64,000 bases of DNA from Martelella limonii. GTDB taxonomy: Bacteria > Pseudomonadota > Alphaproteobacteria > Rhizobiales > Rhizobiaceae. The notes beneath the pieces were generated by a model. That model saw nothing but the letters and a program-made list of their open reading frames with translations, was not told the DNA's origin and made no database searches. Positions 1 to 64,000 of this stretch are shown in pieces (position 1 is the stretch's first letter; each line of letters starts with the position of its first letter). The position numbers were made by a program, and so were the translations under genes. The stretch spans positions 1-64,000 of the forward strand of contig NZ_JABUOU010000007.1 of the NCBI RefSeq assembly GCF_013344475.1. The letters are read 5' to 3'.

Positions 1-907
1 CATCGAGCACCAGTGCCAGCGGCAATTCGCGCTTCGGCAGGGTGTGGAGGTTGTCGGTTTCCGCGGCGCTGCCGCTCGCTTCTGTCTTTTCTCCAAAGCC
101 GTATTCAGATTCAAATTGGGATTCTGGGTTTGAATTCTGTTTGTGGCGCGCAGAATGAGACTCATTGGCGTTCATATTTTCCGAATTGACGTGGAATTCC
201 AATGTGTCGCGCACCTCTTCATGCAGAAGCGAAAGCGCATCGCAGATATCCTCTGCCGTCGTCAGGTCAGGCATCCTCGGAAGCCGGTCGATGATGGCGC
301 GGTAAACCTGGCTCATCTTCGCCCAGTCGCCAGCAACCCCCTCGTCAAGCGCTGCCTCGATCATCTTGACGATGTCGCGGCGCAGAAGCGTCAGCCGCTC
401 GCGCGCGCATTTGAGCGCCTGCCGTTCGGCAGCAATTGTCTCGGCGAGCGCCGCAAACTCTTGCGCCCGCGCGACAAGCGGCGACAGATCAAAACCATAG
501 GCCTGCTCCACCTGCCCTCCCCTGCCCTTTCTGGCAAAGCGCTTGCCGTTCGGGCTGTCGCGGCGGATGATCAGCCCGCAATCGACCAGGACCGCCAGAT
601 GGCGCCTGAGCGTTGCCGGCGAAATGCCGTTGGCGCGCGCGATCAGCTGCTCGTTCGACGGCCAGACGACAAAGCCCGTCTCGGCCGAGAGCTCGTTTTC
701 GGGATAGAAGGTCAAAAGCGCATTCAGGATCGCAAGGCCGCGATCGCTGGCGCCAAGCGCTGCCCGCGCCGCGCGCACATTGTGGAACAGTTTCCACTTG
801 TTCGCCCGCGCGCCTTCCGGTACCGCCCGCGCCGCCTTCTGGGCAGAAAGCATCGCAAGCGTCATCGGCCGCCGCCCGAAGGGCGTCGTCGTCATCGCAT
901 GTTCCAT
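1..907 (-). CDS. repC: Replication initiator RepC (partial, 3' end outside window)
   Basis: This is the replication initiator of a repABC plasmid; RepC binds an origin that in this family usually lies inside its own gene. About 302 residues are visible and the C-terminus runs off the left edge. The N-terminus carries the family hallmark TTPFGRRPMTLAML, followed by a winged-helix region (SNEQLIARANGISPATLRRHLAVLVDCGLI). The start at 907 was chosen because GAAAGGTGA lies just upstream and the conserved N-terminal block follows directly. The visible 3' part turns polar and low in complexity (SENMNANESHSARHKQNSN), the usual linker between the RepC domains. It is the third gene of repA-repB-repC, separated from repB by about 200 bases expected to hold the antisense control RNA. 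Confidence 0.93.
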   Translation of the reverse strand, partial: MEHAMTTTPFGRRPMTLAMLSAQKAARAVPEGARANKWKLFHNVRAARAALGASDRGLAILNALLTFYPENELSAETGFVVWPSNEQLIARANGISPATLRRHLAVLVDCGLIIRRDSPNGKRFARKGRGGQVEQAYGFDLSPLVARAQEFAALAETIAAERQALKCARERLTLLRRDIVKMIEAALDEGVAGDWAKMSQVYRAIIDRLPRMPDLTTAEDICDALSLLHEEVRDTLEFHVNSENMNANESHSARHKQNSNPESQFESEYGFGEKTEASGSAAETDNLHTLPKRELPLALVLD

Positions 908-959
908 GGGTTCACCTTTCAAAAAGGCAAAAGAATCCACCCCTCCCCCACACCAAATG

Positions 960-1065
960 CGAGGAAGCCTCTTGACGGATACGAACGGAAATGCGAATCA
1001 GTAGGTGCTAAGAACTTATCGGCTTCCGGACGCTTGTCGTTTGGGGGCCTTTTCTTTTGTCTGTT
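960..1065 (+). ncRNA. Probable ctRNA / incompatibility region between repB and repC
   Basis: In repABC plasmids a small antisense RNA is encoded between repB and repC on the opposite strand and limits RepC synthesis. Here the repB-repC gap is 198 bases. The plus strand carries a -35-like TTGACG at 972-977 with a weak -10 candidate near 995-1000, followed by a purine/pyrimidine-biased stretch ending in GGGGGCC and a T-rich tract around 1041-1060. I cannot fold the RNA here and its exact ends are guesses; the assignment rests mainly on position. Confidence 0.5.
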
Positions 1066-1105
1066 TCTCTCCTTTTGCTGCCTCGGTTTTCAGGTCGTTC
1101 CGATC

Positions 1106-2110
1106 TCAATTCTTGCGATCGGAGCCGGCCCTTGATGAAAAATACTCCGCAGCCAGATCATCCATCCGGTCGGTAAGCCAGGCGGCGAAATCCCGCTCTG
1201 CTCCCGCAATCGAAATGGTCGTCCCGGATGCGGATGTGGAAATACGGCCGAGCGCGCGGCCATTGCTGACGAGCTCGCGCACAGAAGCCTCCGCCCGCGT
1301 TTCTTCTCCGCCGCGCGCGATACGCGCTGCAAAATCGATACGCCTCGATGGATCCGCTGCCTTGAAAGCCGGACTTTCGAGACCGCCACGGATCCGCGCC
1401 ACGGTTTCATCCCCACCCTTGAGGCAGAGATCGGCAAGCGTCATCCACTTCGGCCGACCGACGCCCTTGGCGCGCCCGATGGCAAAGATGATATCGTGCG
1501 GGATGGCATTCGCCACCTTCAGCATCAGCGAGATCGGCGTCTTGGACAGCCCAAGCACGGGCTCGATGGCAACGCTGGAGAAGCCGGCTTGCCTGAGCTG
1601 TGCGGCCCACAAGGCCTGCTCGATCCATGTCAGGTTCTCGCGCACGCCATTTTCGAGAGACTGCTCGACAAGCAGCTCCCGGTCGTCGAGCGGTCGCACG
1701 AAGGCACGGATCGTGACCTCGGCCGGCGTCTTGCTTTCTGCGGCAAGAAGGCGGACAGCGGCAAGCCTGCGATGGCCATAGGCCAGCTGATAGCGGCCCT
1801 CGGCCTTCGGATGGGGCCGCACCAGGACCGGCATCTTCTGCCCTTCGGCCCGGATCGATGCGGCAAGGTTTTCGATTTCCTCGGTGGTTTCGCCGTCACC
1901 GGCAAAGCGATCCTGGTAGGGCGAGGCATCGATTTTTGACGGATCGAGCACGATACTGCTTGATTCCGACAGTGAATTCAGTGCCTTGCCGACATTGTTG
2001 ACCACGGATGAACCACGCCTCGCGCGCGAAAGCGGCGAGACCGGCGGCTGCTCGGACGGTTTCTCGTCGGCGCTCGCCTCTGCCATCATCTTCAGAATGT
2101 TCTTTTTCAT
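1106..2110 (-). CDS. repB: Partition protein RepB (ParB family)
   Basis: RepB is the ParB-like centromere-binding protein of the repABC cassette; it binds parS and works with the RepA ATPase to segregate the plasmid. The 334-residue product has the ParB nuclease-like core (RPHPKAEGRYQLAYGHRRLAAVRLL, near residues 100-125), the arginine-rich/NGVRENLTWIEQA box, and a helix-turn-helix region around LGLSKTPISLMLKVANAIP. The start at 2110 is preferred over a GTG 15 bases upstream because its ATG overlaps the repA stop as ATGA and GGGAGGG precedes it. The length fits the family (about 320-350 residues). The probable DNA targets are the palindromes at 3807 and 3965. Confidence 0.93.
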   Translation of the reverse strand: MKKNILKMMAEASADEKPSEQPPVSPLSRARRGSSVVNNVGKALNSLSESSSIVLDPSKIDASPYQDRFAGDGETTEEIENLAASIRAEGQKMPVLVRPHPKAEGRYQLAYGHRRLAAVRLLAAESKTPAEVTIRAFVRPLDDRELLVEQSLENGVRENLTWIEQALWAAQLRQAGFSSVAIEPVLGLSKTPISLMLKVANAIPHDIIFAIGRAKGVGRPKWMTLADLCLKGGDETVARIRGGLESPAFKAADPSRRIDFAARIARGGEETRAEASVRELVSNGRALGRISTSASGTTISIAGAERDFAAWLTDRMDDLAAEYFSSRAGSDRKN

Positions 2111-3324
2111 GGCGCCCTCCCCCACACGGTCTGCAGCAGAGCCAGAATTTCACCATTCACATTGTCGGCGCTTTCGATCGCCCGTTTCAGGGTTTCCCGG
2201 CCGACCTCGCCGCTTTCAAGCTCGTAAAGCGACTTCTTGGCAACGCCGGCGCCGGCGATGGCCGTCGATTCGATCGCCTCGTAGACCAGCACGTCATTCT
2301 CGAACAGGCGGCGCATCACGCTTGCCATGTATTTCTGCGGACCGTCATTCGGATTGACCCGGGTCATCAGGAATTTCAGGAAATCATGGTCGAACCGCGC
2401 GCCGAACTGGGCCAGCGTGTCGGCAAGATCCGAAATCATGATGAGAAACTGGTTGCAGGAGGCAACATCAAGCATCGCCGGATGAACGGTGACGATGAGG
2501 CCGGTGGCCGCATAAAGGGCGGCAAGCGTGGAATAGCCGAGCGAGGGCGGCGTATCGAGCACGACGAAATCATACTGATCTTCAACGGATGCGATCGCAT
2601 TCTTCAGCCGCTCGAAGAACAGGCCAAGCGCATCACGTTCGCGCTGGGAGAGGTAGGCTGGCGTATCGAACTCGAAATCCATCAGCTCCAGGTTGCCGGG
2701 AACGAGATCGATGCCGGGGAAATAGCTTTCGCGGATCACCTCGGAAAGCGGCCGGCGCTCATTGTCATAGCGCAGGGCTGCATAAACGGTTTCGTTCTCG
2801 CCGACATCGAATTCCGGCTGCAAGCCGAAGATCGACGTCATCGAGGCCTGGGGATCAAGATCGATGCAGAGCACGCGATAGCCCTGAAGTGCCAGATAAT
2901 GCGACAGATGGATCGACGTGGTGGTCTTGGAACTGCCGCCCTTGAAATTCGCGGTGGCAACGACCTGCAGCTTCTCCCCTGCCCGACGCCGCGGCCAGAG
3001 ACGGATCGCGTCGTCCGGGCGCCGGTCGGCCAGAAACTGGCGCAGCTCGCCGAGCTGTTCGACCTGATAGATGCGGCGGTTGTTGTCCGCGCGTGTCGGC
3101 TGAGGGCCCTTGCCATCAATCGTCATTGCCCGCAATGTGCTTTCCGGCACATCGAGCAGCTTGACCAGATCGAGCGTCGAAAAGGTGCGCGTGAACTGCT
3201 TGCGCGCCTCCGGCGGATAGATGCGATGGCGCATTGACTGCAGCTCCGCCGACAGCCTTTCGGTGTAATCCTCGATCTTTGCCGCGGTGTCGCCGATCGG
3301 GCTATATGCGGCTGTTTCGTTCAT
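2107..3324 (-). CDS. repA: Partition ATPase RepA (ParA family)
   Basis: RepA is the ParA-type ATPase that moves plasmid copies and, with RepB, represses repABC transcription. It has 405 residues. An N-terminal helix-turn-helix extension (TRTFSTLDLVKLLDVPESTLRAM) precedes the deviant Walker A motif KGGSSKTTT near residue 130, then CIDLDPQASMTSIFG and VVLDTPPSLGYSTLAAL (Walker B region). This is the usual RepA architecture and length. It is first in the cassette and translationally coupled to repB by a 4-base overlap. About 690 bases of leader containing the two parS-like sites lie upstream. Confidence 0.95.
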   Translation of the reverse strand: MNETAAYSPIGDTAAKIEDYTERLSAELQSMRHRIYPPEARKQFTRTFSTLDLVKLLDVPESTLRAMTIDGKGPQPTRADNNRRIYQVEQLGELRQFLADRRPDDAIRLWPRRRAGEKLQVVATANFKGGSSKTTTSIHLSHYLALQGYRVLCIDLDPQASMTSIFGLQPEFDVGENETVYAALRYDNERRPLSEVIRESYFPGIDLVPGNLELMDFEFDTPAYLSQRERDALGLFFERLKNAIASVEDQYDFVVLDTPPSLGYSTLAALYAATGLIVTVHPAMLDVASCNQFLIMISDLADTLAQFGARFDHDFLKFLMTRVNPNDGPQKYMASVMRRLFENDVLVYEAIESTAIAGAGVAKKSLYELESGEVGRETLKRAIESADNVNGEILALLQTVWGRAP

Positions 3325-3806
3325 CTGACGGTTTCCTGTCCGAAATCACTTCATTTGCGTCAACGCTGCATGACTCGTTCCGATTCTGCAAGGTATTTTT
3401 CGTTAATGAAAGGTTAATGTCAGATGCTCACAGAGATGAAAAGGCCCGTATTTGCAGTATTTCCGCGCGACCGGGTCGCACTTTGTTTCGGCACGAGCCG
3501 CAGCAATGGGCTTCTGCATACTATACTGTCTCACGCTTCTGACGGAGCCGGCACTGCCAGAAGATAGCCTACGATGCGCGTTGGTCCGTGCATACGCCCA
3601 TCGCGGCGCGGGCCTGAAGCGGTCCTACGGCGGGTGTTTCACGTTCAGGCCCCTATCAAGGATACAGGCGGCCGCGCAAGCCGGGCAAAGCAAGTGTGTA
3701 AAAGTAGGCCCCTCGCCCCGCGCGAACGCAATCATGAAAGAGGCGATTGTGCGCCTTGCGGACCGCGACGCCTGCTGAAGCGGATGAAAGCTGCCACGGT
3801 GAAAAA

Positions 3807-3822
3807 GTTTTCAATTGAAAAC
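3807..3822. promoter_or_regulatory. parS-like partition site 1
   Basis: A perfect 16-bp palindrome, GTTTTCAATTGAAAAC, about 480 bases upstream of repA. It fits the GTTNNCNNNNGNNAAC pattern of RepB binding sites in repABC plasmids. It is very A/T-rich at its core compared with its surroundings, and an identical copy lies at 3965. Confidence 0.85.
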
Positions 3823-3964
3823 ACGCCGATTGCCGTTGGGTCACCTTCGCTCGGTGTCGAAAGCCGAACGCTTGAATATTTGTCGCGGGTGACCGCTACC
3901 CATCCGCCTCTACCGACCTCCGCAGTACGTTGCACGCCACCGTCTTTCGCTTTCCTCTGCGGGA

Positions 3965-3980
3965 GTTTTCAATTGAAAAC
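3965..3980. promoter_or_regulatory. parS-like partition site 2
   Basis: A second exact copy of the palindrome GTTTTCAATTGAAAAC, 158 bases from the first. The two sites bracket the outer end of the rep leader, so RepB could spread from here toward repA or bridge the two copies. Confidence 0.85.
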
Positions 3981-4012
3981 TTTTGCGCGTTTTCACACTG
4001 GGCACACGCCGT

Positions 4013-4669
4013 TCAAGCGGGCTTCTTGCCACGCATGCTCGCGGCCCGGAAAAAGGAAAGGGGCCGATGCAGATGTTCATCCACAAGCTGGCGAAGGGCG
4101 TCTCGATCTTCGGCAGCGATCGCTTTGATCATCGCATCATGCTGTGCCGTCTCTGCCTCCCGAAGACCGCTGTCGTTGAAAGCAGCGCGATGGACGGCGT
4201 GACCCGGTCGGGCGTATCGAAGGATGGCATCAACCAGTTGGCGGCTGCCTGCGGCACGATAGAGCGTCTCATGAAACAGCATGTCGAGCCGAAAGGCCGC
4301 CACCGAATCCAGGTCGCGCGACGCCCCCCGATGGCGGCCGGCAATCTGTCTGAGGGTCGCTAGCTTGCCGGCGCTCACTGGGAAGGGGAGCCGAGCGATT
4401 GCCTGCCGCTCGAGACACAAGCGGATCTCGACGATCTCGGAAAGCGCATCCGGCTGCAGGCTGAACACCCGCATGCCCTTGCGGGGCTCGAGATTGGTGA
4501 GGCCGTCACGCTCCAGCGCAGCAAAGGCGCGGCGGACGGCATGCCGGGTTGATGCTGTCTGCGCCATGACATCGTCTTCCACGAGACGAGCACCAGGGAG
4601 CCGATGCCCCGACAATATGTCCGCCTCCAGAACATCATAGACATGCTGCCAGTTTGGCGACCTCGTCAT
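4013..4669 (-). CDS. GntR-family transcriptional regulator (FadR/FCD type)
   Basis: A 218-residue regulator with an N-terminal winged helix (VYDVLEADILSGHRLPGARLVEDDVMAQTASTRHAVRRAFAALERDGL, residues about 9-58) followed by RKGMRVF and an all-helical FCD ligand domain. Metal-binding positions of the FCD domain are suggested by RLDMLFHETLYRAAG and EHDAMIKAI-like segments (here TAQHDAMIKAIAAEDRDALRQLVDEHL). Such proteins usually repress an adjacent catabolic operon in response to a small carboxylate. No obvious target operon adjoins it; the next gene is an AraC regulator. A perfect palindrome 63 bases upstream may be its own operator. Confidence 0.88.
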   Translation of the reverse strand: MTRSPNWQHVYDVLEADILSGHRLPGARLVEDDVMAQTASTRHAVRRAFAALERDGLTNLEPRKGMRVFSLQPDALSEIVEIRLCLERQAIARLPFPVSAGKLATLRQIAGRHRGASRDLDSVAAFRLDMLFHETLYRAAGSRQLVDAILRYARPGHAVHRAAFNDSGLREAETAQHDAMIKAIAAEDRDALRQLVDEHLHRPLSFFRAASMRGKKPA

Positions 4670-5304
4670 TGCATCTCGCCTTTTTGGCTTCGAACCGGAG
4701 TTGGCTGGGTCCGCATAGATCGTTGAACCCGATTATCGATAATATGAAGCTCAAGAAAAAGCAATTTTAATCAATGCCGTGCGTGGGGCGAAGCGTTACC
4801 GGGCAGCGGATTTCGATAGAGAAGGCGACTGCGCCAACTGAAGGGGGAGGGGAGGGGACAATTCGCGGCCTGATGCCCAGCACGTTCAAGCTTGCGCGAT
4901 GCATCCCAAAAGAAACAATGCCTTTCGGCCGAAGCTCTGCAATTGAGCTTGGGGGAGGGGAGGGGCGGACAGGATGGCGATTTCGCGGCATGACGCCTCG
5001 GGATTTCTTCGGACGAGTATAGCTGAAGGCTCATTCCCGGGAGGAGAACCCTGCTTGCCAACATTCCAGGGCAAACCCTCCTTTCGTTCTACCAGCAATT
5101 CCCTCGCGCAATTTCCGCCGGCGCCAAGTCGGCGCTCTCGCCAGCGGCCCGCCAACGAAACCGGCCCCGAGAAGATTGCGAATGGATTTTCCCTCCACTT
5201 TATGCTTAAATCAATTCCAGACGGCCTTGAACGCCTTAGCCTCGATTGCGCAGCATGCGCTTGGCGAACATGGCCTCAATTCGACATCCGAGGGAAAACC
5301 GTCG
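4670..5304. other. Intergenic region between GntR and AraC regulators
   Basis: About 635 bases with no convincing gene. It contains the palindrome at 4732-4743 and two identical G-rich 15-mers (GGGGGAGGGGAGGGG) at 4843-4857 and 4951-4965. The AraC frame stays open upstream to a TTG at 5176, but codon use there is unlike the rest of the gene. No mobile-element remnants are recognisable. Confidence 0.6.
4732..4743. promoter_or_regulatory. Palindrome upstream of gntR, candidate operator
   Basis: ATTATCGATAAT is a perfect 12-bp palindrome 63 bases upstream of the GntR start, within an AT-rich promoter-like stretch. GntR/FCD regulators bind short AT-rich palindromes and often autoregulate; the assignment is positional. 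Confidence 0.45.
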
Positions 5305-6288
5305 ATGATCGATGCGCCTGCAATACCCCTCAAGGATCACGGCCTGGTCGATACCCGCGCCGTCGATGAGGCGCGCGATGCGATCGGACGCATCTTCTGC
5401 CCGCATTTTCTCAGCGTTCAGGACCAGGACGGGGGCGCGTTTCATGCCGTCCATAACGCTGTCGAACAGCCTGGCTATTCCGTTAACTTCGTTTCCTACG
5501 GCGCCAAGGTCGAGATCGATCCAGGCGAGCTTTCCAACTTTTTCCTGCTGCAGCTTCCGACGGCCGGGAAGGCCAATGTCCGCTGCGGCAGCAGGATTGC
5601 GGAAGTAGAGGCGGGGAGGGGCGGCTCGCTGCTCTCCCCCACGCTTGCCTCGCGGATGGTCTGGGGCGAGGGCTGCGAAAAGCTGATCGTGCTGATGCGC
5701 CGCCGCGCCGTGGAGGACTTCTTCGAGAGCATGACCCACCGCGTTACCGCACCCATCGAGTTCGTCCCCGCAGTCGATCTCACCACCCCGATCGGCAAAA
5801 GCATCCTGTCGCATGTCAGGCTGATGTTCGAAGCGGCCGAAGGCGGCGGGGCCGTGCCGGATCCCTACCGGGTGATGCTGCGCGATGGCCTGATATCGCT
5901 GATGCTGACCGGGCTATCGAGCAACCGTTCCGCCTTGCTGCAGGGCCCTGTCGCAGCCGCCGGCCCGCTTTCGGTGCAGAAGGCGGAGGAGTTCATCAAC
6001 GCGCATGCCGCAGACAATATTGCGATGGCCGATGTCGCGGCTGCGGCCGGAACACCCCTGCGCACGCTGCAGGAAGCCTATCGCAAGGCGCTCGGCCACA
6101 CCCTCTCCGAGGGCGTCCAGAAGGCAAGGCTTGCTCTGCTGCGCTCGCTCCTGACAAAGCCGTCATCGTCTCTCACGGTTGCAGATGCCGTGCTGGCATC
6201 GGGTTTCGGCCATCTGGGTCGCGCGGCCTCTGCCTATCGCACCGCCTACGGCGAAACGCCTTCAGAAACGCTCCGCAGGGTGCGTTGA
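5305..6288 (+). CDS. AraC-family transcriptional regulator
   Basis: A 327-residue protein with an AraC-binding-like N-terminal domain and a C-terminal double helix-turn-helix (EEFINAHAADNIAMADVAAAAGTPLRTLQEAYRKALGHTLSEGVQKARLALLR ... VADAVLASGFGHLGRAASAYRTAYGETPSETLRR). The second helix-turn-helix and its ETPSETLRR end are typical. The start at 5305 was chosen because GAGGGA precedes it and it gives the usual family length; in-frame starts at 5176 (TTG) and 5182 (ATG) would add 41-43 residues. No effector can be predicted. It stands alone, with a toxin-antitoxin pair downstream, so its target may be distant. Confidence 0.88.
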   Translation: MIDAPAIPLKDHGLVDTRAVDEARDAIGRIFCPHFLSVQDQDGGAFHAVHNAVEQPGYSVNFVSYGAKVEIDPGELSNFFLLQLPTAGKANVRCGSRIAEVEAGRGGSLLSPTLASRMVWGEGCEKLIVLMRRRAVEDFFESMTHRVTAPIEFVPAVDLTTPIGKSILSHVRLMFEAAEGGGAVPDPYRVMLRDGLISLMLTGLSSNRSALLQGPVAAAGPLSVQKAEEFINAHAADNIAMADVAAAAGTPLRTLQEAYRKALGHTLSEGVQKARLALLRSLLTKPSSSLTVADAVLASGFGHLGRAASAYRTAYGETPSETLRRVR

Positions 6289-6322
6289 GGCTGATAGCCT
6301 TGCCTTTTGGCGGAATAACTCC

Positions 6323-6341
6323 TATATGTCGCCATATGACA
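6323..6341. promoter_or_regulatory. Inverted repeat in the xre-res promoter
   Basis: TATATG-TCGC-CATATG forms an inverted repeat just upstream of the antitoxin start, overlapping an AT-rich promoter-like segment. Xre-type antitoxins repress their own operon, so this is the likely operator. No binding data can be inferred from sequence alone. Confidence 0.45.
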
Positions 6342-6354
6342 GACGGAGCGAGAT

Positions 6355-6768
6355 ATGCCGCACCTTCAGATGATCGAAAAAACCGCCTTTCGTTCAGCCG
6401 CGCCCGAAATCACGGATGCGGAGGGCGAAGCCATGGCGCGGGCGGTGGTCAATCTCTTCTCCCGATGGGGGGTGAGCGATCACGAGGCTTGCATTCTGCT
6501 CGGGGGCCTTTCGGCCCGTACCTTTGCACGCTGGAAGACCGGAGAAATCGGCCGCGTTCCGCGTGACCTGAAGGCCCGGCTTTCGAACCTGATGGGCATC
6601 CACAAGGCGCTGAGGATCATCTTCACCCAGCCACAGCGGGCTTATGACTGGGTGCGCCGACCGAACGAGGCCTTTGGCGGCTCCTCGGCGCTTGCTGTCA
6701 TGCTTGCCGGGGAACTGACCGACATCATGCGCATCAGGCGTTATCTTGACAGTGTTCGGGGCGGCTAG
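6355..6768 (+). CDS. Xre/MbcA/ParS-type antitoxin of a RES module
   Basis: A 137-residue antitoxin with a helical Xre-like N-terminal half (AMARAVVNLFSRWGVSDHEACILLGGLSARTFARWKTGEIGRVPRDLKARLSNLMGIHKALRIIF) and the C-terminal toxin-binding segment (RAYDWVRRPNEAFGGSSALAVMLAGELTDIMRIRRYLDSVRGG) of the DUF2384 family. In this family the C-terminal domain plugs the NAD-binding cleft of the RES toxin. The stop codon at 6768 is two bases before the toxin start, so the pair is co-translated. It probably also represses the operon through the inverted repeat at 6323. Confidence 0.9.
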   Translation: MPHLQMIEKTAFRSAAPEITDAEGEAMARAVVNLFSRWGVSDHEACILLGGLSARTFARWKTGEIGRVPRDLKARLSNLMGIHKALRIIFTQPQRAYDWVRRPNEAFGGSSALAVMLAGELTDIMRIRRYLDSVRGG

Positions 6769-6770
6769 GC

Positions 6771-7475
6771 TTGGCGCATCCAGAAAAACGCAAGGTAAGG
6801 TGGGCGAAGGCCCACCGGATCGTCCGGTCGCGCTTCCCGCCCATCGATCTGTTCGAGGATATCGCCGACCCGGCCGACTGGGATGCGATCCTTTCCGCCG
6901 AGGCGAAGACCAATCCGCGCATCAGCGAAAGCGTCGGCATGCTTGATCTGGTGCCGCCGGCACGGCGGGTCGCGGGCGAGGGCGCCTCGTGGGCCATGGC
7001 GCCCTTCGTGCACACCTCGCCGGATCGCCCGAGCCGTTTCAGCGATGGCACGTTCGGCGTCTACTATGCAGGCGACCGGATCGAGGTCGCACTGTTCGAG
7101 ACCATGCATCACCATGCCGTTTTCATGGCCGCAACCCGCGAGCCGCCCGGCTGGACATCCGATTTCCGCGAGCTTGTCGGAACGCTCGATGCCGATCTTC
7201 ACGATGTCAGCAATGCCGAGCGTTTTGCCGATCTCTACCATCCCGATGACTACGCCGCGCCGCAGGCGCTCGGCGCAGCCCTTCACGCGCAATCGGCAGA
7301 CGGCATTCTCTACCGCAGTGTCCGTTATCCCGAGGGACTTGCCGTTGCGCTGTTCTTTCCGGATGTGGCCGGCATTCCGGTCCAGGGCCAGCATTTTTCC
7401 TATTACTGGGATGGCCAGACGGTAAGCCAGGTCCGGAACCTGAACTCGCGCGACGTCTTTTCGGTTGTGCTTTGA
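6771..7475 (+). CDS. RES-domain toxin (NAD+-degrading)
   Basis: A 234-residue RES-domain protein. RES toxins of Xre-RES type II systems deplete NAD+ in the cell by phosphorolysis or hydrolysis. The characteristic block is visible: FVHTSPDRPSRFSDGTFGVYYAGDRIEVALFE, in which the arginine, tyrosine and glutamate of the RES pocket lie, followed by ILYRSVRYPEGLAVALFFPD with the conserved serine. The first in-frame start is a TTG at 6771, two bases after the antitoxin stop; the next ATG would delete the first 56 residues. A weak start fits low toxin expression. The length is at the upper end for RES toxins. Confidence 0.88.
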   Translation: MAHPEKRKVRWAKAHRIVRSRFPPIDLFEDIADPADWDAILSAEAKTNPRISESVGMLDLVPPARRVAGEGASWAMAPFVHTSPDRPSRFSDGTFGVYYAGDRIEVALFETMHHHAVFMAATREPPGWTSDFRELVGTLDADLHDVSNAERFADLYHPDDYAAPQALGAALHAQSADGILYRSVRYPEGLAVALFFPDVAGIPVQGQHFSYYWDGQTVSQVRNLNSRDVFSVVL

Positions 7476-7490
7476 ACGACGGACGCCTTC

Positions 7491-8384
7491 TCAACGCGCC
7501 GCGTTGATTTCCGCCCAGAGCTTGTCCTGAACAGCCGTGTGCGCGCCTGCAAGCCGCACTGCCGCCACCGCCAGCGTGGTATGCGGCAGCACCTCGCTGA
7601 GATTGAAGATCAGACCCGCACGGATCGCATCCGTGGCAATGCTTTCAGGCACCCAGGCAACCCCGACACCCCTGATTGCAAACTGGAGTGCGGCAAGCGT
7701 CAACGCGGTCTCGACCTTGCGATGCACGAATTCGCCGCTCTTGATCTGCGGCATCACCTCTTCATTGAAGATCCTGCCGAGAAAGGCGTCGCCCGGATAG
7801 GCGATCACCGGCAACTCGCCGCGGGCATAGCTGTCGTTCAAGAGCCCCAGGCCATGGGTGGCAAACACCGGGATGAAGGCCTCGGGGCCAAGATTGACCC
7901 GCTCGAGATAGTCTTCCGTTTCTTCCGCGGCTTCGGCCTGCGACTGGTAATTCAGCAGAAGATCGGCCTGCTTGGTCATCAGCAGCGCCAGGCATTCATC
8001 GCGGTTGGCCGAGCGCAGGCGCACGCTGACATCGAGATTGCTTGAAAACCCCTCGATGATCTTCGGCGCGCGCGAGGTGGTGATGGCGTGCTGGCTGGCG
8101 ATGATGATGCGGTTGCTGGCCTCGCGTCCCTGCCGCCGCAGTTCGTAGAGCAGATCCTTCATGCCGTTGACGAGCCGCTTGATCTCATCCTGCTGCGCGG
8201 AGATCGACGGCTTCAGCCCAACCGGCTTGCGCTCGCGGTCGAACAGTTCCGCGCCGACGAAATCCTCGATCGCGCGGATCCGGCGCGAGAAGGCCGGCTG
8301 GGTGACATTGCGGCGGGTCGCGGCGGCATTGAAGGAACCTGTCTCCACCACCGCCAGAATATCCTCAAGCCATTCCAGACGCAT
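7491..8384 (-). CDS. LysR-family transcriptional regulator, divergent from the sulfonate module
   Basis: A 297-residue LysR protein with N-terminal winged helix ([50 protein letters not shown]) and a two-lobed effector domain. The start at 8384 was chosen because the domain begins there and GAGG sits upstream; the open frame extends 20 codons further into the promoter. It is divergent from the CuyA-like lyase with about 115 bases between them, the classical LysR regulator/target arrangement, so it probably controls the lyase and the genes behind it. A hairpin (TCAACGCG-C-CGCGTTGA, 7491-7507) overlaps its stop, opposite the converging RES toxin gene. Confidence 0.9.
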
Positions 8385-8464
8385 CGCGAAACCTCTTAAC
8401 ATGCAGTTTGTGCATATTATCCCGCGTAATCGGCATTTGATCAAGCAAAAGAAATGCGCAAGAT

Positions 8465-8487
8465 TTGATAACAGGCAATTTTATCAA
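8465..8487. promoter_or_regulatory. Candidate LysR box upstream of the CuyA-like gene
   Basis: TTGATAA-N9-TTATCAA is a perfect inverted repeat containing the T-N11-A LysR-box pattern, 12 bases upstream of the lyase start. A related half-site palindrome, TTGATCAA, lies at 8437-8444. The paired elements in a divergent LysR promoter suggest the activator binds both; overlap with the ribosome-binding region means the inner site could repress. Confidence 0.55.
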
Positions 8488-8499
8488 GGTTGGTTTTCC

Positions 8500-9519
8500 A
8501 TGCATCTCGCTCGTTTCCCTCGCGTTCACCTCGCCCACCTTCCGACGCCGCTGGAGCGGCTCGATCGTCTGACGGCGGAGCTTGGCGGCCCGGAAATCTG
8601 GATCAAGCGCGATGATTGCACCGGGCTTTCGACCGGCGGCAACAAGACCCGGAAGCTGGAATTCCTGATGGCCGAGGCGCAGGCGATGAAGGCAGACGTC
8701 GTGATGACGCAGGGCGCCACCCAGTCCAACCACGCGCGCCAGACGGCTGCTGCTGCTGCACGGCTCGGGATGGAGTGCCACGTTCTTCTGGAAGACCGTA
8801 CCGGATCGAACGACCCGAATTATAACGCAAATGGCAATGTCTTCCTCGATTACCTCCATGGCGCGACGGCCGAAAAGCGCCATGGCGGTATGGACATGAA
8901 TGCCGAAATGGAAACCGTTGCCGACGCGATGCGCAAAACCGGCAAGACCGTCTACACCATTCCGGGCGGCGGCTCGAATGCCACCGGGGCGCTCGGCTAT
9001 GCGAATTGTGCACTGGAACTCGTCTACCAGGCCAATGAGCGTGATCTCGTCATCGACCACCTCATCCACGCCACCGGCAGCGCCGGCACCCAGGCCGGGC
9101 TGATCGTCGGCCTCAAGGCGATCAATGCGCAGATCCCGCTGCTTGGCATCGGCGTGCGCGCGCCGAAGCCGAAGCAGGAGGAAAACGTCTACAAGCTTGC
9201 GCTCGCCACCGCAGAAAAGCTCGGCTGCCCCGGCGTCGTCAGCCGCGAGGATGTGGTCGCCAATACCGATTATGTCGGCGACGGTTACGGCATCCCGGCG
9301 CCCTCGACCATCGAGGCGATCGAAATTTTCGCGCAGCTCGAGGGCATTCTTCTTGATCCGGTCTATTCGGGCAAGGGCGCCGCCGGCCTGATCGATCTTT
9401 GCCGCAAGGGCACATTCCGGAAGGGTGAAAAAATCGTTTTTCTCCACACCGGCGGCTCGGCAGGATTGTTTGGCTATACAAGCGCTTTTACCTTTGATCA
9501 TACTGCCGCCGTAGCCTGA
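8500..9519 (+). CDS. PLP-dependent sulfur lyase: L-cysteate sulfo-lyase (CuyA) or D-cysteine desulfhydrase
   Basis: A 339-residue fold-type II PLP enzyme of the ACC deaminase/D-cysteine desulfhydrase family. The PLP lysine is K49 in [23 protein letters not shown] forms the substrate carboxylate loop, and [14 protein letters not shown] and [11 protein letters not shown] complete the site. From memory it resembles CuyA of marine Roseobacters, which splits L-cysteate to pyruvate, sulfite and ammonia. The neighbouring TauABC-like sulfonate importer and HpsN-like dehydrogenase support CuyA, while family similarity alone would allow D-cysteine desulfhydrase. It is first in an operon of at least eight genes and divergent from a LysR regulator. 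No separate sulfite dehydrogenase or exporter is seen next to it. Confidence 0.82.
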
Positions 9520-9540
9520 GAACAGAAAGCTTTCATCTCC

Positions 9541-10743
9541 ATGGCACCGAAACCATTTGCAGGCGCATTTACCCAGCAGGAGCCGATCGCCCCCGAAGCG
9601 ATCGCCGCTGCCCTGCGGGTGCTCGAAAGCGGGCGGCTGCATCGCTACAACACGGTTGCGGGCGAGACTTCGGAAGCCGCCCTGCTGGAAGCCGAATATG
9701 CCGCCTTTCAGGGCGCCGATTACTGTCTGGCCTGTGCCTCCGGCGGCTATGCCATGGATATTGCGCTGATGGCGGCGGGCTTGAAGCATGGCGAGCCCGT
9801 GCTGACCAACGCCTTCACGCTCTCGCCCGTGCCGGGTGCGATCGTGAATGCCGGCGGAAGGCCGGTGCTGGTCGAATGCACCCGCGATCTGGTGATCGAT
9901 CTTAACGATCTCGCGCGCAAGGCCGATGGCGCCCGCTTCCTGCTCATATCCCACATGCGCGGCCATCTTGCCGACATGGATGCGGTGATGGCGATTGCCG
10001 AAAGACATGGACTGACGGTCATCGAGGATTGCGCCCACACGATGGGAGCAAGCTGGAATGGCACGAAAAGCGGCAATTTCGGGCACGCAGCCTGCTTCAG
10101 CACGCAGACTTACAAGCACATGAACGCAGGCGAGGGCGGTCTCCTGACCTCGAACGATCCGGATTTCATGGCGCGCGCCATCATTCTTTCCGGCTCCTAC
10201 ATGCTCTACGAACGCCACGGCGCAGCGCCGGAAAAGCACTATTTCGAAGCGGCACGGCTTGAGACGCCCAACTGCTCGGGCCGGATGGACAATCTGCGCG
10301 CCGCGATCCTCAGGCCGCAGCTCGCGGTCCTTGGCCGCAACATCGCCCGCTGGAACGACCGATACAGGACCATCGAGACGGCGCTGAAGGCGTCCGGCCT
10401 GTTCCATCTGCCCGAACGCCCCGCCGCCGAAGACCCGGTCGGAAGCTCCATCCAGTTTCTTGCCGAGGGCATCACCGCGGACGAGGCCTGCGCCTTCATG
10501 GCCGAGGCGAAGGCGCTCGGCGTCGAGCTGAAATGGTTCGGCGATGCCGACCCCGTGGCGTTTACCAGCAATCATCACAGCTGGCGCTTCATCGCGGATC
10601 AGGCGCTGCCGGAGACTGACCGGGTTCTGTCCGGCCTGTTCGACATGCGCATTCCGCTGACCTTCAGCATCGAGGACTGCGCGCACATAGCCGAGATCAT
10701 CATTCACTGCGGAACGTCGCTTCGTCTGAAAGGGGCGGCCTGA
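9541..10743 (+). CDS. DegT/DnrJ/EryC1/StrS-family PLP aminotransferase
   Basis: A 400-residue fold-type I aminotransferase. K192 in STQTYKHMNAGEGG is the PLP lysine and D163 in VIEDCAHTMGA contacts the pyridine nitrogen. Family members mostly transaminate nucleotide-linked keto-sugars, yet no sugar-nucleotide genes are nearby; the gene lies between a cysteate/cysteine lyase and an amino-acid racemase. A role on a small keto-acid or amino sulfonate is possible but unproven. The ribosome-binding site is weak (AGAAAGC), and the gene is 21 bases from the lyase stop, so translation may depend on the upstream gene. Confidence 0.85.
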   Translation: MAPKPFAGAFTQQEPIAPEAIAAALRVLESGRLHRYNTVAGETSEAALLEAEYAAFQGADYCLACASGGYAMDIALMAAGLKHGEPVLTNAFTLSPVPGAIVNAGGRPVLVECTRDLVIDLNDLARKADGARFLLISHMRGHLADMDAVMAIAERHGLTVIEDCAHTMGASWNGTKSGNFGHAACFSTQTYKHMNAGEGGLLTSNDPDFMARAIILSGSYMLYERHGAAPEKHYFEAARLETPNCSGRMDNLRAAILRPQLAVLGRNIARWNDRYRTIETALKASGLFHLPERPAAEDPVGSSIQFLAEGITADEACAFMAEAKALGVELKWFGDADPVAFTSNHHSWRFIADQALPETDRVLSGLFDMRIPLTFSIEDCAHIAEIIIHCGTSLRLKGAA

Positions 10744-10744
10744 G

Positions 10745-11440
10745 ATGCGGCGGATCGGGATTATCGGCGGCATGGGGCCAGAGGCAACAGTGCTTCTGAT
10801 GCGCCGCATCATCGCCGCAACGCCGGTGGAGGACGATGCAGGCCATGTGCCGATGTTCGTCGACAACAACCCGCAGGTTCCATCGCGGATCCGGGCGCTG
10901 ATCGAGGGGCGGGGCGAAGACCCCGGCCCCGTGATTGCCGGCATGGCGCAAAAGCTGGAAGCTTTCGGCGCGGAAGCGCTTGCCATGCCCTGCAATACGG
11001 CACACCATTATGCCGATCAGGTGCGCGCAGCCGTGTCGATCCCCTTTATCGACATGGTGCAGCTATCGATCACGAGCGTCTCGTCCGAAACCCGGCCTGG
11101 TGCGCGCATCGGCATGCTTGCCTCGCCTGCGGTACGCCTTACCGGCGTGTTCGACAAGGCGTTCGCGGGCACGGCGCGCACGCCGCTTTATCTGTCGGAT
11201 GATGCAGCGCTCCTGTCGCTGATCCGCCACATCAAGATGTACGGCGCGGATGAGACGGCGAGATGCCGGATGGCGGCGCTCTCGCGCGCACTTCTGGGCG
11301 AGGGCGCGGACTTGTTGCTGATCGCCTGTTCGGAATTGTCGCTGGTCTGCGAGGCTGTCGATCCGGACGCCGTCGCGATCGACACGATCGATCTTCTGGC
11401 TGAGGCCTGCGTCGCGTTTTCGGCCGGGCGGATGACTTGA
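10745..11440 (+). CDS. Aspartate/glutamate racemase-family protein
   Basis: A 231-residue member of the PLP-independent Asp/Glu racemase family. Both catalytic cysteines are present, C83 in MPCNTAHH and C195 in IACSELSL, after the N-terminal IGIIGGMGPEAT motif. It starts one base after the aminotransferase stop. In this operon an obvious job would be to interconvert D- and L-cysteate, or related acidic amino acids, so that both enantiomers reach the lyase. That is inference from context; ordinary aspartate racemase activity is equally allowed by the sequence. Confidence 0.85.
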   Translation: MRRIGIIGGMGPEATVLLMRRIIAATPVEDDAGHVPMFVDNNPQVPSRIRALIEGRGEDPGPVIAGMAQKLEAFGAEALAMPCNTAHHYADQVRAAVSIPFIDMVQLSITSVSSETRPGARIGMLASPAVRLTGVFDKAFAGTARTPLYLSDDAALLSLIRHIKMYGADETARCRMAALSRALLGEGADLLLIACSELSLVCEAVDPDAVAIDTIDLLAEACVAFSAGRMT

Positions 11441-11529
11441 GAGAATACAAGCTGAACACGCAATGCGGGGAGCAGTGTCAGCATCAAGAACAACAATAAC
11501 CCCGCCTGAAACCAAATCTGGAGAGTGGA

Positions 11530-12516
11530 ATGTTGAAGACCCTTATGACTGGTGCCATCGCAGGCACATTGACGATCCTGATGAGCGGAGCGGCTTTTGC
11601 CGAAACGATCATTATCGGCCATTTCGGCAACCCGACGCCGATGCAGCTTCTGGCCTCCTCGGATGCCGTTGAAAAGGCGACCGGCTGGGATGTGGAATGG
11701 CGCAAATTCGCCTCCGGCACGGATGTGATCGCCGCCATGGCCTCCGGCGACGTCGTGCTGTCGGAACTCGGCTCCTCGCCGCTTGCGATCGCGGCAAGCC
11801 AGGGCGTGGATCTGCAGATGATCGCCTTCTCCGATGTGATCGGCAAGGCGGAATCCCTGATCGTGTCCAATGATTCCGGCATCAAGACGCTCGCAGACCT
11901 GAAGGGCAAGCGGATCGCCGTGCCGGTGGGCTCCACCGCACATTTCTCGCTGATGGGTGCGTTGAAGCATGAAGGCATCGCCGAGGGCGACGTCACCATC
12001 ATGAACATGCCGCCGGACCAGATCGCTGCCGCCTGGGAACAGAACGCCATTGATGCAGCCTGGATCTGGCAGCCCGTTCAGTCCGAAATCCTGAAGACCG
12101 GCACGCTCCTGATCGGTGCGGACGAAACGGCAGCCTGGGGCTACCCGACCTTCGACGCTTGGGTGGTCAACACCGAATTCGGCGAGGAGAACAAGGACAA
12201 GATGGTAGCCTTCCTGAAGGAAGTCGACAGCGTCAACAAGGCCTATCTTGCCGACCCTGCCAAGTGGACAGCCGACAGCGAAGAGGTCCAGACGCTGGCG
12301 AAGGCCACCGGCGCCGATCCGGAACAGGTGCCCGGCATTCTGGAAGGCTTCGCCTTCCTGCCGCTTTCCGAACAGGTCAGCGCAACCTGGCTCGGCGGCT
12401 CGGCAGAGACCGTGAAGGGCACGGCCGAGTTCCTGAAATCCGCCGGACGTATCGATTCCGTTGCCGACGATTATACGCCGTTCGTCAACGCCGATTACGC
12501 CGAAGCCGCCAAGTAA
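11530..12516 (+). CDS. tauA: Taurine-type sulfonate ABC transporter, substrate-binding protein
   Basis: A 328-residue periplasmic binding protein with a clear signal peptide (about residues 1-24, ending GAAFA). The mature part shows the TauA signature: EWRKFASGTDVIAAMASGDVVLSELGSSPLAIAASQ, KRIAVPVGSTAHFSLMGALKH, and WGYPTFDAWVV, closer to taurine than to general alkanesulfonate (SsuA) binders. It is followed by tauB and tauC in the usual order. The ligand may be taurine, cysteate or another C2/C3 sulfonate; the catabolic neighbours favour cysteate or dihydroxypropanesulfonate over taurine, since no taurine dioxygenase, transaminase or dehydrogenase is seen. Confidence 0.85.
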   Translation: MLKTLMTGAIAGTLTILMSGAAFAETIIIGHFGNPTPMQLLASSDAVEKATGWDVEWRKFASGTDVIAAMASGDVVLSELGSSPLAIAASQGVDLQMIAFSDVIGKAESLIVSNDSGIKTLADLKGKRIAVPVGSTAHFSLMGALKHEGIAEGDVTIMNMPPDQIAAAWEQNAIDAAWIWQPVQSEILKTGTLLIGADETAAWGYPTFDAWVVNTEFGEENKDKMVAFLKEVDSVNKAYLADPAKWTADSEEVQTLAKATGADPEQVPGILEGFAFLPLSEQVSATWLGGSAETVKGTAEFLKSAGRIDSVADDYTPFVNADYAEAAK

Positions 12517-12580
12517 GCCCGGCACTTTCCACGCAACGCCCCCGGTTCTGCACAATCCGGGGGCAGATGGGATTACGATC

Positions 12581-13369
12581 ATGGTGTTGGAAATCAACAG
12601 TGCGTCCGTCGTCTATCCATCCGCCAGCGGCAACGCGCCGGTGGAGGCGCTCCGAAAGGTCGAACTGTCGCTCGGCGAAGGCGATTTCGTCGTCGCCCTC
12701 GGCGCTTCGGGCTGCGGAAAATCGACGCTCCTCAACCTCATCGCCGGGTTTCTCTCGCCCACGAGCGGGGAAATACTGCTGGACGGCCACAAGGTCGAAG
12801 GCCCCGGCGCCGACCGCTCGGTGGTGTTTCAAAAACACGCGCTGATGCCCTGGCTGACAGTGCGGGAAAACGTCGCATTCGGTCTGAAGCTGCAGGGCCG
12901 CCCGAAGGCGGAACGCGACGCGATCGCCGAGAAGTTCATCGCGCTCCTTGGCCTCACGGGCTTCGAACAATCGCCGATCTATGCGCTGTCTGGCGGCATG
13001 CAGCAGCGCATCGGCATTGCGCGGGCGCTGACATGCGATCCACGGGTGCTCCTGATGGACGAACCGCTCGGCGCGCTCGACGCGCTGACGCGCGAGAAAG
13101 CCCAGGAACTCATTCTCAAGATCTGGGACAACACCAGAAAGACTGTGTTCTTCATTACCCACAGCGTCGAGGAAGCGCTCTTCATGGGCACGAAGCTGAT
13201 CGTGATGTCGCCGCGTCCCGGCCGCATCACCCACCGCTTCGACCTGCCCTTTTCACGCCAGTTCATCGAGGGTGCAAAAGCGCGCGAGGTCAAGGCTTCG
13301 CCCGAGTTCATCAAACTGCGCGAGGAGGTGCTTTCCATCATCTTCGCCGATGAGGAAGACGCGGCATGA
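12581..13369 (+). CDS. tauB: Sulfonate ABC transporter ATP-binding protein
   Basis: A 262-residue ATPase of the nitrate/sulfonate/taurine class. Walker A is GASGCGKST, the signature is LSGGMQQRIGIARAL, Walker B is LLMDEP, and the switch histidine is in FFITHSVEEAL. The start at 12581 begins the conserved MVLEINSASVVYPS; the frame is open 40 codons further upstream, but that sequence is low complexity and lies in the tauA-tauB gap. It overlaps tauC by four bases (ATGA). Confidence 0.9.
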   Translation: MVLEINSASVVYPSASGNAPVEALRKVELSLGEGDFVVALGASGCGKSTLLNLIAGFLSPTSGEILLDGHKVEGPGADRSVVFQKHALMPWLTVRENVAFGLKLQGRPKAERDAIAEKFIALLGLTGFEQSPIYALSGGMQQRIGIARALTCDPRVLLMDEPLGALDALTREKAQELILKIWDNTRKTVFFITHSVEEALFMGTKLIVMSPRPGRITHRFDLPFSRQFIEGAKAREVKASPEFIKLREEVLSIIFADEEDAA

Positions 13370-14262
13370 CCGACATCACCAAAACCAAGTCTGAAGCGGG
13401 CGCCGCGGCCCGGCCCGCCAAGAAAAACACCAGCCTGTTCGCGCGCCTTTCCAAGGGAAGGGCGACACGGCCCGGCGAAACCTATGGCGTCCCGGGTTAC
13501 GGCGACACCATGATCCTCAGCATCGTCACCATGGTGATCCTGATTGCAATCTGGTGGGCCGTCACCGCGCTCGGTCTGGTCAAGCCGCTGTTCGTGCCGT
13601 CGCCTGTCGCAATCGTCGGCAAGTTCTTCGACACCATGCAGAACGGGTTTACCGGCACGCCGCTCTACGTCCATATCCTCATTTCCGCAGCCCGCGTCTT
13701 CGGCGCGTTTCTGCTGGCCTGCCTGATCGGCATTCCGCTTGGTCTTGCCATGGGCATGAGCCCGATGATCCGGGGCATATTCGACCCGCCGATCGAGTTC
13801 TACCGCCCGATCCCGCCGCTCGCCTATCTCCCGCTGATGATCATCTGGTTCGGCATCGGCGAAACCTCGAAGGTGCTGCTGATCTTCCTGTCGGTGTTTG
13901 CGCCCGTGGCGCTCGGCGCCCGCTCCGGCGTGAAATCGGCCGCGATCGAACAGATCCACGCCGCCTATTCCTTCGGCGCCAGCCGCTGGAAGGTGATGCG
14001 CTACGTGATCCTGCCCGCAGCCCTGCCGGAAATCCTGACCGCCATGCGCATCGGCATCGGTTTCGGCTGGACCACGCTCGTCGCCGCAGAGATGGTCGCC
14101 GCCACCAAGGGCATCGGCTACATGGTGCTGTCGGCCTCGCAATTCCTGCAGACGCCGACCGTGATCATGGGCATCATCGTGATTGCCGCCATTGCCTACG
14201 GCTTCGACATGCTGATGCGCTTTCTCGAACGCAGGCTGGTGCCTTGGAAGGGCAAGGCCTGA
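13366..14262 (+). CDS. tauC: Sulfonate ABC transporter permease
   Basis: A 298-residue BPD-type inner-membrane permease with about six hydrophobic segments and the cytoplasmic EAA loop (AAYSFGASRWKVMRYVILPAALPEILTAMRIGIGFGW). A polar, lysine/arginine-rich N-terminal tail of about 45 residues precedes the first membrane span, longer than in E. coli TauC. The EAA loop should dock on the TauB ATPase encoded immediately upstream. Confidence 0.9.
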   Translation: MTDITKTKSEAGAAARPAKKNTSLFARLSKGRATRPGETYGVPGYGDTMILSIVTMVILIAIWWAVTALGLVKPLFVPSPVAIVGKFFDTMQNGFTGTPLYVHILISAARVFGAFLLACLIGIPLGLAMGMSPMIRGIFDPPIEFYRPIPPLAYLPLMIIWFGIGETSKVLLIFLSVFAPVALGARSGVKSAAIEQIHAAYSFGASRWKVMRYVILPAALPEILTAMRIGIGFGWTTLVAAEMVAATKGIGYMVLSASQFLQTPTVIMGIIVIAAIAYGFDMLMRFLERRLVPWKGKA

Positions 14263-14311
14263 CAGCCCTGCCGCCATGCCATGCCATATTCCGCAATGAA
14301 GGGGGTCACCC

Positions 14312-15619
14312 GTGCCGCGTACCTATCTGAAGAAGGCTGACAAGACCGCTGAAAGCGACGCAGCCTCCGTCACCGGTCTTGTCCAGACCATTCTCAATGA
14401 GATCGAGGCGGGCGGCGAGACCGTTGCCGAAGCCTATGCAGCGAAATTCGACCGTTATGGCGGCAATATCGTCGTCACCCGCGACGAGATCGAGGCTGCG
14501 GCGGCAAGCCTGCCGCAGAAGCTGAAGGATGATATCCGCTTCGCCCATGACAATATCCGCCGCTTTGCCGAGGCCCAGAAGGCGACGCTGAGCGAAACGG
14601 AAATCGAGATCGCACCCGGCTTCTTCGCCGGCCAGAAGATCATCCCATGCCAGGCGGCCGGCTGCTATGTGCCCGGCGGGCGCTACAGCCATGTCGCCTC
14701 GGCGATCATGACGGTCACCACCGCCAAGGTCGCAGGCTGCGGCCATATCACTGTCGCCTCGCCCCCGCGTCCGGAAACAGGCGTTCATCCGGCCATTCTC
14801 TATACCGCCGATCTCTGCGGCGCAGACAGTATCCTCGCCATGGGCGGGGTGCAGGGGGTTGCTTCCATGGCCTTCGGCCTGTTCGGCCAGCCGAAAGCCG
14901 ATATCCTCGTGGGCCCCGGCAACCAGTTCGTGGCCGAGGCCAAGCGCATCCTGTTCGGGCGTGTCGGCATCGACATGTTCGCGGGTCCCACCGACAGCCT
15001 GGTGATCGCCGATCAGAGCGCCGATCCGGAAATCGTCGCCGCCGATCTCGTGGGCCAGGCCGAGCATGGCTACAATTCCCCGGTCTGGCTCGTCACCGAC
15101 AGCGCGGTGCTCGCCGAGCAGGTGATGGCGATCGTGCCGCGCCTGATCGACGCCCTGCCGGAGCCCAACCGGGCAAGCGCCGAGGCAGCTTGGCGCGACT
15201 ATGCCGAAGTCATCGTCTGCGACACCCGCGAGGAGGTGGCAGCGACCGCCGACGACTACGCGCCCGAGCATCTGAGCGTCCAGGCAGAAGACCTCGACTG
15301 GTGGCTTTCGCGGCTCACCTGCTACGGCTCGCTGTTCCTCGGCGAGGAAACCACGGTGGCCTACGGCGACAAGGCCGCCGGCACCAATCACGTCCTGCCG
15401 ACATCGGGAGCGGCGCGCTATACCGGCGGCCTTTCGGTTCACAAGTTCCTGAAGATCGTGACCTGGCAGCGCGCCAGCCGCGAGGGCGCAAAGCCGGTGG
15501 CACGCGCCACGGCCCGGATCTCCCGGCTTGAAGGCATGGAAGGCCATGCCCGCACCGCCGATATCCGGCTTGCGAAATATTTCCCCGGCGAGAATTTCGA
15601 CCTCACGGCTGTCGAGTAG
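14312..15619 (+). CDS. Histidinol dehydrogenase-family protein, probable sulfopropanediol dehydrogenase (HpsN-like)
   Basis: A 435-residue HisD-family NAD-dependent zinc dehydrogenase. It keeps APEHLSVQ (the catalytic Glu-His pair), VPGGRYSHVASAIMTV and LPTSGAARYTGGLSVHKF. No other his genes are present, so true histidine biosynthesis is unlikely. HisD relatives linked to sulfonate genes include HpsN, which oxidises 2,3-dihydroxypropane-1-sulfonate twice to sulfolactate. Its place directly behind TauABC and in an operon with a CuyA-like lyase supports such a role. The start is a GTG at 14312 behind AAGGGGG. The fate of sulfolactate is not encoded next door; no SuyAB or Slc genes are visible. 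Confidence 0.75.
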   Translation: MPRTYLKKADKTAESDAASVTGLVQTILNEIEAGGETVAEAYAAKFDRYGGNIVVTRDEIEAAAASLPQKLKDDIRFAHDNIRRFAEAQKATLSETEIEIAPGFFAGQKIIPCQAAGCYVPGGRYSHVASAIMTVTTAKVAGCGHITVASPPRPETGVHPAILYTADLCGADSILAMGGVQGVASMAFGLFGQPKADILVGPGNQFVAEAKRILFGRVGIDMFAGPTDSLVIADQSADPEIVAADLVGQAEHGYNSPVWLVTDSAVLAEQVMAIVPRLIDALPEPNRASAEAAWRDYAEVIVCDTREEVAATADDYAPEHLSVQAEDLDWWLSRLTCYGSLFLGEETTVAYGDKAAGTNHVLPTSGAARYTGGLSVHKFLKIVTWQRASREGAKPVARATARISRLEGMEGHARTADIRLAKYFPGENFDLTAVE

Positions 15620-15624
15620 GCATC

Positions 15625-16386
15625 ATGGATCCCCTTGTCTGTCGCACGGAGGGAGACGGCGCGCCTCTGGTGCTGGTTCACGGCTATCTCGGCGGGGCGG
15701 GAATGTGGGAGGGCCAGTTCTCGGCCCTTTCCGGCCACTTTCACTGCATCGCGCCAAACCTTGCCGGGTTCGGGGCAAGCGGCCATATCGAGGCGCCCGA
15801 GAGCATAGAAGGCCATGCCCGGATGGTGCTTGAAACGCTCAATGCGCTTCGCGTCGAGCATTTCCATCTGCTCGGCCACTCCATGGGCGGCATGGTGGTT
15901 CAACAGATGGCGACCATGGCGCCGGAGCGGATCGACAGGCTGATCCTCTACGGGACGGGTCCCGTCGGCGTTCTGCCCGATCGGTTCGAAACGATCGAGA
16001 CCTCGCGCCGGCGTATCGCAAGCGATGGCCTAGACGCCACCGCCGCCCGCATCGCCGCGACGTGGTTCGTGAAGGGTTCGGCAGCCGAGGGCTATGCGGT
16101 CTGCCTTGCCGAAGGCCGCCGCGCCAGCCTGCAGGCAGCCCTTGCAAGCCTTACCGCCTGGGAAAACTGGGATGCAACGGCCGCGCTGCCGCAATTTCGC
16201 ATGCCGACGCTGGTGCTCTGGGGCGACGGTGACCGCTCCTATAGCTGGCGCCAGCCGGAAATGCTGTGGCACAGCATTCCCGGATGCCGGCTCGCGGTGG
16301 TGCCGGGCTCAGCGCACAACGTGCACATGGAAAAGCCGGAAATCTTCAACCTCATTGTCAATGACTTCCTGAGGGCAGAGGACTGA
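15625..16386 (+). CDS. Alpha/beta-hydrolase fold protein
   Basis: A 253-residue cytoplasmic alpha/beta hydrolase. The nucleophile is S86 in the GHSMGG elbow, the acid is in LVLWGDGD, and the histidine is in PGSAHNVHME. The oxyanion region is LVHGYLGGAGMW. It lies five bases behind the HpsN-like gene and is the last gene of the presumed sulfonate operon. The substrate cannot be deduced; a lactone or ester produced from a hydroxy-sulfonate would fit its position. Confidence 0.8.
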   Translation: MDPLVCRTEGDGAPLVLVHGYLGGAGMWEGQFSALSGHFHCIAPNLAGFGASGHIEAPESIEGHARMVLETLNALRVEHFHLLGHSMGGMVVQQMATMAPERIDRLILYGTGPVGVLPDRFETIETSRRRIASDGLDATAARIAATWFVKGSAAEGYAVCLAEGRRASLQAALASLTAWENWDATAALPQFRMPTLVLWGDGDRSYSWRQPEMLWHSIPGCRLAVVPGSAHNVHMEKPEIFNLIVNDFLRAED

Positions 16387-16780
16387 CCTGCCATCTGGAT
16401 GGCGCCTGCCATCTTGCCATCACGCGCGTCCTTCCCTACATTGATCGCAAGAGAAATGCTCGTCCCTTTCAAAGGCGGCTTGATCAGGAAACCGCCGGAT
16501 CGCAATCGCCTGGAGCCCCCCTCTCGGGTGTCATGCTCGGGCTTGACCCGAGCATCCAGGCGACACTGGAGGCGGCGGCCTGGACCCTCGGGTCAAGCCC
16601 CAGGGTGACGCGGGCGGAGGGGACTGAAGAAGACTAACCAGTTTGCTGGAGTTGGCTGTGAGCCGTGAGCGGGTGCCGAACGCCAATAGAACCGCCTTAA
16701 GCCAACGCCGAAGCATGGGCTTCCCACCTGCGCGCCCCAGGGCGCCGCATAAGCCTGCGCAACACCAAAGGAGAACGCCA
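16387..16780. repeat. Intergenic region with a palindromic dispersed-type repeat
   Basis: No gene is apparent in these 394 bases. Positions 16529-16610 carry a large imperfect inverted repeat: the left arm (TGTCATGCTCGGGCTTGACC... to 16560) matches, in reverse complement, the right arm ending GGTCAAGCCCCAGGGTGACG. Each arm also contains a smaller palindrome (GCTCGGG / CCCGAGC). Elements of this 'CGGGCTTGACCCG' type are scattered widely in intergenic DNA of Rhizobiales. It would form a long hairpin in RNA and may also end transcription of the sulfonate operon. I saw no second copy in the window. Confidence 0.65.
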
Positions 16781-17029
16781 ATGGCAGAACCGCAACTCTC
16801 CGTCCGAAGCCGCCGCGCCCGCGATCTGGCGCATCATCTGGCGCAGCGGGAAAAGCGCTCGATCGCCGATATCGTCGAACGCGCGCTGGAAATCTATGCC
16901 GAGCGGGAAGCGGGGCGCGAGCCGGCGCGGCAGTTCTACACCCGCCTTGCCAGCGACCACGGCACGGATATCGATGTCGACGCGGTGATTGCAGAAAACC
17001 GCACGCCACATGACGGGCCGGCGCTGTGA
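16781..17029 (+). CDS. Ribbon-helix-helix antitoxin (VapB/FitA-like)
   Basis: An 82-residue protein whose N-terminal half (LSVRSRRARDLAHHLAQREKRSIADIVERALEIYAERE) is a ribbon-helix-helix DNA-binding region; the C-terminal tail should wrap the toxin. AAAGGAG precedes the ATG. The stop overlaps the start of the PIN toxin gene by four bases (GTGA), so the two are translationally coupled. The frame is open further upstream, but that part overlaps the intergenic repeat flank and lacks domain features. Confidence 0.85.
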   Translation: MAEPQLSVRSRRARDLAHHLAQREKRSIADIVERALEIYAEREAGREPARQFYTRLASDHGTDIDVDAVIAENRTPHDGPAL

Positions 17030-17436
17030 TCTTCGTCGACACCAATGTGGTTTCCGAGACGCTGCGGCGCGAACCCGACGCCCGCGTGCTCGACTGGCTC
17101 ATCCGCCATGACGGAGAGTTGGCGCTACCGAGCGTGGTGATTGCCGAAATTGCCTATGGCATCGCCAAGATCCGCCCCGACCAGCGCGCAAACCGGCTGG
17201 AGGAGGGGCTTGCCGCATGGCGTCAGCGCTTTGCCGACCGCATTTTCGGACTCACCGAAACCGCGGCCCTTGCCTATGGCGAGATCATGGGCGCGGCGGC
17301 GCGCGCCCGGCGGCCGATGACGGCCCCGGATGGCATGATCGCGGCGATTGCCCGCGTCCATGGCGGCACGCTCGCGACCCGCAACATCAAGGATTTTCAA
17401 GAGACCGGCATCGACCTGATCTCGCCCTGGGAGTAG
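17026..17436 (+). CDS. PIN-domain toxin (VapC/FitB-like ribonuclease)
   Basis: A 136-residue PIN-domain nuclease. The acidic metal-binding residues are visible: D in MIFVDTNVVSE, E in VVIAEIAYGI, D in TAPDGMIAAIA, and the C-terminal TRNIKDFQ with the last aspartate. This pattern matches VapC/FitB toxins that cut tRNA or rRNA. The start is a GTG overlapping the antitoxin stop. It converges with the next operon, which ends 8 bases away. Confidence 0.9.
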   Translation: MIFVDTNVVSETLRREPDARVLDWLIRHDGELALPSVVIAEIAYGIAKIRPDQRANRLEEGLAAWRQRFADRIFGLTETAALAYGEIMGAAARARRPMTAPDGMIAAIARVHGGTLATRNIKDFQETGIDLISPWE

Positions 17437-17443
17437 GCCCGTT

Positions 17444-19501
17444 CTACGATTGCGACAGTGCCACCGACGCGCACGGCGCATCCAGAAGCTCCGCGAGTTC
17501 GTCATCGAGATGCATCAGGGATACCGAAACCCCCGCCATGTCGAGCGAGGTGTAATAGCGCCCGACCAGCGAGCGGGTGACCGCGATGCCGTGGGCCTTC
17601 AGCCTGCGGCGGATCCGGCCATTGAGGATATAGAGCTCCATATCCGGCGTAGCGCCGAGCGAATTGACCAGCAGCGCCACGCGGTCGCCTTCCTTCGGCA
17701 GCATCTCGTCGAGCAGCCGGTCGACCAGGAGATCGGCGGCCTGATCGGCCGTACCGATCGCGGCGCGGGCAATCCCCGGCTCGCCATGGACGCCGACACC
17801 GATTTCCATCTCGTCCGGCCCGAGCAGGAAGGTCGGCCTGCGGGTCTCGATCGATGCGCCCGGCTCCAGCGCAAGCCCCATGGTAAAGGTGCGCTGGTTG
17901 GCGCGGCGCGTTACCGCCACGCAGGCCTCCAGCGGCAGCATCCGCTCGCAGGCAGCCCCCGCAACCTTGAAGATGAACACATTGCCCGCGACCCCGCGCC
18001 GGGTCGCGCGCATCTCGCGCGGGGCAGAGGCGATATCATCGGTCGTCACCACGGCATCGACATCGATGCCCTCGGCGGCGGCCATTTCGGCGGCGATCTC
18101 GAAATTCATCACATCGCCGGAGAAATTGCCGAAGATATGCATCACGCCCGCGCCGGCATTGACGGCCCGGGTGCAGGCCAGGATCGGATCGGGGGGAGGG
18201 GCGGCAAACACATTGCCGACCACGACGGCATCGGCAAGGCCGGGGCCGACATAGCCGAAAAATCCGGGTTCATGTCCCGCGCCGCCACCGATCACAAGGC
18301 CGACCTTGCCGGGGCGCGGGGCATTCACGGAGCGCAGCGCGCGCGGCGCGCCGGGAACCGGCGCCAGGATTTCCGGATGTGCCAGAAGCGCGCTTGAAAG
18401 CGTCTCGTCAACGGCATCCTGCGGACGGTTTATGAATTTCTTGGTGTGGACCCGCTCGGGCAGTTGAGGCGCCTTGGCACCCTCCATGCGCTGCGGGCGG
18501 ATATCGACATTCTCCGAGCGCAATATGCCCCAGGCCGTGTCCACATCGGTCACCAGCACGCTGACATAGCCGCCGCGCAGCGCCGCCAGGATCGCCTGCA
18601 CCTTGTCGATGCCGCCGGCAACCGCAATGCGCTGCGGAATGGCGCGAAGCGCCGAAAGCTCAATGCCCACCGTGCGGCCATCGAGCGGTCCCGCCACGGG
18701 CTCTCCACGGGCATTGATCAGCCGCCCGGCAATGCTGCCGACCGCGGCGTGATAGTGCTCGTTGACATCGACCTTGTCGAAGAAGCCGCTGGTATGGATC
18801 GTGCTCTCGGCCCGGAGCGAGGAAATGCCGAGAAGAATCCGGTTTGCCGCGGAGAGAACGGCGAGTTGCTCGGCCAGCACCGGCTCCTCGAACAGCACGT
18901 CGCGCACCGCCTGCGACGACAGGATGGCGGGGGAGGAGAGGGGGATGCAGCGCGCATCGAGCGCCTCGGCAAGCCTGGTGGCGCAAGCCTCGGGCGTCCA
19001 TGGGATCTTTGCCGTGGTGCCGCCGGTTGCCTGCACCACGCGCATGTCCCTGAGATTGACCCGTTCGACCGCATTGGCGATCGACAGCATCGTCCGCCCC
19101 CAGGTGACCGCGATCGTATCGCCGGACTGGGCATGAAGCGCCAGCACCTGCGCGCCGGCAGCACCGAGCCGCTCCGTCAGCGTCCGTTCGCCGCCCGAAG
19201 AGGGGATCACCAGACAGTCGGCGAGGCCGAAATGTTCCTTGAGGCTCTGGGCAAGCGACAATTGCCGGAATTTTTCCGGCGCGATCTCGATCGACACGAT
19301 GCCAAGGGTACGGGCATCCGCGAGATAGGCGTTGACTGTCGGCCGCGAAATGCCCATCGCAACCGCGATGTCACCCTGCGTCATGCCTTCTTCGTAATAG
19401 AGCCAGGCAGCCCACAACAGCGGATCGCCACCGAACCGCAAGGGAAGCTGGGAACCGGACTGCCTTTCGAGTGCGGTCGCGACGCGCGGTTTTCTGGCCA
19501 T
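17444..19501 (-). CDS. SorC-type sugar-binding regulator fused to a DhaK kinase domain
   Basis: A 685-residue two-part protein. Residues 1 to about 330 form a SorC/DeoR-like regulator: a helix-turn-helix (LYYEEGMTQGDIAVAMGISRPTVNAYLADARTLGIV) and a sugar-phosphate sensing domain (GDTIAVTWGRTM, RIAVAGGIDKVQAILAALRGGYVSVLVTD). Residues about 355-685 are a full DhaK domain with LVIGGGAGHEPGFFGYVG, GNFSGDVMNFEIA containing the active-site aspartate, and GVGVHGEPG containing the histidine that binds the ketose covalently. It therefore looks catalytically competent and could pair with DhaL encoded immediately upstream (stop and start share one base, TGATG). It may sense and phosphorylate the same ketose. 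It is the last gene of the minus-strand operon 26544-17444. Confidence 0.88.
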   Translation of the reverse strand: MARKPRVATALERQSGSQLPLRFGGDPLLWAAWLYYEEGMTQGDIAVAMGISRPTVNAYLADARTLGIVSIEIAPEKFRQLSLAQSLKEHFGLADCLVIPSSGGERTLTERLGAAGAQVLALHAQSGDTIAVTWGRTMLSIANAVERVNLRDMRVVQATGGTTAKIPWTPEACATRLAEALDARCIPLSSPAILSSQAVRDVLFEEPVLAEQLAVLSAANRILLGISSLRAESTIHTSGFFDKVDVNEHYHAAVGSIAGRLINARGEPVAGPLDGRTVGIELSALRAIPQRIAVAGGIDKVQAILAALRGGYVSVLVTDVDTAWGILRSENVDIRPQRMEGAKAPQLPERVHTKKFINRPQDAVDETLSSALLAHPEILAPVPGAPRALRSVNAPRPGKVGLVIGGGAGHEPGFFGYVGPGLADAVVVGNVFAAPPPDPILACTRAVNAGAGVMHIFGNFSGDVMNFEIAAEMAAAEGIDVDAVVTTDDIASAPREMRATRRGVAGNVFIFKVAGAACERMLPLEACVAVTRRANQRTFTMGLALEPGASIETRRPTFLLGPDEMEIGVGVHGEPGIARAAIGTADQAADLLVDRLLDEMLPKEGDRVALLVNSLGATPDMELYILNGRIRRRLKAHGIAVTRSLVGRYYTSLDMAGVSVSLMHLDDELAELLDAPCASVALSQS

Positions 19502-20163
19502 CAACGGTTCTCTCGCCCGGCTGCCGCAAGAACCCATTCGCGCATTGCATCAATGAGCGCTGCTGCCGAGACTGCACCGGGATCGAGATGGCCGATGGTG
19601 CGCGCGCCAAGCCGCGCAGCCCGGCCCTTGGCCGCAACCATGCCCCGGGTGGCTTCCGCGCCTTCCTGTGCTGCAGTCGCCGCACGCTCCATGACGGCGG
19701 CAAGCGGCTCGCCCGCCTGCCGCGCATCCCGGATGGCATGGGCCGCGGGAAGCCAGGCATCGAGCATGGTCTTGTCGCCGGGAGAAGCCTTGCCGCGTTC
19801 CTCGATCCCTTCGGAAATCCCGAGCAGGATATCGGCAATCCGGTCGAATTCCACGCGCGGCTCGTCGGGCATCGCAAGACCGGCGCGCGTCAGCCCGCTT
19901 GCGTAAAGCGGACCGGTGGTGGCACCGACGGCATTGAGGAAGGAGCGCGCCGCACCCGTCAGCGCAATACGCAGCGACGGATGGTCGGCCACATCATGGG
20001 TGAGGGCGACGGCTGCTGCGGAAAATCCCTCCGCCATCGCCGTTCCATGGTCGGCATCGCCGATCGCCCCATCGAGCTCTGCAAGGTAATCGCGCTCGTC
20101 ATTCATGCGCCGCGCAAGGGCGCGAAAAAGGTCGGCGAGGGCATGGCAATCGAGATACATCAT
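19501..20163 (-). CDS. dhaL: Dihydroxyacetone kinase subunit DhaL
   Basis: An ADP/ATP-binding DhaL subunit of 220 residues. The Mg-nucleotide aspartates lie in ELDGAIGDADHGTAM, and GATTGPLYASGL, SPGDKTMLDAWLPA and RAARLGARTIGHLDPGA are the other family blocks. DhaL transfers the gamma phosphate of ATP to the ketose held on DhaK. There is no PTS-type DhaM nearby and the KTMLD block is of the ATP-dependent kind. Start codons at 20172, 20163 and 20160 are possible; 20163 puts the conserved YLDCHALADLF at the N-terminus. It lies directly behind the DhaK-DhaL fusion gene and before the regulator-DhaK fusion. Confidence 0.88.
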   Translation of the reverse strand: MMYLDCHALADLFRALARRMNDERDYLAELDGAIGDADHGTAMAEGFSAAAVALTHDVADHPSLRIALTGAARSFLNAVGATTGPLYASGLTRAGLAMPDEPRVEFDRIADILLGISEGIEERGKASPGDKTMLDAWLPAAHAIRDARQAGEPLAAVMERAATAAQEGAEATRGMVAAKGRAARLGARTIGHLDPGAVSAAALIDAMREWVLAAAGRENR

Positions 20164-20233
20164 AACCGCCATTATGCGGTGAGCATGCGGGCGAGCACAA
20201 GCGATTCCTGTGCTCGCCCGCATGGTCCTCTCA

Positions 20234-22009
20234 TCAATCCTGAAGCCGGCGGGAGAAACCGTTTCCAAGCTCGGAGAGGATCATGCAGCAGGAGGTGGCA
20301 CCGGCGTCAAGCACGCCGCGCGAGCGCTCGCCGAGCCTGCTGGCCCGGCCGATCCGCGCAACGAGATCGACGGTCGAGTCGCGGCCTTTCTCGGCGGCTT
20401 CCGCCATCTTCGAAAGGGCAGGGGAGAACCCTTCCGCCTTTGCCGCATCGAAGGCTTCAACGGCCGGCACCAGGGTGTCGATCAGCGTCTTGTCGCCAAC
20501 CTTCGCCGAACCGGTCGAGCGGACGCCTGCGAGCCCGGCATTCAGCATCACCGAAAACGCATCCGCGTCGATCGCCGTGCGGCCCTCGATCGAGGCCGCC
20601 ATCTCCTGGAACATCAGACCGTAAAGCGGGCCCATCGAGCCGCCGATTTCGGACATCAGCACGTCGGACAGCACGTTCATCGCAGCATCGATCGTCATGT
20701 CAGCAGCGGCAATGCGCTCGGCGGCCCGGCCAAAGCCCTTGGCCATGTTGATGCCGTGGTCGCCATCGCCGATCTTGCCGTCGATTTCCGAAAGCCATGC
20801 CTTGTTCTCGACGATGACCGCGGCAACTTCCTCGATGATCGCGGCATTGCCGGCATTTTTCACCGAGGGGCCTTTGATGGTTTCGGCGGCACGCGGCATG
20901 GCGGTTTCCGTCTCGGTCACCTCTTCACGCACCGTTGCCGATGTCTTGACGGCGGCGGCCCTGTGCAGTTCTGGCGCGGCATCACCTGTCTGGCTGAAGC
21001 CTGGAGCTGTGGCTTCCATGTCGAGCAGCGCCTTCATCTCGTCATCAAGCACCATCACCGAGAGCGTGGCGCCGATCATTTCGAGCGAGGTGAAGTAATT
21101 GCCGACATAGGCGCGGTAGACATTGGCCCCGCGCGCTTCGATCTCCTGCTCCATACGATCATAGAGCACATAGAGTTCGTTGACCGGCGTCGCACCGAGA
21201 CCGGAAACCAGCACTGCGACCTCGCTGCCCTCCGGCAGATCATGATCGTCCATCACGATCTTGACCATGTCGGCGGCAACGGCATTCGCCTGCTTCAGGG
21301 GTTCGACGCGGGTGCCCGGCTCGCCGTGATGGCCGATACCGACCTCCATTGTGCCAGCCTCGATCTGAAAATTCGGATGGCCGACGGCGGGCAGCGTGCA
21401 GGGGCCGAGACCGACGCCGACGGAGCGCACGCTGTCGATCGCCTTCTGGGCAGCGGCCTGCACCTCTTTCAACGAACCACCCTTGGCTGCAACCGCGCCG
21501 GCGATCTTCCACATGAAGATTTCGCCCGCAACGCCGCGGCGCTTTTCGCGCTCGGAAAGGGGCGCCGAGCAGACATCGTCATTGGCGACCACGGTCGCCA
21601 CTTCGATCCCATCCTTTTCCACCATTGCGGCGGCCATTTTGACGTTCATGTTGTCGCCGGCATAATTGCCATAGAGCACCGCAACACCCGCGCCGCCATT
21701 GGCGGCCCGCATCGCATCGGCAAAGCTCTTGGCAGTCGGCGAGGAGAACAGTTCGCCCACGGCAACGGCATCGACCATGTTGCGGCCGGTATAACCGATG
21801 AAGGCCGGCTCATGGCCGGAGCCACCGCCGGTGACGATGCCGACCTTGCCGGAAACCGGCGCTGCCTGCGATACGATCACGCGCGGATTTTCGGGGTCGA
21901 CGCGGACCAGATCACGATGGGCTTTGACGAAACCGGCAACGGTTTCATCGACCAGATCGTCCGGGTTGTTGATAAATCTCTGCATGGAAGCGACCCTATC
22001 GTTCATCAT
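20234..22009 (-). CDS. Single-chain dihydroxyacetone/erythrulose kinase (DhaK-DhaL fusion)
   Basis: A 591-residue ATP-dependent ketose kinase. Residues about 10-335 are DhaK (IVTGGGSGHEPAFIGYTG, YGNYAGDNMNVKMA, GIGHHGEPG with the covalent histidine). An alanine/threonine-rich linker follows, then DhaL from about residue 400 (EIDGKIGDGDHGINMA, GGSMGPLYGLMF, VGDKTLIDTLVPA, RASRLGERSRGVLDAGA). Homologues phosphorylate dihydroxyacetone or four-carbon ketoses such as D-erythrulose (DerK). The adjacent SDR, which resembles threitol/galactitol dehydrogenases, makes erythrulose a reasonable guess. It is separated from the SDR gene by no bases. Confidence 0.9.
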   Translation of the reverse strand: MMNDRVASMQRFINNPDDLVDETVAGFVKAHRDLVRVDPENPRVIVSQAAPVSGKVGIVTGGGSGHEPAFIGYTGRNMVDAVAVGELFSSPTAKSFADAMRAANGGAGVAVLYGNYAGDNMNVKMAAAMVEKDGIEVATVVANDDVCSAPLSEREKRRGVAGEIFMWKIAGAVAAKGGSLKEVQAAAQKAIDSVRSVGVGLGPCTLPAVGHPNFQIEAGTMEVGIGHHGEPGTRVEPLKQANAVAADMVKIVMDDHDLPEGSEVAVLVSGLGATPVNELYVLYDRMEQEIEARGANVYRAYVGNYFTSLEMIGATLSVMVLDDEMKALLDMEATAPGFSQTGDAAPELHRAAAVKTSATVREEVTETETAMPRAAETIKGPSVKNAGNAAIIEEVAAVIVENKAWLSEIDGKIGDGDHGINMAKGFGRAAERIAAADMTIDAAMNVLSDVLMSEIGGSMGPLYGLMFQEMAASIEGRTAIDADAFSVMLNAGLAGVRSTGSAKVGDKTLIDTLVPAVEAFDAAKAEGFSPALSKMAEAAEKGRDSTVDLVARIGRASRLGERSRGVLDAGATSCCMILSELGNGFSRRLQD

Positions 22010-22765
22010 TCACCGCACGGTATATCCGCCGTCGACCAGAAGGTCGGCGCCGTTGATCATGGCTGCCTCATCGGAGGCGAGGAAGACGGCAGCGGCGGCA
22101 ATTTCTTCCGGCTCGGCAAAACGCCCACTCGGGATCTGCGCCTTCATGGCCTCGCCCTTTTCGCCTTCCCAGGCCTTGCGGCCAAGATCGGTCATCACGA
22201 CCGTGGGCGAAATCGAATTGGCGGTAATGCCGTGCTTGCCCCATTCAAGCGCCAGTGTCTTGGTGACGCCGATGACGGCAAACTTGGTGGCGCAATAGGC
22301 CACATGGCCTTCGATGGCGACGGAACCCGCCTGGCTTGCCAGGTTGACGATCCGTCCGCCTTTGCCTGCGGCGATCATCGCGCGGCCAACGCTCTGGCAC
22401 ATCAGATAGGTGCCGGTGAGATTGACGGCGATGGTGCGGTCCCAGGCAGCGCGCGAAAGATCCTCGGCCGGCGCCAGATCGACGATGCCGGCGGAATTCA
22501 CCAGAATGTCGATGTCGCCAAGCTCAGCCTTCACATCGGCAATCGCCTTTTCGATGCTGTCGCTGTCGGTGACGTTGCACGCATAGGCCTTGGCGCCGGA
22601 AAGTTCCCCGGCCATGGCGCTCGCCGCATCGCGGTTCATGTCGAGAATGGCGACGCGCGCGCCCTTCGCGGCAAAGGCTGTGGCAATCGCCGCGCCGATG
22701 CCGGATGCCGCACCGGTGACGACGGCAACCTTGCCGGCAAGTGAAAATTCAGGGGAAGACGCCAT
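22010..22765 (-). CDS. SDR-family polyol dehydrogenase
   Basis: A 251-residue classical short-chain dehydrogenase with TGAASGIG (cofactor), NSAGIVD, and the active-site serine-tyrosine-lysine in NLASQAGSVAIEGHVAYCATKFAV. An aspartate at the end of the second strand (AILDMN) favours NAD over NADP. It resembles threitol, galactitol and xylitol dehydrogenases by general pattern. Lying between a sugar importer and a ketose kinase, it probably oxidises an imported polyol to the ketose. The start at 22765 follows AAAGGAC; the open frame upstream is arginine-rich shadow and contains the hairpin at 22816. Confidence 0.87.
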   Translation of the reverse strand: MASSPEFSLAGKVAVVTGAASGIGAAIATAFAAKGARVAILDMNRDAASAMAGELSGAKAYACNVTDSDSIEKAIADVKAELGDIDILVNSAGIVDLAPAEDLSRAAWDRTIAVNLTGTYLMCQSVGRAMIAAGKGGRIVNLASQAGSVAIEGHVAYCATKFAVIGVTKTLALEWGKHGITANSISPTVVMTDLGRKAWEGEKGEAMKAQIPSGRFAEPEEIAAAAVFLASDEAAMINGADLLVDGGYTVR

Positions 22766-22815
22766 GGACACGTCCTTTCTTATGGCTGCTGTGGCGGCCG
22801 GGCCGCGACGGGTGC

Positions 22816-22841
22816 GCCTGCGGCCGGCAAGGGCCGCAGGC
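22816..22841. promoter_or_regulatory. Stem-loop between the binding-protein gene and the SDR gene
   Basis: GCCTGCGGCC-N6-GGCCGCAGGC is a perfect 10-bp inverted repeat just downstream of the solute-binding-protein stop (minus strand), with no T-run. Such hairpins behind binding-protein genes commonly protect the upstream mRNA from 3' decay, raising binding-protein output relative to later genes. Confidence 0.6.
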
Positions 22842-22853
22842 AAGTCTCAATGC

Positions 22854-23849
22854 TTACTGACGCTCTTTCAGGAGTTCGTCGACATTGTCAGCCGTGACCG
22901 GCGTCCACGGAACGTTGTACTGCTTGGATTCGCCGTTGTTCCACTGCATCTGCGGATACTTTTCCCAGATACCGGAGGTCGGCTCGTAATCAGGATTGAC
23001 GGCCTTGATGGCAACGTCGATCGCGCCGAGCGCCTGGGCCTGGCCGTCCTGCAGGATCGAGTGCATGTCGCCGCGCTTGACGGCTTCGAGCGCATCGGTC
23101 ACGCCGTCGACGCCGGCAATCGAGAAGTCGCTGACATTGAGGCCGGCGGCCTTGATGGCTTCGATCGCGCCAAGGGCCATCTCATCGTTCTGGGCGATCA
23201 CGCCCTTGATGTCGCTGCCATGGGCGGTCAGCCAGTTTTCCATCAGCGACTGAGCTTCGGCGCGGCTCCAGTTGGCGGTCTGCTGTTCCAGAACCTTCAC
23301 GCCGTCGCCGCATTCGGCGAGCGCCTTCTCATTGCCTTCGCCGCGCTGGATCTGCGCGGACTGGCCGATCGGGCCTTCGATGACGACCACATCGCCCGAG
23401 CAGCTGATGTCGTCGAGAACGGCCTTGGCTTCGAGATAACCGGCTTCCACGTCGTCGGAGCCGACATAGGAGGTCAGCAGATCGGAGTTGACCTGGGTGT
23501 TGGAGCCAACGACCGGAATGCCTTCATCGGCGGCGGCCTGAACGGCGGTGGCACCGGCTTCGATGTCGATCGGGACGAAAACGATGGCGTCAAAACCCTG
23601 GGTGATCATGGTTTCGAACTGTTCCTGCTGGACCAGCGCATCGTAGCGGCCGTCGAAGATGGTGAGGTCGACCGTGCCGTCCTTTACCGACGGATGGTTC
23701 TCGGCGGCGTTCGCCCAGAGCTGCATGAACTCGGCATTGAGGCCGTAAACGGCCGCGCCGATCTTCAGCGGATCCTGCGCGCTTGCGGTGGTGGCGGCAA
23801 ATGCCGCGCCGACGAGGGCGGTGGTTGCGAGGATATTACGCAGTTTCAT
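22854..23849 (-). CDS. Sugar ABC transporter substrate-binding protein (RbsB type)
   Basis: A 331-residue periplasmic binding protein of the ribose/galactose clan. A signal peptide (about residues 1-24, ending ASAQ) precedes DPLKIGAAVYGLNAEFMQLWANAAE and AIVFVPIDIEAGATAVQAAADEGIPVVGSNTQV; hinge blocks IAQNDEMALGAIEAIKAAG and VDGVTDALEAVKRG are typical. It is followed downstream by polyol dehydrogenase and ketose kinase genes, which suggests a polyol or small ketose ligand. The ATPase and permease genes lie upstream in the same operon. Confidence 0.9.
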   Translation of the reverse strand: MKLRNILATTALVGAAFAATTASAQDPLKIGAAVYGLNAEFMQLWANAAENHPSVKDGTVDLTIFDGRYDALVQQEQFETMITQGFDAIVFVPIDIEAGATAVQAAADEGIPVVGSNTQVNSDLLTSYVGSDDVEAGYLEAKAVLDDISCSGDVVVIEGPIGQSAQIQRGEGNEKALAECGDGVKVLEQQTANWSRAEAQSLMENWLTAHGSDIKGVIAQNDEMALGAIEAIKAAGLNVSDFSIAGVDGVTDALEAVKRGDMHSILQDGQAQALGAIDVAIKAVNPDYEPTSGIWEKYPQMQWNNGESKQYNVPWTPVTADNVDELLKERQ

Positions 23850-23956
23850 GTCGGGTTTCCTCCCTTAGGTGACATGTGGATTGCCTATGCCGCGACTTTT
23901 CTAAGATCGGGGATGCGGCATCATTAACCGGCAAAGCCGGATCTCTTGGCGAGGCC

Positions 23957-24982
23957 TCAGGCCTCGCTCTTGCGGGAACGGTCCAGCATCACGGCGGCGA
24001 CGATCAGCGCGCCCTTGATGACCTGCTGGTAGTAGGATTCGACGCCAAGCAGATCGAGACCATTGTTCATCACGCCGATCAGCAGCGCGCCAATGACCGT
24101 ACCGCTGACGCGGCCGATACCGCCGGAGAGGCTGGTGCCGCCGATGACGACTGCTGCGATCGCATCCAGCTCATAGGCAACGCCTGCCTGCGGCAGCGCA
24201 GAACCGGTGCGGGCGGCGAGTACCATGCCGGCAAGGCCTGCAAGCGCGCCGGAAATGACATAGACCAGGAAGCGGATGCGGTTGACACTGAGGCCGGAGA
24301 CCTTGGCAGCGTGCGGATTGCCGCCGACGGCATAGATATGGCGGCCGAACTTGGTGCTGGTCAGCACGAAATGGGCGATCAGGAAGACGGCAGCAAACAG
24401 GATGATCGGAACCGGAAGACCGAACACGTCGCCGGTACCGATCCAGCGATAGCCATCGGTCAGCGCCGGGATCGGCCGACCGCCGGAATAGATCAGGGTC
24501 AGCCCGCGCGCTGCCGAAAGCATGCCGAGCGTGGCAACGAAGGCGGGTACCGAAAACCGCGCAACGGCCGTACCCGAGATCGCGCCCATGGCAATGCCCG
24601 CGCCGAGACCGACGAGGATCGCGAGCGGCGCGATATAGGGCGTTCCGGGAATGAAGGCCGCCGATGATGTGGTGGCGAACGAGGCGGAGACCACGCCGGC
24701 AAGGGCGACCACCGAGCCGACCGACAGATCGATGCCGCGCGTCAGGATGACAAAGGTCATGCCGATGGCGAGAATGCCGTTGATCGAGGTCTGGCGCAGC
24801 ACGTTGACGATATTGCGCGGGCTGAGGAAGTTCTCGCTGACAACGGAAAGCACGATGCAGACGAGGATCAGCGCAATCAGGATGCCGTAGCGCTGCGCGA
24901 TGGGGCCCAGCCGCTCGGTAATCGTGCGCTGCTGTTCCGTTCCGGCGCCGGCCGGGGTTTTGGCATTCTGGGTCTCTGTCAA
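23957..24982 (-). CDS. Sugar ABC transporter permease (RbsC type)
   Basis: A 341-residue permease with about eight to ten hydrophobic segments, NVLRQTSINGILAIGMTFVILTRGIDLSVGSVVALAGVV (the RbsC family hallmark) and the cytoplasmic GGNPHAAKVSGLSVNRIRFLVY loop. The start is a TTG at 24982 preceded by GGGGAGGACCAG; a frame continues upstream to 25060 but overlaps the gap after the ATPase gene and is not protein-like. It pairs with the ATPase upstream and the binding protein downstream. Confidence 0.88.
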   Translation of the reverse strand: MTETQNAKTPAGAGTEQQRTITERLGPIAQRYGILIALILVCIVLSVVSENFLSPRNIVNVLRQTSINGILAIGMTFVILTRGIDLSVGSVVALAGVVSASFATTSSAAFIPGTPYIAPLAILVGLGAGIAMGAISGTAVARFSVPAFVATLGMLSAARGLTLIYSGGRPIPALTDGYRWIGTGDVFGLPVPIILFAAVFLIAHFVLTSTKFGRHIYAVGGNPHAAKVSGLSVNRIRFLVYVISGALAGLAGMVLAARTGSALPQAGVAYELDAIAAVVIGGTSLSGGIGRVSGTVIGALLIGVMNNGLDLLGVESYYQQVIKGALIVAAVMLDRSRKSEA

Positions 24983-25065
24983 CGTCTGGTCCTCCCCGCT
25001 TGACGGGTCATCCGCGGGTGCGAGGTCGGCACATCGAGCGCCGTCCCCGTCCCGCGACACTTTTT

Positions 25066-26544
25066 CTAGGCTGCGAGATGCAGCAGTTTCTCGGCGGAAA
25101 GTTCCGCCCTGTCGAGCGCGCCGGCAACCCGGCCATCACGCATCACGATCGCGCGATCGGCCATGCCGAGCACCTCGTCGGTTTCGGAAGAAATCATGAT
25201 CACGGTTCCGCCGGCCTTGGCGAAATCGGACATGACGCGGTAGATTTCCCGCTTGGCGCCGACATCGACGCCGCGGGTGGGTTCATCGAGAAGCAGCACG
25301 CTCGGCTCCGTCAGGAACCATTTTCCGAGCACGACCTTCTGCTGGTTGCCGCCCGAAAGGCTCGACACGCCAAGCTTCAGCGATGCGGTCTTGATGTTGA
25401 GCGTATCGACCATGCGGTCGGCGGCTTCCGTTTCAGCCTTCGCCTTCATCATCAGCGGCGTCGACATCCGGTCGAGCGTGGCAAGGCACAGGTTTTCACG
25501 GACATCCCCGGTCAGAACCAGGCCCGAACCCTTGCGGTCTTCGGTCACGTAAGCGAGCCCTGCGGCAATCGCCTCGGACGGTCGCGTGATGGTCTTCTTC
25601 TCGCCATTAACCTCGATCGTGCCCTCGGTTTCATCGGAGAGACCGAAGAGCCGGTCGAAGATCTCGCTGCGCCCGGATCCCATCAGCCCGTAAAGCGCCA
25701 GGATCTCGCCGCGATGGGCCTTGAAGGAAACGTCGCGCACGCCATGGGCTGCTGACAGGCCCGTTACCGAAAGCGTCGCCTCGGCGCCCGGCGCGTTGTC
25801 CTTGACGAATTCTTCCGACAGCGGCCGTCCGACGATCAGGCTGATCAGCTTGTCCTTGTCGATATCGGCAAGCGCGCCATCCTCGATGAAGCGGCCATCG
25901 CGGAAAACGGTATAGCTGTCGCAGATGGTGAAGATTTCCGAGAGCCGGTGGCTGACATAGATAACGCCCTTGCCGCGCGCCTTCAGCGTCTTGACCGCCG
26001 CGAACAGCTGGTCGGCTTCGGCCTCGCCGAGCGCCGATGTCGGCTCGTCCATGATGATGACTTCGGCATCATAGGAAAGCGCCTTGGCGATTTCGACGAG
26101 CTGGGTCTGGGCGACCGTCAGATCCATCATCATGTCGGTGGCGCGGATGGTGAATTTCAGCCCGTCAAGCAGCTCCTGCGCACGGGCGTTCATGGTCTTG
26201 AAATCGATGCGCCCGAAGGCACCGCTCGGCTCGCGGCCGAGGAAAATGTTTTCAGCAACCGTCATTGCCGGAACCGGGCTCAGCTCCTGCTCGATGATGG
26301 AAATGCCATTGGCGAGCGCCTCGCCGGGGGATGAGAACTGGACGGGCTTGCCATTGCGCTTGATCGTGCCGCGATCGCGCGGCTGGATTCCCATGACGAT
26401 TTTGAGGAAAGTGGACTTGCCGGCGCCGTTGCCGCCGCAAAGCGCATGCACCGATCCCGGCATCAGCCGGAATGCGCCATCGATGAGCGCGGGCACCCCG
26501 GAAAACGACTTTCCGAGACCATGCACCTCAAGCAAAGCCTGCAC
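25066..26544 (-). CDS. Sugar ABC transporter ATP-binding protein (RbsA type, two ATPase domains)
   Basis: A 492-residue protein with tandem ATPase cassettes. The N-terminal one has GGNGAGKST and the C-terminal one carries SGGNQQKVVLGKW and LLLDEPTRGVDVG; the N-terminal signature is degenerate (DLTVAQTQLVEIAKAL), as usual in RbsA proteins. The start is taken as the GTG at 26544 behind GGGAGGAA; an ATG five codons earlier overlaps that Shine-Dalgarno sequence. It is the first gene of the operon and its promoter region carries several dyads. Confidence 0.9.
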   Translation of the reverse strand: MQALLEVHGLGKSFSGVPALIDGAFRLMPGSVHALCGGNGAGKSTFLKIVMGIQPRDRGTIKRNGKPVQFSSPGEALANGISIIEQELSPVPAMTVAENIFLGREPSGAFGRIDFKTMNARAQELLDGLKFTIRATDMMMDLTVAQTQLVEIAKALSYDAEVIIMDEPTSALGEAEADQLFAAVKTLKARGKGVIYVSHRLSEIFTICDSYTVFRDGRFIEDGALADIDKDKLISLIVGRPLSEEFVKDNAPGAEATLSVTGLSAAHGVRDVSFKAHRGEILALYGLMGSGRSEIFDRLFGLSDETEGTIEVNGEKKTITRPSEAIAAGLAYVTEDRKGSGLVLTGDVRENLCLATLDRMSTPLMMKAKAETEAADRMVDTLNIKTASLKLGVSSLSGGNQQKVVLGKWFLTEPSVLLLDEPTRGVDVGAKREIYRVMSDFAKAGGTVIMISSETDEVLGMADRAIVMRDGRVAGALDRAELSAEKLLHLAA

Positions 26545-26567
26545 GACAATTCCTCCCATTCACGCCT

Positions 26568-26645
26568 GTCGAACTAATGTAAAACCAAGTTCGACAATTG
26601 TCTTTTAGCGGGAGTCGCAACCAGATGTCAAACGTCTTCTGACAT
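26568..26645. promoter_or_regulatory. Promoter region with dyads upstream of the first sugar-transporter operon
   Basis: Three dyads lie within 80 bases of the RbsA-type start: GTCGAAC-N14-GTTCGAC (26568-26595), the perfect palindrome GACAATTGTC (26593-26602), and TGTCA-N9-TGACA (26626-26644). The last uses the same half-site (TGTCA/TGACATTT) as the two operators at 30531-30595 but with wider spacing. The regulator encoded at the end of this operon, the SorC-DhaK fusion, is the natural candidate binder. Confidence 0.5.
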
Positions 26646-26652
26646 TTTTAAA

Positions 26653-26688
26653 GCGGCCCTTTGCAATTGTTGTATTGCAAAGGGCCGC
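26653..26688. terminator. Long perfect hairpin between two sugar-transport operons
   Basis: GCGGCCCTTTGCAAT and its exact reverse complement are separated by TGTTGT: a 15-bp stem with a 6-base loop. It lies between the end of the second transporter operon and the promoter of the first, both on the minus strand. It may be a backup terminator or an insulator; there is no strong T-run. Confidence 0.55.
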
Positions 26689-26722
26689 TGCCTGAGGGAG
26701 GCTAGTTCTGAGAACGAAAAAA

Positions 26723-26739
26723 CCCCGGCAGGGCCGGGG
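26723..26739 (-). terminator. Rho-independent terminator after the second binding-protein gene
   Basis: CCCCGGC-AGG-GCCGGGG, flanked by six A's on one side and four T's on the other. Read on the minus strand it is a GC-rich stem followed by a T-run, 34 bases downstream of the binding-protein stop. It is the clearest intrinsic terminator in the window and probably works in both directions. Confidence 0.8.
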
Positions 26740-26772
26740 TTTTCCATGGTCAAGACTGGCTTTTGCAAGCGG

Positions 26773-27825
26773 CTACTGACGGTCGGGCAGGGGCATCCAG
26801 TCCGGCGTGGCGACATCGGCATGGGCGAAGGCGGGCAGCTTTTCGCTGAGCTGCTGCATGTTCTCGATATCGCCATCGAGCAGCGCCTGCTGGGTAATCA
26901 GGGTCGGCGGCACGACCACGTTGTGGCCGGGATCCTCACCGGCAATCATCATGGCGAGCGCACGCACCGAGACCTCGCCGACGACGGCGGGATTGGTGGC
27001 AGCGGTCGCCATCCAGGCACTGCCCGGCTCGCGCATGGCGGCGATATCGGAGGTCGACACGTCGGCGGAATAGATCTTGATCGAATCCGACATGCCGGCC
27101 TCATCAACGGCGATCTTCACGCCCTTGGCGAATTCGTCATAGGGCGCGAACATGACGGTGATGGTCGGGTTTGCCGACAGAACCGACCGGGCCTGGTTGG
27201 CAACCGAGTTTGCAATCGGGTTGTCGAGCGTGCCAAAGGTCGCGACCTCGTCGATGCCCGGATATTTTTCCTTGAATTCCTGCCAGACCTCGTCGCGGCG
27301 GTCGAGCGGCGCGATGCCGGGAACATAGACATAGCCGGCCGTGAACGAATCGCCATTGTCCTTGATCGCCTGCTCGAGCGCGAGGCGAGCCAGATCGTGG
27401 TCCGACTGCTCGATCTGCGGGATCGCATCGTTTTCGACGTTCACGTCGAAGGCAACCACATCAATGCCGGCATCGACGGCGCGCTGGGCGGCTTCGCGCA
27501 TGCTTTCCGTCAGCCCGTGCTGGATGATGATGCCGTCAACGCCAAGTGCGATCGCCTGATCGACCATATCCGCCTGAAGGGCAGCATCCTGACGGCTGTC
27601 GAGAACGCGCAGGTCGATGCCGAGCGCCTTCGACTGGGCCTCGACACCTGCCAGATAGGACTGGAAGAAGTCGCCCGTGGAGAGGTAGCGCACCAGCGCG
27701 ATGGTGACATCCTCCGGCTTGTCGAAGGGTGCCGGCATGTCGGCGGCAAACGCTGCCGGTACAGCGGTGGCGGAGATAAGGGCGCCAGCCGCCATCATGT
27801 TGAACAGTCTGCGTGTGATTTTCAT
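26773..27825 (-). CDS. Sugar ABC transporter substrate-binding protein (RbsB type), second system
   Basis: A 350-residue periplasmic binding protein with a signal peptide (about residues 1-28, ending AFA) and RbsB-clan blocks (VTIALVRYLSTGDFFQSYLAGVEAQSKALGIDLRVLDSRQD, GVDGIIIQHGLTESMREAAQRAVDAGIDVVAFDVNVEND). It is the last gene of a minus-strand importer operon whose promoter region is shared with mtnK. The likely ligand is therefore the sugar phosphorylated by MtnK, perhaps methylthioribose or a 5-deoxy pentose. Confidence 0.9.
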   Translation of the reverse strand: MKITRRLFNMMAAGALISATAVPAAFAADMPAPFDKPEDVTIALVRYLSTGDFFQSYLAGVEAQSKALGIDLRVLDSRQDAALQADMVDQAIALGVDGIIIQHGLTESMREAAQRAVDAGIDVVAFDVNVENDAIPQIEQSDHDLARLALEQAIKDNGDSFTAGYVYVPGIAPLDRRDEVWQEFKEKYPGIDEVATFGTLDNPIANSVANQARSVLSANPTITVMFAPYDEFAKGVKIAVDEAGMSDSIKIYSADVSTSDIAAMREPGSAWMATAATNPAVVGEVSVRALAMMIAGEDPGHNVVVPPTLITQQALLDGDIENMQQLSEKLPAFAHADVATPDWMPLPDRQ

Positions 27826-27879
27826 ATTCTCATTCCTCCAAGTCTGAGATCCAGATCATGTGCGCCTCCTCCCGAGGGC

Positions 27880-27925
27880 CTGATACCGGCGCCAGTATCA
27901 GCTCCCGACGCGGGCGGTTGCCCGC
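27880..27925. promoter_or_regulatory. Two adjacent stem-loops between permease and binding-protein genes
   Basis: CTGATAC-N8-GTATCAG (27880-27901) and GCGGGC-GGTT-GCCCGC (27910-27925) lie in the 106-base gap inside the importer operon. They could be mRNA-processing or decay-blocking elements that let the binding-protein message accumulate independently of the membrane components. Confidence 0.45.
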
Positions 27926-27931
27926 GCTTAT

Positions 27932-28984
27932 TCAATGCTTGTGCCGGGTCGACAGCGCGAAGGTGAAGACCAGCGCGATCACCAGCACCGCACCCTTGAC
28001 GAAATCCTGCGTGTAATAGGGTGCATTCATCATCGTCAGCCCCTGCAACAGGATGCCGACGAACAGCGCGCCGATGGCCGTGCCGAAGGCATTCGGCTTG
28101 GCGGCGCCGAGAACTGCAAAGCCGATCAGCGCGGCGGCGACCGCATCGAGCAGGAGATTGTTGCCGGAAGCGATATCGCCGCGTCCGAGCCGGGCCGCCA
28201 GCAGAATGCCGCCGATCGAGGCAAACTCGGCCGAGATCACATAGGCGAGGATCTTGTACCCATTGACCGGGGCGCCAGCGAGAGCGGCAGCGCGCTCGTT
28301 GGAGCCGACCGCATACATCATCCGCCCGAACCGGGTGAACTCCAGGAAAAACCAGATCAGGATCGCAAGCACGATCAGGACAACCACCGAAACCGGCACC
28401 AGATTGGGCAGAATGAGGTCGAAGCGATGACGGCCGAGCGCCAGAAAGGCCGCGCTGAAAGCGCCTTCCGCCTGCGAACCGTCCGGCAGGGTCATGCCGG
28501 TCGCAATCGAGCGGCCTTCGGTCGGAATGCGCTGCAGCCCGAGCAGCAGGAACATCATGCCGAGCGTGGCCAACAGATCGGGCACGCGGCCATAGACGAT
28601 GAGAATCCCGTTGATCAGGCCGATCAGGCCGCCGATCACCAGGCAGACGGCGACGGCCTCGAAGGCATTGCCGCCCATCACCACCATCACATAGGACGAC
28701 GCCATCAGCGCCGTGGTCGCAACCGAGCCGATCGAGAGGTCAAATCCGCCGACGACGAGGGTGGCGGTGACGCCGAGCGCCAGAATGCCGGTGATGGAGA
28801 CCGACTGCAGGATAAAGACCGCGCTCTGCGGCGAGGCAAAGCCCTTGGCGGAGATCGAGAACACGAGAATCAGCGCGAACAGAAGCGCCAGAAAGCCGTA
28901 TTTGATGGCAAGCGCGCGTGCGCCGCCGCTGGTCTTTTTCGGCTTGGCCGCAGCGGCTGCAGGGGCGGTGTCGTTATGGGTCAT
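27932..28984 (-). CDS. Sugar ABC transporter permease (RbsC type), second system
   Basis: A 350-residue polytopic permease with the RbsC hallmark (VFILQSVSITGILALGVTATLVVGGFDLSIGSVATTALMASSYV) and the loop GSNERAAALAGAPVNGYKILAYVIS. A polar N-terminal tail rich in alanine and lysine precedes the first span. It overlaps the upstream ATPase gene by four bases. Confidence 0.9.
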   Translation of the reverse strand: MTHNDTAPAAAAAKPKKTSGGARALAIKYGFLALLFALILVFSISAKGFASPQSAVFILQSVSITGILALGVTATLVVGGFDLSIGSVATTALMASSYVMVVMGGNAFEAVAVCLVIGGLIGLINGILIVYGRVPDLLATLGMMFLLLGLQRIPTEGRSIATGMTLPDGSQAEGAFSAAFLALGRHRFDLILPNLVPVSVVVLIVLAILIWFFLEFTRFGRMMYAVGSNERAAALAGAPVNGYKILAYVISAEFASIGGILLAARLGRGDIASGNNLLLDAVAAALIGFAVLGAAKPNAFGTAIGALFVGILLQGLTMMNAPYYTQDFVKGAVLVIALVFTFALSTRHKH

Positions 28985-30495
28985 TGGCTCACCATTTCCA
29001 GACGCCCGGCGATCTGGGCGAGAAGTGTATCGAGGTCGATTTCAAGGTTGCGATGCTCGCCGACGATCGTGTGTTCCGACATCACCAGAATGCGGTCGGC
29101 GATCTCGAAGGCTTCGTCGAGTTCGGTCAGGAAGACGATGGTTGCCCGGCCGGCCGCCGACTGACGCAGCGTCGAGGCGATATCGCGCCGGGCAGCAATG
29201 TCCACGCCCTGGAACGGCTCGTCGAGCACGAGCAGGCGGGCATCCTGGCTGAGCCAGCGCCCGACCATCACCTTCTGCTGGTTGCCGCCGGAAAGCGTCT
29301 GCATCTGGTCGCGCTCGGTGCGGCAGACGACATTCAGACCGGCAATCTGGTCGCGGGCTTGCGCCTTTTCGCGCGACCGGCTCATCACGCCGAACGATGA
29401 CAGACGCTTCAGGAACGGCAGGCTGATATTCTCGTAAATGTTGAAGTCGGGCACGATACCGCTGACCGCGCGATCCTTGGCAACCAGGAAGACGCCATCG
29501 GCGATCGCGGCACCCGGATTCTTGGGCGCATAGGGACGCCCTTCGAGCGTCATGCTGCCGCCATGGGGGCGGCGCGCGCCGAACAGCGTTTCGGCAAGCA
29601 CCGTCTTGCCGACGCCGACCAGACCGGTGACAGCCACCACCTCGCCCTCGAGGAGCGCCAGCGAGAACGGCTTGCGGTTGGGCGCGATCACGAGGTTTTC
29701 GGCCGAAAACACCTCCGGCCCGCCGTCGCGGACATCGACATGGCCCTGGCCGATGGTGCGGCCCAGCATGGCATCGACGGCGCCCTTGTAATCGAGCTCC
29801 GGCCCCTCGAACACGCCGGAAATCCGCCCGTCGCGCAGCGCGACGATGGTATCGGCGAGCCGGCGGATGTCGGACATGCGGTGGGAAATATAGAGGATCG
29901 CGACGCCATCGGCGCGCAGCCGGTCGAGCAGCGCAAACAGTCGGTCAGCCTCGGCACTCGACAGCGACGATGTCGGCTCGTCGAGAATCAGCACGCGCGG
30001 CTTGTGCGCCATGGCGCGGGCAATCGCGACCATCTGCCGGTCGGCAAGCGAGAGATCCGAGACCTTGGCGGAAAGATCGAGCGAGAGCCCCATGGCCTCG
30101 GCGACGCGACGCGCCTGCCGGCGTACCTTGTAGGGATTGAAGAACATCGAAGCGCCGCGACCCGACAGGCGGTCGAGCACGAGATTGGTCGCGACATCGA
30201 GATCGGCGGCCACGCCGTCATTGATGTTCTGGTGAACGGTGACGACACCGGCGGCAATCGCCTCGGCGGGTGTTGCCGGAGTAAAGGGCTTGCCTGCAAG
30301 CGAAATGGTGCCGCTGTCGGGCCGGTAAAGCCCGGTGACGGTGCGCACGAGCGTCGACTTGCCGGCGCCATTGGCGCCCATCAGCACGGTCACGGCGCCA
30401 GCGCAAAGGTCGAGATCGACCCCATCCAGCACCTGGATAGGCCCGAACGCCTTGCGCAGCCCGTTGATACGGAACACTGCGGTCATGAATTTCAA
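28981..30495 (-). CDS. Sugar ABC transporter ATP-binding protein (RbsA type), second system
   Basis: A 504-residue double-cassette ATPase: GANGAGKST, LSLADRQMVAIARAM and LILDEPTSSLSSAEADRL in the first half; GLVGVGKTVLAE, LSGGNQQKVMVGRWL and LVLDEPFQGVDIAARRDI in the second. It is the first gene of the importer operon and is divergent from mtnK. An alternative start four codons in (MTAVFRING) would also give a full-length protein. Confidence 0.9.
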   Translation of the reverse strand: MKFMTAVFRINGLRKAFGPIQVLDGVDLDLCAGAVTVLMGANGAGKSTLVRTVTGLYRPDSGTISLAGKPFTPATPAEAIAAGVVTVHQNINDGVAADLDVATNLVLDRLSGRGASMFFNPYKVRRQARRVAEAMGLSLDLSAKVSDLSLADRQMVAIARAMAHKPRVLILDEPTSSLSSAEADRLFALLDRLRADGVAILYISHRMSDIRRLADTIVALRDGRISGVFEGPELDYKGAVDAMLGRTIGQGHVDVRDGGPEVFSAENLVIAPNRKPFSLALLEGEVVAVTGLVGVGKTVLAETLFGARRPHGGSMTLEGRPYAPKNPGAAIADGVFLVAKDRAVSGIVPDFNIYENISLPFLKRLSSFGVMSRSREKAQARDQIAGLNVVCRTERDQMQTLSGGNQQKVMVGRWLSQDARLLVLDEPFQGVDIAARRDIASTLRQSAAGRATIVFLTELDEAFEIADRILVMSEHTIVGEHRNLEIDLDTLLAQIAGRLEMVSQ

Positions 30496-30530
30496 CTCCT
30501 CCCGCCATCATCCTAGGAGCGGAAATCATC

Positions 30531-30595
30531 AAATGTCAACAGCAATGACATTTGACAGAAAAACGAAATAGCAAATGTCATTAGTGTTGACAAAT
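30531..30595. promoter_or_regulatory. Twin operators in the transporter/mtnK divergent promoter
   Basis: Two dyads with the same layout lie in the 177-base divergent gap: AAATGTCA-N7-TGACATTT (30531-30553, perfect) and AAATGTCA-N7-TGACAAAT (30573-30595). Their centres are 42 bp apart, four helical turns, so a tetrameric regulator could contact both on one DNA face. SorC-family proteins are tetramers, and one is encoded downstream at 36180. Coordinated control of the importer and the pathway genes is the likely purpose. Confidence 0.65.
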
Positions 30596-30672
30596 GACAG
30601 CGTGCGACGCTAGCGTGATCGAAAGCCCTGCGGAAGCGCGACATCGCAAGGGCGCATTTGGGAGGATGTTCT

Positions 30673-31941
30673 ATGGCGCTGGAAGAGGCCTTTGAGGCAC
30701 TGGAACCCGCAACCCTGCCGTCGCGGTTGGGCGGGCTGAAGGTGTTGACCGAAAAGCTGGGAGAGCCGTCAGGCTGGCAGGTTCGCGAGGTCGGCGACGG
30801 CAATCTGAACCTCGTGTTCATCGTCGAGGGCGGCGGCAGCGCCATGATCGTCAAGCAGGCGCTGCCCTATGTGCGCCTTGTCGGCGAGGGCTGGCCGCTG
30901 CCGCTGAAGCGCTCCTTCTTCGAATATAATGCGCTGATCCGCCAGGCCGCGCGCGCGCCCGGTTCCGTGCCGGAGGTTTTTCACTTCGACGAGGCGCAGG
31001 CGATCATCGTTCAGGAATTCCTGACGCCCCATATCATCCTGCGCCGGGCGCTGATCGAAGGCGAGAACCTGCCGAAGATCGGCCCCGATCTCGGCCTGTT
31101 CATGGCCCGCACGCTGTTCAGGGGCTCGGACCTTTCGATGAAGGCGGTCGCGCGCAAGAAGGACATGGCGCTGTTTTCCGAGAATGACGCGCTCTGCGAC
31201 ATTACCGAATCCCTCGTGTTCACCGATCCCTATTACGATGCCGACATGAACAGCCACACCACGCCCGAACTTGACGGCGTCGTGGCAAGGCTGCGCGCCG
31301 ACCGGGACCTGAAGGTGGCGGCACAGGACATGAAGCTTGCTTTCGTGACCCGCGCGGAAACCATGCTCCACGGCGACCTGCACACCGGCTCGATCATGGT
31401 GACGGCAGACGAGACAAGGGTGATCGATCCCGAATTCGCCTTCTACGGCCCCATGGCCTTCGATGTCGGCATGCTGCTTGCCAATTTCTGGATGAGCTAT
31501 TTCTCCCAGCGTGGCCATGAGCAGGAAGGATCGCGCGACGCCATGCGCGCCTTCCTGCTCGACACGATCTCGACCACATGGGCCGTGTTCCGCGACGAGT
31601 TTGCCCGCCTGTGGCGCGAGGAGCGCACCGGCATTCTCTATCAGCGCAGCCTTTACGAGGACCAGGGCGACAGCCTGGGCGCGGAACAGGCGCTGGACGC
31701 CTTCCTGCATGCGCTGTTCGAAGACATGCTCGGCTTTGCCGGCGTCGAGATCCATCGCCGCATTCTGGGTCTTGCCCACAACGCCGACTTCGAAACCATC
31801 GCCGATCGCGCGCAGAAGGCCCGTTCGGAGACGGCGGCGCTCGAATTCGGCCGCCACATCGCCGTCAACCGCCGCCACATCAGCAGCCTTGACGCTTTGG
31901 AAAGACTGGCCATGCGGCTTGAAGAGGAGAGCGCCCGATGA
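30673..31941 (+). CDS. mtnK: S-methyl-5-thioribose kinase
   Basis: A 422-residue kinase of the APH-like fold. MtnK phosphorylates the anomeric hydroxyl of 5-methylthioribose; homologues also accept 5-deoxyribose. Visible are [17 protein letters not shown] (nucleotide loop), [11 protein letters not shown] (ATP lysine), the catalytic [12 protein letters not shown] and metal-binding [19 protein letters not shown]. Its length is normal for MtnK. GGAGG precedes the ATG at 30673. It overlaps mtnA by four bases and is divergent from a sugar importer, so the substrate is probably taken up, rather than made only inside the cell from methylthioadenosine. Confidence 0.92.
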
Positions 31942-33032
31942 AGGTTGGCGACAAGCATTACCGCACGATCTGGCTGAACGAGGATGGCCGCTCCGTTGAT
32001 ATCATCGACCAGCGCTGGTTGCCCCATGATTTCCGGATCGTTACGCTTTCAACGGTCGAGGCGGTCGCGACCGCGATTTCCGACATGTGGGTGCGCGGCG
32101 CCCCTCTGATCGGCGTCACCGCGGCCTATGGCGTGGCAATCGCCATGCTCGATGATCCGTCGGACGACAATCTCGACGCCACCTGGGACAGGCTGCACGA
32201 AACCCGGCCCACCGCCATCAACCTCAAATGGGCGCTGGACGAGATGCGCAAGACGCTCCGTCCTGTTGCGCCCGAAAAGCGCGCCGAGGCGGCTTACGCC
32301 CGCGCGGCCGAAATTGCGGACGAAGACGTGGCGCTCAACCGCGCCATCGGCGGTCACGGACTTGAGATTATCAAGAAGATCGCAGCCGGCAAGAAGCCCG
32401 GCGAGCCGGTGAACATCCTGACCCATTGCAATGCCGGCTGGCTTGCAACCGTCGACTACGGCACGGCGACCGCGCCGGTCTATCTCGCGATGGAAGCAGG
32501 CATTCCGGTCCATGTCTTCGTCGACGAAACCCGCCCGCGCAACCAGGGCGCCCAGCTGACCGCGTGGGAGATGAACGGCCACGGCGTGCCGCACGATCTG
32601 ATCGTCGACAATGCCGGCGGCCATCTGATGCAGCATGGCGAGATCGACATGGTGATCGTCGGCACGGACCGCACCACCGCGTCGGGCGATGTCTGCAACA
32701 AGATCGGCACCTATCTGAAGGCGCTGGCGGCAAAGGACAACGGGGTGCCGTTCTACGTCGCCCTGCCGTCACCGACCATCGACTGGACCGTCAATGACGG
32801 CGTTTCCGAGATCCCGATCGAGGAGCGGAGCGGCGACGAGGTCAGCTTCGTTCAGGGTGAAAATGCCGAGGGCGCGATCATTTCCGTCCGGATTTCGCCC
32901 AAGGGCACGCCCGCGCGCAATCCGGCCTTCGACGTCACGCCTGCCAGGCTCGTGACCGGCCTGATCACCGAGCGCGGCGTTGCCGAGGCGTCTGCCGAAG
33001 GTCTTGCCCGGCTGTTTGAGAAAGAGAATTGA
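31938..33032 (+). CDS. mtnA: S-methyl-5-thioribose-1-phosphate isomerase
   Basis: A 364-residue aldose-ketose isomerase of the eIF2B-like family that converts methylthioribose-1-P to methylthioribulose-1-P. It has [35 protein letters not shown] with the catalytic cysteine, [17 protein letters not shown], and [25 protein letters not shown] with the catalytic aspartate. The N-terminal tail and length are those of true MtnA. Homologues also act on 5-deoxyribose-1-P. It is followed five bases later by transketolase genes rather than mtnB. Confidence 0.93.
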
Positions 33033-33037
33033 GACCC

Positions 33038-33973
33038 ATGCCCCTGACCAACCAGAAATCGACCGAGGACGTCGCGCACGGTATCCGCAAGCGCGTGTTC
33101 CTGCACACGATGCGCAACAATGGCGGCTATCTGAGCCAGGCCTGTTCGGCCGCCGAAAGCCTTGCCTTTCTCTATAACGAGGCGCTCAATCTCGGAGCGC
33201 CGACGCTGCCGCCCGTGCCGAAGCCCTTTGCCGGCGTGCCTTCGGCCGATAATCCGGATGCCTTTACCGGCGCCGGTTATCACGGCCCCTTCGGCCCGGA
33301 TTACGACCGCTTCTTCGTCTCGCCCGCCCATTATGCGCTGGTGATCTATTCCGCGCTGATCGAGATGGGGCGCATGGACGAGAACGCGCTCGACCATTTC
33401 AACAAGGATGGCGGCTCGGTGGAAATGATCGGGGCCGAGCACTCTCCCGGCATGGAAGTCACCACCGGCTCGCTGGCGCAGGGCCTTTCCATGGCCTCCG
33501 GTGTTGCCTTTGCCCGCAAGCGCGCGGGCGAAAAGGGCAAGGTCTGGGTCTACATGTCGGACGGCGAGTTCCAGGAGGGCCAGACCTGGGAGTGCATTTC
33601 CAACATGCGCCACCACGGCATCGACAACATCCGCGTCATCGTCGACGTCAACAACCAGCAATGCGACGGCGCCATGGCCTCGGTGCAGGAACTGGTCAAT
33701 CTGCCGGAGCGCATCACGGCCTTCGGCGCCACCTGCCGCTCGATCAACGGTCATGATCTCGAGGCCATGCGAGACGCGGCGGCAAGCGCCGAGCCCGGCA
33801 AGCCGCTGATCATCCTTGCCAATACCTCGCCCTATCAGGGCATGGATTTTCTCAAGAAGCGCTTCCCGCGCCTTCATTACGTCCGCTTCAAGAGCGAGGC
33901 CGAGCGCGTCGAGATGCGCGATGCGCTGGCCGCCGAACTTGGCGTCGACATGCAAGAAATCGAAAAGGCCTGA
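33038..33973 (+). CDS. Transketolase, N-terminal subunit (TPP-binding)
   Basis: The TPP/metal-binding half of a split transketolase, 311 residues. It has GSLAQGLSMASGVAFARK, YMSDGEFQEGQTWECISNM and VDVNNQQCDG (the GDG...NN thiamine diphosphate motif, with SDG in place of GDG). The C-terminal half is the next gene. Split transketolases can have narrow substrates, for example the apulose-4-phosphate enzyme AptAB. It lies between mtnA and a RuBisCO-like gene, so its donor is probably a product of those enzymes. Confidence 0.88.
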   Translation: MPLTNQKSTEDVAHGIRKRVFLHTMRNNGGYLSQACSAAESLAFLYNEALNLGAPTLPPVPKPFAGVPSADNPDAFTGAGYHGPFGPDYDRFFVSPAHYALVIYSALIEMGRMDENALDHFNKDGGSVEMIGAEHSPGMEVTTGSLAQGLSMASGVAFARKRAGEKGKVWVYMSDGEFQEGQTWECISNMRHHGIDNIRVIVDVNNQQCDGAMASVQELVNLPERITAFGATCRSINGHDLEAMRDAAASAEPGKPLIILANTSPYQGMDFLKKRFPRLHYVRFKSEAERVEMRDALAAELGVDMQEIEKA

Positions 33974-33975
33974 TC

Positions 33976-34977
33976 ATGGTGGAAATCGTCAACCGACCGT
34001 ATGCTGCGGCATTCGAAACCTTCGCTACAGCCCGGCCCGAAGTGATGTGCCTTTCGGCGGATCTCACCTCGTCCTGCGAGGTCGATGGCTTCCGCGACCG
34101 CCATCCCGACCAGTTCCTCTCGCTCGGCATGGCCGAGCAGAACATGCTGTCCTTTGCCGGCGGACTTGCGATGCAGGGCTACCGCCCCTTCATCCACACC
34201 TTCGCAGTGTTTCTGTACCGCAGGCCCTACGACCAGCTGATCAATTCGATCGCCTATTCCAACCGCAAGGTGCGGATGATGGGTTTCCTGCCCGGCATTA
34301 CCACGCCCGGTGGCATCACCCATCAGGCGATCGAGGATATCGCCGTGATGCGCGCGATCCCCAACATGACGGTGCTGGAAACCGGTGACGCGACCGAGGT
34401 CGAGACCGTGCTCGAGGTTGCCGACAGCATTGACGGCCCGGTCTATGTGCGGGTGCTGCGCGGCCAGGTGCCGCGGCTGTTCTCGACGCCTTTCGAATTC
34501 AACAAGCTGAGGACGCTGAGCTCCGGCGACGACATTCTGGTGCTGACCTCGGGCGTCTGCACCGAAGAGGCCCTGCGCGCGACCGCAGCGCTTTCGGAAA
34601 AGGGCGTCGGCGTCCACCACCTCCACGCCTCGACGCTGAAACCCTTCGACCGCGCTACCTTCCTTGAAGCTGCGCGCGGCAAGAAGGGCGTGATCACGCT
34701 CGAAAACCACATCATCACCGGCGGGCTCGGCACGATTGCGGCTGAGATCATCGCGGAGGAGGGGCTTGGCGTGAAGCTTCGCCGTCTCGGCCTCAACGAC
34801 ACCTTCGCGCACGGCGCATCCAAGCCGTATCTGATGAAGAAATACGGTCTCGATGCCGGTGCGCTGGTGGCGGCCATCGAGGATGTGCTCGGCGCCAAGC
34901 TCGGCATCACCGACGATGCCCTGCAGGCCGTGCGTCTTGATGCCGTCCATTCGGCGGAAAAGGCGGAGGCGCTGTGA
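33976..34977 (+). CDS. Transketolase, C-terminal subunit (pyrimidine-binding)
   Basis: A 333-residue subunit with the catalytic glutamate in SLGMAEQNMLSFAGGLAMQGYRPFIHTFAVFL, MMGFLPGITTPGGITHQAIEDIAVMRAIPNM, and a C-terminal Rossmann-like domain (DILVLTSGVCTEEAL). It must pair with the preceding N-terminal subunit, two bases upstream. The stop overlaps or abuts the RuBisCO-like start (GTGATG), so these are co-translated. Confidence 0.88.
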   Translation: MVEIVNRPYAAAFETFATARPEVMCLSADLTSSCEVDGFRDRHPDQFLSLGMAEQNMLSFAGGLAMQGYRPFIHTFAVFLYRRPYDQLINSIAYSNRKVRMMGFLPGITTPGGITHQAIEDIAVMRAIPNMTVLETGDATEVETVLEVADSIDGPVYVRVLRGQVPRLFSTPFEFNKLRTLSSGDDILVLTSGVCTEEALRATAALSEKGVGVHHLHASTLKPFDRATFLEAARGKKGVITLENHIITGGLGTIAAEIIAEEGLGVKLRRLGLNDTFAHGASKPYLMKKYGLDAGALVAAIEDVLGAKLGITDDALQAVRLDAVHSAEKAEAL

Positions 34978-36092
34978 TGGCGGAACGCTTCATCGCATCC
35001 TATCTGATCGGCGAGACCGATTACGAGACCGCCAAACAGCGCGCGCTCAACATCACCGTCGAACAGACCGTCGAGATCCCCCGCGACATCGTTCCGGCAG
35101 GCTATGTCGAGGATGAGATCCTCGGGAGGCTGGAGGGCCTTGAGGCGCGCGATGGCGGCCATGTCGCCGCGATCTCCTACAGCATGGACGATGCCGGCGG
35201 CGACTTCCTGCAATTCCTGAATGTGCTGTTCGGCAATTCCTCGATCCTGCAGCAGACGCGGCTGATCGGCTTGAAGCCGTCTCCGGCGCTCGCAGAGATC
35301 ACGCCCGGTCCGCGTTTCGGGCGGGCAGGGCTCCTGGAGCTTGCCGGCGCCGCGGACGGACCGCTTCTGATGTCGGCGATCAAGCCGGTCGGGCTTTCTA
35401 CGGCTGATCTTGCGCGCCTCGCCGGTGACTTCGCGCTCGGCGGCATGGATTTCGTCAAGGACGATCATGGCCTTGCCGACCAGAAGACCGCGCCCTTTTC
35501 CGAACGGCTTTCCGCTTGCGTTGCAGCAATCGAGGAGGCCAACGGCAAGACCGGCTTCAGGACGCGGTTCATCCCCAACATCACCGCGCATCGCGGCGGC
35601 ACGATCGAGCGCGCCTATGAGGCGAAGGAGGAGGGGGCCGGCGGCGTGATGCTGGCACCGGCGCTTGCCGGTTACGATGTTGCCCGCCAGCTTGCGGCCG
35701 ACCCCGATTTCGGTCTGCCGATCATCTCTCACCCGGCTTTCTCCGGCGCCAATGTGGTGGGCGCGGGCTGCGGCTTTTCGCATGCCTTCTATTACGGCAC
35801 GCTGCAGCGATTGATGGGTGTCGATGCCGCCGTCTACCCGAATTTCGGTGGCCGCTTCAGCTTCTCGCGCGCCGAATGCCTGTCGATCGTCGATGCCTGC
35901 CTGGAAGAATTCGCTGGGCTCAAGCCGATCCTGCCGGCGCCGGGCGGCGGCATGACATTCGAGCGGGTCCCGGAGATGCAGGACGCTTACGGCAAGGACG
36001 TGATCTACCTCATCGGCGGCGCGCTGATCCGCGAACGCGAAACGCTGGTGGCTGCATGCCGCAGGCTATGTGAAACGGTGCGGGCAGGGTAG
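34977..36092 (+). CDS. RuBisCO-like protein (form IV family)
   Basis: A 371-residue member of the RuBisCO large-chain superfamily. The equivalents of the active-site lysines are K136 in SAIKPVGLS and K161 in GGMDFVKDDHG. D163 is kept, but the position of RuBisCO E204 is H164 and the second loop lysine (K177) is replaced, so CO2 fixation is not expected. Family members act as enolases or 1,3-isomerases (methylthioribulose-1-P to 1-methylthioxylulose-5-P in Rhodospirillum rubrum) or as decarboxylases/transcarboxylases in apionate catabolism. Behind mtnK and mtnA the isomerase role is most attractive. Start ATG 34977 is preferred to the overlapping GTG at 34974. Confidence 0.88.
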   Translation: MAERFIASYLIGETDYETAKQRALNITVEQTVEIPRDIVPAGYVEDEILGRLEGLEARDGGHVAAISYSMDDAGGDFLQFLNVLFGNSSILQQTRLIGLKPSPALAEITPGPRFGRAGLLELAGAADGPLLMSAIKPVGLSTADLARLAGDFALGGMDFVKDDHGLADQKTAPFSERLSACVAAIEEANGKTGFRTRFIPNITAHRGGTIERAYEAKEEGAGGVMLAPALAGYDVARQLAADPDFGLPIISHPAFSGANVVGAGCGFSHAFYYGTLQRLMGVDAAVYPNFGGRFSFSRAECLSIVDACLEEFAGLKPILPAPGGGMTFERVPEMQDAYGKDVIYLIGGALIRERETLVAACRRLCETVRAG

Positions 36093-36179
36093 GGCAGATG
36101 CTTGCGGGCGGGTGGCGAAAGGGGCAAGTTCACTTTTTTCACCCGACCTGGATAATGTCCATTGCACAACGAGAGCACG

Positions 36180-37127
36180 ATGCTGATCCGACCGAGCGAC
36201 CGCATTCTTCATAAAGCTGCCTGGCTTTACTACACCCACGGGCTGCGCCAGGACGAGGTTGCCAGACAGCTCGACATTTCGCGGGCCTCGGTCGCGATGT
36301 ATCTGCGCCGCGCCCGCGAGATGGGCATCGTCACGATCTCCACCTCGACTGAGCTCTTTGCCGACGACGTGCTGGCCCGCGAGATGGAAGACCTGATCGG
36401 GCTCGAGGCGGTCTGGATCGTGCCCGAGGATCGCCAGGCGCTCGACCCCGACACCGAAATGCCGGTGGTGGCCGCCGCCGTGTTCCAGGGCCTGATCAAC
36501 AAGGGCGACAAGGTCGGCGTCGCCTGGGGGCGGACGGTCTATCACATCGCCGATGCCATGCCCTTTGCAGACCTGCAGGGCGTGACCGTGATCCAGCTCT
36601 GCGGCAATCTCGGCGCGCCCTATAATTATCGCCCCGACCAGTGCACCACGGAAATCGCGCGGCGGCTGAATGCCGAGGGCATCAATTTCTATGCGCCACT
36701 TGTGCTGAGCACGGAGGCGCTCTGCACCGCGCTGCGCAACGAGGACATCATCCACCAGCAGATGGCTATGATCGGCGAATGCGATTTGGTGCTCTATTCC
36801 GTCGGCGGCATCGCACCCGACAGCCACCTCGTCACCTGCGGCGCGCTGTCGGCGGAGGCGATCGAGGCGCTCGGCGAAGAGGGCGCGGCCGGCGTGATCG
36901 CCGGCCAGGTGATCGATGAAAGCGGCGCGATCATGGACTGCGAACACAATCGCCGCTGCATTTCCGCCGATCTCGACACGCTGCGCAACATCCCGAAGCG
37001 GCTGATGGTGGTGCAGGAGCGTGAGAAGTTCGAGGCGTTGAAAGCGGCGCTCAGAGGCGGCTTCGTGTCCCATCTGGTGGTGACCCGCAGCATGGCCGAA
37101 CAGCTCATGGAAGCCTGGAAGGCCTGA
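36180..37127 (+). CDS. SorC/DeoR-type sugar-sensing transcriptional regulator
   Basis: A 315-residue regulator with helix-turn-helix LYYTHGLRQDEVARQLDISRASVAMYLRRAREMGIV and a SorC sugar-phosphate domain (GDKVGVAWGRTVYHIADAM, LCGNLGAPYNYRPDQCTTEIARRL, RLMVVQEREKFEALKAALRGGFVSHLVVT). It matches the regulator half of the fusion protein at 17444 in architecture. It sits inside the pathway operon and probably binds the twin operators at 30531-30595, responding to a pathway phosphate intermediate. The ATG at 36180 is preferred over a TTG six codons earlier. Confidence 0.9.
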   Translation: MLIRPSDRILHKAAWLYYTHGLRQDEVARQLDISRASVAMYLRRAREMGIVTISTSTELFADDVLAREMEDLIGLEAVWIVPEDRQALDPDTEMPVVAAAVFQGLINKGDKVGVAWGRTVYHIADAMPFADLQGVTVIQLCGNLGAPYNYRPDQCTTEIARRLNAEGINFYAPLVLSTEALCTALRNEDIIHQQMAMIGECDLVLYSVGGIAPDSHLVTCGALSAEAIEALGEEGAAGVIAGQVIDESGAIMDCEHNRRCISADLDTLRNIPKRLMVVQEREKFEALKAALRGGFVSHLVVTRSMAEQLMEAWKA

Positions 37128-37192
37128 GCCGGGCCTTGCGGAACTGAAGGTTTTGAAAGACCGGGACCCGAGGGTCTCAGGGAGGATGATCG

Positions 37193-39247
37193 ATGGAAAA
37201 TCTCTGGAACGATGCCGCGGCAAAGGCGGCTGTCGAGCGCTACGGCAAGGACGGCGTCAACGCGGATCTCGCGCTTTGCACCTACACCACCCGCCTTCTG
37301 GGCGGCGAGCCGCGCCTGGTGCTCCATGGCGGCGGAAACACATCGGTCAAGACGAGCGCCCGTGACCTCGTCGGTGAAGACTTCGACGTGCTCTGCGTCA
37401 AGGGCAGCGGCTGGGACATGGCAACGATCGAGCCTGCGGGCCTTCCGGCGGTCAAGCTGAAGCCGCTGTTGAAGGCGCGCGCCTTCGATGCGCTTTCGGA
37501 TGAGGACATGGTAACGCTGCAGCGCGCCAATCTGATCGACCCTTCGTCACCCAACCCCTCGGTCGAAACGCTGCTCCACGCTTTCCTGCCGCAGAAATTC
37601 GTCAACCACACCCATTCGACCGCGGTGCTGGCGATCGTCGATCAGGCCGAGAGCCTGAGGCTCTCCGAAGCCGCGTTCGGCGACCGCTTCGCCTTCGTCC
37701 CCTATATCATGCCGGGTTTCGCGCTCGCCAAGGCCGCCGCCGAAGCCTACGACGCCAAACCCGATGCCGAGGCGCTGATCCTCGACAAGCACGGCATCTT
37801 CACCTTCGCGGAAACCGCGAAGGACGCCTATGACCTGATGATCGACTATGTCAGCCGCGCGGAAGACTATGTCCGGCGCGAGGGCCGTCCGGCCTTCCAC
37901 GCCGTCAGCCTGCCCGAAGGTCTTGCAGGGCCGGAAGCGATCGCACCGATCCTGCGCGGCGCAGTCGCGATCCGCCGCGAGGGCAAGCGCTTCGGGCGCA
38001 TGGTCAATGATTTCCGCGCCTCGCCTGAGATCATGGACTTCGTCAATGCCGCCGAGCTTTCCGACATGGCCGAGCGCGGCGTCTCGACGCCCGACCTTTC
38101 GATCCGGATCAAGACCGGCCCGATGGTACTGCCGGCGCCGGTTGCGACCGATCTCGCAGGCTTCGCGGAGGCGACCGCCGATGCCGTTTCGCGCTACAGC
38201 GCCGCCTACACGGACTATTTCAATGAGAACAATAATCGCGACGACGTCCAGCGGACCATGCTCGACACCATGCCCCGGCTGACGCTGGTGCCGGGCGTCG
38301 GCCTGTTCGGTCATGGCCGCACGGCAAAGGAAGCCAAGATCGCCGCCGATCTCGGCGAGATGTGGATCGAGGCGGCGCGCGATGCCGAAATGGTCGGACG
38401 GTTCGAGCCTGTCAGCCGCCCGGACCTGTTCGATCTCGAATACTGGTCGCTGGAGCAGGCGAAGCTTGCCGGCAACAAGGAAAAGCCGCTGACCGGCCAG
38501 GTGGCGCTCGTCACCGGCGGCGGCGGCGCGATCGGGGCGGCCGTTGCCCGCCTGTTTGCGACAGAAGGGGCGCATGTCGTCGTCGCTGACCTTGATGGTG
38601 ACCGTGCGAAAGAGGTCGCGAAAGAAGCCGGCAATGGCGCGATCGGCGTCGCGATGGATGTCACCGATCCGGTTTCGGTCAGGGCCGGGTTCGACGCAGC
38701 GGTCAAGCGCTTCGGTGGCGTCGATGTCGTGGTGTCCAACGCAGGCGCGGCCTTCCAGGGGCCGATTGCGACGCTCGATGACGCCTTGCTGCGCAAGAGT
38801 TTCGAACTGAACTTCTTCGCTCATCAGAGCGTGGCGCAGCAGGCGGTCCGGATCATGAAGGCGCAGGCGACCGGCGGCGCGCTTCTGTTCAATGCCAGCA
38901 AGCAGGCGGTCAATCCCGGCGCCGATTTCGGCGCCTACGGTCTTCCCAAGGCCGCAACCCTGTTCCTGTCGCGCCAATATGCGCTGGAGCACGGCAAGGA
39001 CGGGATCCGCTCCAACGCCGTCAATGCCGATCGCATCCGCTCCGGCCTTCTCGACGATCAGATGATCGCTAGCCGCGCGGCCGCTCGCGGTCTGACCGTT
39101 GCCGAATATATGGGTGGCAATCTGCTCAACCGCGAGGTCACCGCCGACGATGTCGCCCACGCCTTTCTCGATCTCGCGCTCGCCGAAAGCACCACGGCAA
39201 GCGTCACCACAGTCGATGGCGGCAATATCGCCGCAGCGTTGAGATAG
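37193..39247 (+). CDS. Bifunctional class II aldolase / short-chain dehydrogenase
   Basis: A 684-residue fusion. Residues about 1-410 form a class II (zinc) aldolase domain, with LVLHGGGNTSVK, the metal histidines in VNHTHSTAVLAI, and LILDKHGIFTFAETAKDAYDLMI. Residues about 430-684 form an SDR domain with LVTGGGGAIG, NAGAAFQGP, and the active-site NASKQ...AYGLPKAA (YxxxK). This is the layout of rhamnulose-1-phosphate aldolase/dehydrogenase fusions. Here it may split a ketose-1-phosphate to dihydroxyacetone phosphate plus an aldehyde and then change the aldehyde or another intermediate's oxidation state. No rhamnose isomerase or kinase is nearby. Confidence 0.88.
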   Translation: MENLWNDAAAKAAVERYGKDGVNADLALCTYTTRLLGGEPRLVLHGGGNTSVKTSARDLVGEDFDVLCVKGSGWDMATIEPAGLPAVKLKPLLKARAFDALSDEDMVTLQRANLIDPSSPNPSVETLLHAFLPQKFVNHTHSTAVLAIVDQAESLRLSEAAFGDRFAFVPYIMPGFALAKAAAEAYDAKPDAEALILDKHGIFTFAETAKDAYDLMIDYVSRAEDYVRREGRPAFHAVSLPEGLAGPEAIAPILRGAVAIRREGKRFGRMVNDFRASPEIMDFVNAAELSDMAERGVSTPDLSIRIKTGPMVLPAPVATDLAGFAEATADAVSRYSAAYTDYFNENNNRDDVQRTMLDTMPRLTLVPGVGLFGHGRTAKEAKIAADLGEMWIEAARDAEMVGRFEPVSRPDLFDLEYWSLEQAKLAGNKEKPLTGQVALVTGGGGAIGAAVARLFATEGAHVVVADLDGDRAKEVAKEAGNGAIGVAMDVTDPVSVRAGFDAAVKRFGGVDVVVSNAGAAFQGPIATLDDALLRKSFELNFFAHQSVAQQAVRIMKAQATGGALLFNASKQAVNPGADFGAYGLPKAATLFLSRQYALEHGKDGIRSNAVNADRIRSGLLDDQMIASRAAARGLTVAEYMGGNLLNREVTADDVAHAFLDLALAESTTASVTTVDGGNIAAALR

Positions 39248-39365
39248 GATTGAATTCCTGCACGCCATAGACAGGACGCGGCCTCCATTACAGGGAACCG
39301 TGTGATAAGGTCAGAGGGTGTCGGAGACCCTCCCCGCCACAACCGTTTTTGTGAAAGGAACTGCC

Positions 39366-39800
39366 ATGCTGAAAGGGATCGATCCGCTTCTGGGGCCCGA
39401 CCTCCTGCACGTGCTTGCCATGATGGGCCACGGCGACGAGATCGTGATTGTCGACGCCAATTTCCCGGCCGCGTCGGTCGGCGAGCAGACCGTTTACGGT
39501 TCGCCGCTTGCCATTGGATGCGATGCGATCAAGGCGCTCGCCGCGATCCTGACCGTCCTGCCTCTCGACGCATTCGAGCCCGACCCTGTCGTCACCATGC
39601 AGGTCGTCGGCGAGCCGGATACCGTGCCGCCCGCCATTGCCGATGCGCTGCCGATCATCAAGGCCGAAGGCTATGAGCCGGCCTCGCTCGAACGTTTCGA
39701 CTTCTATCAGCGCGCCAGTGAAGCCTTCGCCATCGTCGCCACCAGCGAGATGCGCCCCTATGGCAATTTCATCCTGCGCAAGGGCGTGATCTTCAGCTGA
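39366..39800 (+). CDS. RbsD/FucU-family sugar mutarotase
   Basis: A 144-residue protein of the RbsD/FucU family, which speeds anomer interconversion of free pentoses or deoxy-hexoses. The catalytic histidine is in LAMMGHGDEIVIVDANFP and the C-terminal block is RPYGNFILRKGVIF. FucU-type features (the YGNFILRKGV ending) favour a deoxy sugar. In this operon it would supply the anomer used by MtnK, whose substrate is phosphorylated at the anomeric carbon. It is separated by 118 bases from the aldolase gene. Confidence 0.88.
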   Translation: MLKGIDPLLGPDLLHVLAMMGHGDEIVIVDANFPAASVGEQTVYGSPLAIGCDAIKALAAILTVLPLDAFEPDPVVTMQVVGEPDTVPPAIADALPIIKAEGYEPASLERFDFYQRASEAFAIVATSEMRPYGNFILRKGVIFS

Positions 39801-39811
39801 GGTGCCGCGCC

Positions 39812-39842
39812 GGGATCGCGCTCAATAGCCGAGCGCGATCCC
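39812..39842. terminator. Bidirectional terminator-like hairpin
   Basis: GGGATCGCGCTC-N7-GAGCGCGATCCC is a perfect 12-bp stem between the converging mutarotase and gamma-glutamyltransferase genes, overlapping the stop of the latter. There is no long T-run, but the convergent position fits transcription termination for both. Confidence 0.65.
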
Positions 39843-41411
39843 GTCCTTGCGGTGGTCGGAGGCACCCCACAGCACGCCGCGTGCGTGGTCGATCATGATC
39901 GCCTGGCATCCGCCAAGCGGCTCGTCGGCGATCCGGGTCTTGTGCCCGCGCCGCTCCAGCTCGCGCCGCACATCTTCCGGGATTGTCGGCTCCAGGCTGA
40001 TTGCGCCTTCGGTGAAGAAACTGCGCGGCTGGTCGGAGGCCATCTGCACATCGAAACCGCGATCGACGACCTGCGAGATGAAATGGGCATGGCCGTTTGC
40101 CTGGTACTGCCCGCCCATGACGCCGAACGAGATCACCGGCTTTTCGTCCTGAAACAGCATCGCCGGGATAATGGTGTGGAACGGCCGTTTCGAGGGACCG
40201 ATGACGTTTGCATGGCCTTCCTGAAGCGAGAAGCCGCTTCCGCGGTTTTGCAGCAGAACGCCCGAGCCTTCCGCGTAGATGCCGCTTCCGAAGGCCGCGA
40301 AGATAGAGTTGATCAGCGAGATCGCATTGCCGTCGCGATCGACGACGCTGACATAGACCGTGTCCTTGTGAACCGGCATGTCGAGCGCGGTCGGATCGGA
40401 TGCCCGATCAAGCGATATCTTCGATCGGATCGCGGCGATCCGGTGTTCGTCGAGAAGTTCTTCAACGGAAACGCACATCGTGTCGGGGTCGGATATATAG
40501 AGATCGCGCTGGCGGTAGGCCGACTTTGCGGCCTCGGCCAGAAGATGGATGCGATCGGCATCCGACAGACGGCCTTCGCCAAGATCGAAGCCTTCGAGGA
40601 TGCGCGTCATGATCAGCGCGGCAAGCCCCTGACCGTTGGGCGGGCACTCCATCAGCTTGAAGCCGCGATAATCGGCGGCGATCGGCTCTGCCATGTCCGG
40701 GCGCGCATTTTCGAAATCTTCAAGCGTGTGAAGCCCGCCAAGCGCCTTGAGGGTGTTCACGATATCCTCGGCAACCTCTCCCTCGTAAAACGCCTTTCGG
40801 CCCTCGCGCGCTATCTTTTCAAGCGTTGCCGCAAGGGCCTCGTTGCCGAGCCGGTCGCCAACCGAAGGCGCGCGCCCTCCCGGCAGGAATTGCCGGACGG
40901 AGGCTTCATGCGCCTTCAGCCTGCCGGCATAACGCGACCAGTCGCGGGCAACGCGCGGGGCAACCGTAAAGCCCTCGCGCGCCGCACGGATCGCCGGCTG
41001 AAGAATGGCGTCGAGCCCAATGCGGCCATAGGTGCTGCTGAGATGGTCCCATGCGCCGACCGCACCCGGGACGGTGACCGAATGCACCGAGAGATCGGAA
41101 ATCGCCGTCATGCCCTGACTTCGGAGCAGGGCGGCATCGGCGGCGGCTGGCGCGCGCCCCGAACCGTTGAGCGCAACCGGCTTGCCGCCTGCCGGCGTAT
41201 AAAGCGCGAAACAATCACCGCCGATGCCGGTCATATGCGGATCGACCACGCCCTGCAGGGCGACCGCTGCAATCGCCGCATCCACCGCATTGCCGCCGGC
41301 ACGCAGGATATCGAGCGCGGCGAGCGTTGCCTGCGGATGCGATGTCGCGGCCATCGCATTTTCGGCGATGGCAACGGACTTGCCGGGTTTCATGAAGTCG
41401 CGTTCCCGCAT
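39822..41411 (-). CDS. Gamma-glutamyltransferase-family hydrolase without signal peptide
   Basis: A 529-residue Ntn-hydrolase of the GGT family. Autocleavage should free the catalytic threonine in VHKDTVYVSVVDRDGNAISLINS; MTGIGGDCFALYTP, PNGQGLAALIM and VSFGVMGGQYQANGHAHF-type blocks (here ISFGVMGGQYQANG) are present. No signal peptide is visible (MRERDFMKPGKS), whereas most GGTs are periplasmic. Cytosolic relatives include oxamate amidohydrolase (HpxW) and other amidases, so the substrate may not be glutathione. The start at 41411 follows GGGAGAG; the open frame upstream overlaps the divergent cysQ gene. Confidence 0.85.
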   Translation of the reverse strand: MRERDFMKPGKSVAIAENAMAATSHPQATLAALDILRAGGNAVDAAIAAVALQGVVDPHMTGIGGDCFALYTPAGGKPVALNGSGRAPAAADAALLRSQGMTAISDLSVHSVTVPGAVGAWDHLSSTYGRIGLDAILQPAIRAAREGFTVAPRVARDWSRYAGRLKAHEASVRQFLPGGRAPSVGDRLGNEALAATLEKIAREGRKAFYEGEVAEDIVNTLKALGGLHTLEDFENARPDMAEPIAADYRGFKLMECPPNGQGLAALIMTRILEGFDLGEGRLSDADRIHLLAEAAKSAYRQRDLYISDPDTMCVSVEELLDEHRIAAIRSKISLDRASDPTALDMPVHKDTVYVSVVDRDGNAISLINSIFAAFGSGIYAEGSGVLLQNRGSGFSLQEGHANVIGPSKRPFHTIIPAMLFQDEKPVISFGVMGGQYQANGHAHFISQVVDRGFDVQMASDQPRSFFTEGAISLEPTIPEDVRRELERRGHKTRIADEPLGGCQAIMIDHARGVLWGASDHRKDGIALGY

Positions 41412-41553
41412 AAGTTCTCTCCCAAATGCGCCAGATGGAGCCGGCCAGAACCGTATATCGATGGTGCAATCTTCTCCAGACCGCTTTATAGCGTTCGCTG
41501 ATACGGGATCAAAGGCCGATGCGACGGCTGGTGAAGATGAAAGAGGTGCCGGG

Positions 41554-42342
41554 ATGGCCGAGATGCAGCAGGTTTTCCTCGATGCGGCGCTGGAAGCCGG
41601 CATCGCGATCATGGCGATCTACGACAAAGGAATCGAGGTTGCTTATAAAGCCGATTGCTCGCCGGTGACCGAGGCCGACAACCAGGCGGAAGTCATCATC
41701 CTCCGGCATCTGACGAATGCCTTTCCGGACATTCCCGTGATCGCCGAAGAAAGCGTTGCCGCGGGCCGGGTGCCTGATATCGCCGGCGGGCGCTTCTTTC
41801 TGGTCGATCCGGTGGACGGCACCAGAGAATTCATCAACCGCCGCGCGGATTTCACCGTCAATATCGCGCTCATCGAAGACGGCAAGCCGGTCGCCGGCAT
41901 TGTCTATGCTCCTGCGCGCAATGTGGCCTATCGCACCAACGGAAATGGCGCCGAGAAGCTGACGATTGCAAACGGCGCGGTAGTCAAGGCAGAGCCGATC
42001 AGCTGCCGCTCCATGCCTGACGCGCCGGTCGCCGTTGCCAGCCGATCGCACAACACGCCGGAGACGGACGCGTTCATGCAGAAGATCGGCGTCGCCGGCA
42101 TTGAATCGGTCGGATCATCGCTGAAATTCTGCCTCGTTGCCGAGGGGGTTGCCGATGTCTACCCGCGTTTCGGCAGGACGATGGAGTGGGATGTCGCAGC
42201 AGGCGACGCCATCGTGAGGGCTGCAGGCGGCATGACCGAATGCGCCACCAGAAAGACAGCCTTCGCCTATGGCAAGACCAACCAGAACACCGACAGCGAT
42301 TTTGCCAATGGCAATTTCATTGTCTGGGGCCGGCGGGATTAG
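41554..42342 (+). CDS. cysQ: 3'(2'),5'-bisphosphate nucleotidase CysQ
   Basis: A 262-residue inositol-monophosphatase-fold enzyme that removes the 3' phosphate of PAP left by sulfate reduction or sulfotransfer. Motifs are AEESV, FLVDPVDGTREFINRRADFTVNIALI (metal-binding DPVDGT plus the CysQ-type TREFI) and RTMEWDVAAGDAIVRAAGG. GAGGTGCC precedes the ATG at 41554. It is divergent from the GGT-family gene. A plasmid copy may support sulfur traffic around the other sulfur genes of the window. Confidence 0.88.
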   Translation: MAEMQQVFLDAALEAGIAIMAIYDKGIEVAYKADCSPVTEADNQAEVIILRHLTNAFPDIPVIAEESVAAGRVPDIAGGRFFLVDPVDGTREFINRRADFTVNIALIEDGKPVAGIVYAPARNVAYRTNGNGAEKLTIANGAVVKAEPISCRSMPDAPVAVASRSHNTPETDAFMQKIGVAGIESVGSSLKFCLVAEGVADVYPRFGRTMEWDVAAGDAIVRAAGGMTECATRKTAFAYGKTNQNTDSDFANGNFIVWGRRD

Positions 42343-42400
42343 GCGCTCAATCAGAACGCCCTCCGGCAATAGTTGCGATCTGGACCGGGGGGTCGCCCAC

Positions 42401-43468
42401 TCAGGCGGGGCTTGAAGGTGTTCGCGTCTTCAGCCAGCGCAATGCCCGGATTTCTTCTTCATCGAGCCATTCCAGCAGGCGCTCGCTTCTGGTTCTGAGT
42501 TTCAGCACATCGCTGAGCACGCCCGCCTCGAAATCCTCGAATACGGCCGGATGAATATAGGAAGAGCGGCAGACCGCGCGCGTATTGACGAGCCGTGCCG
42601 CCACGCTGTCGATCGCCTCGTTGAGCTGCAGCGCAAGACCGCGCCGGGTGTCAGCCACCTCGAGCGGAGCCAGCGCATCGAGCGCCATGCAGGTCGCGCC
42701 CCAGGTCCTGAACTGTTTCGAGCTGAACTGGTTGCCGGTCACTTCGCGGATATAGCTGTTGACGTCGTGTGAGGTGACCGGACGGCATCCCTCATCGTCG
42801 CAGACATATTGAAAGAGGTGCTGGCCGGGCAGTTCCTGCAGCTTGCGCACGACATTGGCGATGCGGCGGTCGCTGTGCTTCAGGTTCCATTCCTTGCCGG
42901 ACTTGCCCTTGAAGCGGAACTTCACGCTTCCGCCCTCGACCTTGACATGGCGCGCGCGCAAAGTGGTCAATCCATAGGATTTGTTGGTTTCGGCATAGGT
43001 TGCGTTACCGACGCGGATATAGAGATTGTCGAGCATCCACACCACGGTTGCCAGCGCCTTCTCCATCCGCATGCCGCGGGTGCGCAGATCGCGCTCGACG
43101 CGTTCACGCAGATCTGGAAGCCGGTCGGCAAAATCCACCAGGCTTTCGAATTTCGCCTTGCCGCGCGCGGCATGCCAGTCCGGATGATATCGGTATTGCC
43201 TGCGTCCGCGCGCGTCCCGTCCGATCGCCTGGAGATGCGAAAACGGGTTGGTCGAGATCACCACGTCGGTATAGGCGGGCGGAATGGCAAGCGCATCGAG
43301 CCGGGCGATCTCCTCGCGATCCGTGATCCGCTTGCCGTCAGGCGCGTAATAGAGAAAGCCGCGCTTGCCGGTCCTGCGCGTGATACCGGTCTCAAGCCCC
43401 GGAATGTATACCAGTCCGGAGTTAAGCTTGGCTTCTGCTGCAACGCTGTCGAGTTCCGTAATACTCAT
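42401..43468 (-). CDS. DNA topoisomerase IB
   Basis: A 355-residue type IB topoisomerase of the poxvirus/bacterial kind. It carries GITRRTGKRGFLYYAPDGKRI (N-terminal domain), LDALAIPPAYTDVVIS, MLDNLYIRVGNATYAETNKSYGLTTLRARHV, FRFKGKSGKE and a C-terminal RSSYIHPAV with the active-site tyrosine that forms the 3'-phosphotyrosine link. The start at 43468 excludes an 18-codon extension. Such enzymes relax supercoils without ATP; they are scattered among alphaproteobacteria and are often on secondary replicons. No partner gene is adjacent. Confidence 0.92.
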   Translation of the reverse strand: MSITELDSVAAEAKLNSGLVYIPGLETGITRRTGKRGFLYYAPDGKRITDREEIARLDALAIPPAYTDVVISTNPFSHLQAIGRDARGRRQYRYHPDWHAARGKAKFESLVDFADRLPDLRERVERDLRTRGMRMEKALATVVWMLDNLYIRVGNATYAETNKSYGLTTLRARHVKVEGGSVKFRFKGKSGKEWNLKHSDRRIANVVRKLQELPGQHLFQYVCDDEGCRPVTSHDVNSYIREVTGNQFSSKQFRTWGATCMALDALAPLEVADTRRGLALQLNEAIDSVAARLVNTRAVCRSSYIHPAVFEDFEAGVLSDVLKLRTRSERLLEWLDEEEIRALRWLKTRTPSSPA

Positions 43469-43556
43469 TGTGCCATAACGCACACCCGGGAAAGCGGTTC
43501 CGAAAGCCCGGCGACCGGGCATCAGATTTCACGGCCCTCCCTCCAAAAGCCCTGCG

Positions 43557-44969
43557 CTAGGCCGGCACCCAGGCGCCATGAAGGCCCTGGGGCACGCGTT
43601 GGGGCATGCGCAGCCGCAGCACCGGTCCATCCTCGATGCCTTCGGAATCAAGCAGCACCAGTTCGCTCGTTTCGGTTTCGGGGTCGTAGAGATAGGTGGC
43701 GAGGAAACCGGCATTCGCGGGCTCTCCCTTCGGAATGAACACCGCTTCACCGGCAATGTGATTGCCGAAATCATGGTGGACGACATCGCCGGTTTCGGTG
43801 TCGACGCGCATGAGACAGTTGAAGGTTCCGGACGCGCCATGGGCGCTGACAAGCGTTTCCGTCAGCGTCGGGGCATAGACGTAGCGTGAGGCAAGCGCGG
43901 TCAGGCGGTCATCGATCCGCGGAAACTCCGCAACCCTGTCAAACCATGTCTGCGCCCTGACGCTGCCCGAATGGGTGTCGAGCACAAGCCGGCGCAGCAT
44001 CGGGGGCTCGGTGTTGCGTGCGCCATAGCCGAGATAGAGTTTCTGGTGCTGGACATAGTCGATCACGATATCGCCGCCGCGCTCGAAGCCATTGGCGAAG
44101 TGATAGACGAAGAAGGCATCGGCCTCGAACCAGCGAACGGTTCCGCCATCAAGCGGCATCACGGCAATGCGGGTTCCAAGCTCCGGGCGCCATTGCAGGA
44201 AGGCTTGGCCCTGCATCATCGCCTCCATGTCAAACACGGCCGGTCCGATCAGGAGCACGATGTGGCGTTCGGTAAGGACGAAATCGTGGATCATGCTGGG
44301 CGCAGCGAGCGCAATGTCGAAAGAGCGGCGCAGCTTGCCGTCAGCGCCGATATGGTGGATCAGCACGGTCGGGCGTTCGATGTCATAGCTCAGCGCGAAC
44401 ATGTCGCCCGTCGCCGGATGCACCCGGTTATGGGCGCCGAGCATGATCGGCTGGTCCGTTCCGGCGGTCCAGGGACCGAGGGTTTCGAGGTTCGGGCCAA
44501 TCTCCCAGGCAGGCTCGCCCTCGCCGAGCGCCAGCAAATGGTCGCCATGGTGCATCACGCTGATGAAGGCGGAAGCCTTGAACGGATTGTCCGGATCGTC
44601 ATGAGGGCCAAGCAGGCCGGGTTCGATCGGCCGCGGCGCCATCAGGCCGCCGAAGACCCCGCGCCCGGCATTGTCCTCGATTTCGAAACTGCGGGTGCGC
44701 ACATAGCGGTTGTGGTAGCTTGCCTTGCCGCTCGCAAACCGGACGGCATGCAGCATGCCGTCGCCTTCCAGCGGATAATTGTAGGAGACAGGCTCGTAGC
44801 GCGGGTTGGGGCCGTTGCGAATATAGGCGCCGTTCAGTTCCTCGGGGATCCGGCCTGAAATGACCTCCAGCCCGTCCCGGTCGATTTCACGGCCGATCGG
44901 TGCAAAATTTCCGCTGAGGTGCGGATTGTCCGAACGCCATGCGATAGTCTCATCAATGCGATCTCTCAT
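43557..44969 (-). CDS. Carotenoid oxygenase-family dioxygenase
   Basis: A 470-residue seven-bladed non-heme iron enzyme of the CCD/RPE65 family. The four iron histidines are in LGAHNRVHPATGD, SMIHDFVLTERHIVLL, VYHFANGFERGGDIV and the C-terminal QGLHGAWV. The N-terminal block NGAYIRNGPNPRYEP and LEGDGMLHAVRFASGKASYHNRYVRT are typical. Family members cleave carotenoids, apocarotenoids, stilbenes or lignin-derived styrenes. There are no carotenoid genes in the window, so an aromatic alkene is as likely. GGAGGG precedes the ATG at 44969. Confidence 0.9.
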   Translation of the reverse strand: MRDRIDETIAWRSDNPHLSGNFAPIGREIDRDGLEVISGRIPEELNGAYIRNGPNPRYEPVSYNYPLEGDGMLHAVRFASGKASYHNRYVRTRSFEIEDNAGRGVFGGLMAPRPIEPGLLGPHDDPDNPFKASAFISVMHHGDHLLALGEGEPAWEIGPNLETLGPWTAGTDQPIMLGAHNRVHPATGDMFALSYDIERPTVLIHHIGADGKLRRSFDIALAAPSMIHDFVLTERHIVLLIGPAVFDMEAMMQGQAFLQWRPELGTRIAVMPLDGGTVRWFEADAFFVYHFANGFERGGDIVIDYVQHQKLYLGYGARNTEPPMLRRLVLDTHSGSVRAQTWFDRVAEFPRIDDRLTALASRYVYAPTLTETLVSAHGASGTFNCLMRVDTETGDVVHHDFGNHIAGEAVFIPKGEPANAGFLATYLYDPETETSELVLLDSEGIEDGPVLRLRMPQRVPQGLHGAWVPA

Positions 44970-45095
44970 GCGCACACCCTCCGATATCCGCGCCCTCCAG
45001 AGCGCGATATGAGCATGTTTGCGCATTTATGCCTTTTCTGGCAACTGCAAGCTTTTCCGGCGCATGGAAAGCGCGCCGGAAGCAAGGTCCAAGCG

Positions 45096-45545
45096 TTACT
45101 GTGCGCCGCCTTCGGCCAGGCGCCGACGCAAAACACCCTGCCTGAGGGTGCGGGCGAGCGCCATGCCTGCGACCATCGACAGCACGAAGGCCACCACGTC
45201 GACATCCATCAGCCCCAGCGCCGGTATGGCCCCGCCGGGGCAGAACCCGGCAATCCCCCAGCCCAGGCCGAACGTGGCCGCTCCAGCCACCAGGGCGACG
45301 TCGATCTTGCGGGTGCCCGGCAGATGAAACGCGCGATCGAAGAGCGGCGCCTTGCGCTTCAGCACGAACCGGTATCCGATCGCGGTCACGATCAGCGCGC
45401 CTCCCATCACGAAGGCGAGCGACGGATCGAAACTGCCCGCGAGATCGAAAAAGTTCAGGACCTTGGCCGGATTGATCATGCCCGAGACAGCAATGCCCGT
45501 GCCGAAGAGAAGACCGGAGAGAAAGACAAGAACCAATGCGGGCAT
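45096..45545 (-). CDS. YeeE/YedE-type membrane protein (DUF6691), second subunit
   Basis: A 149-residue inner-membrane protein with about four spans and the motif GWGIAGFCPGGAIPALG, whose cysteine is conserved in sulfur-transport YeeE/YedE proteins. Its start shares one base with the stop of the upstream paralogue (TGATG), so the two make one transporter. In BigR/SqrR-type operons this pair moves sulfite or another sulfur species across the membrane. Confidence 0.87.
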   Translation of the reverse strand: MPALVLVFLSGLLFGTGIAVSGMINPAKVLNFFDLAGSFDPSLAFVMGGALIVTAIGYRFVLKRKAPLFDRAFHLPGTRKIDVALVAGAATFGLGWGIAGFCPGGAIPALGLMDVDVVAFVLSMVAGMALARTLRQGVLRRRLAEGGAQ

Positions 45546-45973
45546 CAGAAACCTCCAAGCACGTGGCGGATGACGAATACGGTCACAAAGGTCGTGGCCA
45601 TGAAGACGAGCGTCGCCGCAAGTGAGCGTCTGGAGAAGCGGGCAAGGCCGCAAACGCCGTGACCCGAGGTGCATCCGGCGCCGAGATTGACGCCGATACC
45701 GACGATCAGCCCGCCAATGATCAGCCAGGGCAGCGGAACCGTGTTCTGGAACGGGATCGCGATGCCCGCAGCGTGGACCAGGATCGCCGGCGCCACGATC
45801 GCGCCGAGCAGAAAGGCGATCCGCCAGCTTCGATCGGTCGACCCGGGTAGGAGCGCGCCCGAGACAATGCCGGAGAGCCCTGCTACGCGGCCGCTGACCG
45901 CCATCAAAAGCACAGCGGCAACGCCGATCAGCGCGCCCCCGAACAGCGAGAGCCATGGTGTGAATTCGGTCAT
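45545..45973 (-). CDS. YeeE/YedE-family membrane protein, first subunit
   Basis: A 142-residue membrane protein with about four hydrophobic segments and the hallmark GVNLGAGCTSGHGVCGLARFSRRSL; the cysteines probably relay sulfur in the pore. It overlaps the regulator gene by four bases and forms a complex with the next protein. Conservative reading: half of a split YeeE/YedE sulfur transporter. Confidence 0.88.
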   Translation of the reverse strand: MTEFTPWLSLFGGALIGVAAVLLMAVSGRVAGLSGIVSGALLPGSTDRSWRIAFLLGAIVAPAILVHAAGIAIPFQNTVPLPWLIIGGLIVGIGVNLGAGCTSGHGVCGLARFSRRSLAATLVFMATTFVTVFVIRHVLGGF

Positions 45974-46302
45974 CTTGGACCTCCGGTGGGTTGCGGCTTG
46001 CAGAACAGCTGATGCATCGTGGTTATGAAGGTCTGGACGCGGGGATCGGCGAGACGGTAGAATACCTGCTTGCCTTCCTTGCGGCCTGAGATCAGACCGG
46101 CATCGCGCAGGCCGGCAATCTGCTGCGACAGGCCTGGCTGACGGATGCCGAGCGTATCCTCGAGCGCACGCACCGAGCGTTCGCCATCCACCAGCGCGCA
46201 GGCAATCAGCAAGCGGTCGGGATTGGACAGCGTCTTCAGGAAGGCGGAGGCATCACCGACCTTCGCCTTCATCTCAGCCATCTCGGAAGAAAGCGTCTCC
46301 AT
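45970..46302 (-). CDS. ArsR-family persulfide-sensing repressor (BigR/SqrR type)
   Basis: A 110-residue winged-helix repressor (ALEDTLGIRQPGLSQQIAGLRDAGLISGRKEGKQVFYRLAD). It has exactly two cysteines, C35 in LLIACALVDGE and C101 in HQLFCKP, the same spacing of 66 as the redox pair of BigR/SqrR, which form a tetrasulfide link on exposure to persulfide. There is no metal site of the ArsR kind. It lies between the metallo-hydrolase and the sulfur transporter genes, the standard BigR operon order, and should bind the dyads at 47217-47249. Confidence 0.9.
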   Translation of the reverse strand: METLSSEMAEMKAKVGDASAFLKTLSNPDRLLIACALVDGERSVRALEDTLGIRQPGLSQQIAGLRDAGLISGRKEGKQVFYRLADPRVQTFITTMHQLFCKPQPTGGPR

Positions 46303-46305
46303 CCA

Positions 46306-47187
46306 TCACCCCCACGCGGTTTCAGCAAACAGGTTGAGCGGTATCTTCAGATAGCGCGTGCCGTTTTCCTCCGGCTCGGGAAGCCTGCCACCATTGGTGT
46401 TGACCTGCAACGCATGCAGGATCAGCTTCGGCATGGGCAGCGTGCGGTCGCGGGCCTTGCGGGCTTCGACAAAGGCGCTTTCATCCTTGTAGACAGAGAT
46501 GTGGGCGTTGCTGGCTCTCTGCTCGGCAACGGTGGATTCATAGCGCGGCTCTCGCCCGCCGGGCTGATAGTCATGGCCGGTAAAGATGCGGGTTTGATCC
46601 GGCAGGGATAGAATGTCCTGGATCGAATGCCACAGGGCGCTTGCGCTGCCGCCCGGAAAATCGGCCCGGGCGGTTCCCGAATCCGGCATGAACAGCGTGT
46701 CATGCACAAAGGCGGCGTCGCCGATCACATAGGTAATGGAGGCGAGCGTGTGGCCCGGTGAAAACATCACGCGTCCGGAGATCGTGCCGACCGTGAACGT
46801 TTCACCCTCTGCAAAGAGCTTGTCCCACTGCGAACCATCGGTGGGAAAGTCCGGCCAGTTGTAGAAATCCTTCCAGAGCTTTTGAACCTCGGTCACCTTC
46901 TCGCCGATCGCGGTCGGCGCGCCGGTCTTTTCCTTCAGGTAGCTGGCAGCCGAAAAATGATCGGCATGGGGATGGGTGTCGAGAATCCACTCGATGTCAT
47001 AGCCCTTGTCGGCAATGAACCGCAAAATCGCGTCGGCATGGGTGGTCGCCGTCGAGCCGGACTTCTCGTCGTAATCGAGAACAGGGTCGATGATCGCGCA
47101 TTTCTTCGCTGCCGTATCGGCAACGACATACTGGATGGAGCCGGTGCGCTTGTCGTAAAAGCCGGTGACTTCGGGTTGCGGCAACAT
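46306..47187 (-). CDS. MBL-fold persulfide dioxygenase-like protein (Blh)
   Basis: A 293-residue metallo-beta-lactamase-fold protein with THPHADHFSAASYLKEKTGAPTAIG, FSPGHTLASITYVIGDAAFVHDTLF and FTGHDYQPGG metal-ligand blocks. Homologues in BigR/SqrR operons (Blh, ETHE1-like) oxidise glutathione persulfide to sulfite using iron. It is the first gene of the operon; sulfite produced would be removed by the YeeE pair. The AT-rich promoter upstream carries two dyads. Confidence 0.9.
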   Translation of the reverse strand: MLPQPEVTGFYDKRTGSIQYVVADTAAKKCAIIDPVLDYDEKSGSTATTHADAILRFIADKGYDIEWILDTHPHADHFSAASYLKEKTGAPTAIGEKVTEVQKLWKDFYNWPDFPTDGSQWDKLFAEGETFTVGTISGRVMFSPGHTLASITYVIGDAAFVHDTLFMPDSGTARADFPGGSASALWHSIQDILSLPDQTRIFTGHDYQPGGREPRYESTVAEQRASNAHISVYKDESAFVEARKARDRTLPMPKLILHALQVNTNGGRLPEPEENGTRYLKIPLNLFAETAWG

Positions 47188-47216
47188 GGAAGAACTCCTG
47201 TAAATCTGGTGTTGTT

Positions 47217-47249
47217 TATTACGTAATATCTATTGCATTTTATTGCAAT
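47217..47249. promoter_or_regulatory. Candidate BigR/SqrR operators
   Basis: The perfect palindrome TATTACGTAATA (47217-47228) is followed by ATTGCA-N6-TGCAAT (47232-47249), 30 bases upstream of the Blh-like start in an AT-rich island. BigR-type repressors bind AT-rich palindromes over the promoter of this gene. Confidence 0.6.
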
Positions 47250-47424
47250 CATTATTTCGCAAATTTTGATTTTCTGGCGCTGTAGCCGGGCGGACGATTT
47301 CGGCCCCTCACACTGCCGGAAGGCAGAACGAGAGGCCGGAGGTTGTCAGAGTGCTTGTGATTTCAGCGTCACGAAGCCGCAAGCGCTGCCGCGCCGGCGG
47401 AACGAACCCGAAGGCAGGTGGCCG

Positions 47425-48045
47425 TCAGGGGCAGGTATTGACCGGCGCTGCCTTGACGATCGGGAAGCATGCTTCCCATTCCTTTGTGCGCGCCGGCCAC
47501 GGGGTCAGCGTTTCAGGGCTCTCGGTCAATTCCAGCACGCCGAGGCTCTGGAGATCCTTTACGCGCCCATCGAGATATTCCTTTATCACCGAAATCTTCC
47601 CATCGCTGACATGGGCGACCCAGACATCGTTGACCACCTGGCGGGCGCCGCGCTGAAAGGTGCGGAACTGGAGTTCGGCGGCAATCCTGCCGGTCTCGGT
47701 GTCGATGAAGAAGGCGTCTGCCGGAAGATAGATACTGGTATCCTTGGCCGCCTTGCAGAAGGCTTCGAGATCGCCCAGCATCGCCTCCTTGCCGGTGATC
47801 GCATTGGTCGGGTAGGAAAACGCAACATCATCCGTAACCACGCCGTCCATCAGGTCCGGGTTGCAGGATGCCCAGGCCGAGGCCAGATCGAAGATCAGGT
47901 TTTCCATAGCAGCCCGATCCGGATCTTCAGAGGGCGTGCCGGCATAGGTCACGCCGGGGCGGATTTCGTCTGCGGCATGAGCAGCCGGTAGCGCCGCGAC
48001 CAGCGCAAGCGATGTCAACACAGTCATACGGACGGCATTCATCAT
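47425..48045 (-). CDS. Secreted SnoaL/NTF2-like protein of unknown function
   Basis: A 206-residue exported protein. A signal peptide (about residues 1-24, LVAALPAAHA) precedes a single NTF2-like alpha+beta domain (MENLIFDLASAWASCNPDLMDGVVTDDVAFSYPTNAITGKEAMLGDLEAFCKAAKDTSIYLPADAFFIDTETGRIAAELQFRTFQRG). Three to four cysteines could pair in the periplasm. SnoaL-like proteins bind or transform small hydrophobic molecules, but no catalytic residues can be named. The start at 48045 was chosen because it begins the signal peptide. Confidence 0.75.
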   Translation of the reverse strand: MMNAVRMTVLTSLALVAALPAAHAADEIRPGVTYAGTPSEDPDRAAMENLIFDLASAWASCNPDLMDGVVTDDVAFSYPTNAITGKEAMLGDLEAFCKAAKDTSIYLPADAFFIDTETGRIAAELQFRTFQRGARQVVNDVWVAHVSDGKISVIKEYLDGRVKDLQSLGVLELTESPETLTPWPARTKEWEACFPIVKAAPVNTCP

Positions 48046-48139
48046 GGTTTTTCCCTTTTCGATCATGGTCGAGCTTGCAGTGATTCCACGCCATGGAAAG
48101 GCAAAACCTGCTGCGATGCAATATGATTGATGCGCGCGC

Positions 48140-48958
48140 TCAACGCGCCGCTTCGACAATGTTGCGCATCATGCAGGCCGTGGTCACAGGGCCGACGCCA
48201 TCCGGCACATGGGTGATGGTGATCGGCCTTTCAGAAATCGCCGAAAGATCGACATCGCCGACAAGGCCGTCTGCCCCGCGATTGATCGCGACATCGAGCA
48301 CGATCGCCCCGTCGCGGAGATGATCAGCGCCCATCAATCCGGCAACGCCCGCAGCCGTGACGACGATGTCGGCCCGTAGCGTATGGGAAGCAAGGTCGCG
48401 GGTTGCGGCATGGGTCAGCGTCACGGTCGCCTCCGCATCGAGCAGCAGGTTTGCAAGAGGCCGGCCGACAATGCGGGAGGCGCCGACCAGCACGATGTCC
48501 CGGCCCCTGAGGTCGCCCGCAAGCGCTTCCGCCAAAAGCTTGCAGGCCAAGGCCGTGGCCGGTGGGCGGTTTGGCATGCCGAGGGCAAGCCTGCCGGCAT
48601 TTTCGGGATGAAGTCCGTCGACATCATGACCTGCACCAAGCAGCACGGCCGCATCTTCTGCCGCAAGGCCCGGAGGCAGAGGATAAAGCGTGATCACCGC
48701 GTCGATATCGCGTGCAGCGCCGAGCCTTCGAAGCCGTTCCAGGGTATCGCCGGGATCGTCGGCGTAAGCCTCTGTTTGAAGTTCGATCCCGAGCGCGGCC
48801 GCCGCAGTGCCGAGACGCGCCGCATAGGCTGCCTGGCCCGGATTTTCCGGTTCGATCAGCACGTGACAGCGGGGCGCGCGGCCAAGGGCGGCTATCTGCG
48901 CGGCAGTCTCGCAATCGATGCGACGCGCAAGCTCGAACCCTTTTACGATCTCAACCAT
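48140..48958 (-). CDS. FolD-like protein lacking the catalytic lysine
   Basis: A 272-residue methylene-tetrahydrofolate dehydrogenase/cyclohydrolase-family protein. The NADP domain is normal (VLVGASRIVGRPLANLLL, VDGLHP, VPDGVGPVTTACM). In the N-terminal domain the usual YxxxK is Y45-A-A-R-L49: the lysine essential for cyclohydrolase activity is a leucine, and QLPLP has become LYPLP. It may be a dehydrogenase only, or act on another pterin or one-carbon adduct. It follows the IclR gene by 10 bases and lies in a locus with a second, lysine-containing FolD at 56788. Confidence 0.83.
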   Translation of the reverse strand: MVEIVKGFELARRIDCETAAQIAALGRAPRCHVLIEPENPGQAAYAARLGTAAAALGIELQTEAYADDPGDTLERLRRLGAARDIDAVITLYPLPPGLAAEDAAVLLGAGHDVDGLHPENAGRLALGMPNRPPATALACKLLAEALAGDLRGRDIVLVGASRIVGRPLANLLLDAEATVTLTHAATRDLASHTLRADIVVTAAGVAGLMGADHLRDGAIVLDVAINRGADGLVGDVDLSAISERPITITHVPDGVGPVTTACMMRNIVEAAR

Positions 48959-48968
48959 GCTCTCCCCC

Positions 48969-49733
48969 TCAGAATGCGGCTGCGATATGCGCCGCGCATG
49001 TGCGCAGCCGCAACGCCATCTCCGCAAGCTCCGCTTCGTTGTATCGGCCGCATTCGAAGATGATCGATGTCGCGCCGATCACCTCGCCACGGGCAGGATC
49101 GAGCACAGGTACGGCAATCGAGCCGACGCCGACGATGTATTCGCTGTCCGTAATGGCATATCCTGCGGCGCGAATGACCGCGAGCAACTCGGAGAAGGCC
49201 GACTGGTCCGTGCCGGCGGCATTGGCGTAAACGGCGAATTCCGGGGTTTTCAACAGCGGATCGCCGCGTTCGGCATTCAGAAAGGCAAGGATGGCACGGC
49301 CCGCTGCCGTCGGCCAGAGCGGTACGCGGGTGCCGACCGAAATCCGGTTCAGCGTGAATTTCGCCGGCAGGAAGGCATGGGCGACATAGACCGCGTCGGT
49401 ATCATCCAGCATGGCGAAGGAGACCGCCTCGCCGATGTCATCTGCAGCCGCGCGCAACACCGGCTGGATCAGTTGCGGGATCCCCCTGCCCTCGATGAAG
49501 CCCTGGCTCAATCTCAGCACATGCGGCGTCAACGCATACCGGCCGCGATCGCTTGTGACATAACCAAGCTGTTCCAGCGTGCGCACCAGCCGGCGCGCCA
49601 CTGCGCGGTTGAGGCCGACCTTCTGCGCGATCTCCGAGACCGTGATGGATCGGTCTCGGGCATCGAAGGCAAGCAGGACTGAAAGACCCTTGGCGAAGGT
49701 CAGTGAAATTTCCCGGTCCTGCTCATCCAGCAT
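48969..49733 (-). CDS. IclR-family transcriptional regulator
   Basis: A 254-residue regulator with N-terminal winged helix (FAKGLSVLLAFDARDRSITVSEIAQKVGLNRAVARRLVRTLEQLGYV) and a C-terminal IclR effector domain (AVSFAMLDDTDAVYVAHAF, PLWPTAAGRAILAF, GVGSIAVPVLDPARGEVIGATSI). It resembles PcaU/PcaR-type activators. It is divergent from the creatininase-like gene with a dyad between, so it probably controls the 49843-57666 operon and the folD-like gene behind it. Confidence 0.9.
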   Translation of the reverse strand: MLDEQDREISLTFAKGLSVLLAFDARDRSITVSEIAQKVGLNRAVARRLVRTLEQLGYVTSDRGRYALTPHVLRLSQGFIEGRGIPQLIQPVLRAAADDIGEAVSFAMLDDTDAVYVAHAFLPAKFTLNRISVGTRVPLWPTAAGRAILAFLNAERGDPLLKTPEFAVYANAAGTDQSAFSELLAVIRAAGYAITDSEYIVGVGSIAVPVLDPARGEVIGATSIIFECGRYNEAELAEMALRLRTCAAHIAAAF

Positions 49734-49796
49734 GGCGGCATCTCCTCAACGAAGGCAATGTTGCAGTGCGCAATTTTCGACTTGACCCGGGAGCAC

Positions 49797-49818
49797 GTTC
49801 GTTTACGCTTTAACGAAC
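49797..49818. promoter_or_regulatory. Dyad in the IclR divergent promoter
   Basis: GTTCGTT-N8-AACGAAC is a perfect 7-bp inverted repeat 25 bases before the creatininase-like start, in an AT-rich segment with further GCGAAC half-sites. IclR proteins bind repeats of this size in divergent promoters. Confidence 0.55.
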
Positions 49819-49842
49819 ATTTGCTCGATAAGCGAACAATAC

Positions 49843-50631
49843 ATGGCTTACTATCATTGGCAAGACCTGAAGACCACTGATTTCAGCGCCATCGATCCCG
49901 ATCGTGCGCTGGCGCTGCTGCCGGTTGGCGCCACCGAGCAGCACGGCCCCCATTTGCCGCTTGCCACCGATAGCCTGCTCGCAGGCCACATGGCGCGGGA
50001 GGCTGCGCGGCGGGCTCTCAAGGCCGAGGTCTACATCCTGCCCACCGTGACCTACGCCAAGTCCGACGAACACCTTTCCTTTCCGGGCACGCTGACGCTT
50101 GACGGGCCGACGCTCTTCGCCACCCTGATGCAGATCGGACGAAGCGTCGCCCGCGCCGGATTTTCAAAACTCGTTTTCCTGAATGCCCATGGCGGAAACG
50201 TGCCGGTGCTGCAGATGGCGGCCCGCGCGCTGCGGGTGGAGCAGAACATGCTGGTCGTTTCGGCCGGATGGATGGCGATGGGATTTCCGGATGGTCTCAT
50301 CAGCGCGCGCGAACAGCGCGACGGCATCCATGGCGGGCTCGTGGAAACGGCCGTGATGCTGCATGTCAGGCCGGACCTCGTTGACATGACAAGGGCGGAG
50401 AACTTTGTGCCCGCCTCGGCACAAATGGCAGAGGAAAACGCGGTGCTGCGCATGGCGGGGCCGGTCGGCATGGGGTGGGTTGCAGAGGACCTGCACCCCG
50501 CAGGCGTTGCCGGTGATGCCGCCTCGGCGACGGCGGCAACCGGCGCGGCAATCGCAGAACATGCAGCAGGCCGCTATGCGCGCCTGCTTGATGAAACCGC
50601 CGCTTGCGCCGGTCCCGGAGGGCGCGCATGA
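49843..50631 (+). CDS. Creatininase-family amidohydrolase
   Basis: A 262-residue metal-dependent hydrolase of the creatininase/MftE/ArfB family. Metal ligands are visible in VGATEQHGPHLPLATDSLLAGHMA (Glu and His), NAHGGNVPVLQMAARAL and GGLVETAVMLHVRPDLVD. Known activities are creatinine ring opening and deformylation of formamidopyrimidines. Its partners (cytosine-deaminase-like hydrolase, FAD oxidase, FolD) point to an N-heterocycle or formamide substrate. It is the first gene of the plus-strand operon and overlaps the next by four bases. Confidence 0.85.
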   Translation: MAYYHWQDLKTTDFSAIDPDRALALLPVGATEQHGPHLPLATDSLLAGHMAREAARRALKAEVYILPTVTYAKSDEHLSFPGTLTLDGPTLFATLMQIGRSVARAGFSKLVFLNAHGGNVPVLQMAARALRVEQNMLVVSAGWMAMGFPDGLISAREQRDGIHGGLVETAVMLHVRPDLVDMTRAENFVPASAQMAEENAVLRMAGPVGMGWVAEDLHPAGVAGDAASATAATGAAIAEHAAGRYARLLDETAACAGPGGRA

Positions 50632-51917
50632 AGCCGTCAGTCGAGACCCGATCGCTGACGCTGCGCAATCTGAGCGCGCCTGCAACCCTGGTCTCCGGCT
50701 TCGATCATGGCGCGCCGGATCCGCAGACAGGCCTGGTGCGCCTCGACCTTGCGATCCGCAACGGCAAGCTCGCCATCGCCGACCCGGCTGAGCCCGGGCA
50801 GGATGCCGGCGGACGGATCATTCTGCCCGGCTTCGTCGATGCGCATGTCCATCTCGACAAGGCCTTCACCGTCCACCGCACCGGTTTTTCGACCGAAGGC
50901 CTCGGCAGCGCCGTCGCGCTTTCCATGGCCGATGCAGGCCACAGGACGGAAGAAGATATCGCAGGGCGAATGCAGCGAGCGCTGGCCGCCGCCGAGCGCA
51001 ACAATACGGTAGCGATGCGCACCCATCTCGATACCTTCGATGCGCCGCTTTCAAGCCCCGCCTGGGCGGCCTTTCGTGCAATGCGCACGGAATGGAAAGA
51101 CAGGATCAGGCTGCAGGCGGTGGCGCTGATGGCACTGTTCCGCGTCGAGGGCGAAGACTTCGACACACGCTGCCGTCAGCTTGCCGAGATCGGCGGCGTT
51201 CTAGGCGCCTTCATCGCCCCCGGCGCGACGTCAAAACCGCGGCTCGAACGGCTGCTGGCAGCCGCCGATGCCCATGGGCTCGATCTTGACCTTCATGTCG
51301 ACGAAACGCTCGCTGCTGATGCCGACGGTCTTCGTCTGCTTGCCGATATCGCCCTGCAGCGCGGACACAAGGGGCGGATTACGGCCGGCCATTGCTGCGC
51401 ACTTTCCGCGATGGAAGACAATTCCCGTCTCATCGATCGGGTCGCCGAGGCCGGGATCAGCGTGATCGCGCTTCCGCTGACCAATGGCTTCCTGCAGGAT
51501 CGAAGAGCGGGCCACACGCCGCGCTGGCGCGGCATTGCCCCGGTGCACGAACTCGACGCCGCCGGCATCGCCACCTGTTTTGCCTCCGACAATGTCCGCG
51601 ATGCGTTTTATCCCTATGGCGATTTCGACATGGTGGATGTTCTGCGTCAGGCCCATATCCTCGCCCACCTCGAAAACGCGCCCGCGCACTGGGCGCCATC
51701 GGTCCACTGGCGCGCCGCAAAGATCATCGGGCTCGCCGATTGCGGCTGGATCAGGCCCGGAGACGATGCCGATTGCGCAATCTTCGAGGCACGGGACTGG
51801 GCAGACCTGTTTACGCCATCCGGCATGCGGCGCACTGTGTTGCGCACGGGACGGCCGCTCTCGGGCGGCCTGTTCGACATCGCCATGCATGGGTCCGAGT
51901 GGAGGGCAAGCGCATGA
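50628..51917 (+). CDS. Cytosine deaminase-like amidohydrolase
   Basis: A 429-residue TIM-barrel amidohydrolase of the CodA/AtzC kind. Metal-site blocks are ILPGFVDAHVHLDKAF, DLHVDETLAADADGLRLL, GRITAGHCCALSAM and FASDNVRDAFYPYGDFDMVDVLRQAH, the last matching cytosine deaminase closely. It should deaminate or hydrolyse a cyclic amide/amidine. GGAGG precedes its ATG, which overlaps the creatininase stop; its own stop overlaps the FAD oxidase start (ATGA). Confidence 0.87.
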   Translation: MKPSVETRSLTLRNLSAPATLVSGFDHGAPDPQTGLVRLDLAIRNGKLAIADPAEPGQDAGGRIILPGFVDAHVHLDKAFTVHRTGFSTEGLGSAVALSMADAGHRTEEDIAGRMQRALAAAERNNTVAMRTHLDTFDAPLSSPAWAAFRAMRTEWKDRIRLQAVALMALFRVEGEDFDTRCRQLAEIGGVLGAFIAPGATSKPRLERLLAAADAHGLDLDLHVDETLAADADGLRLLADIALQRGHKGRITAGHCCALSAMEDNSRLIDRVAEAGISVIALPLTNGFLQDRRAGHTPRWRGIAPVHELDAAGIATCFASDNVRDAFYPYGDFDMVDVLRQAHILAHLENAPAHWAPSVHWRAAKIIGLADCGWIRPGDDADCAIFEARDWADLFTPSGMRRTVLRTGRPLSGGLFDIAMHGSEWRASA

Positions 51918-53314
51918 AGGAGAACATCGAAGCCTGCCGCAAGGCGCTCTCCTGCTACGATCTGGACGACAATGCCCGAACGGTGCAGCAAAAAAGCCGG
52001 GACTTCTACTGGTACAGTCCGGTCCTGAAGGAACTGCTCGACGCAGTCTGCGGCGATTTTGTCGTCGCCCCGCGCAACGAGGCTGAGATTGTCGATATCC
52101 TCGCGACCTGCCATCGCCATGACGTGCCGGTCACGGTGCGCGGGGCGGGAACCGGCAATTACGGCCAGGCCATGCCGCTTGCAGGCGGCGCGGTCCTGCA
52201 TATGAAACACATGAAAAACGTGATCGCGGTCGCCGACGATCATCTGATCGCAGAACCCGGCGCCGTGCTTGCCCGCGTGGAGGAAGCAGCGCGGGAGAAA
52301 GGCCGCGAAATCCGCCTGTTTCCCTCGACCGTCGCCACAGCCACCATTGGCGGCTTCATTGCCGGCGGCTCCAGCGGCATCGGCGCCGTGCGCTGGGGCG
52401 GGCTTCGCAATCCCGCCAACATCCGTCGCCTCCGCCTCGTCACGATGGAAGCCGAGCCGCGCATCCTCGAACTGACCGGAGACGATATCGCCAAGGCCGC
52501 CCATGCCTATGGCGTCAACGGCGTCATCACCGAAGTCGAAATCCCCATCGATCCGGCTGGCGATTGGGTCGATGTGCTGATCGGCGCGGAGGACTTCAAC
52601 GCCGCGAACCGGCTCGCCTTCCTTCTCGGCGATCATCCGCAGATTGCGCTGCGGATGCTTTCCACCTTCCAGGCGCCGATCCCGGAGCGATATTTCGGCC
52701 GCTACCAGCATTTTACGCGGCCTGGCGATGCGGCGATCGCGCTGATCGTCGCGCGCGACTGCCTGCCGGCACTCGAAGAGATCGTTGCCGGGAGCGGCAA
52801 TGCCGCGATCCGCTTTCCGGTCGACGGGCACGCGAAAGGCCAGCGCTTGCCGCCGATCCATGAGATCGCATGGAACCACACGACGCTGCGCGCGCTCAAG
52901 GTCGACGACGAGATCACCTATCTGCAGATGCTGCTGCCGCAGGACGATCTCGAAGGCAGCCTCCGGCGGATCGAGGAAACATTCGGCGAAGACCTGCTGA
53001 TGCATTTTGAGTTCACGCGCTTTGCCGGCCGCCTGAGCGCGGTTGCCATGCCGCTTGTGCGCTACCAATCCACCGAACACATCGAACTGATCGTCGAAAC
53101 GCTCGAAAACGGTCTCGGCCTGACCGTCTTCAACCCTCACCGCGTGACGCTCGAGGAGGGGGGCATGAAACGCACCGATGAGGCTCAGCTTCAGTTCAAG
53201 CGCGAAAACGATCCCAAGGGCCTGCTCAATCCGGGAAAGATGATTGCCTTCACCGACCCGGACTGGCGCTGGGAAAAGGATCGCATCTTTCTGTTCAACT
53301 CCGAGAAGAAATAG
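51914..53314 (+). CDS. FAD-binding oxidase/dehydrogenase (PCMH/VAO type)
   Basis: A 466-residue flavoenzyme. The FAD domain shows VVAPRNEAEIVDILATCHRHDVPVTVRGAGTGNYGQAMPLAGGAVLHM and FPSTVATATIGGFIAGGSSGIGAVRWGG; the C-terminal part ends NDPKGLLNPGKMI, as in glycolate oxidase GlcD-like proteins. It oxidises an alpha-hydroxy acid or a ring C-H/C-N group; no substrate can be read out. It is part of an overlapping three-gene block with the two hydrolases. Confidence 0.87.
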   Translation: MKENIEACRKALSCYDLDDNARTVQQKSRDFYWYSPVLKELLDAVCGDFVVAPRNEAEIVDILATCHRHDVPVTVRGAGTGNYGQAMPLAGGAVLHMKHMKNVIAVADDHLIAEPGAVLARVEEAAREKGREIRLFPSTVATATIGGFIAGGSSGIGAVRWGGLRNPANIRRLRLVTMEAEPRILELTGDDIAKAAHAYGVNGVITEVEIPIDPAGDWVDVLIGAEDFNAANRLAFLLGDHPQIALRMLSTFQAPIPERYFGRYQHFTRPGDAAIALIVARDCLPALEEIVAGSGNAAIRFPVDGHAKGQRLPPIHEIAWNHTTLRALKVDDEITYLQMLLPQDDLEGSLRRIEETFGEDLLMHFEFTRFAGRLSAVAMPLVRYQSTEHIELIVETLENGLGLTVFNPHRVTLEEGGMKRTDEAQLQFKRENDPKGLLNPGKMIAFTDPDWRWEKDRIFLFNSEKK

Positions 53315-53321
53315 CCCTCCC

Positions 53322-53903
53322 ATGAAGGTTCACGTCATATATGCCCATCCGCTGAAAGACAGCCTCGCCGCACGGTTGCACGAAACCGTGGTCGAAAGCC
53401 TGAAGACGGCCGGCCACGAGGTGGACGACCTCGACCTTTATGCGGAGGGTTTCGATCCGGTGCTTTCTGCTGAGGACCGCAGCGAGTACCACGACATTGC
53501 GATCAACCGCAGCCGGGTCCAGCCTTATGTCGAGCGCCTGATGGCCGCCGACGCGGTGGTGCTGTGCCACCCTGTCTGGAATTTCGGCTGGCCGGCGATC
53601 ATGAAGGGCTATTTCGATCGCGTCTTCCTGCCGGACGTGTCCTTCAAGCTCCAGGATGGAAAATTGTCGCCGGGGCTTACCAACATCCGCAAGCTCGCGA
53701 CCGTTACTACCTATGGGTCGAAACGCTGGCGGGCGATGATGCTGGGCGATCCGCCGCGCCGCAATGCCACGCGGTTTTTGCGCGTCGTTTGCCATCCGCG
53801 CGTCAAGGTGGAATATCATGCTCTTGACGACATCAACAATATGACGCAGAAACGCTCAGCCGCCTTCATCGAAGATGTGCGGCAAGCCATGCTGAACTTC
53901 TGA
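53322..53903 (+). CDS. Flavodoxin-fold NAD(P)H oxidoreductase
   Basis: A 193-residue FMN/FAD reductase of the NQO1/MdaB-like flavodoxin_2 family (HVIYAHPLKDSLAARLHETVVESLKTAGHEVDDLDLYAEGFDPVLS; VLCHPVWNFGWPAIMKGYFDRVFLPDVSF). It probably supplies or accepts electrons by two-electron transfer to quinones or an N-heterocycle. It begins seven bases after the FAD oxidase stop. Confidence 0.87.
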   Translation: MKVHVIYAHPLKDSLAARLHETVVESLKTAGHEVDDLDLYAEGFDPVLSAEDRSEYHDIAINRSRVQPYVERLMAADAVVLCHPVWNFGWPAIMKGYFDRVFLPDVSFKLQDGKLSPGLTNIRKLATVTTYGSKRWRAMMLGDPPRRNATRFLRVVCHPRVKVEYHALDDINNMTQKRSAAFIEDVRQAMLNF

Positions 53904-53925
53904 GCCGCTGAGGACATTGCGCCCG

Positions 53926-54732
53926 ATGATCGAAAGCCAGATGAAACCGGCTCTGAAGAACGGCCCTGAAACCGACGCTGGATCGGGCCTGACCGGCAGC
54001 AATGCCATCGTGTTTTCCAACGTCTCGATGACGTTTCCCGATGGCACGGAAGCGTTGAAGGATATCGATCTTTCCGTCAGATCCGGTGAATTCGTCTCGA
54101 TCGTCGGCCCTTCCGGCTGCGGAAAGTCGACGCTGTTGCGCATCGCGAGCGGCCTTTCCACGCATACCGCCGGCGACATCTGGGTTGACCGGCAGAGGCT
54201 CGGCTACACCTTTCAGGATCCCACCCTCCTGCCCTGGCGGCCGGTCAGCGAAAATGTCGAACTGCTGATGGAGCTGAGAGACTACCCCGTTAGCGCGCGA
54301 AAGCAGATCGCTGCGGAAAAGATCGCGCTGGTAGGCCTGACCGGTTTCGAGAACCATTATCCGAAGCGGCTTTCCGGCGGCATGCGCATGCGCGCCTCGC
54401 TTGCCCGGTCGCTCTCGCTCAATCCGAAGGTCTTCATGTTCGACGAGCCCTTTGGCGCGCTGGACGAGATTACCCGCGAACGCCTGAACGACGAGGTGCG
54501 CGCCCACTACCGGCGTGAAGGGTTCACCGGCCTGTTCGTGACCCATTCGATTGCGGAGGCCGTTTACATGTCGACGCGGGTTGTCGTGATGTCGCGCAGG
54601 CCGGGCCGCATCATCGAGACAGTCGACATCGATCTCGGCGATGAGCGCAGCGCCGAGCTGCGCTACGAGCCGGAATTCGCGCGCCTTTGCGGCCTGGTAT
54701 CAAGGGCGCTTCGCCATGCGATCGAGGACTGA
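53926..54732 (+). CDS. ABC transporter ATP-binding protein (nitrate/sulfonate/NMT1 class)
   Basis: A 268-residue ATPase with [42 protein letters not shown] and VTHSIAEAVYMS. A polar leader of about 25 residues precedes the first strand. Class and context (permease plus NMT1-type binding protein) indicate import of a small heterocycle or organic ion. A start at 53941 is also possible. Confidence 0.88.
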   Translation: MIESQMKPALKNGPETDAGSGLTGSNAIVFSNVSMTFPDGTEALKDIDLSVRSGEFVSIVGPSGCGKSTLLRIASGLSTHTAGDIWVDRQRLGYTFQDPTLLPWRPVSENVELLMELRDYPVSARKQIAAEKIALVGLTGFENHYPKRLSGGMRMRASLARSLSLNPKVFMFDEPFGALDEITRERLNDEVRAHYRREGFTGLFVTHSIAEAVYMSTRVVVMSRRPGRIIETVDIDLGDERSAELRYEPEFARLCGLVSRALRHAIED

Positions 54733-54735
54733 GCG

Positions 54736-55593
54736 ATGGAAAAGCCCGTGACCGCCGAGATCGAGCGCTATCAGCCAAAACCGCTGAAACGGCCGCCGGG
54801 TTTTGCCCGAAGGCTCGCCCACAGCCTGATACCGCCGCTTGCAATGGGGATTGCGGTTGTCATCCTCTATGCGGCGGTGCGCAGCGGATTGCCCGAACAC
54901 CGGCAATTCCTGCTGCCGGGTGCGAACGGCATGTGGCAAAACGCCATTTCCAACCGGGAATTCATGGCCGAACTCGGCCTCAGGGCGCTGACGACGGTCG
55001 CGATCGCGCTTTCGGGCCTCGCCATCTCGATCCCTGTCGGCATTCTGCTCGGCATCCTGATGTTTCGGTACTATGTCGCGGAAAAGGCGGTGTTCCCTTA
55101 TCTGGTGGCGCTGCAGTCGATCCCGATCATGGCGATCATTCCGCTGATCCAGAGCGCGCTCGGCTTCGGTTTCCTGCCGAAAGTGCTGATCGTGGCGCTG
55201 TTCACCTTCTTCGCCATTCCCACGACGCTTTTGCTCGGGCTGAAGAGCGTCGACCGCAACATCATCGACCTGTTCCGTCTCCAGAACGCCGGCTGGTGGG
55301 TAATCCTGAAGAAGGCAGGCCTGCCATCGGCAACGCCGACCCTGTTTGCAGGACTGAGGATTGCCGGCAGCATGGCGGTGATCGCCGCGATCGTTTCCGA
55401 ACTTTTCTTTCTCTCGGGAAAGGGCGGGCTCGGCCAATTGCTGATGAACGCGAAAATAGACTTCAAATACGAGCAGATGTATGCCGCGCTTCTGGCCGCC
55501 TCGGCCCTGTCGATCGGCGTCTATCTGGGCTTCAACTGGCTCGGCAACCGGCTCTTTGCCCACTGGCACGATTCGGGCGCGGGGCAGGAATGA
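54736..55593 (+). CDS. ABC transporter permease (nitrate/sulfonate/NMT1 class)
   Basis: A 285-residue inner-membrane permease with about six spans and the EAA-type loop (DLFRLQNAGWWVILKKAGLPSATPTLFAGLRIAGSMAVIAAIVSE). A proline-rich basic N-terminal tail (YQPKPLKRPPGFARRL) is cytoplasmic. It starts three bases after the ATPase gene. Confidence 0.88.
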   Translation: MEKPVTAEIERYQPKPLKRPPGFARRLAHSLIPPLAMGIAVVILYAAVRSGLPEHRQFLLPGANGMWQNAISNREFMAELGLRALTTVAIALSGLAISIPVGILLGILMFRYYVAEKAVFPYLVALQSIPIMAIIPLIQSALGFGFLPKVLIVALFTFFAIPTTLLLGLKSVDRNIIDLFRLQNAGWWVILKKAGLPSATPTLFAGLRIAGSMAVIAAIVSELFFLSGKGGLGQLLMNAKIDFKYEQMYAALLAASALSIGVYLGFNWLGNRLFAHWHDSGAGQE

Positions 55594-55627
55594 CATTTCC
55601 GTGGACGCCTAACTGAAGGGGAATACC

Positions 55628-56791
55628 ATGAAGACCAAGACCGCAAACACGCTCTTGACCGCGCTTTTCGCCGGTTTTGCCGCCCTGCCCGCCCATGCCG
55701 AAGAACCCGGTTCCTTCGCCAAGGCGCATTACGCCACGCCGCTTGCCGATGTCTGCCCGAACCCGCTGATCATCCAGAAGGACTGGCTGATGCAGGCCGA
55801 GCAGGCACCGCTCTACCAGCTGATCGGCGGCGGCGGCGAGATGTCGCCGGGACAGTATACCGGACCGCTCGGCGCGACCGGCATCGACCTCACCATTCTC
55901 GAGGGCGGCGGCGGACTTGGCCTCGGCGATGGCGAAACCGCCTATTCCGCGCTCTACATGGGCAATTCGAAGGCCGGCGTCGTGCCGCATCTCGGCTATC
56001 AGGAACTCGACAACGCCTTCATCTTTTCCAAGCGCTTTCCCGTGGTCGGCGTGTTCGCGCCGCTCGATATCTCGCCGACCGTGCTGTTGTGGGACAAGGC
56101 AACCTACCCCGACGGCTTCCACTCGATCGATGATCTGAAGGCGTTTGCTGACAGCGATGAAGGCAAGATCTACGTCTCGACGATCAAGCGCACCTTCGGC
56201 CGCTATCTGGTCGAAGAGGGCGTGCCGGAAGAGGTGTTCATCGAGGGCTATCGCGGTGACGGCGAGAACTTCGTCACCCATAACGGCACTTGGCTGAACC
56301 AGGGCTTTCTGACGAGCGAGGCCTACAAGTTCGAGCATGGCAACAATTGGGGCAAGCCGATCGACTATCTGCTGATCGACGATCTCGGCTACCGCAATTA
56401 CACGGGCATGGTTTCGGTTGCCAAGAGCCGGATGGACGAGCTTGCGCCCTGCCTCGAAAAATTGGTGCCGCTGCTGCAGCAGGCAACGGTCGACTATGCC
56501 GCCGACCCTGCCGAGATCAACGCGCTGATCGTCGCCTTCAACGAGGCCGGCAATGGCGTCGGCTGGTGGAAGACCGATGCAGACGTCACCGATTTCGCGG
56601 CAAAAACCATGGTGGCAAACGGCATTATCGGCAACGGCCCGAACGAGACGGTCGGCGACTTCGACATGGACCGCGTCGCCGAGATGCTGGCAATCACCAA
56701 GCCTCATCTGGACGAGCGTTCCGATCCGGATGTGAGCCCGGACGATGTTGTCACCAACCGCTTCATCGATCCCTCCATCGGTCTCAAATGA
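55628..56791 (+). CDS. ABC transporter substrate-binding protein (NMT1-like)
   Basis: A 387-residue exported binding protein, signal peptide about residues 1-24 (ending PAHAEE). The mature protein begins with a cysteine-containing block (TPLADVCPNPLIIQKDWLMQAEQAPLYQLIGGGGEMSPG) and has GVDLTILEGG-like (here GIDLTILEGGGGLGLGDGE) periplasmic-binding features. It resembles binders for thiamine-pyrimidine, riboflavin or related heterocycles by class only. Its stop overlaps the folD start (ATGA), an unusual coupling of importer and folate enzyme. Confidence 0.85.
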   Translation: MKTKTANTLLTALFAGFAALPAHAEEPGSFAKAHYATPLADVCPNPLIIQKDWLMQAEQAPLYQLIGGGGEMSPGQYTGPLGATGIDLTILEGGGGLGLGDGETAYSALYMGNSKAGVVPHLGYQELDNAFIFSKRFPVVGVFAPLDISPTVLLWDKATYPDGFHSIDDLKAFADSDEGKIYVSTIKRTFGRYLVEEGVPEEVFIEGYRGDGENFVTHNGTWLNQGFLTSEAYKFEHGNNWGKPIDYLLIDDLGYRNYTGMVSVAKSRMDELAPCLEKLVPLLQQATVDYAADPAEINALIVAFNEAGNGVGWWKTDADVTDFAAKTMVANGIIGNGPNETVGDFDMDRVAEMLAITKPHLDERSDPDVSPDDVVTNRFIDPSIGLK

Positions 56792-57666
56792 CGGTCGCGG
56801 ACCGGCAGCACGGGGCGGCAATATGCCTCGATGGCGAGGCGCTTGCCGCCAGGCTGCGCGCAGAAATTTCGCTTGAGGTTCGAGACCTTGCAGCACGCGG
56901 CATAACGCCCTTGCTCGCGACGGTTCTTGTCGGCGACGATCCGGCAAGCGCGTCCTATATTGCGCGCAAGCATCAGGACTGCGCCGAGACCGGCATTGCG
57001 GCGCGCGATATTCGCCTTGGCAGCGACATATCGACGGAGATGCTTTCGAAAACCATCGACACGCTGAACCGCGACCCCACCGTTCACGGCCTGATGGTTC
57101 AGCTGCCCCTGCCCGGCCACCTCGATGGCGATGACTCAATCGAGGCGGTTTTGCCGGTCAAGGATATCGACGGGCTGCATCCGTTCAATCTCGGACGCCT
57201 GGTCTCCGGCAAGCCGCGCCTACCGCCCTGCACGCCGGCGGGCATCCTGGCACTGCTCCAGCATCATCAGGTGCCGCTCACCGGCCGCCGTGTCGCCATT
57301 CTGGGACGCGGGGCCCTGGTCGGAAGGCCGCTTGCGATGCTGCTGTCGCAGCGAGGCATCGACGCCACCGTAACGCTTCTCCATTCGAAAAGCGTCGATG
57401 TCGCGGCCGAACTCAGGCGGGCGGATATCGTGATCGCAGCGCTTGGCGCCGCAGGCTTCGTCACTCCCGACATGGTGAAACCGGGTGCGGCCCTTGTCGG
57501 CGTCGGCATCAGCTACACTGAAGACGGACGGATGGTCTCGGATATCGACGAGGCATGCCGCACCATTGCGGGTTGGATGACCCCGCCCCACGGGTCCGTC
57601 GGTGCGCTGACACGGGCCATGCTTTTGAAGAACCTGGTGACATGCGCACGCGCTGGAGCGCGCTGA
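56788..57666 (+). CDS. folD: Methylene-tetrahydrofolate dehydrogenase/cyclohydrolase FolD
   Basis: A 292-residue FolD. The catalytic pair is Y57 and K61 in DDPASASYIARKHQD; GLMVQLPLPGHLD, KDIDGLHPFNLG and LGRGALVGRPLAMLLSQRG are canonical, with PHGSVGALT in place of the usual PGGVGPMT loop. It interconverts 5,10-methylene-, methenyl- and 10-formyl-THF. Being the last gene of a catabolic operon, it probably handles a one-carbon unit released by the pathway, such as a formamide or N-methyl group. It overlaps the binding-protein gene by four bases. Confidence 0.88.
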   Translation: MTVADRQHGAAICLDGEALAARLRAEISLEVRDLAARGITPLLATVLVGDDPASASYIARKHQDCAETGIAARDIRLGSDISTEMLSKTIDTLNRDPTVHGLMVQLPLPGHLDGDDSIEAVLPVKDIDGLHPFNLGRLVSGKPRLPPCTPAGILALLQHHQVPLTGRRVAILGRGALVGRPLAMLLSQRGIDATVTLLHSKSVDVAAELRRADIVIAALGAAGFVTPDMVKPGAALVGVGISYTEDGRMVSDIDEACRTIAGWMTPPHGSVGALTRAMLLKNLVTCARAGAR

Positions 57667-57678
57667 GGAATAAAGCAT

Positions 57679-59007
57679 TTGGAAAAGGCACGGACGCCCC
57701 GCCCCTTTCACGTCACCCACAGGCAGGTGCTGACCATTGCACTGCCGATGATGGTGGCGCATTTCTCGACGCCGCTGGTCGGCCTTGCCGCAACCGGCGT
57801 GATCGGACAACTACGCAACGAGGTACTGATCGGCGGCGTGGCGCTTGCCGCGGTGATCTTCGATGTGCTGTTCGTCACTTTCAATTTTCTGCGCGGCGCG
57901 ACCACCGGCTTTACCGCGCAGGCGGTTGGTGCGGGCGACCGGCGGCTTGAACAGCGCATGCTCTTGGGCGGCATCATGATTGCGCTTTTTTCCGGCCTCC
58001 TGATCGTGCTCCTGCATGTGCCGATCGGCAGGCTCGGACTTCTGGCGCTCGATGCCGACGGCCCCGTCGGCGAAGCGGCCTGGACCTATTATTCCTGGCG
58101 GGTCTGGTCGGCGCCGTTTGCGCTGTTCAACTTCGTCGTCTTCGGCTGGGTGATCGGGCGCGGCGAGGCCGTGACGGCGCTTCTCCTGCAGGTGGCGCTC
58201 AACGGGCTCACGCTGTTTTTCGCCTTCCTCTGGGTGCTCTGGTCTGACCATGGGCTTGCAGGCGCAGGCGCGGCCAGCCTTGTGGCCGAAGGGCTGACAG
58301 CCTTTGCCGGCGCGATCCTGATCCTCAGGCGGACCGACCTGAGGCTTTGGGAAAAGCCGGATCTTGCGACCATGAGGCGGATGTTTTCTGTCAACCGCGA
58401 CATGATGATCCGCTCCTTCGCGCTTCTGATCGGCCTGTCCTTCTTCACCCGCCAGTCCGGCGTTCTGGGCACGGATATCCTCGCCGCCAACACCGTGCTG
58501 CTGCGCTACTATTTCTTCGGCGTGGCCTTTCTCGACGGATTTGCCACGGCCGCCGAGCAGCTTGCCGGTCGCGCCATCGGCGCCTTTTACCGTCCCTCCT
58601 TCGACCGTGTGATCCGGTTGACGACGCTCTGGGGGATCGTGATGGCGGTGATCGTTTCGGCGACCTTCTTTTTTACCGGACCGGCCGTGGTCGCGCTGAT
58701 CGCTCCGATCCCCGAAACGCAGGCGCTCGCTCAGGCATACCTGCCCTATGCCGCGATCATGCCGCTTGTCGGCGTCATCGCCTTCCAGATGGACGGCGTC
58801 TTCATCGGGGCCACCTGGTCGCGCGAAATGCGCAATCTGATGCTGGTCTCGCTTGCCTGTTATTTTGCGATCTGGGCCGTGCTTCAGCCGCTCTTCGGCA
58901 ATCACGGCCTGTGGATTGCGATGCTCGCCTTCCAGGGCGTGCGATCGATCGTCTTCCGCCTGATGCTGCCGAAACTTGCAGACCGCACCTTCGCCACCCA
59001 GGGATAG
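57679..59007 (+). CDS. MATE-family efflux transporter
   Basis: A 442-residue membrane protein with about twelve hydrophobic segments in two MATE halves (FHVTHRQVLTIALPMMVAHFSTPLVGLAATGVIGQLRNE at the start; SFFTRQSGVLGTDILAANTVLLRYYFFGVAFLDGFATAAEQLAGRAIGA in the second half). It resembles DinF-type exporters and would export an organic cation or pathway intermediate driven by H+ or Na+. The start is a TTG at 57679 behind GAGGAATAA, 13 bases after folD, suggesting it is the last gene of that operon. Confidence 0.88.
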   Translation: MEKARTPRPFHVTHRQVLTIALPMMVAHFSTPLVGLAATGVIGQLRNEVLIGGVALAAVIFDVLFVTFNFLRGATTGFTAQAVGAGDRRLEQRMLLGGIMIALFSGLLIVLLHVPIGRLGLLALDADGPVGEAAWTYYSWRVWSAPFALFNFVVFGWVIGRGEAVTALLLQVALNGLTLFFAFLWVLWSDHGLAGAGAASLVAEGLTAFAGAILILRRTDLRLWEKPDLATMRRMFSVNRDMMIRSFALLIGLSFFTRQSGVLGTDILAANTVLLRYYFFGVAFLDGFATAAEQLAGRAIGAFYRPSFDRVIRLTTLWGIVMAVIVSATFFFTGPAVVALIAPIPETQALAQAYLPYAAIMPLVGVIAFQMDGVFIGATWSREMRNLMLVSLACYFAIWAVLQPLFGNHGLWIAMLAFQGVRSIVFRLMLPKLADRTFATQG

Positions 59008-59021
59008 AACCTATCGCATGG

Positions 59022-59043
59022 CGGCGATCAGATCCGATCGCCG
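59022..59043. terminator. Hairpin between converging MATE and UgpC-type genes
   Basis: CGGCGATC-N6-GATCGCCG lies in the 37-base gap between the two converging genes. The stem is GC-rich, but no T-run follows; a bidirectional role is inferred from position. Confidence 0.5.
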
Positions 59044-59044
59044 T

Positions 59045-60106
59045 TCACCCCGCCGGCGCCTCGATCCTCTTGCCATCCTTGTCGTATAGATGCAGCGCAG
59101 CTTCCGGCGCGCCGATGGTCACCGTGCTGCCGATCGGCATGCGGCTTCGGCCGGCCACGCGGAAGAGGACCGCCAGGCCATCGTCCGTTCTGGCGTAGAC
59201 ATAGCTTTCGGCGCCAACGAGTTCGATCGCCTCCACGGCCGCCTGCAGGCTGATGGCGGGCGTCAGGTCGCCCTCGTCGACCGGCACGAGATCCTCGGGT
59301 CGCACGCCCACCGTCGCAACCTCGCCCCGGTCCATCGCCGGACTGTTGTATACGATCGCGGCATCGCCGGGCACGGCGAACAGGTTCATCGAGGGCGAAC
59401 CGATGAAGGTTGCAACAAAGGTCGTGGCCGGACGTTCATAGAGCTCGATCGGCGTACCCATCTGCTCGATCCGCCCGCCGTTCAGCACCACCAGCCGGTC
59501 GGCGAGCGTCATCGCCTCCATCTGGTCATGGGTGACATAGACGCTGGTGGTGGCGAGCGAGCGCTGCAGTCGCTTGATCTCGACCCGCATCTGGGTGCGC
59601 AATTTCGCATCGAGATTGGAGAGCGGCTCGTCGAACAGGAAGGCGGATGGTTCACGCACGATCGCGCGGCCCATGGCGACACGCTGGCGCTGGCCGCCGG
59701 AAAGCTGGCGGGGCTTGCGGTCCAGATATTGCGCGATCTCGAGCGCGGCTGCAGCCTTGCCGATCCGCTGCTCGATCTCGGCCTTGGGCATGCCGCGATT
59801 CTTCAGCCCATAGGCAAGGTTCTGGCGCACCGTCATGTGCGGGTAGAGCGCATAGTTCTGGAATACCATGGCGATATCGCGTTCCGCCGGCTCCAGCGTG
59901 TTGACCACGCGGTCGGCAATCACGATATCGCCTGACGTGATGCTCTCAAGCCCCGCGATCATGCGCAGCAGAGTCGACTTGCCGCAGCCGGAGGGCCCGA
60001 CGAGAACCACGAGTTCGCCATCCGCAATGTCGAGCGTGACACCCTTGATGGCTTCGATATCGCCCGCATAGACCTTGCGGACATCCTTCAGATGAATTCC
60101 GGACAT
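59045..60106 (-). CDS. UgpC-type ABC transporter ATP-binding protein
   Basis: A 353-residue ATPase of the MalK/UgpC class. It has [40 protein letters not shown] and [16 protein letters not shown], plus a C-terminal TOBE domain ([15 protein letters not shown] ... [12 protein letters not shown]). It completes an importer with the two permeases and binding protein encoded upstream. The start at 60106 shares one base with the stop of the preceding permease. Confidence 0.92.
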
Positions 60107-60954
60107 TATTTCTCTGTCTCCACAAGGCCCTTGACGAACCAGCGCTGCATCAGGACGACGACGACGATCGGCGGGATGATGGCGAGGATCGCGGTCACCA
60201 TCACATAGTTCCACGGCGTCGAGGCATCGGTGAAATCGACCATTTTCCTGAGCCCGATGATGATCGTGGTCATCTGTGCGTCATTGGTGATCAGAAGCGG
60301 CCAAAGATATTGGGTCCAGCCATAGATGAACAGGATCACGAACAGGGCCGCGATATTGGTGCGCGACAGCGGCAGCAGGATGTCGCGCATGAACCGGAGC
60401 GGACCGGCATTGTCGATCCGCGCCGCCTCGACGAGCTCCCCCGGGATCGTCAGGAAGAACTGGCGAAACAGGAAAGTGGCGGTGGCAGACGCCATCAGCG
60501 GCAGCGTCAGCCCGGCATAGGTGTCGATCATGCCGAGTTCGACGATCACCCGGTAGGTCGGCAGGATGCGCACTTCGACGGGCAGCATCAGGGTGATGAA
60601 GATCATCCAGAAGAACACCATCCGGAAGGGAAAGCGGAAGAACACGATCGCGAAGGCCGACAGGAACGAGATCACGATCTTGCCGATGGCGATTGCCAGC
60701 GACACCAGCAAGGTATTGAGGAGCATCCGCCCGAGGCTGACGCCGACGACGCGTTCGACCCCGCCGGACAGCGCTTCCGCATAGTTCTCGACGAGATGCC
60801 CGCCCGGAAGCAGAGAGATTGGCGGGCGGATGATCTCGCTCGACGTCATGGTCGAGGCGACGAAGGTATAATAGATCGGAAAGGCGACAATGATGATGCC
60901 GAGCACCAGATAGAGGTGGCCAAGCGCTGTCGCGAAGGGACGTTTTTCAATCAT
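60106..60954 (-). CDS. UgpE-type ABC transporter permease
   Basis: A 282-residue permease with six predicted spans and the EAA loop ([41 protein letters not shown]). It resembles UgpE of the glycerol-3-phosphate importer: the [19 protein letters not shown] region and the WTQYLWPLL motif are typical. It pairs with the UgpA-type gene 9 bases upstream. Confidence 0.9.
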
Positions 60955-60963
60955 CTGCCGGCC

Positions 60964-61845
60964 TCACGCATAATGCACCCGCTTTTCGATGAAACGGAAC
61001 TGGAAGGCTGTGAGCGCGATGACGATGATCATCAGCACCACGGACTGCGCCGCGGACGAGCCGAGATTGAGGTTCACGAAGCCATCATTATAGACCTTGT
61101 AGACCAGGATCTCGGTCGCCCGCGCCGGCCCGCCGCCGGTTACAGCATGGATGATGCCGAACGTATCGAAGAAGGCGTAGACCGTGTTGACCACCAGCAG
61201 GAAGAAGGTGGTGGGCGCAAGCAGCGGAAACACAATGGTCCAGAACCGCCGTGCGCCACGGGCGCCATCGATCGCCGCAGCCTCGATCAGCGATTTCGGG
61301 ATCGCCTGCAGGCCCGCGACGAAGAACAGGAAATTGTAGCTGATCTGCTTCCAGGCTGCCGCCACGATCACCATCGTCATCGCCTGGGAGCCATTGAGCA
61401 GCGGGTCCCAGTCGAACCCGTTGCGGCGCATGATGTAGGCAAGCGTGCCCATGGCCGGGTTGAACATGAACAGGAACAGCATGCCGGCAACGGCTGGCGC
61501 CACCGCATAGGGCCAGATCATCAGCGTGCGGTAGAAGGTCTTCCCCCGGACCACCTTGTCGGCAGCGGTCGCAAGCAGCAGCGCCACCGCCATCGACAAA
61601 AGCGCAGTCGCGACTGTGAAGATCACCGTCACCTTGACCGAGTGCAGATAGCCCGGATCCTCAAACAGCATGCGAAAATTGTCGAGGCCGACAAAGGTCG
61701 AGCGCAGCCCGAAGGCGTCTTCGCGCAGCGCGGACTGATAGAGCGCCTGGCTTGCAGGCAGGATGAAGAAGATCACCGTCAGGATGATCTGCGGCGCCAC
61801 CAGGACGTAGGGCAGGACCTTGTTTGGAAACACGACGCGTTGCAC
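60964..61845 (-). CDS. UgpA-type ABC transporter permease
   Basis: A 293-residue permease with six spans and the EAA loop ([56 protein letters not shown]). The [31 protein letters not shown] stretch is close to UgpA. The start is taken as the GTG at 61845 behind GGAGAG; the frame is open 12 codons further upstream. Confidence 0.9.
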
Positions 61846-61910
61846 GGCACTCTCCGCAAACAAAAAGGAACCGCCCGCCATCAGCGGCGGGCGGAGTGCG
61901 GCTGGCCTCT

Positions 61911-63218
61911 TTACCGGCCGTTCGCCTCTTTGATCGATGCGTTTGCGCGTTCGACGGCTGAATCAAGCGCTGCCTTCGCATCCTGTTCGCCGGCGAGCAT
62001 CTTCTCGAACTCCTCGTTCAGGATATCGCGCACCTGCGGCAGGTTGACGAGGCGCACGCCCTTGGAGTTTTCGGTGGGCGCCTTGCCCATCATCTGCTGG
62101 ATCGGCGTTTCGCGGCCCGGGTTCTTGTCGTAGAAACCGGATTCCTTGGTCGCCTCATAGGCCGCCATCGTCACCGGCAGATAACCGGAAACCTGGTGCA
62201 GGCGGGCCTGGATATCGGTCTGCGACAGGAAGTTGAAGAACTCGGCAATGCCCTTTTCCTCGTCGTCGCTCTTGCCTGCAAACACCCAGAGGCTGGCGCC
62301 GCCCGGGATCGTGTTCTGCGGTCCGTGACCTTCATAATAAGGCAGCTGGCCGATGCCGTAATTCATGCCGCTCTTGACGATATCGCCCAGCCCGCCGGAG
62401 GATTCCGTCAGGATGCCGCATTCGCCGGAAAGAAACAGCTGCTTGGCCTCCGAGGTGCGTCCGCCATAGCGGAACACGCCATCCTTGGCGAGGTCGGCGA
62501 TCGCCTGAAAATGCTCGACATAGATCGGCGCATTGATTTCCAGCTCGACATCGGTGCCCGCAAGTCCGTTCTCATTGGTGCCATAGGGCACATTGTTCCA
62601 CGCGGCGAAATTCTCGGTCTGGATCCAGGTGAGCCAGGTCGAGGTCAGGCCGCAATTGGCCGCACCGCTGGTCTTGATCTTGCGTGCGGCATCGAAGACT
62701 TCCGGCCAGGTCTTGGGCGGCGCGTTCGGATCGAGGCCGGCCTTTTCGAAGATATCCTTGTTGTAATAGAGGATCGGCGACGACGAGTTGTAGGGGAAGG
62801 ACAGCATGGTGCCATCCGGCTTCGAATAATAGGCGACGATGCCCGGCAGATAGTTCGACTTGTCGAAGGTATAGCCGCCCTTTTCCAGCACCTCGGCAAC
62901 CGGCACCACGGCACCTTCGGCAGACATCATCACGCCGGAGCCTGCATCGAAGACCTGGATGATCGCCGGCGGCTGGCGCGAGCGGAATGCGGCGATGCCG
63001 GCATTCAGCGTTTCGGGATAGGTGCCCTTGAACACCGGCACGATCTTGTAATCGTCCTGGCTGTCGTTGAATTCCTTCGCCAGTTGATCGACCACCTCGT
63101 TATTGGCGCCGGTCATGGCGTGCCACCATTGCAATTCGGTCTCTGCGAATGCCTGGCTGCCGATGGCAAAGGCCACGGCGAACAGAGCCGTCGATGCGGC
63201 TTTTAAACGAATAGACAT
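61911..63218 (-). CDS. UgpB-type ABC transporter substrate-binding protein
   Basis: A 435-residue extracellular binding protein, signal peptide about residues 1-25 (ending SQAFA). The mature start [73 protein letters not shown] is UgpB-like, including the tryptophans that bind glycerol-3-phosphate. A phosphodiester or glycerol-3-phosphate ligand is likely. A phosphatase-family gene precedes it, which fits a phosphate-ester uptake unit. Confidence 0.9.
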
Positions 63219-63306
63219 GTTTCCTCCCAACCAATGACGGGCAGCCATCGGCCACCCTTGACACCGCCGCCAGCCCTCCCCGGCCGGAGGCGGAAACTTT
63301 ACCTTC

Positions 63307-64000
63307 TCAGACTTCCACGAACTGCGCAATCTTTGCAAGCGCGTCCAAGCTTCCAGGACCGGCCGCCAGCACCGGCGCGCCGCCCGTCAGGCCTTTGCCC
63401 TCCACGGGAAAGGGCAGGTGCGATCCACCTGCTTCCACAACAAGACAATAGCCCGCCAGGCAGTCCCAGGCATGCATGGACGGCTCGATATAGCCTGCCA
63501 GACGGCCTGCCGCGACATAGGCGATCATCAGAGCGCCGGAACCGTTGCGGATGAAATTGCCGTTTTCCATGAGCAGACGCTCGACCATGGCGGCAACCGA
63601 TTGCGGCGAGACCTCGCTGTTGGCGCCGATCCCGGTCAGGGCATTGCGGGGCGTGATTGCACCCGTGAGCAACAGCCTTTCGCCGTTCAGGAAGGCACCC
63701 TTTCCGGCCGCAGCGGCGTAATGCTCATCAAGGCAGGGCGCATTGATCACCCCGACCACCGCCTTGCCCTCATGAAGCAGCCCGATCGAAACGCACCATG
63801 TCGGCATGCCGGCCAGAAACGCGCTGGTGCCGTCGATCGGGTCGATGACCCAGGTGAAGCCGGATGTGCCGGCTTCCAGGCCATATTCCTCGCCCAGCAC
63901 GCCGTCTTCCGGAAATTCTTTTGCAATCGCCTTGCGGATCAGCTGCTCGACGCCGCGATCGGCGATCGAGACGACATCCTGCGGATCGCGCTTGGTCTCG
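63307..64000 (-). CDS. Inositol-monophosphatase-family phosphatase (partial, 5' end outside window)
   Basis: Only the last 230 residues are in the window; the open frame continues through the right edge. The visible part has VLGEEYG (the GEE metal motif), WVIDPIDGTSAFLAGMPTWCVSIGLLHEGKAV, and the C-terminal HAWDCLAGYCLVVEAGG (WDxxAG). It therefore looks active as a Mg-dependent, Li-sensitive phosphatase on inositol-, glycerol- or histidinol-type phosphates. It lies immediately upstream of the UgpB-type gene on the same strand and is probably co-transcribed. Confidence 0.9.
   Translation of the reverse strand, partial: ETKRDPQDVVSIADRGVEQLIRKAIAKEFPEDGVLGEEYGLEAGTSGFTWVIDPIDGTSAFLAGMPTWCVSIGLLHEGKAVVGVINAPCLDEHYAAAAGKGAFLNGERLLLTGAITPRNALTGIGANSEVSPQSVAAMVERLLMENGNFIRNGSGALMIAYVAAGRLAGYIEPSMHAWDCLAGYCLVVEAGGSHLPFPVEGKGLTGGAPVLAAGPGSLDALAKIAQFVEV

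Follow-up and report, generated by a model that had tools for sequence, protein, structure and literature searches.

A conserved and apparently undescribed gene set in a Martelella genome is likely, as judged from its sequence, to catabolize imported 5-methylthioribose, and probably 5-deoxyribose, by way of a kinase (MtnK), an isomerase (MtnA), a RuBisCO-like protein (RLP) and a split transketolase.

Organization of the locus

The window, the whole 64 kb stretch of DNA analyzed, contains between positions 26773 and 39800 an importer, mtnK, mtnA, the split transketolase, the RLP, a SorC regulator, an aldolase fused to a short-chain dehydrogenase (SDR) and a mutarotase, identified from open reading frames and domain scans:

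26773..27825, minus strand, importer binding protein (Pfam Peripla_BP_4; phmmer to 4ry8, E 2.5e-68)
27932..28984, minus strand, importer permease (BPD_transp_2)
28981..30495, minus strand, importer ATPase (two ABC domains)
30529..30555, no strand, operator-like palindrome 1 in the divergent promoter region (TCAAATGTCA-N7-TGACATTTGA, exact)
30571..30597, no strand, operator-like palindrome 2, 42 bases from palindrome 1 (TCAAATGTCA-N7-TGACATTTGA, 3 mismatches)
30673..31941, plus strand, MtnK, 5-methylthioribose kinase (TIGR01767, 484.6 bits, cut-off 275)
31938..33032, plus strand, MtnA, 5-substituted ribose-1-phosphate isomerase (TIGR00512, 432.9 bits, cut-off 279)
33044..33973, plus strand, transketolase N-terminal (ThDP) half (domain scan; Y at H26 and I or M at H100, E. 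coli numbering)
33976..34977, plus strand, transketolase C-terminal half (domain scan; F at H461 and G at D469, E. coli numbering)
34977..36092, plus strand, RLP of the DeepYkr kind, predicted 5-substituted ribulose-1-phosphate 1,3-isomerase (Pfam RuBisCO_large)
36177..37127, plus strand, SorC/DeoR-type sugar-responsive regulator (Pfam Sugar-bind and helix-turn-helix)
37193..39247, plus strand, class II aldolase fused to SDR (NF006192, 1085.4 bits, cut-off 639)
39318..39800, plus strand, FucU/RbsD-like mutarotase (NF011949, 104.9 bits, below the cut-off of 141)

The importer is CUT2-type by domain scans and of the RbsABC type, and the MtnK translation contains the GDGNLN, HGD, DPE and RR motifs as defined in PMC2194712. 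The aldolase-SDR fusion carries an Aldolase_II domain, and against the RhaD model TIGR02632 it scores 489.6 bits, under the cut-off of 567.75. From mtnK through the RLP, genes overlap or lie no more than 11 bases apart, and gaps of 84, 65 and 70 bases precede the SorC, aldolase-SDR and mutarotase genes, respectively. These results bear out the gene set, the identities and the tight mtnK-to-RLP spacing given in a preliminary description of the locus, as well as the twin operators that it placed between importer and mtnK. The two palindromes are the only matches to their motif in the 64 kb at up to 6 mismatches, and the pair recurs in all three other Martelella loci (L060–L062). Among eight further loci scanned, five (L033, L034, L063, L064 and L129) carry a single copy with at most 2 mismatches near mtnK, two lack it (L065 and L075), and the only matches in L072 have 6 mismatches. 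The SorC regulator is likely the reader of these palindromes, a pairing that we infer, and it probably represses through them.

The RLP resembles known isomerases

The nearest solved chain to the RLP is 3qfw (E 2.6e-68). In a tree of 54 rows, the RLP groups with cupin-linked DeepYkr RLPs, which in Rhodospirillum rubrum and Rhodopseudomonas palustris are reported to be methylthioribulose-1-phosphate 1,3-isomerases (PMC5893883, PMC4958253), and lies apart from MtnW and from eight OiaX-like rows that form a separate clade with support of 100/97. Residues N87, K136, K161 and D163 are common to the 34 transketolase-type and 9 cupin-type sequences compared, which have just three near-fixed differences. 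The transketolase-linked state requires at least three changes on the RLP tree and does not define a clean clade. The RLP scores below cut-off with the models for MtnW, the DK-MTP-1-P enolase (NF007095, 182.4 of 409 bits; TIGR03332, 152.4 of 513.6).

Apiose catabolism involves an apulose-4-phosphate transketolase. An apionate or apiose pathway, pairing such a transketolase with an OiaX-type RLP, would draw on the reported action of RLPs in apiose catabolism (PMC6302742), but the model for OiaX, the 3-oxo-isoapionate-4-phosphate decarboxylase, gives only 62.1 bits against a cut-off of 700, and together with the separate OiaX-like clade this makes such a pathway hardly credible. The tree, the shared residues and the OiaX score thus uphold the earlier view that the RLP is of the isomerase and not the apionate kind.

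The transketolase donor site is altered

The RLP-linked transketolase pairs keep the ThDP/Mg residues and the cofactor-activating Glu (D155, N185, E411 and H473 in 29/29; H66 in all 28 covering it). Four other positions are changed: F replaces H461 and G replaces D469 in 29/29, and Y replaces H26 and I replaces H100 in all 28 pairs with a full N half. The H100 column aligns to Ile or Met, with a His located four positions after that Ile. All 18 full-length transketolases from 14 of the same genomes keep all four of H26, H100, H461 and D469. H100 is the His that contacts the donor C1-hydroxyl and corresponds to Phe in DXPS; H100F or H100L lets transketolase use pyruvate (PMC7661550), and mutants changed at H100/D469 accept donors without that hydroxyl (PMC7661550, PMC10787763), one of them an E. 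coli variant that carries H100L, D469T and four stabilizing changes and accepts pyruvate (PMC10787763). Since the cofactor residues are kept, the C1-hydroxyl His is lost and D469 is Gly, the donor is probably 1-(methylthio)- or 1-deoxy-xylulose-5-phosphate. Counting against this reading, DXS retains D469, and the D-threo end is also found in the DXS product.

Like DXS and the engineered 1-deoxy-donor transketolases (PMC7661550, PMC10787763), the split enzyme has lost H100, and its D469 is changed as in the engineered enzyme; unlike those described there, it is a natural two-gene transketolase with Gly at D469, Phe at H461 and Tyr at H26. DXS models match it below cut-off. The two-gene layout is shared with the Carboxydothermus hydrogenoformans split transketolase (6yaj/6yak; PMC7661550), the nearest solved relative of both halves, although that general transketolase keeps the His and a Gly-Glu-Asp stretch in the H461–D469 region.

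An ordinary pentose route would run from ribose-1-phosphate through ribulose-1-phosphate to xylulose-5-phosphate, the expected RLP product from ribulose-1-phosphate, and into normal transketolase chemistry, and it would suit an RbsABC-type importer. However, MtnK passes the methylthioribose-kinase cut-off, the donor ligand H100 is gone, and the window's genome also encodes a normal full-length transketolase, so that this route is very improbable and "pentose pathway", the earlier label, covers too much.

Against a tie between this donor site and the RLP, Y, I, F and G occur likewise in 9/9 close transketolase pairs without an RLP seen beside them (L080–L083, L094, L102, L103, L125 and L126), which suggests that the donor may arrive by other routes too; the L094 pair neighbors a TRAP transporter, an enoyl-CoA hydratase and an amidohydrolase. 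Yet more loci (L108–L123 and L128) have lost H26 and H100.

The RLP and transketolase are conserved neighbors

At 55 RLP places examined, the transketolase C half adjoins 28 (27 called by script and one, in G368, by coordinates), the isoprenoid-shunt cupin adjoins 20, both adjoin none and neither adjoins 7. Within a sample of 397 genomes of the order, which are related and not independent, all 22 whose RLP is of this subtype (at E 1e-85 or better) also encode the C half (at E 1e-120 or better), versus 4/375 others, or 5 if a 46% match in G077 is included. Outside the order, a class sample adds 16 RLP places, of which 2 adjoin transketolase, 11 adjoin cupin and 3 adjoin neither; the 28 of 55 is thus weighted to the window's kin. 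Conservation of the RLP-transketolase pairing far exceeds chance. At 17 of these 28 loci an aldolase lies within the stretch examined, which was 4 to 20 kb long. The preliminary description had staked its reading on the RLP and transketolase being conserved neighbors of mtnK and mtnA, and its reading withstood this check, since both MtnK and MtnA are encoded in 20 of the 28, spanning several families. Its proposal that the transketolase consumes the RLP product is likely, given this conserved adjacency and the changed donor site.

Counting against the proposed pathway as a whole, MtnK is missing from G130 and from G368 and G341, the last two of which have the RLP-transketolase pairing. In Ponticoccus (L127), a BMP-family importer, a purine nucleoside phosphorylase, an amidohydrolase and MtnA precede the transketolase and RLP; the phosphorylase passes the general PNP model and not MTAP, and the amidohydrolase falls below the cut-offs of the deaminase models listed. 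L034 combines most of the window's set with relatives of these importer, phosphorylase and amidohydrolase genes. L127 and L034 suggest that the RLP-transketolase module may have other feeders.

One operon might instead hold two unrelated functions, for example methylthioribose salvage by the aldolase, with the RLP and transketolase serving another imported sugar. The RLP-transketolase and MtnK-MtnA-importer loci lie apart in the g148 genomes, the module is paired with an FGGY kinase in Vibrio (L124), and the nine RLP-free pairs have the same donor site; yet the 20 loci uniting MtnK, MtnA, transketolase and RLP, and the joining of the last three without MtnK in L127, make two functions improbable. 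Still less probable is that a 5-substituted ribose or its phosphate is the transketolase acceptor and the RLP product is not the donor, as in Synechococcus, where a promiscuous transketolase is proposed to turn 5-deoxyribose into 7-deoxysedoheptulose and does so in vitro (PMC8102628). In G404, G427, G364, G341 and G368, where MtnK is either encoded at a different place or missing, the pair accompanies the RLP, and the changed residues include a donor-side ligand.

The imported sugar

By sequence, the binding protein best matches 4ry8 (234 bits), titled a 5-methylthioribose transporter solute binding protein, followed by 5ulb (136); the best ribose-annotated match scores 54. The best Foldseek match is also 4ry8, with a weak query model (mean pLDDT 50.7). 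Both comparisons thus place the binding protein nearest to a methylthioribose-binding structure. The window's genome yields neither an MTA phosphorylase nor a nucleosidase over cut-off and would thus depend on outside sugar.

The same steps could have 5-deoxyribose as physiological substrate, the RLP forming 1-deoxyxylulose-5-phosphate and the transketolase releasing glyceraldehyde-3-phosphate and an acetaldehyde-level unit. MtnK, MtnA and Ald2 are reported to handle both sugars in E. coli (PMC10986504), and the lost C1-hydroxyl ligand suits a methyl group as well as CH3S-CH2. Against this stand the binding-protein match and a molybdenum enzyme, which hints at sulfur and is encoded close to the module in L127 and in 6 of the 28 RLP loci; the model that it fits best is that of the BisC family of S/N-oxide reductases, although the two tested (901 and 866 bits) do not reach the cut-off of 1017.55. 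On the binding-protein match and this oxide-reductase-like gene of some relatives, we lean toward methylthioribose; 5-deoxyribose as the physiological substrate is possible but rather unlikely.

Proposed pathway and known systems

For 5-methylthioribose, taken in by the importer if its binding protein resembles its nearest solved relative in function, the family assignments over curated cut-offs predict that MtnK would phosphorylate C1 and MtnA would form 5-methylthioribulose-1-phosphate. The DeepYkr RLP may then shift the carbonyl along the chain, following the published reaction of its R. rubrum and R. palustris relatives, to give 1-methylthioxylulose-5-phosphate. This compound would be shaped like a transketolase donor, carrying a CH3S-CH2-CO unit at its near end and the phosphate at the opposite one. 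The split transketolase would cut between C2 and C3, releasing glyceraldehyde-3-phosphate and holding the substituted two-carbon unit on thiamine diphosphate, a step suggested by the conserved adjacency and by the missing ligand for the donor C1-hydroxyl. The known exit of the DHAP shunt is probably provided by the aldolase-SDR. On chemical grounds we tentatively suggest, as a doubtful extension, that the thiamine enzyme might expel methanethiol after the cut, leaving acetyl-thiamine that would become acetate or acetyl phosphate, much as phosphoketolase expels water. Catabolism would then end without oxygen or glutathione in glyceraldehyde-3-phosphate, an acetyl unit and methanethiol, and this would explain why a dedicated enzyme is retained when the aldolase route already yields (methylthio)acetaldehyde.

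As in the MTA-isoprenoid shunt of R. rubrum and R. palustris (PMC5893883, PMC4958253), MtnA is followed by a DeepYkr RLP, ~40% identical to its cupin-linked relatives and with the conserved residues in common. Unlike the shunt described there, the cluster takes its input from an importer and MtnK rather than MtnP, and a split transketolase adjoins the RLP; the cupin methylsulfurylase has no match in 25/25 transketolase-type genomes, the window's included, and is found in 3/3 controls. Unlike aerobic methionine salvage, the window's genome has no acireductone dioxygenase (mtnD), and the 25 genomes gave two weak partial matches, one over cut-off. The DHAP shunt (MtnK, MtnA, Ald2), published for carbon use of imported sugars in E. 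coli (PMC10986504), resembles the present cluster in bringing together MtnK, MtnA and an aldolase of class II; here the putative aldolase is fused to a dehydrogenase, and the RLP and transketolase are extra. The absence of cupin and mtnD noted earlier from the locus therefore extends to the whole Martelella genome, and of the original inference the gene identities, the RLP kind and the transketolase as likely consumer also stand, the pentose scope being set aside.

Implications

Many DeepYkr RLPs of the order, and a few outside it, adjoin a split transketolase (compare PMC5893883, 2018). If the proposed pathway is true, the RLP product would have a second fate, and the transketolase would be a natural example of the donor switch that engineers made through changes at H100 and D469. 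The sugar that the gene set seems to import bears sulfur and derives from S-adenosylmethionine; it would be broken down by a RuBisCO-like isomerase and then a specialized two-part transketolase. Soil and marine alphaproteobacteria would thereby gain carbon, and perhaps sulfur, from by-products of S-adenosylmethionine.

Organization of the cluster

The gene order given in the preliminary description for 26773–39800 of the window is borne out by open reading frames and domain scans. The relevant segments are as follows.

1106–3324: ParB/RepB-like and RepA-like genes (by eye), probably marking the contig as a repABC plasmid or chromid
17444–26559, left of the cluster: what looks like an independent operon (translations read by eye), with a second sugar importer, an SDR, dihydroxyacetone-kinase-like genes and a SorC-kinase fusion
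26773–39800: on the minus strand, a CUT2-type importer; diverging from it, mtnK, mtnA, a two-gene transketolase, a RuBisCO-like protein (RLP) of the DeepYkr kind, a SorC regulator, a fused aldolase-SDR and a mutarotase of FucU/RbsD-like type
39822–41612: a gamma-glutamyltranspeptidase-like gene (by eye), convergent with the mutarotase gene; glutathione adducts are formed in the known isoprenoid shunt

The tight spacing noted earlier between mtnK and the RLP gene was measured as overlaps or gaps of at most 11 bases, and the SorC, aldolase-SDR and mutarotase genes are preceded by gaps of 84, 65 and 70 bases, respectively. The twin operators proposed between the importer and mtnK correspond to two 27-base palindromes, 42 bases apart; even with up to 6 mismatches allowed, the window contains no further copies. 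Both palindromes are present again in each of the three other Martelella loci examined, and a single copy occurs in five of the eight further loci scanned. We infer a role for the SorC protein in control of the cluster.

Importer, kinase and isomerase

The best solved relative of the importer's binding protein is 4ry8 (234 bits over residues 28–345), titled in the Foldseek output as the 5-methylthioribose transporter solute binding protein of Thermotoga lettingae; the next structure scores 136 bits (5ulb), and the best ribose-annotated entry 54 bits. The binding-protein model, made from a three-sequence alignment, is weak (mean pLDDT 50.7) and was used just to find which structures are nearest and how they are titled; the evidence therefore lies mainly in the sequence match. 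Because its identity to 4ry8 is about 36%, 5-methylthioribose is put forward only as the predicted ligand. MtnK and MtnA score well over their curated cut-offs (484.6 bits against 275, and 432.9 against 279), and the MtnK translation contains the GXGNXN, HGD, DXE and RR motifs described in PMC2194712. Ordinary ribose was judged an unlikely substrate from the MtnK model score and the donor-site residues of the transketolase.

Identity and phylogeny of the RLP

Model scores and tree placement rule out the RLP as an apionate enzyme (OiaX) and as the DK-MTP-1-P enolase MtnW. Its OiaX model score is low, and in a 54-row tree, which omits near-duplicate 4 kb loci, 13 of 21 OiaX-like rows and the later-found cupin loci of a class-wide search, all of these RLPs share one branch apart from the OiaX-like rows and MtnW (97/94). 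Within it, the rows used that are linked to the isoprenoid-shunt cupin form one clade together with locus L088 (100/100), and most transketolase-linked rows fall in a 32-row clade (96/92); L105, L067 and L124 lie outside, and the transketolase-linked label requires at least three changes on the tree. A comparison of 34 transketolase-type with 9 cupin-type RLPs finds near-fixed differences at only three positions. N87, K136, K161 and D163, which from a match to a solved relative appear to correspond to RuBisCO catalytic positions, are common to both types. Given this placement, the shared residues and the few near-fixed differences, the RLP reaction is probably the 1,3-isomerisation published for its relatives (PMC5893883), and what changed would be the consumer of the product. 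A structure model of the RLP from a three-sequence alignment was weak (mean pLDDT 53.7) and was set aside. The RLP of a same-genus relative, G001, is 84% identical, and a contig search with the window's RLP as sole query returned three loci, one of them in that genome (G001:C54).

Co-occurrence across genomes

At a threshold of E 1e-30, the genome searches, of which the wide ones scored up to five candidates per genome, gave 58 distinct RLP places. Neighbours were counted for 55 of these (G151, G271 and G264, which had no locus, were left out) in a sample weighted to the window's order: the transketolase C half adjoins the RLP in 28 (27 by script, and G368 at L069 by search coordinates) and the cupin does so in 20; no place has the two together, and 7 have neither. 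Among these 7, G130 has the transketolase ~21 kb off, and in G231 the two genes stand at the ends of contigs. A class-wide search added 16 RLP places, 2 adjoining transketolase, 11 adjoining the cupin and 3 neither.

The search for conserved co-occurrence proposed in the preliminary description did not refute its interpretation. Within an order sample of 397 genomes, a transketolase-type RLP (E 1e-85 or better) is present in 22, and all 22 contain the C half (E 1e-120 or better); the C half occurs in 4 of the other 375, among them G341, whose RLP is truncated at a contig end, or in 5 of 375 counting a 46%-identical match in G077 that was excluded from the test. The Fisher p value of 2e-32 is a guide only, as the genomes are related. 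Where the C half adjoins the RLP, MtnK and MtnA belong to the same locus in 20 of 28 places. Six of the other eight (all but G983 and G708) were followed through the genome: the two genes lie elsewhere, with the same kind of importer, in G404, G427 and G364; MtnK is on another contig in G450, and G368 and G341 have no MtnK. The MtnA of L061 is an open frame overlapped by another frame. Across the 28 loci (stretches of 4 to 20 kb), an aldolase is present in 17, the mutarotase in 5 and the importer binding protein in 20.

The earlier observation that the cupin and mtnD are absent extends genome-wide, as neither was found in the host genome. The cupin is found in 0 of 25 transketolase-type genomes versus 3 of 3 controls, and mtnD gives two weak partial matches among the 25, one over the cut-off. 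MTA phosphorylase is over its cut-off in 7 of these 25 genomes and MTA nucleosidase in none; in the host neither is over its cut-off, from which it follows that the host probably takes up free sugar from outside.

The transketolase donor site

The RLP-linked pairs were compared with E. coli TktA, whose numbering is used here, leaving out L097 and L133 (N half missing or cut). D155, N185, H261, E411, F437, H473 and R520 are kept in all 29 pairs, H66 in all 28 that cover it, and R358 and S385 in 28 each (one Lys and one Asn, respectively). H461 is replaced by Phe and D469 by Gly in 29/29, and H26 by Tyr and H100 by Ile in the 28/28 with a full N half; a second alignment places the H100 column on a neighbouring Met and the H261 column on a gap. 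All four replaced residues are kept in 18 full-length transketolases from 14 of the same genomes. According to PMC7661550, H100 binds the donor and is Phe in 1-deoxy-xylulose-5-P synthase (DXPS), and H100F or H100L raises pyruvate use by a Geobacillus enzyme; in PMC10787763, pyruvate, a donor without a C1-hydroxyl, is accepted by an E. coli enzyme that carries H100L and D469T together with four stabilising changes. In light of these two reports, the natural transketolase beside the RLP appears to carry the kind of change that permits such donors; with methylthioribose or 5-deoxyribose as the starting sugar, what the RLP makes would be one.

The same Tyr, Ile, Phe and Gly are present in 9/9 close pairs seen without an RLP alongside (L080–L083, L094, L102, L103, L125 and L126, of which L102 and L103 are 4 kb stretches only). 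The more distant of these (32% and 46%), at L094:8243–10127, lies among a TRAP transporter, an enoyl-CoA hydratase and an amidohydrolase, which suggests that an enzyme of this kind serves another purpose there. These nine pairs lend some weight to the idea that two unrelated functions share one operon, which we nevertheless consider improbable, as MtnK and MtnA accompany the RLP and transketolase in most loci. The changed site is compatible with the donor proposed for the favoured methylthioribose route. H26 and H100 are also missing from 15 split transketolases that are more distant (L108–L123), in which R358 is replaced by Ala or Gly and S385 by Tyr. These two positions bind phosphate, and the Tyr resembles a laboratory-evolved S385Y change; the enzymes are perhaps for unphosphorylated substrates. 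They are spread across the phylum sample, and several adjoin an SDR. The earlier proposal that the transketolase uses the RLP product thus gains from adjacency and from the fit of the donor site, but the RLP may not be its sole donor source, because the RLP-less pairs share the residues, the distant pairs are without H26 and H100, and D469 is kept in DXS.

Other contexts of the module

Ponticoccus locus L127 contains, in a row, a BMP-family importer, a purine nucleoside phosphorylase, an amidohydrolase, MtnA, a molybdenum enzyme, the transketolase and the RLP. The BMP family includes nucleoside importers. The phosphorylase is over the PNP cut-off, with only 57.8 bits to the MTAP model, and the amidohydrolase matches 5'-deoxyadenosine and MTA/SAH deaminases at scores below the cut-offs. 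Relatives of the phosphorylase, amidohydrolase and BMP protein (42–50%) stand beside the RLP in Pelagibacterium locus L034, which has the window-type importer, mtnK, mtnA, transketolase, RLP, SorC and aldolase-SDR end. The molybdenum enzyme is matched best by the model of the BisC family of S/N-oxide reductases, with scores (901 bits for L127, 866 for L087) that stay below the cut-off of 1017.55. Relatives occur close to the module in six of the 28 RLP loci (G404, G427, G364, G450, G341 and G368), and L080, L081, L083, L125 and L126 have them close to a transketolase that lacks an RLP. On a Vibrio nigripulchritudo plasmid (L124:8054–12673), the transketolase pair and RLP (35%) occur with an FGGY kinase and a different importer. 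From these variants, the module seems to accept input from several feeders.

An FGGY kinase and a Zn-dehydrogenase lie by the RLP-less transketolase in L082, L083, L125 and L126, the last three of which also have an aldolase and a SorC regulator; in the route encoded by L080–L083, L125 and L126, a free 1-substituted ketose is perhaps phosphorylated directly. At L088:6552–11454 (genome G262), MtnK (38%), an iron-type dehydrogenase, the RLP (36%) and a PfkB kinase stand in a row, a possible further context for DeepYkr RLPs.

Proposed pathway

Gene identities, conservation and the changed donor site can be read directly from the sequences, and on this basis we consider a methylthioribose route through the RLP and split transketolase the probable explanation, with some reserve. 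The kinase, isomerase, RLP and transketolase would each carry out one predicted chemical step, and the aldolase would have a predicted role of its own. A less probable but more novel reading is that methanethiol is lost from the thiamine-bound unit on the split transketolase: if an aldolase acts on the same intermediate, it would itself release (methylthio)acetaldehyde, and a second enzyme that did no more than this would gain little. The preliminary description knew of no account of this combination, and the open-access literature searched yielded no paper joining RLP, transketolase and methylthioribose. Compared with the isoprenoid shunt, the cluster appears to be a methylthioribose pathway that keeps the first half and replaces the second.
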